41,194 nucleotides of DNA from IMG/VR virus record IMGVR_UViG_3300021368_001084, positions 1 to 41,194 of that record; one strand, given 5' to 3'. Positions 1-41,194 of the stretch are shown piece after piece; the first letter of the stretch is position 1; every line of letters begins with the position of its first letter. The stretch is from a virus. The notes beneath the pieces were generated by a model, which made no database searches, was not told the origin of the DNA, and saw nothing but the letters and a program-made list of their open reading frames with translations. Made by a program: the position numbers and the translations under genes.

Positions 1-126
1 CCTGTCACCAGGGACATGGTTCGTGGGGTCACTGATGAGGGTGATTTTGACGATCACTTCACCGCTGAGGACTATGACCGCAGACGCTACCAGCGTGACG
101 GTTGGGGAACTGTCCCTGGTGACAGG
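1..126. repeat. Perfect 16-bp inverted repeat, arms 1-16 and 111-126
   Basis: The arm at 1-16 (CCTGTCACCAGGGACA) is the exact reverse complement of 111-126 (TGTCCCTGGTGACAGG). The arms are separated by 94 bases and lie inside the upstream reading frame. The repeat may extend left of the window. The right arm ends about 20 bases before a TATAAT-like box. The function is unknown; it could be a protein-binding site, a long-range RNA stem or the end of a larger repeat. Confidence 0.8.
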
Positions 127-135
127 TGGGTGTGA
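1..135 (+). CDS. 3' end of an unrecognised small phage protein (5' truncated by window edge)
   Basis: An open frame runs from the first base to a TGA at 133-135, giving 44 residues rich in Asp, Arg and Gly (it contains DEGDFDDHF and ends PGDRWV). The charged composition resembles small accessory proteins of T4-like cyanophages, but no family is recognised. Frame 2 is also open here but reads as hydrophobic and Thr/Leu-rich, so frame 1 is preferred. The coding end contains both arms of a perfect 16-bp inverted repeat. The stop lies just upstream of a possible promoter for the next gene. The start is outside the window, so the size is unknown. Confidence 0.45.
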   Translation, partial: PVTRDMVRGVTDEGDFDDHFTAEDYDRRRYQRDGWGTVPGDRWV

Positions 136-146
136 CCATCACCCGC

Positions 147-152
147 TATAAT
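147..152 (+). promoter_or_regulatory. Possible sigma70-type -10 box (TATAAT)
   Basis: An exact TATAAT lies 28 bases before the ATG at 180. No convincing -35 box sits at normal spacing: the nearest TTGACA-like element, TGACAG at 120-125, is 21 bases away. An activator-dependent early or middle phage promoter is therefore possible, and chance is not excluded. Confidence 0.3.
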
Positions 153-179
153 AAAGACATCAACCACACAGGACAACAC

Positions 180-446
180 ATGACCGCAACCACCATGACA
201 CAGGACACCACCTACAACGGATGGACCAACTGGGAGACATGGTGCGCCAGTCTCTGGATCAACAACGAAGAGCACCTCTACAGGACTGCTCGCATCTATG
301 GTCACAGTGGCTATGAGCGCCTCATCCCCTACCTTGAGGCATACGGCGAGACCAACGGCGACGACCTCAGATGGGATGACCCAGGCATCGACCGTGACGA
401 GATGGACGAGATGCTAGAGGAGTTGTGCGACATGGTGGGATACTAG
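180..446 (+). CDS. Small acidic protein with NGWTNWETW motif
   Basis: An 88-residue protein starts at the ATG at 180, which has AGGA at 170-173 six bases upstream. A GTG at 126 would add 18 residues but has no ribosome site and would overlap the upstream gene. Residues 13-21 read NGWTNWETW, a motif found near the N-terminus of small phage and plasmid proteins of unknown function (DUF7249-type, recalled rather than searched). The C-terminal half is very acidic (DRDEMDEMLEEL). A terminator follows 20 bases after the stop, so this gene appears to end a transcription unit. The base composition is richer in G+C than the structural genes downstream. The function is unknown. Confidence 0.75.
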   Translation: MTATTMTQDTTYNGWTNWETWCASLWINNEEHLYRTARIYGHSGYERLIPYLEAYGETNGDDLRWDDPGIDRDEMDEMLEELCDMVGY

Positions 447-466
447 AGCACAGCACTAGGGGACAG

Positions 467-491
467 GGGGCAGTAATGTGCCCCTTTTTTT
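467..491 (+). terminator. Rho-independent terminator
   Basis: The stem GGGGCA (467-472) pairs with TGCCCC (479-484) around a 6-base loop and is followed by seven T (485-491). It separates the GC-rich left segment from the late structural region. Confidence 0.8.
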
Positions 492-562
492 ATTGGTCGC
501 GAAGCGCCAAGCGATTCCAAAAATGCATGACTCCCCTAACCTACAAAAGTATCCAGACGACC

Positions 563-570
563 GATAAATA
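563..570 (+). promoter_or_regulatory. T4-type late promoter box GATAAATA
   Basis: GATAAATA differs at one position from the T4 late consensus TATAAATA recognised by gp55 sigma with the gp45 sliding clamp. It sits downstream of a terminator and upstream of the closely packed genes from 628 on. The same box type precedes gp25, gp8 and the 2706-residue gene, which supports the call. Confidence 0.65.
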
Positions 571-581
571 TATTTGGAAAT

Positions 582-597
582 TGGTTTTTCAAAACCA
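582..597 (+). other. Small inverted repeat in the leader between late promoter and first gene
   Basis: TGGTTTT (582-588) and AAAACCA (591-597) are perfect complements separated by two bases. A real hairpin would open one pair to give a four-base loop. It lies between the late box at 563 and the ATG at 628, and is AT-rich and weak. Confidence 0.35.
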
Positions 598-627
598 TGA
601 AACTAAAAAAAATTTCCCAGCAAAAAA

Positions 628-876
628 ATGCCCCAAAAAGTTGACTTTAGCGACTACGACAATATCTTAGCAAACTTTGACCAGTTCTGTGATGAGTTTG
701 AGAGTCGTGCGTCCAATGCATATATGAAAGGAGATCAAAACGATGGAAGAGTTATTGGAGAGACTGAACGAATTGGAGAGGACACTCCTATGGCAGTCCG
801 AGAAGTTAAGCAACCTGGACCAGCGCCTCTCCCAGCTTGCGAATCCGTCGTTGATGTACAAGCGACCAACGGGTGA
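628..876 (+). CDS. Unrecognised small acidic protein, heavily overlapping the next gene
   Basis: This is an 82-residue frame. The first roughly 38 residues (up to about base 742) look like a genuine acidic protein (VDFSDYDNILANFDQF). From base 743 on it overlaps a better-supported frame and reads as Pro-rich low-quality sequence, so only the first part may be biologically meaningful. No good ribosome site precedes the ATG. The next frame is offset by +1. Either this is a short gene whose stop happens to fall late, or the two frames were once one protein of about 110 residues split by a frameshift. Confidence 0.4.
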   Translation: MPQKVDFSDYDNILANFDQFCDEFESRASNAYMKGDQNDGRVIGETERIGEDTPMAVREVKQPGPAPLPACESVVDVQATNG

Positions 877-970
877 GGATTACGAGACCATTGGGCAGAC
901 GCTAGATTACCTTCACAATAATGTCGAAGGACTCAAGGGTGATTTACTCAAAATAGCAAAAGCAGTCTAA
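743..970 (+). CDS. Small coiled-coil protein
   Basis: A 75-residue protein preceded by a strong AGGAG at 729-733, nine bases before the ATG. Residues 2-33 form a clear heptad pattern of Leu and charged residues (EELLERLNELERTL then LSNLDQRLSQL), so a coiled coil is likely. The C-terminus reads GQTLDYLHNNVEGLKGDLL and also looks amphipathic helical. Its stop overlaps the next start (TAATG at 968-972), which implies translational coupling. I do not recognise the family. Position upstream of baseplate genes and behind a late promoter suggests a virion or assembly role (inference). Confidence 0.7.
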   Translation: MEELLERLNELERTLLWQSEKLSNLDQRLSQLANPSLMYKRPTGEDYETIGQTLDYLHNNVEGLKGDLLKIAKAV

Positions 971-1419
971 TGTCTATTGAACAAGAATCAAACGTTGTCG
1001 GATTAACACCCGAGGAACTCAAAAACCCTGGACCAAGGACAGTTGGTATAAGCACTGTAGACGGTCCTAGCACAGACGGAAGCTGTGCTTATGCTGGATT
1101 GCCTTTAGCAGGGACTATAGAGGTCTCTGAGAACGTTATGCTAGGGACTGAGAAGGCAACGCTAGGACCTTTCCAGTATTATGCTGAGGATAGTGTCTTA
1201 ACACCTGCTGCTGGTGCTCCTACCCAACCGTTAGCGATTTGTTTACCGAGGGATAGGCAGTTCATCAGAGTCAATATGCATAATGTGTATATCAATGGTA
1301 AGATGCCAATGACTTCTACAGATTTTACAGAAGCAACAGGAACTGCACCATTAAGAGCCTTGACAGGACCGAACACTCAGACTAAAATAGTGTTTGGTAA
1401 CAATATTCCGATTACTTAA
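970..1419 (+). CDS. Unrecognised 149-residue protein of the late operon
   Basis: The start overlaps the previous stop (TAATG), so translation is probably coupled. The protein is rich in Gly, Pro and Thr, has no membrane segment, and its C-terminal half looks beta-rich (FIRVNMHNVYINGKMPMTS, then QTKIVFGNNIPIT). The VYINGK segment faintly recalls PAAR-type spike-tip proteins, which would fit a baseplate neighbourhood, but the typical Gly/His pattern is not evident and I do not assign it. The next gene starts three bases after the stop. Confidence 0.7.
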   Translation: MSIEQESNVVGLTPEELKNPGPRTVGISTVDGPSTDGSCAYAGLPLAGTIEVSENVMLGTEKATLGPFQYYAEDSVLTPAAGAPTQPLAICLPRDRQFIRVNMHNVYINGKMPMTSTDFTEATGTAPLRALTGPNTQTKIVFGNNIPIT

Positions 1420-1421
1420 AT

Positions 1422-1568
1422 ATGGCACGAGCAAAAGTTGGTCTCAGTGGAGGACCTACCATCGAAACCAAACCCAAGCGTACTCGACAGGGATCAGGGC
1501 AGCATACGAAATATTCTGCCACATCTCGCAATGGTAAGCGTAAGCGTTATCGTGGACAAGGACGTTAA
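1422..1568 (+). CDS. 48-residue highly basic protein, conserved-looking
   Basis: The ATG at 1422 opens a 48-residue frame ending TAA at 1566-1568. It begins MARAKVGLSGGPTIETKPKR and ends NGKRKRYRGQGR. About a third of the residues are Lys or Arg, and acidic residues are almost absent, so a nucleic-acid or polyanion partner is plausible (inference). It fills the gap between two neighbours exactly: it starts two bases after the upstream stop, and its stop overlaps the next ATG (TAATG). I recall similar short MARAKVGLSG-type proteins in T4-like cyanophages, without a known function. Confidence 0.75.
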   Translation: MARAKVGLSGGPTIETKPKRTRQGSGQHTKYSATSRNGKRKRYRGQGR

Positions 1569-2092
1569 TGTCTGAATACATCGAACCGATGTTTGCGGTT
1601 CCAATCTTTCATCTTTATGCGGAGGATTGGGATCGCAAGAAAGAGTCTTTGCTAGACATATCGCGTAAGCAGAAGTTTAGGAAGGATGTTGGGGAGTATG
1701 TAAAGAGTGACTTCCGAGCACCGAAAGCCGATTGGAGTGTTATTGAACCTTTGATTGAGGATGAGTTGCGGAAATTCAAGGATCAAGTGAACATTGATCT
1801 AAAGGTTGACGCATTCTGGTTTGAACGTGCGGGGAAAGGTGATCAGCATTTATTGCATAATCACGGAGCACAGGGATTTAGTGCGGTAATGTATATCGAA
1901 TACGATCCTGAGGAGCACACACCGACGCAGTTCGTGAGTCCTTTTGATAATATCATTGGGTGGGTTGATATATACTCACCACGGGATATACGAAGTGGTT
2001 CGGTAATCTTCTTCCCATCCTTTGTACATCACTACACGTTACCATGTGATAGTGACAAAGAACGTCTGATTCTTTCCTGGAACATGAAATGA
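1568..2092 (+). CDS. Putative 2OG-Fe(II) oxygenase
   Basis: A 174-residue protein. The layout matches phage 2-oxoglutarate/Fe(II)-dependent oxygenases of the TIGR02466 type. A putative metal-binding segment has H97 and H99 (LLHNHG), followed by SAVMYIEYDPEEH and TQF. A glycine-led strand then leads into FFPSFVHHYTLP with H154/H155. R166 in ERLILSWN would bind the 2-oxoglutarate carboxylate. The carboxylate ligand of the classic HxD motif is not obvious, because the segment is HNH, so activity is not certain. AAGGA at 1558-1562 is a good ribosome site within the preceding gene. Such enzymes are frequent in cyanophages but their substrates are unknown. The stop overlaps the next start (ATGA). 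Confidence 0.75.
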   Translation: MSEYIEPMFAVPIFHLYAEDWDRKKESLLDISRKQKFRKDVGEYVKSDFRAPKADWSVIEPLIEDELRKFKDQVNIDLKVDAFWFERAGKGDQHLLHNHGAQGFSAVMYIEYDPEEHTPTQFVSPFDNIIGWVDIYSPRDIRSGSVIFFPSFVHHYTLPCDSDKERLILSWNMK

Positions 2093-2778
2093 ATTTAATT
2101 TGTAATTTACCCGCCGAGAAGGTATGGGTGCGTAAAGAATATCTTCGTGATCATCAGGATGGTCATGGAGAGTTTGTGGAGGGCGTCTGGGTTGCTGCTA
2201 AGAGTATACCTGGACGTGCTTTTTATTTTGAGACTTATCTACCCGAGTATGGGGCAATGTATGATAAGTTACCGTTGAGTGCGTTTCTCCGAGCGCCGAA
2301 AACACCGACGCCAGATATGTCTCTAGAGAACCTACAGTTCTGGAACTGTATGGACTATGGGGTCATGTGCATCAATAAAGGTTTTGTAACCTCTATGGAC
2401 GTTGAGATCTACACGAGGGACCATGGACTGATGCATGGTCAGTATTTGTTTACATTAGACAACTATCATGCAAATCCTGATGTGATAGATAATAATGTGA
2501 GCGAAGTGCCTCAAGAGCACAAGTCGCACAATTGCATTGCGTTAGAGAATGGTCAGTTTGCATTGTATCCTAATAATAGGACACGATTCTACGACCTCTC
2601 TATCACTCCTGAGAACCCTACGTTCCCTGACTTCAAGGTTTCTACTATAGAATACCAAGTAGAGGCAGGAATCGACTGGGGGCGCTTAGGAGACACTGAT
2701 GATTATTTTTGGGAAACACATGATGAACGAAAACTACGGACGGAGACCACAGATGGACAAACGAGTGGACAAGAGTGA
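2089..2778 (+). CDS. Unrecognised 229-residue late protein
   Basis: The start overlaps the upstream stop by ATGA. The protein is rich in aromatic residues (e.g. FYFETYLPEYGAMYD, LQFWNCMDYG), has a His/Asn-rich centre (LFTLDNYHAN), a beta-like segment NGQFALYPNNRTRFYDLS and an acidic end with GRLGDTDDYFWE. No signal peptide or membrane helix is seen. Operon position suggests a structural or assembly accessory role, but I do not recognise a family. The last 80 bases are shared out of frame with the next gene. Confidence 0.75.
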   Translation: MNLICNLPAEKVWVRKEYLRDHQDGHGEFVEGVWVAAKSIPGRAFYFETYLPEYGAMYDKLPLSAFLRAPKTPTPDMSLENLQFWNCMDYGVMCINKGFVTSMDVEIYTRDHGLMHGQYLFTLDNYHANPDVIDNNVSEVPQEHKSHNCIALENGQFALYPNNRTRFYDLSITPENPTFPDFKVSTIEYQVEAGIDWGRLGDTDDYFWETHDERKLRTETTDGQTSGQE

Positions 2779-2923
2779 AGACTTTAAAGAGTCTGGTATG
2801 ACACTCATTACAGAGATCGATAGTGAACGTTATCTAAAGAAAGCAAGTAAGATGAAAGATGTCAAGGAAGGTGAAATCTTTGACAATCAAGAGGAGTGGG
2901 CGGACGGATTCTGCGGTAAGTGA
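2699..2923 (+). CDS. Small charged protein overlapping the previous gene
   Basis: A 74-residue frame. The ATG at 2699 has AGGAG at 2688-2692, which favours it over later in-frame starts at 2720 and 2753. The protein is very hydrophilic with alternating Lys and Asp/Glu and ends NQEEWADGFCGK. It overlaps the preceding gene by 80 bases in another frame, and its TGA (2921-2923) overlaps the GATAAATA box of the gp25 unit. The family is not recognised. A later true start, such as 2753, remains possible. Confidence 0.6.
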   Translation: MIIFGKHMMNENYGRRPQMDKRVDKSEDFKESGMTLITEIDSERYLKKASKMKDVKEGEIFDNQEEWADGFCGK

Positions 2924-2929
2924 TAAATA
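2922..2929 (+). promoter_or_regulatory. T4-type late promoter box GATAAATA ahead of gp25
   Basis: GATAAATA starts inside the stop codon of the previous gene and ends 24 bases before the gp25 ATG. Transcription initiating a few bases downstream would give a leader of under 20 bases. That leader carries a small hairpin at 2933-2947. Confidence 0.65.
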
Positions 2930-2932
2930 GAA

Positions 2933-2947
2933 ACAGCCTACTGCTGT
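2933..2947 (+). other. Leader hairpin just before gp25
   Basis: ACAGC (2933-2937) pairs with GCTGT (2943-2947) around the loop CTACT. It occupies nearly the whole predicted leader, and no Shine-Dalgarno sequence is visible before the ATG at 2954. A role in translation or mRNA stability is speculative. Confidence 0.4.
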
Positions 2948-2953
2948 GTCTAA

Positions 2954-3346
2954 ATGCCATCCTTTCAGACATTCAAAGATCTGAGCATTACGTTCAAGAA
3001 ACATCCTGTATCGGATGATCTTGTACAGGTAAAAGATAAGGCGGCGATCATTCAGTCGATCACTGCCTTATTGCTTACTAATAAAGGAGAGCGTCCATTC
3101 AATCGTAGAATTGGATCGGATATCAGAAAATCATTGTTTGAACCATTGGACTATGGATCTGCTGGTATCATTAAATCAGCAATTGCTGAATCTCTAAACC
3201 TTCATGAACCTAGGATTAGAGTTTCATCTATTGTTTGTTATCCTAATGTCGCCATGAATGGATATGATATTGAACTAGCATTCATTATCATCGGACGTGA
3301 AGATACACCAGTAGCAGTCGAATTCTTCTTAGAGCGCACACGATAA
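2954..3346 (+). CDS. gp25: Baseplate wedge protein gp25
   Basis: A 130-residue protein, almost the same length as T4 gp25 (132). It shows the GPW/gp25 family signature: a helix QSITALLLTNKGERPFNRRI with NKGERPFNRRIGSDI at residues 43-57, followed by a Phe-Glu-Pro segment. In T4 and related contractile machines gp25 binds the gp6-gp7-gp53 wedge core and contributes to starting sheath assembly. It is the first gene after the late promoter at 2922. Its stop overlaps the gp6 start (TAATG at 3344-3348), so the two wedge partners are translationally coupled. Confidence 0.95.
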   Translation: MPSFQTFKDLSITFKKHPVSDDLVQVKDKAAIIQSITALLLTNKGERPFNRRIGSDIRKSLFEPLDYGSAGIIKSAIAESLNLHEPRIRVSSIVCYPNVAMNGYDIELAFIIIGREDTPVAVEFFLERTR

Positions 3347-5136
3347 TGCCATATACACAGGTTGCTAACTTAGACTTTGAAGATATCAAAGTAGCTCTCA
3401 AAGATTACATGAGAGCACAGACGGAATTTACCGACTATGATTTTGAGGGTAGTGCATTATCCAATCTTATTGACGTATTAGCGTATAACACGTATTACAC
3501 GGCGTTTAACACTAATATGGTAGTCAATGAACTATTCATTGATAGTGCCACTTTAAGGGACAATGTAGTAGCGTTAGCGAAGCAGTTAGGTTACACACCT
3601 AAGAGTATTACTGCTCCAACCGCTTACATTTCCTTTACAGTCACGTATGACAATCCTACGACTGACACAGAACTATTTTTAAAAAAGGGATCTGGATTTA
3701 CAGCAACATATGATGGCACCGTATACCAGTATGTTGTTACTGAAGATGCAAAGGCACAGGTATCAAACGATCAAGCAGTATTTACGAATGTTCCTATTAG
3801 AGAGGGAACACTACTTACTAGTACGTTTACTGTAAATTCCCAAGATTCTCAGCGTTTTATTCTAGACAATAAAGACATTGATAGTAATACCATCAAGGTA
3901 AAAGTTTATCCTGGTGGTGGTTCTTTCAACGAACCATATTTACTTGCAACCAACATCCTAGGTGTAGACGGCAATTCTAAGGTTTTCTTCCTAGACGAGA
4001 TTGAAGATGAAAGATATGAGTTACTATTTGGTGATGGTGTATTAGGAAAGAAACTAGACAACGGAACACTAATCAGTGTTGATTACCTTACTACATCAGG
4101 ACCAGCAAGTAATGGAGTCAAGACCTTTGTTTTCTCTGGTGTATTAGAAAACATCAATGGTGTAACACCTAACAAGTCTATTACAGTACAATCTACTGTT
4201 GCTGCATCGGGTGGTGAAGAGATCGAATCTCTAACAAAGATCAAATACAATGCACCTAAGACATTTGGTGCTCAGGACCGCGCTGTGACCGCTGATGACT
4301 ACGAAGCGATCGTTCGTAACATTTACCCTGCCACAAGTGATATCATCATCTTTGGGGGCGAGGATCAAGTTCCTCCTGAGTATGGTAAGGTATTCATTTC
4401 ATTGAAACCTAAGGATCAGAGTTATCTAACTTCTTTGACAAAACAAGAGATTGTTAAAGAACTGAAGAAGTATGTGGTTGCTTCTGTAGAACCAAAGTTA
4501 ATTGACCCATCAATTTTGTATGTTGAGATTGATAGTAAGATCTATTATGACGGAACTGTAACAGATCAGACACCAGCAAATATCAGAGACAAAGCAATTG
4601 GTGCATTCCAGCAATATATCTCTACTTCTGACACTGAAAAATTCAATGGTAAATTTAGATACAGTAAGGCAGTTGCAGTTATTGACAACGCTGATGTTAG
4701 TATTGGATCTAACTTAACGTCTGTAACAATGAGGAAAGACTTCTATCCTCAGTTAAATTCTACTTTCTATTACGAGATTTGTTATCAAAATCAGTTTGAT
4801 AAGGATTGTGATGATCCTATCCTATCATCTACTGGTTTTAGGATTACTGAGTTCCCTAATTTCGATGTGTATATCGAAGACAGAGGTGGCAAAATTGTCC
4901 TATATAGACTAGATAGCGTAACTGGTGAAAAAGTTGTCCTCGACAGCGAAGTTGGCGAGATAGATTATGTAAATGGTGAGATTAAAATCCCTGCTCTTAC
5001 TATCATTAAGGGTAGTTTCTTTGACAATCGCATTTCGTTTAGAGTAAAACCACTTTCTAATGATATCAAGGCACTCCGTGAGGTTTATCTTGACGTTGAC
5101 GTTGCGAATTCTTCATTCACTGCATACAAAGAGTAA
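3346..5136 (+). CDS. gp6: Baseplate wedge protein gp6
   Basis: 596 residues, somewhat shorter than T4 gp6 (660). The N-terminus (DFEGSALSNLIDVLAYNTYY, about residues 32-51) is typical of gp6/baseplate J-like wedge proteins. Residues about 302-356 carry the family hallmark: NAPKTFGAQDRAVTADDYEA, then a strand with FGGEDQVPPEYGKVFIS. gp6 dimers form the inner iris of the contractile-tail baseplate and bind gp25 and gp7. The gene sits directly between gp25 and the gp7-like giant, the order expected for a T4-like wedge operon. The gap to the next gene is five bases. Confidence 0.93.
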   Translation: MPYTQVANLDFEDIKVALKDYMRAQTEFTDYDFEGSALSNLIDVLAYNTYYTAFNTNMVVNELFIDSATLRDNVVALAKQLGYTPKSITAPTAYISFTVTYDNPTTDTELFLKKGSGFTATYDGTVYQYVVTEDAKAQVSNDQAVFTNVPIREGTLLTSTFTVNSQDSQRFILDNKDIDSNTIKVKVYPGGGSFNEPYLLATNILGVDGNSKVFFLDEIEDERYELLFGDGVLGKKLDNGTLISVDYLTTSGPASNGVKTFVFSGVLENINGVTPNKSITVQSTVAASGGEEIESLTKIKYNAPKTFGAQDRAVTADDYEAIVRNIYPATSDIIIFGGEDQVPPEYGKVFISLKPKDQSYLTSLTKQEIVKELKKYVVASVEPKLIDPSILYVEIDSKIYYDGTVTDQTPANIRDKAIGAFQQYISTSDTEKFNGKFRYSKAVAVIDNADVSIGSNLTSVTMRKDFYPQLNSTFYYEICYQNQFDKDCDDPILSSTGFRITEFPNFDVYIEDRGGKIVLYRLDSVTGEKVVLDSEVGEIDYVNGEIKIPALTIIKGSFFDNRISFRVKPLSNDIKALREVYLDVDVANSSFTAYKE

Positions 5137-5141
5137 AGTAA

Positions 5142-8100
5142 ATGCCTGCTGTAAAGACTAAGAGAATCTCCACTCTGATCGAATCACAGCTTCCTGAGTT
5201 TATTAGTACTGAGTATGAACTTTTTAGTAAGTTCATTCAAAAGTATTATGAAGCGCAGGAGGTCCAAGGTGGCACTTTGGATGTTATTAATAACATTCAA
5301 AAATATGCAGACATTGATTATTACGAAAAGAATTTACTAAAGCAGAACGACATTCTTGCTTCTTCTATTAGTGACTCTGATGTCACTATTGTTTTGAATG
5401 ATGCAAGATCATTTCCAAAGAAGAATGGATATGTCAAGATTGATGATGAGATCATCTTCTATGCTACTAGAACTAATACTGAGTTAAGGAACTGTTCTAG
5501 AGGTGTTAGTGGCAATACAACACTTGGTGACTTGTATGCTGCTTCTAATTTTACTAGCACAGCAGCTGCTGCACATAATTCTGGTCAAAAGGTTCATAAC
5601 ATCAGTAACCTTTTCCTATATGCATTTGTTAAAAACTTTGAAACACAGTATCTGGGTTCTTTCCCTGAGAAGTATCTCAAGGGTGAGATTGATAAGAGAA
5701 CCCTTATCAAGAATATTCAAAAGTTTTACAAGGCAAAGGGAACTGATAGTTCTATCAAGTTTGTATTCAATACTATTGTCGCTAAAGAAATCGACAATAA
5801 ACCAGAAGTATTCAAACCAAGAGATTTTACATATAAGTCATCTGAGTCTGACTGGGTTAATGTACATGCCCTGAAGGTAAAGGTAGTCTCAGGTGATCCT
5901 AAGACATTAGTCGGTCAAACAATTGTCCAAGAGGCGACTGATGAGTATGGATATGCTAGTGCAGTTGTTGACAATACATTTGCTTCAGGAACTTCTGATG
6001 GTGAAGAGATCTATAACATTGTTCTTGCACCAGAAACTATCAATGGTTCTTTTGGTGTCTCAACTAAGACTAAATTAGAATCGACATTACTTGCTGGTGA
6101 TTCTGCTGGTAAGAGAATTGATGTATTCTCTACAATTGGTTGGGATTCTGTTGGAACTATTTTGATTGGTGATGAAGTCATTGAATTTGATGACAAGACA
6201 GTCAATCAGTTTGTTGTAAAAGCAAGAGGAAATAGTCCACAGACCTATGTTGCAGGAGAGTCTGTATACAAACCAGTAACTCTTAAGTCTGGTAGTGTTA
6301 CATTGCTTTCTATGGGCATTGTATACAATCTATCTCCATCCGATTCACATCCATATTCTTATCCTGGTGATAGCATTGAGGTATCACAACCTGGATTTGA
6401 GACTGCTGATCCAAAGATTGTAAGATCTGGCACTAACCAAGCGAGATGGTTGTTCAGCACTGGTAATGTAACATCTGGTAGTGTCCCATATGTTGCTTCT
6501 GATTTAAATCAAACAAAAACAAACGTCTCAGCAATTTTTGAAGACGAACAGTATTATTATATCACAAGTTCTAGTTTTCCATCATATGATATTTTAGATG
6601 GATCTAATGTAACTTTTCCTGTACAAGATCAGAAACTACTAAGACTGATTAGAAAGGTTGCTACAAGAACAACTGAGTCTTATGAGACTCCTAAGAGAGA
6701 TAGTGGCATCTTAGTCAATGGTGTGCCTATTTACAGTCATAAAGACAGTGATAGCGTCAGATATGGTAAACTAGAAAAAATTGATATCAATACTAGAGGA
6801 TCTGGATATACGAAAGCACCTTTTGTTCTAGTTGACGATGTTCCATATAAAGCAAGAGCAATTCTCTCTGGTCAGGTAGTAGAAAGAATTGTTGTTGATA
6901 CAAACGATATTTTTACAAGAACACCTATTGTCAAAATTACATCTGGCAGAAGAGCAGATGTTCGTGCTATTGTCACGCGAGGCAAAGTAACTAGTCTTGT
7001 TATTGATAATCCTGGTGAGTATTATTCCGAAGCACCAGTAGTAAGAATTACAGATACTGCTGGTAAAGGTAGATTCGCTGATTATACAGCAGTAGTAGAT
7101 GCTGACGGAAAATTAGAAAGTTTTAATTTGATTGCAGAAGGAAACTTCTACAGTCAAGACACAGTAAAAGTTGATATTATTCCTATTGGTAGTGGTGCAA
7201 CTGGTATTCCTTCTTTGAAAGAATGGAACTTTAACAGATATGAAAAATTAAAATCTAAATTAGACACCAATAATGGATATCTCTTTGAAAATTACAACAA
7301 TATTTTAGAATATGGTTATGGACATGTTGGTAATCCACAATCTCTTAGAGTTGCACTCAACGATAATGTTAACAGTGCAGGAACTGAACCCTCTACAAAA
7401 ACTCACTCTCCAATTATTGGATTCGCTTATGACGGTAATCCAATCTATGGTCCATTTGGTCATGAGAACCCTCTAGATTCCAATTCATCTATTGTTAGGA
7501 TGACATCTGGTTATTCCCTAAATGGTAGTAGAACAGATGGTCCATCTACAGGTGAGTATAGATTGGGACTGTTCACGAATGACTATTCTTATACACATAA
7601 GAGTGGCACACTAGACGAGAACAATGGAAGATTTTGTATTACCCCAGACTTTCCGAAAGGAACTTATGCTTATTTCCTTACTATTGATAGCAATCAAGTA
7701 CCGCAATATCCATACTTTGTAGGTCAGAATTATTATTCACTACCTGTTGATAGTAACTACAATTCAAATATCAATCAAAACGACATTCCTAAGAATGCAA
7801 AGAGATACTATATTCCTGGCATGTCTAGAAATGGCGAAGGTCTCATTGCTTCTATTTCTGATGTATCTCCTGGAAACGTAGATAACGTAAGTGTTGTAAG
7901 TTCTTCTACAAATTTCTCTAAGAATTCAAAGATTTATTTTGATAACAGAGGAACTGATGGTTCTGAGGTAGAAGCAAACGTATCTTCTGTCACAGGCAAA
8001 TCAGTAAGTTACTTACAATCTAAAGAAGATAAAGTTGTACAGTTAACAACTATTCAAAATGCATATTTGTTCGTTGATGATACTCTAACACAACCATCAT

Positions 8101-11100
8101 CTGGCGCACAAGGAACAATTGTTGGAACAGTTGCAAATGACAATGTAATTGTTTTGAAAAATGTTCAGGGAACATTTGATTCTACAGGAACTTTTGCTTC
8201 TGCAATCGAAACATTCAGTTTACTTCTAGATGAAGAAAGTTCATACACTGATGGTGTAACACTAGAACTAACAAATGGTATTGATCCAGCAATTGCAACT
8301 GCAGAAGTTTTAGAGGGAACTAGTGGTCAAAACCTAGTCAAGATCAAGGTTCTCAGCGGTGACTGGGAAGCAACAAACTATGATTATGCAGATTACTTTA
8401 TTCAGTCTAACAATTTATTTGATACAACTGGATCTAAAATTGTAACAAACACACCACTCAGTAAAGGACTAGAACCTTTTATTGTCAATCAAAGTGTTGC
8501 ATTGATTGAAACAGGATCCAATCATGGATTAGGAATTGGTGACAAAGTAACAATTGACATCAATCCAGATGACACAACAAAGACTAAGACTTATTATTTA
8601 AGGAAAAGGTTGTATCAGGAAATTTCCTTGATTTCTCCAACCAAGGAGACAACCATTAATGATACTGGAATTGGTCGTTATGAAATCCTCAATGGTGGAG
8701 CTGATTATACTGCTGGCACTTACACTAATATTTCTCTTACTGGCGGATCGGGCACTGGTGCCACTGCTACATTCACTGTATCTAATGCTGGTCTAGTTTC
8801 TGGTATCCAAATTCAAGATTCTGGAACTGGATATGCAAGAGGTGATTATCTAAGTGTAGATGATGCTGATTTAGTACGATCTGGAGCATCTCAGTCTACT
8901 GCTAGATTTACAATCTATATTGGTCACGTTGGATTTGCCGCAGAATCTACTTCTCTCACAGTAGATGATCCATTAAATTATGCTGTAAATGATTTGATTA
9001 CTATTGGAGAAGAAGTTCTCAAAATTGTAGCGATTAATGGAAGCACCTTTACTGTAGATAGAGCACAAGAAGGATCTTCTGCTGTTGATCACTTTGATGG
9101 TCAAAAAGTTGTTCTTAAAAACGGTAGATATAATTTTATTGAAGATAGAGAGATTTTCCCTACAAACAATACTGGAACTATTGTATCGTATGATCCTGTT
9201 ACCCAAAAGGTTGTTATTTCTTATGATTATTCTACCACTAAGTTAAATGCAGACGAAGTAATTCTATCTTCTAATTTCTTTGATAATAGCACACCTGCTA
9301 GAGGTGTTAATATCAATACTGTATCAGACTTAGTATTTAAATTTGAGTTTTCTGAAGATAATGTCAATTTCTCTGTAAACCCAAATCTTAATATCCAAGA
9401 ATATTACAAGTACGTATTTGATACTTCTCATTCATCTCTATCTGGAACATATTTTGATATTAGTCCTAGTATCAATTTAAATCTAGTCACCGTAGAGAAA
9501 ACAGAATCTACTATTTTACCAGGAACAGCAGGATCATTCACAGATGTCAAGTTTGGATTTGGTTCTAGATTAGCAGATAATAATTATCAGACAAAAGTTA
9601 GAACAGATTTTTCTAAGTTCTACTACTTTGATCAAAAGAGTATTGTAGATGCAGAAAATAGTTTCTTTACAATCATAACAGATCCTCTACAAGGAACTAA
9701 GGACGTTACTTACGTTACTCCAAATAGATTTGTATATCAAATTGAATCAACTCCTCTGTGGGATGGTTCTGGAGCAATTACATATACAACTACAGGACAA
9801 TTTGCTATTGGTGGTATTCATGAAGTAGCAATTACAAATTCTGGACTGAATTATAAGAAACCACCTATCATTGTTGGTGCTGATCCAACAGAATCTTATA
9901 GAGCATCTGCAACTGCATTGTTTGACCTAGATTCTAAAGTAATCACTGGTGTTAACATCACTGAAAAAGGATCTAACTATGTAAATCCAAAAGTTGTTAT
10001 TACTAATGGTGATGGAGTTGATGCAGAATTCAATATTGTTGTTAGAAATGGAGAGATTTTCTCTGTTACAGTCAAAAATGCTGGTAGGGGATATACATTT
10101 GCACCAGACATTGAAATTGTAGAAAGTCAAATCGATCTAAATGCAGAAGGTTCTTCTATTGGAGTACCTAGAAGTGTTTCTATTGTTAGAAATGGTGGTG
10201 CATATCATTTAGATAATACAGTAGCATCAACATTTACATCCAACTATGTATTTTCACTAACAAATTACACTGGTGAATTTTTAAGAGGTGAAAAAGTAAT
10301 TCAAAAAATTAATAATGTTGAGGTAATGACTGGTGTTGTTACTGAGTGGAGAAAAGGTTCCAACCTATTAAAAGTTAAGAGTGTTACAGGAATTATTAGA
10401 GAGAACCAATCAATTGAAGGTATCGTTTCCAAAACATCTGGAATTATCAGCAAAGTATTCGTAACTGACTTTGCTACAGATATTAGAAGTTTCTATGATA
10501 ATCTAGGATTCTATACTTCTGATAAAGGAAAATTAGGTGTTTCTAATCAAAAGTTAACCGATAGTTTCTTCTATCAAGATTACTCTTATGTTATTAAGTC
10601 TAAGACTTCAATTGAAGAGTGGCGTGATCTTATCAAGTCTACAACACACCCTGCTGGATTTAAACTATTTGGTCAAGTAGATATTGAAACTTCTGCTAGT
10701 GCAGAAATGGAAGCAGAACTTCCAAAGGCATCTCACTTTACTGTAATTCAACTTTGGGACCCAGATAAAAATAAGATTACTGTTGAGAATACAAGAAGAA
10801 CTGTTACACAAACTGTTCAGAAAGTAGAAAACCATAGAATTAGAAAAGGGCAAGGATCTGCTGCTATTTCTGAATTCAACTTCAACGAAACTCGTGCGTT
10901 TGAATTTAGAATTTATAACAATACTGCAGGATTCTATAGTTCAACAATTGCTGCAGGAAAACCATGGTGGACAAAAAATCCATTTGATGGATATTACGAT
11001 ACTGATGGTAGATTACAAGGATCAACTACTTTCCAATTAAGAACTAAGACTCCAGATACTGCATTCACACCTGTAGATGTCAATAGTCTTATCATAAGTC

Positions 11101-14100
11101 TCAATGGTATCTTACAAGAACCAGGAGTGGCGTACACAATATCTGGTGACAATATTGTATTCTCCAATCCACCTTTGGGGGACAATACAAAACTTACTGG
11201 ATCTAACGGTGAAACAACACGTTATGGTGGTGTGGTTTTCTATGGAAAATATTTTGCATTCAAAGATAATCAATACAACACAAGATATCTTAAAAAGATT
11301 AGAAATATTTTCCAACGTGGTGGAACATGGATTGATGCTGCAAACCAAATTGAAAGAAACAAACAGTTTATCATTGAAGAGACTATTGGTTATGCAGTGC
11401 AAGCATATCCAACATTAAACTGGAGTGTAAGACAAGATGATTATGAAACTGATATTGGATTTATTCTAGATGCTTTAAGTCATGATGTTAGATTTGGCGG
11501 TAATATTAAATCTGTTGATTACACAAACATCTTAAATGGCGGTGGAACTGATTACTTACACATTGCAAATTACAAAACTGAATCTATTGCAATGTTCAAA
11601 TATGCTACTACGTTAGCAAGACTTGCAATTAGGAATTGGGATGTTGTTGAAAATAATGTTAACTACATTCAAGGATCAACTAAAATTACACTATCAAGCA
11701 CTGAAAATTTAGTTGCTGGTATGAACGTAAGTTCTGGAAGATCTTATCCATCAGATACTAAAATTGTTTCTGTCGATAGTGATACCGAAATTACAGTTTC
11801 CCGTGCTGCTCTCGCTAACTCTGGAGGAGGCGGTGGTGCTTCTCAGGGCGTCACAAATCTATCTGGAAGTGCTACTACTAATACTACTACTAATACAAAC
11901 ACTGCGGCAGTATTACCTGGAAATACTTTCTCAGTTCCACCAGGAATTACAGTTGGTGTTGCAGTTGCTTTCTCTGGAACTGATACCGCTACATTCTCTC
12001 TAAGTAATATTAATAATGGAACATACTTTGATGCTGCTAATTTGATTGCAGCAAACAGAGCATATATTATTTCCACAGCACTGACTTGGGCACAAACAAA
12101 TTATCCTGGATTGAACTGGGGATCACTTTCTACTAAGTGTGGTAGAGATATTGGTCTTTTCTTAGATGCATATGTTTATCACCTCAAATATGGTGGTAAC
12201 TATAAAATTGTAGAAGCAGCACAATTATATTGGACTAAAACTGATTATCCATATGGTGAGCAATTATATTACATCACTGGACAACTAACTGAAACTGTAG
12301 CTACACTAGAACATGCTAAAGAACTTATGGTTCAAGCAATGAGAAATCTATTGCCAACTACGGATCCTAATGTTTTAGTAGATTCAGTAACTCCAGTTTG
12401 TTCAGAAGTAGAAAGTACTCTCGATACATTCCATAGTATTGTTGATACTATTCTAACAAAAGGAAGAGGAGTAGTTCCTAAGACTAAGGAAAATCTAAAC
12501 AGACCTGGATACTACACTTCTACCCTAACATATTCCAATAACACTATTCTTCCAGATTCTGGTCTTTCTGCACCACCATATACTGAGTGTGCAACAGTAA
12601 TTTCATCTGTTGACTCTCTATTTGGAAATATTAAAAATATTCTTGAAGGACAAAATATTAATCCTACTCTCCCAGATTATGTTGATGGTGAAACAAAAGA
12701 TTTTGAACTTTATTGGGAAGACAATAGTGCTGTTAACCTAGAAGAAGACGAAGATCTATTCTTGACACTTAACGCTGTATTACAAAGACCAAAGTATACA
12801 GAAACTTATCCATTAGAAGATGCATATTACATTGATAGAAGTGTAATTCCAAATATTATCAAGTTTGATGTTGCTCCTATCTGGGATCAAGATTTTGGTG
12901 CAAAAACTATTGGTGAACCTACTGCAGTAGAAAAGGTTGCTGGTATTGGAGTAGGTAATTATAAGAGACTAAAAATTCAACCAGATCTAGTTGATGGAAT
13001 TAAGTCTGGTCCATTTATCATATTGGATGTAGAAGATAATACAGTACAATCCATTGATGATTCTGCATACTTATATGTTTTCTTGGATGGTGTTCTTCAG
13101 AGAGAAGGATTTAGTTATGATATTTCTGGTCCAAACATCTTCTTCAAATCTCCAATTAAACCAGAGATGAAGATTGACATGCGTTACCTCTATGGTAGAG
13201 ACGTTGGTCAAATTCTAAACATCTACGATTTTGCTCCTGACACATATTTTGCAACAGCAGATGTTGCTCTTAACACAACTACTGGAGCAAATACATTTGT
13301 ATTTGATCGCACTGGATGGATGGGAATCTATCAAGGTTTACCTATTCATGCATATCAAGTAAGACCAGACGGAACTAAAAATATTATTGGTGAGATTCTT
13401 AACTACTCCTTGAATGGAAATACTTTGAATCTAGAAGTATTTGGATCTAAAGTTGAACTTATTCAAGGAACAGACGTAACCTTTGTTGTTAAAGGACACT
13501 ATGATGTTTCTACTGCTGTATCATTAAGTGCCAGTGGTTCTACTGTCACATATGATCTTGACAGCGAAGGACGTTTGAGTCTAAAAGATTCTGTCAATTC
13601 TAACTGGGCAAATACTGCTTGGGGTAAGACTTATAAGAAACCATTTATCAGTCTATCAAATGATGATCAAGTTCGTATTGAAGGTGAAGAATCTTTCAGA
13701 AAGATCAAGAAACTACCAACTACAACATCCAGTAAAGAACAGAGACCACAACAACCTGTAAACAACTCTCTGTTTGGAACAGTAGAGGTAAGTGCATATA
13801 GTGGTATCATTCGTGGTGAAGGTCTTTCTGTAATTGCAGAAATTCAAAATGGATCTGTAATTTCATTGACCTGGAATCGCAGAAACTATGAACCTGTCAC
13901 ACAACCGACAGCATATCAATATTATACACCACCAGTCTTACACTTTGTTCCTGAAAATGGAGAGGGTGGCGGTGCTATCGCTGAGGTCATTGTAAGCAAA
14001 GGACAAGTTGTTGCAGTTGAATTGATTGCAGGTGGTTCTGGATATACCAAAGCACCAAAGGTTGTTGTTGCTAGAAGATTTGATGTTCTAAACAACAGAG

Positions 14101-15614
14101 ACATTGGTGTATCAATTATCAATGTTGGAATCAATCCACAGATAGAAACTGCTGGTATGACAGTGGTTTCGACTATTGATATTCTTGGTAACAGACTTAC
14201 AGATATTAGTTCCTTTAGTTCTGTTGACCTTCTCAGTCCTGCAGACACTGATCGTGTTATTAGAGCAGAGATTCAAACTGGAGCTACTGGATTGCCAACA
14301 TCCAATCTTGTGGGTGGTGGATCTGATATGCCAATTGACTCTGAGCAACCTGGCGGTGCTCAGATTGTGTACATCGAACCAGAACCAGTTGAGATTGAAG
14401 GTGTAGGTGGTGCATTAAGATTACAAGATTCTGTATCTGTTCTAAATGCACAGATTCAAGATATTGCTTCTCTGAATTCTATCACAAATACAAGCAGAGT
14501 TATTACTACAGAAGTTACTGGAGTAATTAATAACACTGCACTATCTAACATCAACTACTTTGAGGTTGGTGCATTCTTGGATCTTGAACTTGATGTCACT
14601 GATTACGTTATCTTTATTAGTGATAGCGCAATGCCAAGATTCAAACCACAAGGTTACTTGCTGGTTGGTGATGAAATTATTCGTTATGAAGATACGATGT
14701 TTGATCGTTTCATCTATATTCACAGAGGTGAACTAGGAACAACTCCTAAGACATGGCCACAAGGAACATTCTTAAGACAGATTCCAGATCCAGTATCTGT
14801 TGTATTTGGTGGTGCTACATCTATTACCTCTGATTCTGAACTTGTCACACTATCTGTTGGTGTTGCAGATGGTAGACCAGTAGAGAAGAAGAGACAGTTC
14901 CAAGTAACAACTCCAGTCCCTGACATGGATGTTACCAAAGTCGAAAGACAAATTGAACTAATTCCACCTGGAACTGGTGTTGTTGACAGATATCAAGAGT
15001 CTGCATTTATTGTTGACCCACTGAAGACTAGATCTGGAAATACAACAGGTGGACATGATGGTGAAGTTGATTTGATTGAAGTTCCGCTACTAGGATATCC
15101 TATTATTACTAGAGCAGGAGATACAATTTACGCTCGAAATAGAAAGTTCAGTGCTTTCACTGCATACATCGGAACTTATGAAATTACCAATGTCGGACAT
15201 AGAATTAAGTCCTTTGATATTCTAATGGATGATGGATCTGCAGATGTATCTGGCATCTCACTATTTGAAATTGGAATTTACTTCCCATCACTTACTATTG
15301 GTGACTTTACTGAAAGAGCAGAATCTAGTTATACTAAGGCAGGTGACTACTTCAACCTAGATAAACCATCTGTCCAAAATCCTGTTACAATTAGTTCTAC
15401 ACAAGGAACTATTGGTGGCAACATCGTAGTTCCAAGTACTGCATACTTCCCTGCATCTGGATATATATTCCATGCGGCAGTATCTGGATCACCTAATTTT
15501 GGAGTGATTAAATACACTAGTAAGACCGCAACTACATTTGAAGGTTGCACAGTTCATACTGGATCTACCACTATTGTCAATGGTGCAGAGATCGTTCCAT
15601 TTACAATTGACTAA
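5142..15614 (+). CDS. Giant gp7-like baseplate wedge protein with inserted YHYH and fibre-type modules
   Basis: 3490 residues in one uninterrupted frame. Residues about 160-270 resemble the T4 gp7 C-terminal region: FYKAKGTDSSIKFVF, then VKVVSGDPKTLVGQTI. Residues about 1781-1850 resemble its continuation (FFYQDYSYVIKS, EEWRDLIKSTTHPAGFKLFG; in T4 gp7 a YYVMKI segment and a later HPVGFGF). Between them lie about 1500 residues with a YHYH domain (about 730-865; FAYDGNPIYGP, FCITPDFPKGTYAYF), several GSGYT-type beta modules and three gDEvI-RG modules. After residue 1850 come three NGxLQ-type modules (about 1973, 2519, 2630), two helical DAA-type modules (about 2063-2175 and 2296-2446), another GSGYT module near 2964, and a last gDEvI-RG module (about 3170). 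Position between gp6 and gp8 agrees with gp7, which in T4 (1032 residues) links gp6, gp8 and gp10. The size and insertions are the oddity. Confidence 0.8.
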   Translation: MPAVKTKRISTLIESQLPEFISTEYELFSKFIQKYYEAQEVQGGTLDVINNIQKYADIDYYEKNLLKQNDILASSISDSDVTIVLNDARSFPKKNGYVKIDDEIIFYATRTNTELRNCSRGVSGNTTLGDLYAASNFTSTAAAAHNSGQKVHNISNLFLYAFVKNFETQYLGSFPEKYLKGEIDKRTLIKNIQKFYKAKGTDSSIKFVFNTIVAKEIDNKPEVFKPRDFTYKSSESDWVNVHALKVKVVSGDPKTLVGQTIVQEATDEYGYASAVVDNTFASGTSDGEEIYNIVLAPETINGSFGVSTKTKLESTLLAGDSAGKRIDVFSTIGWDSVGTILIGDEVIEFDDKTVNQFVVKARGNSPQTYVAGESVYKPVTLKSGSVTLLSMGIVYNLSPSDSHPYSYPGDSIEVSQPGFETADPKIVRSGTNQARWLFSTGNVTSGSVPYVASDLNQTKTNVSAIFEDEQYYYITSSSFPSYDILDGSNVTFPVQDQKLLRLIRKVATRTTESYETPKRDSGILVNGVPIYSHKDSDSVRYGKLEKIDINTRGSGYTKAPFVLVDDVPYKARAILSGQVVERIVVDTNDIFTRTPIVKITSGRRADVRAIVTRGKVTSLVIDNPGEYYSEAPVVRITDTAGKGRFADYTAVVDADGKLESFNLIAEGNFYSQDTVKVDIIPIGSGATGIPSLKEWNFNRYEKLKSKLDTNNGYLFENYNNILEYGYGHVGNPQSLRVALNDNVNSAGTEPSTKTHSPIIGFAYDGNPIYGPFGHENPLDSNSSIVRMTSGYSLNGSRTDGPSTGEYRLGLFTNDYSYTHKSGTLDENNGRFCITPDFPKGTYAYFLTIDSNQVPQYPYFVGQNYYSLPVDSNYNSNINQNDIPKNAKRYYIPGMSRNGEGLIASISDVSPGNVDNVSVVSSSTNFSKNSKIYFDNRGTDGSEVEANVSSVTGKSVSYLQSKEDKVVQLTTIQNAYLFVDDTLTQPSSGAQGTIVGTVANDNVIVLKNVQGTFDSTGTFASAIETFSLLLDEESSYTDGVTLELTNGIDPAIATAEVLEGTSGQNLVKIKVLSGDWEATNYDYADYFIQSNNLFDTTGSKIVTNTPLSKGLEPFIVNQSVALIETGSNHGLGIGDKVTIDINPDDTTKTKTYYLRKRLYQEISLISPTKETTINDTGIGRYEILNGGADYTAGTYTNISLTGGSGTGATATFTVSNAGLVSGIQIQDSGTGYARGDYLSVDDADLVRSGASQSTARFTIYIGHVGFAAESTSLTVDDPLNYAVNDLITIGEEVLKIVAINGSTFTVDRAQEGSSAVDHFDGQKVVLKNGRYNFIEDREIFPTNNTGTIVSYDPVTQKVVISYDYSTTKLNADEVILSSNFFDNSTPARGVNINTVSDLVFKFEFSEDNVNFSVNPNLNIQEYYKYVFDTSHSSLSGTYFDISPSINLNLVTVEKTESTILPGTAGSFTDVKFGFGSRLADNNYQTKVRTDFSKFYYFDQKSIVDAENSFFTIITDPLQGTKDVTYVTPNRFVYQIESTPLWDGSGAITYTTTGQFAIGGIHEVAITNSGLNYKKPPIIVGADPTESYRASATALFDLDSKVITGVNITEKGSNYVNPKVVITNGDGVDAEFNIVVRNGEIFSVTVKNAGRGYTFAPDIEIVESQIDLNAEGSSIGVPRSVSIVRNGGAYHLDNTVASTFTSNYVFSLTNYTGEFLRGEKVIQKINNVEVMTGVVTEWRKGSNLLKVKSVTGIIRENQSIEGIVSKTSGIISKVFVTDFATDIRSFYDNLGFYTSDKGKLGVSNQKLTDSFFYQDYSYVIKSKTSIEEWRDLIKSTTHPAGFKLFGQVDIETSASAEMEAELPKASHFTVIQLWDPDKNKITVENTRRTVTQTVQKVENHRIRKGQGSAAISEFNFNETRAFEFRIYNNTAGFYSSTIAAGKPWWTKNPFDGYYDTDGRLQGSTTFQLRTKTPDTAFTPVDVNSLIISLNGILQEPGVAYTISGDNIVFSNPPLGDNTKLTGSNGETTRYGGVVFYGKYFAFKDNQYNTRYLKKIRNIFQRGGTWIDAANQIERNKQFIIEETIGYAVQAYPTLNWSVRQDDYETDIGFILDALSHDVRFGGNIKSVDYTNILNGGGTDYLHIANYKTESIAMFKYATTLARLAIRNWDVVENNVNYIQGSTKITLSSTENLVAGMNVSSGRSYPSDTKIVSVDSDTEITVSRAALANSGGGGGASQGVTNLSGSATTNTTTNTNTAAVLPGNTFSVPPGITVGVAVAFSGTDTATFSLSNINNGTYFDAANLIAANRAYIISTALTWAQTNYPGLNWGSLSTKCGRDIGLFLDAYVYHLKYGGNYKIVEAAQLYWTKTDYPYGEQLYYITGQLTETVATLEHAKELMVQAMRNLLPTTDPNVLVDSVTPVCSEVESTLDTFHSIVDTILTKGRGVVPKTKENLNRPGYYTSTLTYSNNTILPDSGLSAPPYTECATVISSVDSLFGNIKNILEGQNINPTLPDYVDGETKDFELYWEDNSAVNLEEDEDLFLTLNAVLQRPKYTETYPLEDAYYIDRSVIPNIIKFDVAPIWDQDFGAKTIGEPTAVEKVAGIGVGNYKRLKIQPDLVDGIKSGPFIILDVEDNTVQSIDDSAYLYVFLDGVLQREGFSYDISGPNIFFKSPIKPEMKIDMRYLYGRDVGQILNIYDFAPDTYFATADVALNTTTGANTFVFDRTGWMGIYQGLPIHAYQVRPDGTKNIIGEILNYSLNGNTLNLEVFGSKVELIQGTDVTFVVKGHYDVSTAVSLSASGSTVTYDLDSEGRLSLKDSVNSNWANTAWGKTYKKPFISLSNDDQVRIEGEESFRKIKKLPTTTSSKEQRPQQPVNNSLFGTVEVSAYSGIIRGEGLSVIAEIQNGSVISLTWNRRNYEPVTQPTAYQYYTPPVLHFVPENGEGGGAIAEVIVSKGQVVAVELIAGGSGYTKAPKVVVARRFDVLNNRDIGVSIINVGINPQIETAGMTVVSTIDILGNRLTDISSFSSVDLLSPADTDRVIRAEIQTGATGLPTSNLVGGGSDMPIDSEQPGGAQIVYIEPEPVEIEGVGGALRLQDSVSVLNAQIQDIASLNSITNTSRVITTEVTGVINNTALSNINYFEVGAFLDLELDVTDYVIFISDSAMPRFKPQGYLLVGDEIIRYEDTMFDRFIYIHRGELGTTPKTWPQGTFLRQIPDPVSVVFGGATSITSDSELVTLSVGVADGRPVEKKRQFQVTTPVPDMDVTKVERQIELIPPGTGVVDRYQESAFIVDPLKTRSGNTTGGHDGEVDLIEVPLLGYPIITRAGDTIYARNRKFSAFTAYIGTYEITNVGHRIKSFDILMDDGSADVSGISLFEIGIYFPSLTIGDFTERAESSYTKAGDYFNLDKPSVQNPVTISSTQGTIGGNIVVPSTAYFPASGYIFHAAVSGSPNFGVIKYTSKTATTFEGCTVHTGSTTIVNGAEIVPFTID

Positions 15615-15620
15615 ATACAG

Positions 15621-15634
15621 TATAAATATAAATA
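15621..15634 (+). promoter_or_regulatory. Two overlapping T4-type late promoter boxes ahead of gp8
   Basis: TATAAATA occurs at 15621-15628 and again at 15627-15634, sharing two bases. Both match the T4 late consensus exactly. They lie between the stop of the gp7-like gene (15614) and the gp8 ATG (15672). Confidence 0.85.
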
Positions 15635-15671
15635 ACACAGGCACAAATTACCACGTCGGAAACAAGAACCA

Positions 15672-17486
15672 ATGGCTGCTATTATCTCTGATAAGTTTAG
15701 AATCTTTAATGCTAAACAATTCCTGGAATCTCTTACTGAAGGTCCTAACGACGCCAGTGCAGAGAGATCTAGAATGTATTTCTTTGTGGGTCGTCCACAA
15801 CCATGGAGAGCATACTTAGAAATTTACTCTAAGAATGCTACCGCATTTGTCGTAGGACAAGAAGTTTACGTTGGAACGTATGCTTCGACTGCTTTTAGAG
15901 GCACGATTGCTGCCATCTACGACGGTGCCTTACTTCTCACGGATATCTTTGGTTCTTCTGGTGTTAACTCTGTTCCTACTCTAGGTTCTACTCTTAAGGG
16001 AAGAACTGGTGGAGCAGGCGGTTCTGATACTGGTGCTACTGCTAAGTCTGGTGTATATCGTTATGGAACAGAGGATGTGCCTCCTCTTCCTTTGGATAAC
16101 CAGAGAGAAAAGATTGGTGTTTACGACGAAATTATTGCTGCGAAGAGAATCACTACAAGTTTTGCAAGAACTGTAATTCGCCGCTATAACTGGGATTTGG
16201 TTGCCAACCCTAAGTTTGACATGTGGAAACCAGACTACTCTGCTACTCCAGGTGGCGGTGGTCAGGTTGGTAAAACGACTGCCACAGGTCAATCTGCCAT
16301 TGCCGACGCTAAGTTCTATGTAATGAACTCTTCTTACGAAGTGTTTAAGTGCTTATACAACGGTGAAAATATTGCTAACCCATCTGGTCAGAACGCAACT
16401 GAAGAACCAACTACTGCTGGTGGTAACTATGCATCTGCAACTGGTCTATACACTGAGACTACTGGTGCTGGTTACATCTGGAAGTACATGTATACGATTC
16501 CAACCGATGATGTTCTGAAGTTCCTTTCTTCTGACTTCATGCCAATCGTTCTTAGCACTGATGCATCTCGTCAAGCAGTTGTTGCTCTTGCTGTAGCAGG
16601 TGCAATCGACGTTGCTCTCATCGAAGATGGTGGATCAGGTCTTCCTGCTTCTCAAACTCTTTATACTTCTATCAAGGGTGATGGAAGTAATGGTATTGTC
16701 AAGTTTGACACTGATGGTTCTGGAACTATCACTGCTGCAAGCATTCATGCTCGTGGATCAGGTTACACCTATGGTAACGTTCTCCTAGGTAACGGTAACC
16801 TATTCTCTGATGCTGGTCTAACAACTGCTGTTACAACTGGTGCTTCTGCTGTTGGTGCAATCGAAGTTGTTCTTCCTCCTCAGGGTGGACATGGTTCTGA
16901 CCATGAACTAGAACTAAATGGTAAGCGCGTTATGACGAACATTCGTCTAACCTATGCTGAAGGTTCTGGTGACTTCCCTGTAGATAACGACTTCCGTAGA
17001 ATCGGTATTATCAAGGATCCTCTAGATTGGGGAACAACCAACTTTGCAACATCTGATACACTCTCTGGTCTAAAAGCACTTAAGATCACTGGTGCTAGTG
17101 CAGATTACAACGTTGATGAAAAGATTACTCAAACTGTTTCTGGTGGAACTGCATACGGCACAGTTGTTTCTTGGACACTAGATAGTGGTTCTACAACCGC
17201 TGGTGTTCTTAAGTACATCCAAACAAATGACGCTCACCTTGATCAAGGTGTTGTAAGAGCATTTGAATCTAATGGTTCTAACGCTGTTACTGGAGAAGGT
17301 TCTACTGCTTCTGGTAATGTAGACACTGGATATGGTTCTTCACTACTAGGTGTCACTTTCGCAAGTGGACTAGCAGCACCTGAGATTGAAAATAACTCTG
17401 GTGACATCATTTACGTTGAGAACCGTCGTCTCATCACTCGTGCTCCTGACCAAATCGAAGATATCAAACTTGTTATTGAATTCTGA
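15672..17486 (+). CDS. gp8: Baseplate wedge protein gp8, enlarged
   Basis: 604 residues against 334 in T4 gp8. Family features recur in order: FFVGRPQPWRAY near residue 36 (T4 has FGRSEPW), a central GAGYIWKYMYTIP (T4 GDGYVWEYLFEIP), DNDFRRIGIIKDPLD, and the C-terminus SGDIIYVENRRLI then PDQIEDIKLVIEF (T4 SGEMIYMENRPPI and DQTEEINILFTF). Extra material includes an insertion near residues 50-115 (GQEVYVGTYASTAFRGTIAA), a GSGYT-type module near 315-370, and another inserted module near 480-530. gp8 dimers bind gp7 and gp10 in the wedge, so parallel growth of gp7 and gp8 is suggestive. The gene has its own late promoter and is closed by a strong terminator. Confidence 0.92.
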   Translation: MAAIISDKFRIFNAKQFLESLTEGPNDASAERSRMYFFVGRPQPWRAYLEIYSKNATAFVVGQEVYVGTYASTAFRGTIAAIYDGALLLTDIFGSSGVNSVPTLGSTLKGRTGGAGGSDTGATAKSGVYRYGTEDVPPLPLDNQREKIGVYDEIIAAKRITTSFARTVIRRYNWDLVANPKFDMWKPDYSATPGGGGQVGKTTATGQSAIADAKFYVMNSSYEVFKCLYNGENIANPSGQNATEEPTTAGGNYASATGLYTETTGAGYIWKYMYTIPTDDVLKFLSSDFMPIVLSTDASRQAVVALAVAGAIDVALIEDGGSGLPASQTLYTSIKGDGSNGIVKFDTDGSGTITAASIHARGSGYTYGNVLLGNGNLFSDAGLTTAVTTGASAVGAIEVVLPPQGGHGSDHELELNGKRVMTNIRLTYAEGSGDFPVDNDFRRIGIIKDPLDWGTTNFATSDTLSGLKALKITGASADYNVDEKITQTVSGGTAYGTVVSWTLDSGSTTAGVLKYIQTNDAHLDQGVVRAFESNGSNAVTGEGSTASGNVDTGYGSSLLGVTFASGLAAPEIENNSGDIIYVENRRLITRAPDQIEDIKLVIEF

Positions 17487-17506
17487 TTCAAAATAAACAA
17501 CTTAAG

Positions 17507-17534
17507 TCCCCCGAGAGATCGGGGGATTTTTTTT
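17507..17534 (+). terminator. Strong rho-independent terminator after gp8
   Basis: The stem TCCCCCGA (17507-17514) pairs perfectly with TCGGGGGA (17519-17526) around a GAGA tetraloop and is followed by eight T (17527-17534). It is placed 20 bases after the gp8 stop and directly before the next late promoter box. Confidence 0.95.
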
Positions 17535-17539
17535 ATCTC

Positions 17540-17547
17540 TATAAATA
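17540..17547 (+). promoter_or_regulatory. T4-type late promoter box TATAAATA
   Basis: An exact TATAAATA, preceded by C (CTATAAATA), five bases after the T-run of the gp8 terminator and 36 bases before the ATG at 17584. It starts a separate transcription unit for the distal tail genes. Confidence 0.85.
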
Positions 17548-17583
17548 CTAGGGACAAAGAATACTAGTATTTGGCGGAAAACA

Positions 17584-20500
17584 ATGCCACAGAAGACTAA
17601 CCTTAACGTAAGCCCTTACTACGAGGATTTTGATGCGAATAAGAATTTCTATAAAATTCTTTTCCGTCCTGGATATTCGATTCAAACTAGGGAACTAACT
17701 CAGTTACAATCGATCCTTCAAAACCAAGTAGAAAGCTTTGGTAAATTCTCTTTCAAACAGGGTGAGATGGTCATCCCTGGTGAAATTGGATTAAATACAA
17801 AATTAGATTTTGTTAAACTATCCTCTGTATCAGAGGTAGCGGTTAGCGAAGGCGATGACATTGTATACAAGAAGTATGACATTACACAGTTGGTAGGGCA
17901 GACTGTGTTGGGTCTAACTTCTGGTGTTCAAGGAACTATTCTGTCAACTAGACTAGCAACAGAGAGTTCTGCGGATACTCTGTATGTAAACTATCTTAAC
18001 AGTGGTAATTCTAATACTGAGTCTACTTTTAGACAAGGTGAGACACTAGAAGTTGTAGATGGTGTTAACACTCCACTGTTGGTAGTTGGAACAGACGGCA
18101 GTGTTCTTCCTACTAGTATCAATGTAACAAATCCTGACACTGGAGAAGTAACATCTCTAGAAAGTCCAGCGATGGGTTTTGGTTCTGCTGTACAAGTAGA
18201 AGAAGGAATTTATTTTGTTAATGGATATTTTGTTCGCAATGACGCATCTATTCTAGTCATTGATGAATATTATAATAAACCATCTGCAAAAGTTGGTTTT
18301 ACAATTAAAGAAGAAATTGTAACTCCAGAAGAAGACGCATCTTTATATGATAATTCTATTGGTGCATCAAACCAAACTGCACCTGGAGCACACAGATTAA
18401 AAATTACTTTATCTCTAAAAGAGTTTGCTCTAGATGCAGTTACTGACAAAAACTTTATTCAATTACTTACTATCTCAAGAGGAGTAATTAGAAAGAAAGT
18501 AAGTGTTGCTAATTATAATCTTCTTGAACAAACTTTAGCACGTAGAACTTTTGATGAGTCTGGTGACTATGTTGTAGAGAACTTCTCTATTGATGTCAGA
18601 GAGTATGCACAAAAAGAAGGAAATCGTGGTATCTATGGTGCTGACGAATTTGGTCTTTACAATAATCTAACTGCTGGCGAAGCATCTAGAAAGATGATTG
18701 CTAGTATTGGTCCTGGTAAAGCATATATTAAAGGTTTTGAAATTGTCAATAAAGAAACCAAGTACATTGAAATTAATAAGGCAAGAGAAAGTCTTTCTAG
18801 TGACAATGTAACTCTAAAGTCTAGAGGTCTTCCAACTTTCAGTATTACTAATGTATTTGGTAGTGTTCCTCTGAACAAAGAAGGATCTGAATTAACAGCA
18901 TACCCTGAAATCAGTCTGTTCACATCATTCAATGATGGTAGTGATGGTTCTAGTAATACAGAATTATCTACTGCACATCGCCAGACTATTTCTAGAAGAG
19001 GAACTAACTTCTCTCCAGAAGATGGAATTAAAACCATCTGGATTCAAATGACCAGTGCAACATTTAATATTGGTCAAGTTGATGAAGAAGCTTTGGCAGG
19101 AACCAAGAGTGGTGGACCAAACATTAATGAACTTCACGTTATCAAGACTAGAACTGGTAGTGATGTTGTTACTACAACACTCAAGTGCTTGTCTTACGCA
19201 AAAGTAAATAACTTCCTAGTCAATTCTTCTGCTGCAGAATTCTTCTTAGAACTTACTGTTGTAGGTAAGAAAGATGAGGTAGAACTACTTCTAACTGATT
19301 ATGATGGAGAAGATTCTGGTGATTATAGAATCATCTATCTTTCCGAAGCAGATGCTAGAAATGACACGCAGTTTGGTCGTGTTGTTGATTATAGTCCAAC
19401 AATTACCCCACTAATCGGTAAAGTAAAACCAAATAACTTCTACTTACAGCAAAGAGGATCTGGATTCAATTCTGATTCTGATATCATTCTTTCTAAAGGT
19501 CGTCTTGCTGAAGGAACCAGTGCATACAATAGTATTTTTGGTTTATCTTATTTTGATCCATCATTCTTCACAAAAATTCTTTTAGAGAAGCAACCACCAA
19601 ACACATTTAAAGGTGGTAAGTATATCTTTGGAACACAAAGTGGAGCATATGGTGTAATCGAAGAGACTTCCGCTGGAAGATATTCGACAAATAATATTTT
19701 GTTTGTTAAAACTCTATTTGGTAAGTTCTTACCTGGAGAAACTTTGAGAGATGAAGATGCAAACACAGCAAAAATTGCTGCAGAAAATACAATCTCACAT
19801 TTCATCATTCAAAACAGAGGTGGTAATTATAACTCTGCATCTCTAATTAAATTGAATGGTGTTACTATTGATGCTTCTAAGATTGAACTAAATGTCAGTT
19901 CTGCTGGAAATATTCTACAAGCACTTATTAAAGATAGAACTGCATTTAAGACTCAGTATCCACAACCACCATCTGTAACTATTGAGCAACCTGCAGGGTC
20001 TGGAACTCCATCTCCTGCTGCAAATATCACACCAGTACTATTTAAAAATACTGTAACTACATTTACACCACAGAATGTCAAGTCTATTGGTTGTTCATAT
20101 GGTTCTGGTAATGCAAATACATTCAGTGCAGACGTTGTAGTTAGTGATAAAAAGTATTCGACAATTAAAAACGTCACTGACTTTACATTCTTTGGATCTA
20201 AAGGATATAACTTTATTGAATCCACAAGTTTCAGTGCTGATGCATCTGGACTAGTATCTCAGGGAGATATTATTCAATTCAGTGATGAAGATAATAATAC
20301 AGTTAAAGCAACTGTACAATATGCAACTGATCAAGAAGGAACAGCAAAAACTAGAATTTATCTAGATACTCTCCTTCCTGGAAATGTTGTTAATTCTAGT
20401 GTAGTTGTATTCAGACCAGCAGTTCAAAATGCTAGTAAGGGTTCTCTAATTTTCCCAACTGGCAGTAAGCAGATTCAACAAATTTCTGCAGGAACAGAGG

Positions 20501-23500
20501 ATACAAATATCAAGTATTTCTTCCGTAGAGATTTTGTTACTACTGCCTCAAGTAGTGGTGGTGTTATCACATTCGCAGCACAACTACCATTCGGCACACA
20601 AAGATTTACTGCATTTAATGAAAACAATTATATTATCACAGTTCTAGATCCAGGTGATGCTCCTGATATTGCTGCAGGTGATATTGTATACATTCCTGCT
20701 GATACCGTATCAATTAGTTCTGCAACAGACACTGCTAGTGGTTTGACATCTGGTAGTTTGAGTCTCGAATTAGACTCAAATTATTTTGGTAGTATTCCTT
20801 CCAATGGAACGTTCCCTAAACTAAAACTCACTGCAACTCTAGAAGTAGAAAATGCAAAACCAAGATTAAAGACAGTTATTAGAAACAAGCAAATTGTCAT
20901 CACATCTCCTGGTGATCGTGTTATTCCATTCAGAGGAACACAATATGACAGTGAGGTTGTAGAAGTTCTATCTTACGCTGATGCTTTCCGTCTAAGATAT
21001 GTTTATGAAGGAACTGTATCACAACCACCAGAAATTGATAGTGCTGGAAACTTAATTTCTGGAACAGATGTAACTGATAGATTTAGTTTTGATAATGGTC
21101 AGAGAGACACTGTATATGATGTCTCTAGACTAGTTTTAAAACCTGGATTTGAACAAACTACTGGTCAATTAGTTATTGGTTTTGATTACTTTAACCATTC
21201 ACAGGGAGATTTCTGCACTATTGATAGTTATCTCCACGAGGCGGGTGTTACAGAAGATGAAATTCCTTCTTTCAACTCCGTTGTTCATGGAAACTTAGAA
21301 CTCAAAAACGTATTTGATTTTAGACCAAAGGTAGACAGTAACACAATTGTCACAGGTTTCCAAGATACTGCATCTCTTTCTGTTGCAGATGGAAACTTTG
21401 CAGGAGCAGGAGCAGTCTATGCTAGTTCCCCAGCACCTGATACAAACCTAGAATTTACTTTCTCATTCAGTCAAGTACAATACCTTGATCGTATTGATGG
21501 TATTTTCCTCAACAAATCTGGTGAGTTTGTTGTAAAAGAGGGCAACTCTTCACTCAACCCAACTAAACCAGATTCGATTAGCGATGCTGTTCCACTATTC
21601 TATGCATATATTCCTGCATATACTAAGACCAGTAAAGATGTAAGAATTACTTCTGTTGATAATCGTCGCTATACGATGCGCGACATTGGTAAACTAGAGA
21701 AGCGTATTGAACGTCTTGAATATTATACTGTTCTCAGTATTCTTGAGCAGCAAGCACTCAACATGCAAATCAAAGATGAAATTGGATTAGATAGATTCAA
21801 GTCTGGTTTCTTCGTTGATAATTTTGAAGAGCATAAAGTTGGTAATCTTGCATCTAGAGATTATAGATGTTCTATCGATAGTCAACAGTCTGTCCTTCGT
21901 CCACAAGCAAAAGAAGATTCTATCAGACTAAAAGAAGTTAATGTAAGAGATGATCAGAGAATCGTATCTGGATATAAGAAGTCTGGAGATATTATTACTC
22001 TACCATATACATCTCTTTCTTTACTAGGAAATAGTTTTGCTTCTAAGAAAACAAATCCAAATCCATTTGTTGTTCTTCAGTATGTTGGCGATGCATCAAT
22101 CTCACCTTCTATTGATCAATGGTATGATCAAACTGTAGATCCTCTAGTTGTTGATACTAACACTAGTTTGTTTAATATTTTCTTAGCAAAAGAATCTGTA
22201 GTCGAAAGTTTCTCTAGTCTTTTCAATTCCTTTGTTGTCAACTGGGTTGGAACATCTTCTAGTTTCACTTCTATCAATTCTTTAGGAGAAGTATCTTCCC
22301 TAGCAGCAAATGCATCTGTTGATAGTGCAAAAGTAGGAAGTTCTTCTAACATTAGTCCTAACAATAACCAAATTGGTAAGGGAGTCTCATCTAAGACTGT
22401 TGGAGACAGCACTGTTTCTACAGCGTTGTCATTCTTTGCTAGATCTAATGTAATTAAGTACACAATTCGTAGACTAAAACCAAATACAAAGATTTCTGTA
22501 TTCCTAGAAGGAAGAAACATTAATCGTTGGGTTAATCCTGACTTGAGATTTAGTGGTATTGCTGGTAGTTCTCTTTCCGCGTTCAATGGAGAAGTTTCTA
22601 CAGATGAAAATGGTAATGCAAGTGGAATTATTCTACTCCCTGCAGGCGCACCTCCAAAAGAGAATTCTACTTGGACTGGAGATTTGAACACTGTAGAGTA
22701 TGACAACGATGCGGAAGAAATTAGAGTAACTACAGGCATCCAAACATTCAGATTTACATCTAGTTCTACTAACGAGTCAAAAGCGGACGTAGATACATAT
22801 GCCGAAGTTAAGTACTATGCAACTGGTGTTCTTCCTGAAAACCCTGCAAGTATTGTTTCCACAAAACCAGCATTCTTCAAAGCAAATGAAGGTGTTCAGT
22901 TTGTTGACAATAACACAGATAATCCTGTAAGACCTAACCCACTTGCACAAACATTTAAAGTTGAGAACTTTGAAGGTGGTTGTTTTGTAACCAGTGTTGA
23001 TCTTTTCTTTGCTAAGAAGAGTAAGAACATTCCTCTAAGAGTTTATCTAACAGATGTTGCTAGTGATAAACCAGGAAAAAATATTATTCCTGGAACAGAA
23101 AAATCATTGCTACCAAATACGTTACTTAAGTGTTACACAAATGGCAACGTTAAGGTATCAAAAGGAGAATTTGTTACTGGAGCAAGTTCTGCAGCATCTG
23201 GTCCTATCCTAAAAGTTATTGACAAGAATGGAATCGACCTTGTTCCATCTTCTACAGGAGTCTTTGGACTTTCCAATGAAATGGTTTATACGTTGGTTCT
23301 TGATAACCACAACGGTAAATCTTTTGTTCAAAACGAAGATCTAATTATTCCTTCTGTAACTCTTGCTAATAACACTGACGGAACTGCTCTAAAACTTACA
23401 TTAGCAAAAGATAGTGGTAGAGTTTCCGCTATCAATATTACAAATCCAGGAAACAATTATGATAGCGCACTTCTAACAATTGAGAGTCCACAACTCCCAG

Positions 23501-25704
23501 GTGGATCTGTTGCTACTGCAAGTATTCAAGTTTCTAATGGAAAGGCATACAACGTTGATCTAGCACTATCTGGATTTGGTTATACCGAAGCACCAGCTGT
23601 AGTGGTTAAGGGCATTGGAAATGGCGCTGGAGGGTGTGTTATTGAGACTGAACTAGTCATTGATACACCTGCTGTCAGAATGGGTATTGCAATCGATTCT
23701 ACAGGTGTTACAGAATCTACAACTCCAACAAACTTCGAGTTTGATCATCCTGTATATCTACAGAATGATACCGAATATGCTTTAGCGGTAGAAACTGATT
23801 CTACAGATTATGAGATGTGGGTTTCTAAGTTGGGAGAAACTGATATTTCTACCAGCACTGTAATTACTACCCAACCATCTTTGGGTTCTGTGTACAAGTC
23901 TCAAAACACTGAGAACTGGTCTGAAGATATCTTTGAAGATCTCAAGTTCAATTTATATCGTGCAGAGTTTACTATTGATAGACCTGCTGAGTTGATACTC
24001 ACAAATGAATCATTAGGATACACACTACTAGAATCTAATCCATTTGCAACAAATGCTGGTTCTAATACAAATGCAACGTCTACCTTGTTTAAAAACAATA
24101 ACAAGATCATCAACGTAACGCATAGAGATAATGGATTTGAAACATCTGGTAAATCTTATGTCTTCTACAGAACTGCACAAGAAGTTGCTAGTATCACTGC
24201 TAGTGCTTTGAACAATACATTGTTCCAAGTTGCTAACTCTGGTATTGATTCCTATACGATCACTGCGGATACAAATGCATCCACTAACTCTATTGGTGGT
24301 GGTAGTTCTGTATATGCATCGTATAACAGAAAGTTTGAAACTCTGTTCCCACAAGTAAGATATCTCATCAATACTGGAACTAAGTTAGAAAGTTTCGTTA
24401 GAACTACAAATGTAATTCCTGTCGATTCTAGCACAACAAATTATACATCATATTCTCAAACTTCTTACGAGAAAACATTCTTAAATGAACCTCACTTCTT
24501 TACAAATCAGAAGTTAATTGCATCACCAATTAATGAGACAATTAATAATATTAATGGTTCACTAACTTACAAGTTGATGTTAAGTTCTACTACATCATAC
24601 TTAAGTCCTGTTATTGACTTGTCTAGTGCCAGTGTTAAAACTGTCACAAACAGAATTGACAACTCTAAAGGTCAAGAAGATAGGTTTGGTAGAAGAGATC
24701 AAGTTCTTGAATTCTTCCCAGTATATCAGTTTATCATTACTGGTAATGGTGCAACAACTATTACCAATGATCAATCGATTGAAGGTCAATCATCCAAAGC
24801 AAAGGCAAGAATCGTTAAGGTAGATGCAGCAAATAATATTCTCTTTGTTCGTATCTCCACAACTCAATTCTTCCAGAAAGGAGAAACATTGACATTTGGT
24901 GGTGCTGATTCTGGATTAACTGCGGTAACAATTAATTCGGATCCTCTCAAGTACAATGCTTCTATTCCTGAAGGAATTATTGTAGTTGCTAGAAACATTA
25001 CTCCTGCCTCTGCAGGTGATGCTGATACTTATGCTAATACAATCAATGGAAGATCTGTATTCTGGGATGCAGATGCTAATAAGTTAACACTTCGAGTTGA
25101 CAAACAACCAATTAATGATGATTACACTGGTGCTATTTCTACAAATGCACTCTATTCTAGAAATGGAACAACTGATGATCAATTACCTGACATCTTCCGT
25201 GTAGAGGATTATGTCAAATATCCCGATCAATTAGATGAGGATAAACTAACTCTTCGTGTTAAGGGTATTAGTTACACCAATGGAACAGAGTTCGTTGCTG
25301 AAGATACTTCTAAGAACGGATCTACATCTGCTAAGTATGTAACTAAAGAAGTATTCATTGATAACCCTGCAACATCTATCGATGTTCGCTTGACTGCTAA
25401 CGTAAAAGACGTTGCTAATGTATGTGTTCTTTACAAGTTTAAGAAGGCATCCAGTCAAGAAAACTTTGATGACATCGAATGGGAGTATTTCAATGTTGCT
25501 GGTGAACCAGACACATTAGAATTAGCAACTAGTGAAAATAGCATTTCAAGTGTTGTTGAAAAGCAATCTGCTTATCAAGAACTCAAGTACAGTGTCGCTG
25601 ATTTACAAGAGTTTACATCTTTTGCAGTCAAGATTGTGTTGAAAACTGACGATCCAGCATTCGTTCCTAAGATTCAAGACATTCGTGCTGTTGCTTCCTT
25701 CTAA
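17584..25704 (+). CDS. Giant virion structural protein, DUF4815-type N-terminus
   Basis: 2706 residues. The N-terminus (LNVSPYYEDFDANKNFYKIL, then PGYSIQTRELTQLQSILQNQ, residues about 6-46) matches the DUF4815 family of phage tail proteins as I recall it. A later core is also typical: a helical KLEKRIERLEYYTVLSILEQ near residue 1370 and FFVDNFEEHKVGN near 1410. Extra beta modules are present: 'SGA-G-V...GE' modules near residues 101-160, 673-726, 1855-1890 and 2393-2440, and GSGYT-type modules near 1945-2025. It follows gp8 where T4 has gp9 and gp10, so a peripheral baseplate or fibre-attachment role is plausible, but no homology to those is claimed. The gene has its own late promoter. Confidence 0.85.
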   Translation: MPQKTNLNVSPYYEDFDANKNFYKILFRPGYSIQTRELTQLQSILQNQVESFGKFSFKQGEMVIPGEIGLNTKLDFVKLSSVSEVAVSEGDDIVYKKYDITQLVGQTVLGLTSGVQGTILSTRLATESSADTLYVNYLNSGNSNTESTFRQGETLEVVDGVNTPLLVVGTDGSVLPTSINVTNPDTGEVTSLESPAMGFGSAVQVEEGIYFVNGYFVRNDASILVIDEYYNKPSAKVGFTIKEEIVTPEEDASLYDNSIGASNQTAPGAHRLKITLSLKEFALDAVTDKNFIQLLTISRGVIRKKVSVANYNLLEQTLARRTFDESGDYVVENFSIDVREYAQKEGNRGIYGADEFGLYNNLTAGEASRKMIASIGPGKAYIKGFEIVNKETKYIEINKARESLSSDNVTLKSRGLPTFSITNVFGSVPLNKEGSELTAYPEISLFTSFNDGSDGSSNTELSTAHRQTISRRGTNFSPEDGIKTIWIQMTSATFNIGQVDEEALAGTKSGGPNINELHVIKTRTGSDVVTTTLKCLSYAKVNNFLVNSSAAEFFLELTVVGKKDEVELLLTDYDGEDSGDYRIIYLSEADARNDTQFGRVVDYSPTITPLIGKVKPNNFYLQQRGSGFNSDSDIILSKGRLAEGTSAYNSIFGLSYFDPSFFTKILLEKQPPNTFKGGKYIFGTQSGAYGVIEETSAGRYSTNNILFVKTLFGKFLPGETLRDEDANTAKIAAENTISHFIIQNRGGNYNSASLIKLNGVTIDASKIELNVSSAGNILQALIKDRTAFKTQYPQPPSVTIEQPAGSGTPSPAANITPVLFKNTVTTFTPQNVKSIGCSYGSGNANTFSADVVVSDKKYSTIKNVTDFTFFGSKGYNFIESTSFSADASGLVSQGDIIQFSDEDNNTVKATVQYATDQEGTAKTRIYLDTLLPGNVVNSSVVVFRPAVQNASKGSLIFPTGSKQIQQISAGTEDTNIKYFFRRDFVTTASSSGGVITFAAQLPFGTQRFTAFNENNYIITVLDPGDAPDIAAGDIVYIPADTVSISSATDTASGLTSGSLSLELDSNYFGSIPSNGTFPKLKLTATLEVENAKPRLKTVIRNKQIVITSPGDRVIPFRGTQYDSEVVEVLSYADAFRLRYVYEGTVSQPPEIDSAGNLISGTDVTDRFSFDNGQRDTVYDVSRLVLKPGFEQTTGQLVIGFDYFNHSQGDFCTIDSYLHEAGVTEDEIPSFNSVVHGNLELKNVFDFRPKVDSNTIVTGFQDTASLSVADGNFAGAGAVYASSPAPDTNLEFTFSFSQVQYLDRIDGIFLNKSGEFVVKEGNSSLNPTKPDSISDAVPLFYAYIPAYTKTSKDVRITSVDNRRYTMRDIGKLEKRIERLEYYTVLSILEQQALNMQIKDEIGLDRFKSGFFVDNFEEHKVGNLASRDYRCSIDSQQSVLRPQAKEDSIRLKEVNVRDDQRIVSGYKKSGDIITLPYTSLSLLGNSFASKKTNPNPFVVLQYVGDASISPSIDQWYDQTVDPLVVDTNTSLFNIFLAKESVVESFSSLFNSFVVNWVGTSSSFTSINSLGEVSSLAANASVDSAKVGSSSNISPNNNQIGKGVSSKTVGDSTVSTALSFFARSNVIKYTIRRLKPNTKISVFLEGRNINRWVNPDLRFSGIAGSSLSAFNGEVSTDENGNASGIILLPAGAPPKENSTWTGDLNTVEYDNDAEEIRVTTGIQTFRFTSSSTNESKADVDTYAEVKYYATGVLPENPASIVSTKPAFFKANEGVQFVDNNTDNPVRPNPLAQTFKVENFEGGCFVTSVDLFFAKKSKNIPLRVYLTDVASDKPGKNIIPGTEKSLLPNTLLKCYTNGNVKVSKGEFVTGASSAASGPILKVIDKNGIDLVPSSTGVFGLSNEMVYTLVLDNHNGKSFVQNEDLIIPSVTLANNTDGTALKLTLAKDSGRVSAINITNPGNNYDSALLTIESPQLPGGSVATASIQVSNGKAYNVDLALSGFGYTEAPAVVVKGIGNGAGGCVIETELVIDTPAVRMGIAIDSTGVTESTTPTNFEFDHPVYLQNDTEYALAVETDSTDYEMWVSKLGETDISTSTVITTQPSLGSVYKSQNTENWSEDIFEDLKFNLYRAEFTIDRPAELILTNESLGYTLLESNPFATNAGSNTNATSTLFKNNNKIINVTHRDNGFETSGKSYVFYRTAQEVASITASALNNTLFQVANSGIDSYTITADTNASTNSIGGGSSVYASYNRKFETLFPQVRYLINTGTKLESFVRTTNVIPVDSSTTNYTSYSQTSYEKTFLNEPHFFTNQKLIASPINETINNINGSLTYKLMLSSTTSYLSPVIDLSSASVKTVTNRIDNSKGQEDRFGRRDQVLEFFPVYQFIITGNGATTITNDQSIEGQSSKAKARIVKVDAANNILFVRISTTQFFQKGETLTFGGADSGLTAVTINSDPLKYNASIPEGIIVVARNITPASAGDADTYANTINGRSVFWDADANKLTLRVDKQPINDDYTGAISTNALYSRNGTTDDQLPDIFRVEDYVKYPDQLDEDKLTLRVKGISYTNGTEFVAEDTSKNGSTSAKYVTKEVFIDNPATSIDVRLTANVKDVANVCVLYKFKKASSQENFDDIEWEYFNVAGEPDTLELATSENSISSVVEKQSAYQELKYSVADLQEFTSFAVKIVLKTDDPAFVPKIQDIRAVASF

Positions 25705-25713
25705 GTTCCGCGT

Positions 25714-25929
25714 ATGGATTATGCAAGAGTTGACGGACATGATGGATTGGTGAGGGACCTAAACACAGGTGCCATCATCAATCAGGACGTGTCTGCTATA
25801 GACGCCAGAAAAAAATCAAAGCATCTCAGTTCCGCGTTAGACGACATAAATATGTTGAAGAATGAAGTTTCTGAGATCAAATCCCTACTGCGAGAGTTAA
25901 TCAAAAATGCCAGCAATTCAAGTCGCTAG
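25714..25929 (+). CDS. Small coiled-coil protein between two tail giants
   Basis: 71 residues starting nine bases after the previous stop. The N-terminus MDYARVDGHDGLVRDLNTGA resembles a small protein I recall from many T4-like cyanophages. Residues about 38-66 form a heptad-rich helix (LDDINMLKNEVSEIKSLLREL), predicting a coiled coil. The last 23 bases overlap the next gene in another frame, so translation is likely coupled. Its place in a tail operon suggests a minor virion component or fibre chaperone (inference). Confidence 0.8.
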   Translation: MDYARVDGHDGLVRDLNTGAIINQDVSAIDARKKSKHLSSALDDINMLKNEVSEIKSLLRELIKNASNSSR

Positions 25930-28900
25930 AACTGATACCTTTGAACAACAAAGGGTCAAGATTAATGATATCAGCACCGCGCTTTTTAACGTTACTTCTG
26001 GTGGTAGTGATCTATCCACAGGTAACTTACAATTAGGCGACGGTCTTGTAGGTAATCCTTCACTGAAGTTTGTTTCTGATACCACGCTTGGTATCTACAA
26101 ACCAGAAAATAAAGTGCTGGGATTTGTTAACAGTGGAAAGAAAACTGTTGATTTTAGGTTATCTGAAATCACTGCATATCAAGATATCAATATCCAGCAG
26201 AGAAAACTAGCACAATCTCTATTGGTTATTGTTAATGCTGGTAGTGGTTATGATCCTGGAACTTATGAAGAGATTTCACTCATTGGTGGAACAGGTCAAA
26301 ACGCAAATGCAGATATTGTTGTTAACGGATTTTCTGGATCTGTTACCAACGCTGGAACTGGATATACTCCTGGAAGTTTCCTAACGATTCCATTGCAAGG
26401 TGGTAATGGATCTGGTGCAACAGCATCCTTTACTGTTCCTGCTCTTGAGGGTGCTGTTACTGCAACTGGTTCTGCTTACTTACCAGGAACTTATACAAAC
26501 GTTCCTCTTACTGGTGGTAATGGTTCTGGTGCAGAAGCAACAATTGTAACTGCTGGAACTTCGACACCATCTGGAACAATTACCAATGCTGGTGCTGGAT
26601 ATGCAGACGGTGTATATTCACAAACACAATTATTCAATACTCCCGTACAAACATTTGTTGTTACATCTGTAACTAACCCAAATGCTGGACAAGCGGGAGA
26701 ACCAAATAACATTTACAACATTGATGGTGCTAATCAACCAACTCTATCAATGGTTCAGGGTAACACATATCGATTTGATATGTCAGATAGTTCCCTCGCT
26801 GGTGATGGATCTCCTGGAAGTGAGCATAGAATTACCTTCCAAGATGCCAATGGTGGATCTATTACTTTCCAAGATAAGTTTGAATTCTTTGCTGCTGGTG
26901 TATGGGGTCAAGCTGGTTGTTTTGTAGACGTTACATTAAAACCAGATGCACCATTAGGAACTAACATCGTTCGTTATGATTGTGCAAACCACCAAAACAT
27001 GGGTCCTGCTGGTGGTAATATTAGCATTATAACTGGAACTGCTGGTCAATATGGTTGGCAAGGTTTCGCAGATATTACAATTAGTGGTGGTGCTGTTACC
27101 GACGTTACTTGGGTTAACTCAGGTCTTGGATATCAAGTTGGTGATACTCTAGAAATTCCATATGTAAACACAGGTGGAACTGCTCCTAGCACACCATTCC
27201 TTTATACAGTTGGAACTATTACAAATACTGGTATTGTTGATAGTGTAACAATTACAGATAGTGGATCTGGATACCAAGTTGGTGATGTTCTTTCGGCAAC
27301 TGATGCTAACCTTGGTGGTGGAGGAGGTTCTTCTTTTGCATACACAGTATCTACTGCTCCTGGTGATATCACAGATTTCACAATTAATGAATTTGGAACT
27401 GGTTATCAGGTAAATGATGTACTTACTTTACCAACTCAGATATCAAATCAATCTGTATATCTTCCAGGTTCTTCTCCACTGTTCCCAGCAACATTAAGCA
27501 CTGGTGCTGCAACTGTAACTTTAACATCTACTGCTCAGTTACAAGCAGGATTATTCGTTAATACTTCTGCTGGAGATACTGGAGAACTAGCACAAGGAAC
27601 TACGATCGTATCTGTTGATAGTGCAACTCAAATTACATTGAGTGCAAATCCAACAGTTGATGGTAATGCAAACTTAGTATTCTCTACATCAAATCTTGTA
27701 CAAGTAACACTTCCTTCTACTGCTGGTCTTTCTATTGGTTATCTCGTAGAGAAAGTTTCTGGATCTGGTGTTCTTGCTGCTGGAACAACAGTTGCAAACG
27801 TAGATGATGCTACCACAATTACATTATCTGCTGAACCAACTGCATTGGGTCCTGCAGTTCTGAACTTTATTCCTGCATTTGGAGATCCTGCAAATGATCA
27901 TCAGTATACTGTTAATGCTCTTGGTGTTGTTGATACTATAACATTAGACAACGTTGGTAATGGTTATTCACCTGGAGATGAATTTACAATCAATTCTGGA
28001 GATCTAACTCAACCAATTGAATATCCTGTAACATCTAAAGATGTTCAGAAAATTACATTTGTTCAAACAATTGCTGCTGGAACTATTACAACCAGTGACA
28101 CCATTGAAGCGTTAGCGGGTGATATTACAAACATCACATTTACTGGTGGTGATACATCTCAAACTACAACTGGTCCTCTTGCTTGTAACTGTGTTACAGG
28201 GCAATTCACCGCAACTCTTTCCTCAACAACTGGAATTAGTGTTGGAGACCTAGTATCAGAAGATTCAAGTGGTAACCTTGCAATTGATGTTACTGTTGCA
28301 TCTGTCGATAGTGCAACTCAAGTAACATTATCTGCAGCATTCCTAAACACTGCAAGCATTAACCTAACATTTACTTCGGACGAATCAGGAACATTTACTG
28401 GTGTTGCATCCACAGGTGGTAATGGTAGTGGTGCGACATTTGATGTTGTTAGAAACACAAACGGAACAATCGCAAGTGTTGCTGTTAATGATGGAGGACT
28501 TGGATATGCTGATGCTGATACTCTAACGATTGCTGGTAACTTGGTTGGTGGAGCAACGCCTGCCAATGACATTACAGTAACTGCAGCGACTGTTAATGGT
28601 GCAACTGCGATTCCTATCTTGGATGTAAGAACATCAAGTGGTAATATCACAAGTCTTTTGTTAGAGACTGATCAAGCATCACTTTTAACCAGTGGCGCTA
28701 GTGTTATTAAGACAGGTGCTGCTTCTACTGTATACACCACAGATACTGTTTCTTCACTAGAATATAGATTCTACATTGACACTGGATCTGGTGCAACGTT
28801 ACATCCAAACTTGACATTGTATGTTGGTAGTACTTACAGATTTAATACTAGTGACAACAGCATGTCTGGTCACCAGTTTAGTTTCTCCACATTCCCAGAT

Positions 28901-31291
28901 GGATTCTATTCTCCAAGTTTGATTGAGAATATTACCACAACTCTAGATGTTGCAAGTTATCAAATTACTGTAGCTTCCACAACTGGACTTCAGGTAGGAA
29001 TGGTCGCCACTGTTATTAGTGGAGATGGTGTCGTCTTATCAGATACAAGAATTCAAAGTATCGATAGTTCTACACAACTAACTCTAGATAAATTACCATC
29101 TACAGGTGGAACTACTACTCTATCATTCTCTGGTGTTGAATACACAGATGGTGTTCAGAGAGGTGTTGATTATGTTGATATTTCTATCACAGCAACTACT
29201 CCAACACTATACTACTTCTGTGCGTCTGGTGACGGTCATGAAAACGAGGGTGGTGAAGATGGTGCAGAAGCATCAATCACTATCGATCCAAATAACCCTA
29301 AAGTATTTGGTAGCGGATTCTTACTAAGAGCAACGGATATTTCTACAGTTAATATCATCAGAATGGAAGTTCTGGATGGTGAAGTCTCTGCAGAAACAAT
29401 CACAGCAACATCTGGAACTATTCCAACTCTGGATGCAACAACATTAACAACAGAAACTACTGAAGCATCAACTAGTGTTACTACTCCACTTGTTACAAAT
29501 GGAACCACAGGACCAGTAACATTAACAGGAACATCAATTATTTCAACTAATGACTTCACAGTTGGTGGTTTTGGTGTAACTCAGGCAGACGGTAATGTAT
29601 TAACCAGTGGTGAACTCAAGACTACAGACAAACTCAATGTAAACGATAACGTATTCATTGAAAATAACATTATTTCTACTGATGCTGGTAGTGACCTAAT
29701 TCTTACTGCTCCTACAGGCAAGGTTACTAGAGTTACTGGTTTTGCATCTCTTAATATCCCTGCAGGTACAACTGCACAACGTCCTGGTGCAACAGGTGCT
29801 GCAAACGGTTCTATCAGATTTAATACTGATAGTGGACAATACGAAGGTTATAGTGCTGCAACTTCTTCCTGGTCTTCTCTTGGTGGTGTAAGAGACTTGG
29901 ATGGAAACACATACATCACTGCAGAACTTTCTATTGGTTCTAATGATAACACACTTTGGTTCTACAATGATGGAACTAATACTGTTAAGTTTACACCAAA
30001 TGAATTAGAATTTAGAACTAATAAGACTATCAAGTCTGCTAACACTGCTGCTCCTGCATTTACTGAGTGGGTTGCAAATGCTCCTGTTCTAGTTGGTGCA
30101 TATCTCAAGCATAAGAATAATCTTTATGAGGTAACTGTTGCAGGAACAACTGCTACTAGCGGTAACGAACCAACACACACTTCTGGAACAGCAACAAATG
30201 GATCAGCAACTCTATCCTTCTGGGGTCTTGCAGTTGGACCTCTAACATTTGTTGACGTTGAGGAAATTAGATTAGATCCATTAGGTTCTTCTCCTCTTGT
30301 AATCAACGGAGATTTAAGACTAAGAGACAATATCATTGGTACAGATCTAAATGATCTTATCTTACAACCTAACGCTGGTAAGAAAATTGTATGTAATACA
30401 AACACCACATTAGCAGTTCCTGCTGGAACAGATGCCGAAAGAGGTGCAGTAGTTCAAGGTGGTATCAGATTTAACACAACTGCTGGTCAGTTTGAAGGTT
30501 ATGATGGATCTAACTGGGGTTCTCTTGGTGGTGTTAAAGACGTTGATCAGAACACTTACATTATTCCCGAGACTGCTCCTGGTGCAAACGAGAACATCTT
30601 GTATTTCTACAATGATGGAACCAACACGATGCGTCTCACTGCATCTGCACTTGAGTTCTACTCTGTAGATACTATCATCTCTAGCACATCTGGTGAGTTT
30701 GAGATTACAGCAGGTTTGATGACATTTGATAATGCTGAAACAACTCTTGATAATACTCAAGCAGATAGAACATTCTTACATTCTAGTAAGCAGTACTTCG
30801 ACTTAGGTCTTTCTGGTGGTCTTTCTGTTGATCCAATCCTTAGACTTGATAATCAAGGTGATGTCTATTTCAACACTGGTTTTGGAACTGGTAATTTTAA
30901 TGGCGTTAAAGTCTTCGATGGAGATCTTAAAGAGTTTGAACTTGCAGATGTCAGAATCTTGACAGAAAAAATTACTCTAGTTAAGGGTGCTTCTAATACT
31001 GGTGGATCTAACATGTATGACACAGCAGCAGAAGTTGGTTCAAAAACTGTTGTAATTGCAGAAAACTTAAATAGTAATGATAGAGAGTTCTTTGAGTTTG
31101 GTGTTATAGATAATGGAACAGACATTTTCCATACAGAGTATGGCAATGTTAAAACTGGCACACAGTTAATTGTCCCTACGTTTGAAAGAACTTCTGGAGG
31201 TCTTGCCAGAATCAATTTTGAACTTGGTGCTAATGTAACTTCTGGTCATAACATCGAGATTACTATCGTTTCCAACATTACGAAGAAATAA
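25907..31291 (+). CDS. Giant modular tail-fibre-like protein with two cupredoxin-like domains
   Basis: 1794 residues. Residues about 105-230 carry GSGYT-type beta modules (NAGTGYTPGSFL and similar). Residues about 268-375 look like a cupredoxin-like fold (YRFDMSDSS, then RYDCANHQNMGPAGGNISI). Four modules with the pattern 'TTGL-GxxV...SVDSATQITLS' follow at about 530-595, 598-654, 768-824 and 1015-1075. The last of these interrupts a second cupredoxin-like domain (YRFNTSDNSMSGHQF to LYYFCASGDGHENEGG, about 952-1128). The C-terminal third contains a duplicated block (GSIRFNTDSGQYEGY ... FYNDGTNT, and GGIRFNTTAGQFEGY ... FYNDGTNT). The end (FERTSGGLARINFEL) is beta-rich. It is likely a virion surface protein; the exact tail location is unknown. 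Confidence 0.85.
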   Translation: MPAIQVARTDTFEQQRVKINDISTALFNVTSGGSDLSTGNLQLGDGLVGNPSLKFVSDTTLGIYKPENKVLGFVNSGKKTVDFRLSEITAYQDINIQQRKLAQSLLVIVNAGSGYDPGTYEEISLIGGTGQNANADIVVNGFSGSVTNAGTGYTPGSFLTIPLQGGNGSGATASFTVPALEGAVTATGSAYLPGTYTNVPLTGGNGSGAEATIVTAGTSTPSGTITNAGAGYADGVYSQTQLFNTPVQTFVVTSVTNPNAGQAGEPNNIYNIDGANQPTLSMVQGNTYRFDMSDSSLAGDGSPGSEHRITFQDANGGSITFQDKFEFFAAGVWGQAGCFVDVTLKPDAPLGTNIVRYDCANHQNMGPAGGNISIITGTAGQYGWQGFADITISGGAVTDVTWVNSGLGYQVGDTLEIPYVNTGGTAPSTPFLYTVGTITNTGIVDSVTITDSGSGYQVGDVLSATDANLGGGGGSSFAYTVSTAPGDITDFTINEFGTGYQVNDVLTLPTQISNQSVYLPGSSPLFPATLSTGAATVTLTSTAQLQAGLFVNTSAGDTGELAQGTTIVSVDSATQITLSANPTVDGNANLVFSTSNLVQVTLPSTAGLSIGYLVEKVSGSGVLAAGTTVANVDDATTITLSAEPTALGPAVLNFIPAFGDPANDHQYTVNALGVVDTITLDNVGNGYSPGDEFTINSGDLTQPIEYPVTSKDVQKITFVQTIAAGTITTSDTIEALAGDITNITFTGGDTSQTTTGPLACNCVTGQFTATLSSTTGISVGDLVSEDSSGNLAIDVTVASVDSATQVTLSAAFLNTASINLTFTSDESGTFTGVASTGGNGSGATFDVVRNTNGTIASVAVNDGGLGYADADTLTIAGNLVGGATPANDITVTAATVNGATAIPILDVRTSSGNITSLLLETDQASLLTSGASVIKTGAASTVYTTDTVSSLEYRFYIDTGSGATLHPNLTLYVGSTYRFNTSDNSMSGHQFSFSTFPDGFYSPSLIENITTTLDVASYQITVASTTGLQVGMVATVISGDGVVLSDTRIQSIDSSTQLTLDKLPSTGGTTTLSFSGVEYTDGVQRGVDYVDISITATTPTLYYFCASGDGHENEGGEDGAEASITIDPNNPKVFGSGFLLRATDISTVNIIRMEVLDGEVSAETITATSGTIPTLDATTLTTETTEASTSVTTPLVTNGTTGPVTLTGTSIISTNDFTVGGFGVTQADGNVLTSGELKTTDKLNVNDNVFIENNIISTDAGSDLILTAPTGKVTRVTGFASLNIPAGTTAQRPGATGAANGSIRFNTDSGQYEGYSAATSSWSSLGGVRDLDGNTYITAELSIGSNDNTLWFYNDGTNTVKFTPNELEFRTNKTIKSANTAAPAFTEWVANAPVLVGAYLKHKNNLYEVTVAGTTATSGNEPTHTSGTATNGSATLSFWGLAVGPLTFVDVEEIRLDPLGSSPLVINGDLRLRDNIIGTDLNDLILQPNAGKKIVCNTNTTLAVPAGTDAERGAVVQGGIRFNTTAGQFEGYDGSNWGSLGGVKDVDQNTYIIPETAPGANENILYFYNDGTNTMRLTASALEFYSVDTIISSTSGEFEITAGLMTFDNAETTLDNTQADRTFLHSSKQYFDLGLSGGLSVDPILRLDNQGDVYFNTGFGTGNFNGVKVFDGDLKEFELADVRILTEKITLVKGASNTGGSNMYDTAAEVGSKTVVIAENLNSNDREFFEFGVIDNGTDIFHTEYGNVKTGTQLIVPTFERTSGGLARINFELGANVTSGHNIEITIVSNITKK
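29722..30673 (+). repeat. Internal protein-level duplication within the 1794-residue gene
   Basis: Copy 1 (about 29722-30022) and copy 2 (about 30388-30673) share the order PAGT, IRFNT-GQ-EGY, W-SLGGV-D-D-NTYI, N-L-FYNDGTNT and LEF. An insert between them contains APAFTEWV ... EPTHTSG. Boundaries are approximate. Confidence 0.8.
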
Positions 31292-31294
31292 CCA

Positions 31295-31795
31295 ATGGCA
31301 ACCACAATCGAAAAATTTGATTCTAAAGGTGGATTTTCTGTAGGCAAAACTATCGTCGTTGACGAGTTAAGGAATGCCAAAGATATCAATACTTTAGAAT
31401 TAAAAAATAGCAATTTTACTGATAGTAATACAACTCGTTATATCTTAAGAGGTCTTAATACCTCTACTCTTGACTTGGATGGATTAGGAACAAAAATTCC
31501 TATTGCAAACTCAACACTTAATTTTATTACAGGAAACATCATTGCTGTAAATGATGCAGGAACTGTATATGCAACTAAGTTTGAAACTGCAGTTTCTTGT
31601 GATGGATCTGGAAATGTAACTGTTATGTCTAGTTTCCAAACAGTAATCAAAGATGATATCCCATCTGGTGAAACTTGGAACATCGTTCCTACTGGAGGAA
31701 CAAATAATTTTAGCTACAATACGACTAGAGCTGGCACAACTTCAACCATTAAGTGGGTTTCATCCACTGAAGTTATCAGTATCGCCTGGGCGTGA
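31295..31795 (+). CDS. Small beta-rich tail-operon protein, unrecognised
   Basis: 166 residues, starting three bases after the previous stop. Rich in Thr, Ser and Asn with alternating hydrophobic residues (RYILRGLNTSTLDLDG, ETWNIVPTGGTNN). No signal peptide or membrane helix. The N-terminus (IEKFDSKGGFSVGKTIVVDE) resembles the opening of short phage virion proteins that accompany tail fibres, but I do not assign a family. Operon position supports a minor tail protein. Confidence 0.75.
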   Translation: MATTIEKFDSKGGFSVGKTIVVDELRNAKDINTLELKNSNFTDSNTTRYILRGLNTSTLDLDGLGTKIPIANSTLNFITGNIIAVNDAGTVYATKFETAVSCDGSGNVTVMSSFQTVIKDDIPSGETWNIVPTGGTNNFSYNTTRAGTTSTIKWVSSTEVISIAWA

Positions 31796-31797
31796 TG

Positions 31798-31804
31798 CTA
31801 AATA
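31798..31804 (+). promoter_or_regulatory. Weak late-promoter-like box CTAAATA
   Basis: CTAAATA lies in the 44-base gap before the fibre gene and keeps only the TAAATA part of the late consensus. No terminator separates it from the upstream gene, so read-through may suffice. Confidence 0.25.
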
Positions 31805-31839
31805 TACAATAGGAAAAAAGTCAAGGGCACGGGAACACC

Positions 31840-34800
31840 ATGAGTTTTCATATTAATTCCGATAAAGAGAAAATTAGGGGCGTCAACCCTAAACTCATCG
31901 GTGATAATGAAGCTACGATTAGAGTAGGCACGGGCGCAGATGAGAAAGAAGTCTTGCGTACTGAGTTGGACATTAACACGTCCTTACCTCGTGTTGGTAT
32001 TAACCGAACTGGACAAAGAGTTAACAACATTGTTCTCGATACCGCAGGAACGGGATATACGGTAAACCCTGACGTTACAATCACTGGAGGAGGCGGTAGC
32101 GGCGCTCTAGCATCCGCGTTTATCTTCAATGGTAAAGTCACTACTATTGCTGTTAACACTCCTGGAACGGGGTATACGAGTGCTCCTCTAGTCACTATCT
32201 CTGGTGGTGGCGGTCAAGGTGCAACTGCAACGGCATTCCTCGATACTGTTGATTACGAACTTGACATTAACGGTGCTATTAGAACATCTACGTCTATCAT
32301 TTCTGATACGGCGAGAATTCTAAACCTGGATATTGATAACTTTGTTACTCCAGATGCTAACTTCAGGGGTCCTAACCTGAAGACTTACATGAATAACACA
32401 GGAACACTGTGGTCTTCTAGTGTTATTCTACAGAAAGATCAGTACAGATATTTTGGTGCTAACGTTTATCAAGCACTGAATACTGGACAAACTGGATCTG
32501 AGGCACCAGAACACGTAGATGGTGTTGTCAAAAACGGTGAAGTTGACTTCAAACACATTGGTTTCCGCGTCAACGATCCAAATGAATTTGGATATAATAC
32601 TACTGGTGACGCTGGAGTATTCCCAAGATCAATTACACCTCTACTAGGTGATAGATCTGACAAGATTGCAACCACAGAATACGTCCTCAACCTAGCAACG
32701 AATGATGTTGGTGGTCGTATTTACGTTTCACAGCAGATTGGTTCTGACCTAAACGATGGTCGTTCTGCTGTAAACCCAGTTAGAACAATTAAAAAGGCAG
32801 CACAGGAAGCATGGAAAACTCCTGGTGTCAAAGAAACTATTATCGTTTCTGGTGGAGATTATGTAGAAGATAACCCAATCTCTCTACCACCAGACTGCTC
32901 GGTTGTTGGTGATAACTTGCGTCTGGTAATTATCAGACCTGCCAACCCTGGCAAACACATCATGAAGTTCGGTGATAAGAACTATGTGATTGGTGTTACT
33001 TATCGTGACCAAATTGATTCCAACGGTGACCCAGTTGCTACTTGGGATTTTGCGATGGTCTTTGACGATAAGCAAAGAATTATCGTTGATAGAGAAGTAA
33101 ATGGTGATTTTGGAACATCCTTCCCAGTTGGTCATCAAATCTTCGGACCACAACAGTTCCGTGTTTCTTTCCAGAACAACACAGGTCTTGCCACATTAAC
33201 ATCAAATTTAATTGTAAAAGGTGTTAACACTGGTTCTAGAGCAAAAATTATTGACGTAACATTTGCAGATACAACAGGTGCTAGTGCATTTGTAAATGGA
33301 ACAATCGATGTACAGTTAACATCTGGTTCTTTCGTTGAAGGTGAGCAATTCTCATACATCACATCTGCTGGTGCAGGTTCTGCTATCAACCTCAATATCT
33401 CTGGTCAACAGGGAGCAAACGTTTTAAGATTTACACAAGATCCAACAGGAACTATTCCTGGAGGCACAGTTGTTCAATTGATAGGAACACCGTCTTCTGG
33501 AAGTGCTTTCACTGGATTCTATGAAGTTGCTGCTATTGACAGCACACAATCTGCAAGCAATATCTGGGATGTAACTTTCTTCCCAATTCTAAACGCACCT
33601 TCGTGGGATGCTACAGGAGTTGGAGGTACATACACAATCAACCAAGCAACAGCAGTAACACAAACAATCGACACGACCAAGATTAAGTCGATTCGTGCTG
33701 AGGGTGAGGTTGTATCTGTAGATGATGATTATACCACAACTCTACCTATTTCTAGAATTGACTTCTCTCTACAGGGAGATCCAAGCATTGCAACTGGTGG
33801 TTTCCAGAGTGCTCAGTTTGGTAATGCAGAAGACCTTGGTGGTATTGTATTCTACACTAACGCACTAGTTGGTAGAACTAATACACATGACTTCAAAGAA
33901 GGTCAAGAAATTTTACTCGAAAACTTACCAACATCTAATCCAGATCTTTCGTTCCTTAACGGAAAACAAAGAATTTACAAGGTCATTGAAGACGCTGATG
34001 GTCGTTGCAGAAGATTTGTTATTCCTAAGAAAGTTCCATCTATTACAGATGCAAACTTAGATCCAGGTCAATTTGCAACCGTCAAGAGTTTCTCTAAAGT
34101 AGTTACTCTATCCCTACTCAACTCTCCAAACACATTCCCTCTATCTACACCTGTAGAAAGAAGATTCCAAGATGCTTGCACATTCTTACGCAACAACAGA
34201 GAGTTTATTGCAGATGAAGTTGTAGGAAGAATCAATAGACAATTTGCTAAAGATTACTATCAAGTATCTGAAATTACTGGTGGCGGAGATACATTCAAAG
34301 TATTCTTAGGTCAGACTCCAGTAACTCATACTTATGTTTCTGGTGGTACAGTTAAATTTGAAAATACAACTGTAAACATTACTGGTTTTGTTTACGATAA
34401 TGCAAACACTGGATATGCAACTATCACAGTTGATACTGCACTAACAACTCTAGTAGATGATGACACTGTTAAGCTAGCAGATATTCTACTGTCATGTGAA
34501 GCTGGTCAAAAGACTTATCCTTCTTACAGTTCTCCAACTAGTGGAAATAATACTGGAAGCGATGGTGATGAACAGTGCCGTCAAGATGTTATCCACTTTG
34601 TCAATGCTCTTATCAGAGACTTGGAATTTGGTTCCAACTTCAACATCATTGAAGCAGCGAAGAAGTATATTGTTGGTGGAGACATTGCATACATCAAAGA
34701 TGAGATTGTTCAGAACTTCCGTGCTATTGAATATGCACGAGAGCTTTGCATCTATGCAATGAGAAACTGGAGAACTGGCAACGGCACTCCAACAGATCCA

Positions 34801-37800
34801 ATTTATACACCAGTATATTCTACTGTACCAAGATACTTTGATGATACTGTAATTACATCTACAGCATTATTAAATGCAGATGGAACTCCAAATAATACTG
34901 GTTTTGCTTGTAACGATGTAAGATCTGCAATTGATACTCTTGCATTCCTCTGGGTTGATGTTATCACAAAGAACCAGAATGGAACTTATCTAGATGCAGC
35001 GTATCTAATTGAAAGAAACAAGCATCTTATTGCTGATCAAGCACTCCGTGATACACTCGGTCAGTTCCCACTATTTGCGCTTGATAATACAAACGAGAGA
35101 AAGTGTAAGAGAGACATTGCTATTACACTAAGTAATCTAGCAAAAGACCTTTGCTTTGGTGGTAACGAGAATATTGTTGCTGCTGCCGAAAGTTACTTTA
35201 CCTCTACTGCTCTAACTGGAATTCCAGAAGCACAAAGAGCAGAAACAGTTTATGCATATCAAAGAGCTAAGACATATGCTATCGCAGCAATGCGAAATTG
35301 GAGTGATGGTACATATGTAGATTTCACTCCAACTAATGCAGTTTACACAGCATCAACAGGTGCGTTAGATGTAATCTTCCCTGATCCAATTGTTGCTCCT
35401 GTTGTAGGAGATAGAATTGCATTTAAAGAAGAAGCAATTGCATTCCAATGCACATACAACAGCAATACAGAGACACACTCCAGTCCACTAAGAACAGATG
35501 CAAACTACGGTAAGAGTCATGTTATCACAGCAGTAAGTTCTTCTGGTGGTGTTACCACAGTTAGTTGTAATGTTGGTGATGCTGGTCTCGCATCTGGTTC
35601 TGCACATACTTTTGTTAGTGCTGTAGCTAATGGATCAATCCTTATCTACAATCCAACTCAACTCACATCTCCAATTCCTAAGTTTGAAGATTGGAATATT
35701 CTTCTAGATGCTAGTGCAGGAAATGCTTTAGCACAACACACACCAACAGCGGCAACATACAACCCTGCTAATGGTGACTTCACAATGACTGTGGTTGGTC
35801 ATAGTGTTACTACAAGCAATAGCATTAAACTTGCTCCTGAATCATTCACATTTACATGTGCAATGGATGGCAATGCTACAGAGCATAGATTGCCAGAATC
35901 TGGTCAAGCAGCATATGCAAATTCTTTACCAGTCACATCAACAACTGCCGATACATTTACAATTAATGTTGGTGCATCTGGTCCTGATCAACAATGGACT
36001 CCATCAGATGCAACATATGATCCTGCTACAGGTTCTTTAGTTCTAACCATTGGTAGTGGTCATGGACTATCTACTGGTGAAGGTGTTGTAATTGATGATG
36101 GTGGTCTATCGTTTACCTGTACGATGGATGGTAATCAGACTACCAAGACTTATCCACGTAACGGAATTGATCCTTATTCTGGAAGATCTATCCCAATCGA
36201 TAGCGTAACTGATACAACTATTACCCTAAACGTTGGTGTATCTGGTCCTAACGTACAATTTACTGCCCTTTCTGGTACAACCTACGATGCAACAACTGGT
36301 GATCTAGTTCTGAACATCGGTCAGCATGGTCTTGGAGTAGGTCGTGGTATCGTAATTGCTACTGATTCCCTCTCCTTTACTTGTGATCAGGATAGCAATG
36401 GTTCTATTCACACATATCCTCGTGCATCTGACCCTGCTGCAGGTCAATCATTAGCTATTACAGCAGTTGGTTCTACTCAACATACAGTTACTAACGCAGT
36501 TTATACCGCATCTAATGGCAGATTGGTACTAACATCTGCTGGTCACGGTTTTGCTAATGGAGATTACATCAAAATTGCTGATGGATCTCTCACATTTACC
36601 TGTGATCTAGATGGCAATACAGCACAGAAAGCATATCCTCGTGCTAACTTCGACTATCCAAGTGGAAGATGGTTACAGATCAGTAATGTAACTACCGATA
36701 CGTTTGAGGTTAGTGTTGGCAATTCTTCTTATACTGGAGCACATACATTTGTAAGTGCTACAGCTAACGGCATTGATAGACAGACTGGAACAATTACAGT
36801 TAATGTTGGTGCATCTCCTGCTGGTCAGCAGTATACACATAATTTTGTATCCTCAACAGTTGGTGCAATCTCACATAGTCCACAGTCTGCACACACATTT
36901 GTAACTGCTGCTACTAATTGCCTCAAGCATCTACCACAATCTGCACATACATTTGTAAGAGCAGCACAGAATGCTGCTGTTGTATATGCTTCTGGTGGTA
37001 ACGCTAATTGTTCTGGTGTTGCATCTTCCATCAACACATCGATGGAACTCTTTGAAGACATTCTAGATGGAACAATTCCTGCAGGATCTACTAATAGAAC
37101 TAGCAATCCTCTATATGATACCGCACAAATTCTTTCTTATCCAGAGAACTTTGTTACTGATTCAAATAACAATCGTCTGGCAATTCGTGGTATCTTTGAT
37201 GATTATCCAATTATTGAAGCATCTCCATACACCCAGAACGCTTCTGTTATCTCCTTCCTAGGTGGTGGCGGTGCTGAGGTTGACGGTGCTAAAGTCAAGC
37301 AACCTAACTGTCCTTTCCCTGGTCTGGAACTAGACGGAACAGCATCCTTCCCGAACCAAGGTAAGTCGATGGTTGCATCGGCATTTACGATTGTCTCCTT
37401 TGGTGGTACTGGTTATAAGGTCATCAACGATGGTTACACCCAGTTGGTTTCCGTCTTCGTTATCTTCTGTGCTGACGGTGTTCTTGCTGAGTCTGGTGGT
37501 TATTGCTCCATCACGAACTCTGCTACAAACTTCGGTCAGTTCGCACTAAGAGGTGTAGGTTTCCGTAAGGATCCATATGAGTTTGACATCGCAACAATCT
37601 CCAACGTTTCCTCTACTCCAACTGGTAGAACTATTCTAACAGTAAGTGGTCTTGGTAGAGAACCACTAGAGCACTATGTTGTCAAGATTGACGGATACGA
37701 AAATACAAATCCTGATATTGAATACTTCATTGATGTCGTTGCTGGCGTCACTGTTGGTCCTCCTTTCTCTGCTCAGCTAACGATCGATGATGGTACTGGT

Positions 37801-40800
37801 GGTGCCATGGATCTAACAGATAAGTCCACTGGTCAAGCAGTAGCTACCAGTGTTCTATCTGGTCAGACAATCAATCTACACAGACCATCTATTGTTAACT
37901 CCTCCTCTCATACTTGGGAATTTGCAGGTTCTGGTACTAACTATCTTGCACTACCTGAGAACGGTGGTACTAAGATCGAAGCATACGAGCAAGTATCTGA
38001 GCAATATGGTCGTGTATACGTCTCTGGTACTGACGAACTTGGTGACTTCAAGGTTGGTACATTTGCTAGAATCGAAAACAGAACTGGTGCTATTACCTTT
38101 ACTGGTACGGTTACCATCTCTGAAGTTGAATTCTTGAAACTGAAAGGTGGTGACGTTGTTGTTACTGGTTTCGACGCATCTAACACACTTGGTGGTGCTA
38201 ACTCCAGTGACTCTAAACTACCTACTCAGAAGGCAGTTAGAGATTATATCACTAACAACCTCGGTCCATACATCAACAAACCATATTCTACGAACGCTGT
38301 TCCTAGAGCACTGGTTGAACTTACTGACTCTGGTAAGATCTCTATCGACCAGATCCCAGCACTTAGACCATTCAGTGTCTTCACTGTTGCAAACCAAGCA
38401 GAGAGAACATCTCTAGAAGGCGCACTTGCTGGTGACATTGCAATTCAACAGGATACATCACAGTCATTCATTCTTAACAATGACAACGATAGTCTCTTCC
38501 TTGGATTCCAACCAGATGCAAGTCTTGCATTTACTGTTGGTGACATCTTCACTGGTAGTTTAACTGGTGGTCGTATTCAAGCTACTGAGTACAGAAAGGG
38601 TGTTGTCTATCAGATCAACGTTACTAACGGTGGTTCTGGTTACACTACTGCTCCTACAATTACATTCTCTGGTGGTAACCCAGAAGCAGGCGCAGTATCA
38701 GCAGCAGCAACTTGTACCATTGCAAACGGTCAAGTTGTTACTGTCACAATCATTGACTTTAATGGATTTAAAGGTGGTAAAGGATATACCACTGCTCCTA
38801 CCGTAACATTTGCTGCTCCTGTTGGTGCTGGTACACAAGCAGTTGGTAATGCTCTAATTGAGAGCAGACTGTATGGTGATATCGTTAACAACATCAAGAT
38901 TGAAGATACTGATACATTCGACGATAGCACATCGCCTACTGCAAATACAGTCAACATTAACAGAGTTGTCAATACTTCTTCCTTCACCAACTCTAACTGG
39001 GTATCTCTATCTTCTAACCAGATTGCTGCATCTGACATCACATCTGGTGTTATTGAAACAGATAGACTTGCATCTGGTGGTGCTGCAAACTCCTTTACCT
39101 TCCTCCGTGGTGATCAGAACTTTGCTCTCGCAATGCAATCCATTAAGGGTGCTGAGGGTAGATACTTTGCAAAACTAGCATCTCAGTGTACTACAGGATC
39201 ATCTCAGATGGTCTTTACCACGAACTCTGATGTTCTTATCGGTCACGAAGTTAAGAACACTGTAAGTGGTGTCCAAGCTAATACAAACATTACTGGTGTT
39301 ATTACAGCAGCAGGTCTAACTACGATCTCCCTAAACAACCCAGTCAATGCAACGATTCCTCTTGGAACAATTATTGAATTCGAGCGTGGTGCATCTCCAC
39401 TAACGTTTGAGTCAACATTCACTCAAGGTGGATTCGTTGATGACGTTATTATTGCTAACGCTGGTTCTGGTTATACCAACGGTCAATACTTCGACGTATC
39501 TCTAGTTGGAGGATCTGGAACAGGTCTCAAGGTAAACTTTGTTGTTGCAGGTAACGCAGTTACAGAAATTACCGTAACTGATGGTGGTACTGGATACAGC
39601 GGTGACTTTACTATCACTACTGCTCCTGGTGCATTAGGTGCTGGTTCTAATCTTGTCTTAGAAGCAAAAGTTTCTACTGTTAACAGACAGTATGCAAACG
39701 TTGCTATTGACGTTCAGAGAGCTACTGATCTCACAATTTCTGCTGACCTCTACGGTACAATTGGTGTTTCTAGATTCAAGAAATCTCAGTTTAACATCGG
39801 TCAAGCAGGTAACGGTTCTATCGAACTTAAGACTGGTGCAGACAGTGGACTTGACGCTGACTTACTAGACGGTGTACAAGGTTCCTTCTACCTCAATGCT
39901 AGTAACATGAGTGCTGGTACTCTATCTTCTGATAGACTATCTGGAACTTATAACATCTCAATTTCTGGTACAGCAGGTAACACGATTCGTGTTCTCACAG
40001 GTACTAACAACCCATCTTCTTCTCCTGCTCCTAACAACTTCAGTTCTGGTATTGTTTCTAACACAATCTTCAACAGTGCTAACGGACTAAACGACGGTGG
40101 CACCAGAAACATGACCGTAACCTTCAGAAATGGTGGGTCTGGTTTCGATGCTGGATTTGGTGGTGTAAGACAACTTGCATTCACGGATAATGACAACATG
40201 TATATCCGTGGTTCTGGAACTGGTGTTTCTAGTTTCGGTACATGGGCAAAAGTCTGGTCGTCTCTAAATGACGGTCTTGATTCTGGTCTTGACGCTGACA
40301 GACTTGACAATAGACAAGGTGACTGGTATCAGAATGCACTTAACATCAACTACGGAACATTATCTGATAACAGACTTCCTAGATTTATCAGTGCAACCAA
40401 CTTTAGAGATAATGTAACTGTCAAAGGATTCCTTGGTGATCCTAAGTTCAGAATTTACTTCTCTGGAGTTATTCTCGATACATCTTCTACTGGTGTATTT
40501 GCTCCTGGTAATCCTATCAACCTCTACAATGCTAACGCACAGGCAGTTGGTAGCTTTACTATTGACTCGGTTACTGTTAATGATGACACCTCTGACAACT
40601 TCAATGACTTCACCATTCTAATTGGTAGACTTACTTCTGGTAACTTTATTGGTGCTCTTACCGCTGGTAGTGCATCTAACAGACAACCATTTGATGACTT
40701 TACTCTAGAAGATGGTAACACAGTAGATGTTGGTAAGATTGTTAACAATGCTGGATCTGGTGAACTAAAACTTGGAAGAGTTGATGGTCAATCATCTAGT

Positions 40801-41194
40801 CCTGCAATTTACTTCAGATCTTCTCAGTTAGTACCTGGAGCTCCAGACAATCACTACACAGCTAAACTCGAAGCTGCTGGTGGTACTGCTACAGCAGGTT
40901 CTGGTACATTAGCATTGACAGTTCTAAATGCTGATGCATTTACTATCAATGGTCAGAGAGCATGGAACGAAGGCAACATTCAGTTTAGTTCTTCTAACAT
41001 TGCTAACTACGCAGTACAACGTGATGGTTCTGGCAACTTCTCTGCTGGCACAATTACTGCAACCTTAACTGGTGCTGCATCACTTAACGTTCTTAAGACT
41101 GGCGACACCATGACTGGTTCGCTTGTCCTAACTGGTGCAGGTTCTAACCTCACTGTTAGTGGAACAGCAACTATCAATAATGTAACAACGTTAA
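31840..41194 (+). CDS. Giant tail-fibre-like protein, 3' end outside the window
   Basis: The ATG at 31840 (MSFHINSDKEKIRGVNPKLI) opens a frame that I followed to the right edge without finding a stop, giving at least 3118 residues. Two GSGYT modules lie at about residues 63-132. A right-handed beta-helix-like region starts near 291 (IYVSQQIGSDLNDGR, VSGGDYVEDNPIS, VVGDNLR). Two helical DAA-type modules lie near 772-980 and 1027-1155. Five tandem repeats of about 65-85 residues cover about 1166-1635. More GSGYT modules lie near 2260-2330 and 2540-2600. Two blocks of the LDADLLDG ... GTLSSDRL type lie near 2670 and 2815. KTGDTMTGSL near 3086 is a common phage tail-fibre motif. Modular fibres of this kind usually mediate host contact. 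Confidence 0.85.
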   Translation, partial: MSFHINSDKEKIRGVNPKLIGDNEATIRVGTGADEKEVLRTELDINTSLPRVGINRTGQRVNNIVLDTAGTGYTVNPDVTITGGGGSGALASAFIFNGKVTTIAVNTPGTGYTSAPLVTISGGGGQGATATAFLDTVDYELDINGAIRTSTSIISDTARILNLDIDNFVTPDANFRGPNLKTYMNNTGTLWSSSVILQKDQYRYFGANVYQALNTGQTGSEAPEHVDGVVKNGEVDFKHIGFRVNDPNEFGYNTTGDAGVFPRSITPLLGDRSDKIATTEYVLNLATNDVGGRIYVSQQIGSDLNDGRSAVNPVRTIKKAAQEAWKTPGVKETIIVSGGDYVEDNPISLPPDCSVVGDNLRLVIIRPANPGKHIMKFGDKNYVIGVTYRDQIDSNGDPVATWDFAMVFDDKQRIIVDREVNGDFGTSFPVGHQIFGPQQFRVSFQNNTGLATLTSNLIVKGVNTGSRAKIIDVTFADTTGASAFVNGTIDVQLTSGSFVEGEQFSYITSAGAGSAINLNISGQQGANVLRFTQDPTGTIPGGTVVQLIGTPSSGSAFTGFYEVAAIDSTQSASNIWDVTFFPILNAPSWDATGVGGTYTINQATAVTQTIDTTKIKSIRAEGEVVSVDDDYTTTLPISRIDFSLQGDPSIATGGFQSAQFGNAEDLGGIVFYTNALVGRTNTHDFKEGQEILLENLPTSNPDLSFLNGKQRIYKVIEDADGRCRRFVIPKKVPSITDANLDPGQFATVKSFSKVVTLSLLNSPNTFPLSTPVERRFQDACTFLRNNREFIADEVVGRINRQFAKDYYQVSEITGGGDTFKVFLGQTPVTHTYVSGGTVKFENTTVNITGFVYDNANTGYATITVDTALTTLVDDDTVKLADILLSCEAGQKTYPSYSSPTSGNNTGSDGDEQCRQDVIHFVNALIRDLEFGSNFNIIEAAKKYIVGGDIAYIKDEIVQNFRAIEYARELCIYAMRNWRTGNGTPTDPIYTPVYSTVPRYFDDTVITSTALLNADGTPNNTGFACNDVRSAIDTLAFLWVDVITKNQNGTYLDAAYLIERNKHLIADQALRDTLGQFPLFALDNTNERKCKRDIAITLSNLAKDLCFGGNENIVAAAESYFTSTALTGIPEAQRAETVYAYQRAKTYAIAAMRNWSDGTYVDFTPTNAVYTASTGALDVIFPDPIVAPVVGDRIAFKEEAIAFQCTYNSNTETHSSPLRTDANYGKSHVITAVSSSGGVTTVSCNVGDAGLASGSAHTFVSAVANGSILIYNPTQLTSPIPKFEDWNILLDASAGNALAQHTPTAATYNPANGDFTMTVVGHSVTTSNSIKLAPESFTFTCAMDGNATEHRLPESGQAAYANSLPVTSTTADTFTINVGASGPDQQWTPSDATYDPATGSLVLTIGSGHGLSTGEGVVIDDGGLSFTCTMDGNQTTKTYPRNGIDPYSGRSIPIDSVTDTTITLNVGVSGPNVQFTALSGTTYDATTGDLVLNIGQHGLGVGRGIVIATDSLSFTCDQDSNGSIHTYPRASDPAAGQSLAITAVGSTQHTVTNAVYTASNGRLVLTSAGHGFANGDYIKIADGSLTFTCDLDGNTAQKAYPRANFDYPSGRWLQISNVTTDTFEVSVGNSSYTGAHTFVSATANGIDRQTGTITVNVGASPAGQQYTHNFVSSTVGAISHSPQSAHTFVTAATNCLKHLPQSAHTFVRAAQNAAVVYASGGNANCSGVASSINTSMELFEDILDGTIPAGSTNRTSNPLYDTAQILSYPENFVTDSNNNRLAIRGIFDDYPIIEASPYTQNASVISFLGGGGAEVDGAKVKQPNCPFPGLELDGTASFPNQGKSMVASAFTIVSFGGTGYKVINDGYTQLVSVFVIFCADGVLAESGGYCSITNSATNFGQFALRGVGFRKDPYEFDIATISNVSSTPTGRTILTVSGLGREPLEHYVVKIDGYENTNPDIEYFIDVVAGVTVGPPFSAQLTIDDGTGGAMDLTDKSTGQAVATSVLSGQTINLHRPSIVNSSSHTWEFAGSGTNYLALPENGGTKIEAYEQVSEQYGRVYVSGTDELGDFKVGTFARIENRTGAITFTGTVTISEVEFLKLKGGDVVVTGFDASNTLGGANSSDSKLPTQKAVRDYITNNLGPYINKPYSTNAVPRALVELTDSGKISIDQIPALRPFSVFTVANQAERTSLEGALAGDIAIQQDTSQSFILNNDNDSLFLGFQPDASLAFTVGDIFTGSLTGGRIQATEYRKGVVYQINVTNGGSGYTTAPTITFSGGNPEAGAVSAAATCTIANGQVVTVTIIDFNGFKGGKGYTTAPTVTFAAPVGAGTQAVGNALIESRLYGDIVNNIKIEDTDTFDDSTSPTANTVNINRVVNTSSFTNSNWVSLSSNQIAASDITSGVIETDRLASGGAANSFTFLRGDQNFALAMQSIKGAEGRYFAKLASQCTTGSSQMVFTTNSDVLIGHEVKNTVSGVQANTNITGVITAAGLTTISLNNPVNATIPLGTIIEFERGASPLTFESTFTQGGFVDDVIIANAGSGYTNGQYFDVSLVGGSGTGLKVNFVVAGNAVTEITVTDGGTGYSGDFTITTAPGALGAGSNLVLEAKVSTVNRQYANVAIDVQRATDLTISADLYGTIGVSRFKKSQFNIGQAGNGSIELKTGADSGLDADLLDGVQGSFYLNASNMSAGTLSSDRLSGTYNISISGTAGNTIRVLTGTNNPSSSPAPNNFSSGIVSNTIFNSANGLNDGGTRNMTVTFRNGGSGFDAGFGGVRQLAFTDNDNMYIRGSGTGVSSFGTWAKVWSSLNDGLDSGLDADRLDNRQGDWYQNALNINYGTLSDNRLPRFISATNFRDNVTVKGFLGDPKFRIYFSGVILDTSSTGVFAPGNPINLYNANAQAVGSFTIDSVTVNDDTSDNFNDFTILIGRLTSGNFIGALTAGSASNRQPFDDFTLEDGNTVDVGKIVNNAGSGELKLGRVDGQSSSPAIYFRSSQLVPGAPDNHYTAKLEAAGGTATAGSGTLALTVLNADAFTINGQRAWNEGNIQFSSSNIANYAVQRDGSGNFSAGTITATLTGAASLNVLKTGDTMTGSLVLTGAGSNLTVSGTATINNVTTL
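35335..36745 (+). repeat. Five tandem protein repeats in the fibre gene
   Basis: Units start near 35335, 35752, 36010, 36277 and 36490. The shared pattern is 'Y-ATG-LVLTIG-HGL-G--I-I---SLTFTC-DGN---YPR----S--I--V--DT-TINVG'. The first unit is divergent and is separated from the second by a unique stretch. An AHTFV element occurs near 35605, 36739, 36889 and 36946, at or after the ends of units. Confidence 0.8.

Follow-up and report, generated by a model that had tools for sequence, protein, structure and literature searches.

A gp7-type baseplate wedge protein of a T4-like cyanophage with its conserved core split by insertions

Results

The window analyzed here is the whole 41,194 nucleotides of IMG/VR record IMGVR_UViG_3300021368_001084, and derives from a T4-like Synechococcus phage whose close named relatives are S-WAM2, S-CAM4, and S-RSM4. 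It contains an open reading frame (ORF) of 3490 aa, with an ATG at position 5142 and a stop codon ending at 15614, that is located between the genes encoding gp6 and gp8, i.e., at the location of gene 7 in T4 (Table 1). The gp8 gene is adjoined by an ORF encoding a DUF4815 (PF16075) VrlC-like protein (17584-25704), a kind of protein proposed in the literature as a replacement for gp7. A tRNA-Leu(TAA) called by ARAGORN inside this ORF, on the opposite strand (19986-20076, minus), is probably a false positive.

Table 1. Genes and sub-gene features at the gp7 locus of the window (residues are those of the 3490-aa ORF)
Feature	Position	Strand	Evidence or remark
gp25 by position	2954..3346	+	Synteny: gp25 precedes gp6 in S-WAM2
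gp6, wedge-core partner of gp7	3346..5136	+	phrog_219 E 1.7e-207, PF21379 E 2.1e-19
gp7 homologue, 3490 aa, split core and C-terminal extension	5142..15614	+	Homology; gp6/gp8 flanks
Core piece N, residues 6-59, corresponding to T4 gp7 helical domain (PF21428, T4 643-689)	5157..5318	+	45 bits
Site 1b insert, residues 60-158, "..GYVKIDDEIIFYA.." module	5319..5615	+	OC comparison, repeats
Core piece M, residues 159-305, comprising FYKAKG helix plus domain-V-like beta domain	5616..6056	+	42.8 bits
Site 2 insert, residues 306-1787	6057..10502	+	Right border uncertain by ~80 residues
GxGY beta repeats left of YHYH, residues 541-676	6762..7169	+	Predicted beta-rich, pLDDT ~90
YHYH domain, residues 706-958, with YAYF at the motif	7257..8015	+	Only His755 invariant
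GxGY repeat, strongest copy, residues 1601-1659	9942..10118	+	Repeat comparison
Second domain-V-like stretch, residues 1700-1770, which may be a duplicate	10239..10451	+	hhalign 25.6% vs controls 0.0-0.4%
Core piece C, residues 1788-1850, D-S-x-Y-Y-Q-x-F-S-Y ... H-P-A-G-F	10503..10691	+	55.4 bits
C-terminal extension, residues 1851-3490, most variable part	10692..15611	+	Helical repeat at 2060-2127 and 2292-2359
gp8	15672..17486	+	phrog_438 E 1.8e-175, PF09215 E 4e-13

Sequence comparisons, using the T4 gp7 sequence of GenBank record NC_000866 in every test, confirmed this ORF as a gp7 homologue of a T4-like cyanophage, with the conserved core of T4 gp7 present in three collinear pieces. The original prediction held that two segments of the ORF, one containing FYKAKGTDSSIKF (beginning at residue 195) and LVGQTI (near residue 257), and the other containing YSYVIKS (beginning at residue 1814) followed by THPAGFKLFG, resemble neighbouring parts of T4 gp7 and are separated by about 1500 residues. 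When profiles of the cyanophage pieces were compared with eight T4-family gp7s using hhalign, residues 149-300 (94.3%) and 1691-1860 (87.5%) matched in order and at adjacent places in T4 gp7, while each of four control pieces, drawn from inserted and extension sequence, scored below 1%; core piece M is matched to T4 gp7 729-756 (94%), with its domain V region at 83.8% to compact gp7, and residues 1691-1860 correspond to T4 gp7 778-895. The resemblance therefore stands, as does an insertion of ~1480 residues after the counterpart of T4 gp7 domain V, but the split is not single: a further ~99 residues are inserted at residue 60, after the N-terminal helical domain, leaving three core pieces. The segment containing LVGQTI does match gp7, but piece M extends to ~305, with LVGQTI inside the domain-V region. 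Fibre-type modules including a YHYH domain are present between the two segments as proposed (PF14240 at residues 726-854, E 4.6e-30), and 1642 residues remain after piece C, where about 1600 had been estimated.

Profiles built only from five uninterrupted gp7s scored 45.1, 42.8, and 55.4 bits on the window ORF for core pieces N, M, and C, respectively, against at most 2.7 bits for shuffled copies and at most 5.7 bits for other ORFs of the window. ORF residues 1-75 alone gave no significant direct match to T4-family gp7s with hhalign; piece N is tied to T4 gp7 because compact gp7s bridge both, aligning with T4 gp7 645-891 across the whole core (97.7%, E 1.4e-12), a region that spans Pfam Gp7_helical (643-689) and domain V (766-861). 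For example, the uninterrupted 631-aa gp7 of Ochrobactrum phage OC, encoded at the same gene position, matches T4 gp7 733-923 with its residues 92-311 (E 9e-8), and forms three collinear HSPs with the window ORF (window 8-59 to OC 6-57, 175-246 to 60-140, and 1710-1850 to 160-279, the last with E 4e-13). The window ORF also matched PF23786 "Baseplate_wedge" with E 0.0084, below the family cut-off; a direct sequence search of the PDB with residues 1-303 found nothing; and the gp7 core profiles do not match the window gp6, i.e., gave no sign of paralogy with it.

We folded the natural uninterrupted gp7 of L176 (449 aa) with AlphaFold2. The model has low confidence (pLDDT 58, pTM 0.29), and yet its top three PDB matches are chains as long as gp7 in the baseplate entries 9f4a (Klebsiella phage Lilla1; E 4e-10), 5iv5 (T4; E 3e-8), and 5hx2 (T4; E 6e-7), followed by XM1; the match table carries no chain names, and these chains are taken as gp7 from their length and the entry concerned. 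Both insertion sites are located between helices or strands predicted for L176, with site 1b (~57-62) flanked by helices 43-48 and 62-71, and site 2 (~200-216) following the beta domain.

Comparison of the insertion boundaries across gp7-position proteins bore out the proposed split, with phages carrying an uninterrupted gp7 making it visible: the pieces are collinear in 202 of 202 relatives that contain all three, in a sample gathered with gp7 queries that includes many near copies and reduces to 92 representatives below 80% identity. The uninterrupted proteins are 449-631 aa long. At site 2, the gap ranges from ~16 residues (no insert, as in L176, L177, L178, L180, and OC) to 2634 residues, and all 78 of 78 YHYH domains lie inside the site 2 insert. 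The first gap, measured on representatives, is bimodal (4-20 or 102-128 residues), and reaches 609 residues in S-RIM2. A single gp7 homologue was present in 14 of the 15 relative records scanned, S-B43 having two, both split; a separate unsplit gp7, the observation that the original prediction had set against itself, was found in none of the complete cyanophage relatives scanned. The two gp7-type ORFs of S-B43 (MN018232.1) lie at 131238-137726 and about 40176-47714 (minus strand); one is short, at 2162 aa, and has unrelated genes after it; this record is possibly a chimeric assembly.

Both inserts consist in part of recurring modules. The GYVKIDDEIIFYA module of site 1b recurs at ORF residues 324-369, 3168-3202, and 3427-3470. 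At 97-109 residues, the shortest insertions (L189, L191, L054, and L185, with L188 similar) look like one GxGY module; copies of this module are also found in the window insert, the C-terminal extension of the same ORF, and other structural ORFs. In S-RIM2 (residues 60-665), GxGY repeats enlarge the site 1 insert, and seem to split a "DDEIIFY" module, i.e., an insertion within an insertion. A weaker domain-V-like stretch precedes piece C (Table 1), which is why the right border of site 2 is uncertain; this stretch is only suggestive of a duplication of domain V on either side of the insert. The first insertion is located at core position ~41 in the pelagiphage/Methylophilales type and at ~60 in cyanophages, the inserts at these positions are unrelated to each other (2.3%), and the core tree (unrooted, with many weak forks) also requires two changes. 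These observations support the view that the insertions of the two lineages arose independently, in different loops of the gp7 helical part.

Conservation, measured across 50 full-length relatives as their average identity to the window, identified the core pieces as islands (0.66-0.75), with the YHYH domain at 0.62, the site 1b insert at 0.63, the remaining insert at 0.48-0.57, and the last 490 residues lowest (0.36, with many gaps). As the YHYH domain is among the better conserved parts of the insert, a role as a variable receptor binder is disfavoured, and as variability peaks at the far C-terminus, any contact with a receptor would more likely be made by the C-terminal extension than by YHYH. 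In PMC7824862, YHYH is predicted to act as a metal-dependent hydrolase bearing a His triad. Among 45 gp7-borne copies, His755 is the sole invariant His, Asp708, 764, 814, and 825 are conserved, and the His triad with Asp required of such a hydrolase was not found; a catalytic role for these copies is doubtful given the single invariant His and the YAYF at the motif. A predicted YHYH model had no significant match in the PDB, and returned other cyanophage YHYH and wedge proteins from a viral structure library.

Discussion

Our analysis makes it highly probable that this giant protein is a gp7 orthologue whose core joins two gp6 molecules per wedge, and whose inserted modules would form the outer wedge and anchor fibres or touch the cell. 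The conserved core would comprise the helical core-bundle domain, the trifurcation helix, domain V, and then the YxY..HPAG segment, and would keep the usual job of gp7, i.e., joining the two gp6 molecules in each baseplate wedge. We infer that the insertions occupy loops facing away from the gp6 contacts, that the separated pieces come together to fold as the core, and that the inserted beta modules make the outer wedge, where they may replace T4 gp7 residues 1-640, gp10, and gp12, which have no recognisable cyanophage forms. The insert probably grew through addition and copying of GxGY and "DDEIIFY" modules. Host-contact modules would be displayed on the baseplate wedge, and contact with fibres or the host would most likely involve the variable C-terminal end, given its sequence divergence. 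There is a precedent for additions at both in-core and C-terminal positions, since the gp7 orthologue of XM1 (gp17) binds tail spikes via an in-core loop (80-106) and its C-terminus (PMC10457771); at 242 aa, with unresolved stretches of 27 and 42 residues, it is likened to the window sites by analogy only.

The giant gp7 protein of one relative has been shown to be in the virion: S-SZBM1_208 (6619 aa), which has the three core pieces at 7-58, 675-814, and 3522-3579 and a YHYH domain at 1381-1716, was detected by mass spectrometry with 71 peptides and 13.5% coverage (PMC9146016). The covered length (~890 residues) exceeds the core (~250 residues), and non-core sequence is therefore present in particles. 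These peptides do not discriminate between a full-length protein and fragments, and would also be expected of a polyprotein, in which post-synthetic cleavage excises or breaks up the insert, with the wedge core reassembled from fragments and the modules becoming separate virion proteins. T4-like phages do carry a prohead protease. However, Pfam found no intein-type domain in the ORF, and S-SZBM1_208 was scored as one protein, though bottom-up mass spectrometry cannot decide the matter; we regard processing of this kind as improbable.

We consider it more improbable still that a giant fibre or adhesin has merely captured gp7-like fragments, with the true gp7 function residing elsewhere, e.g., in a VrlC-type protein. 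Fibre-type modules do make up most of the ORF, and cyano- and pelagimyophages have been stated to lack gp7, with VrlC in its place (PMC7029224). However, the core pieces are in order in all 202 relatives and are the most conserved parts of the protein, the ORF holds the gp6-gp7-gp8 position, the complete genomes scanned contain no other gp7, and the VrlC-like ORF gives a marginal match of at most 5.7 bits to the gp7 core profile. The presence of a gp7 core, as detected by our profiles, contradicts the published absence. Chance similarity or an assembly artefact, for which only the shortness of the motifs and the distance to T4 speak, is refuted by shuffle and reverse controls and by recurrence of the pieces in 470 and 477 phage records, with the same layout in many isolates, and we give it practically no credence.

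Returning to gp7 as a wedge protein with added modules, we propose, with distinctly less confidence and as a possibility that falls somewhat short of even odds, that gp7 is a general evolvable scaffold whose wedge-core loops act as hot spots for insertion (~60 in cyanophages, ~41 in the pelagiphage type, and ~205 in both and in others), that the surface modules at these sites are unrelated and independently placed, and that in marine T4-like phages the wedge core protein itself, rather than a fibre attached to it, has become a host-sensing platform.

Relative to known systems, T4 gp7 (1032 aa; PDB 5IV5, 5HX2; PF21428, PF21427, PF21456) has a homologous core (645-891) in the same order and at the same gene place, but this core is uninterrupted and preceded by a 640-residue N-terminal extension, whereas the window protein starts at the core and has its additions internally and C-terminally. 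The T4 N-terminal domains (1-640) had no match in cyanophages, since a search of their genomes with whole T4 gp7 gave only short matches, in Sf-FS3 and S-B43, and to the core only; compact gp7s also lack this region, and it is thus not defining for the wider family. The compact gp7s (PF23786; e.g., L176 and OC) have all three core pieces in common with the window ORF, and differ from it in having no insertions. In the same family are cyanophage entries named "baseplate wedge initiator" or gp7 in S-CRM01, ACG-2014f, S-CAM9, S-RIM8 A.HR5, and S-SZBM1_208; the database records supply the name only, and we confirmed the split layout in S-CRM01, ACG-2014f, S-CAM9, and S-SZBM1_208. The protein of S-WAM2, the closest named relative, is annotated just as "structural protein".

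Sullivan et al. 2010 placed gp7 in the non-cyanophage core, with divergent cyanophage copies expected (PMC3037559). The identity of these proteins is thus partly known from annotation, while the split architecture appears to be new: the literature searched, with subscription journals mostly outside the search, contained no account of the split core, of where its insertions lie, or of how these are distributed. PHROGs phrog_4406, phrog_701, and phrog_3465 assign gp7-type proteins to "head and packaging" or "head closure Hc2", and automatic annotation of cyanophage and pelagiphage genomes will be misled by this.

T4-like cyanophages are among the most abundant viruses of the ocean, and their missing wedge protein now has a sequence. 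The split core predicts which three short pieces a map of a cyanophage baseplate will show at its centre, and yields a defined set of modules for testing in fibre anchoring or host contact. A protein once reported missing, gp7 appears to be the scaffold for much of the outer tail equipment of the virus.
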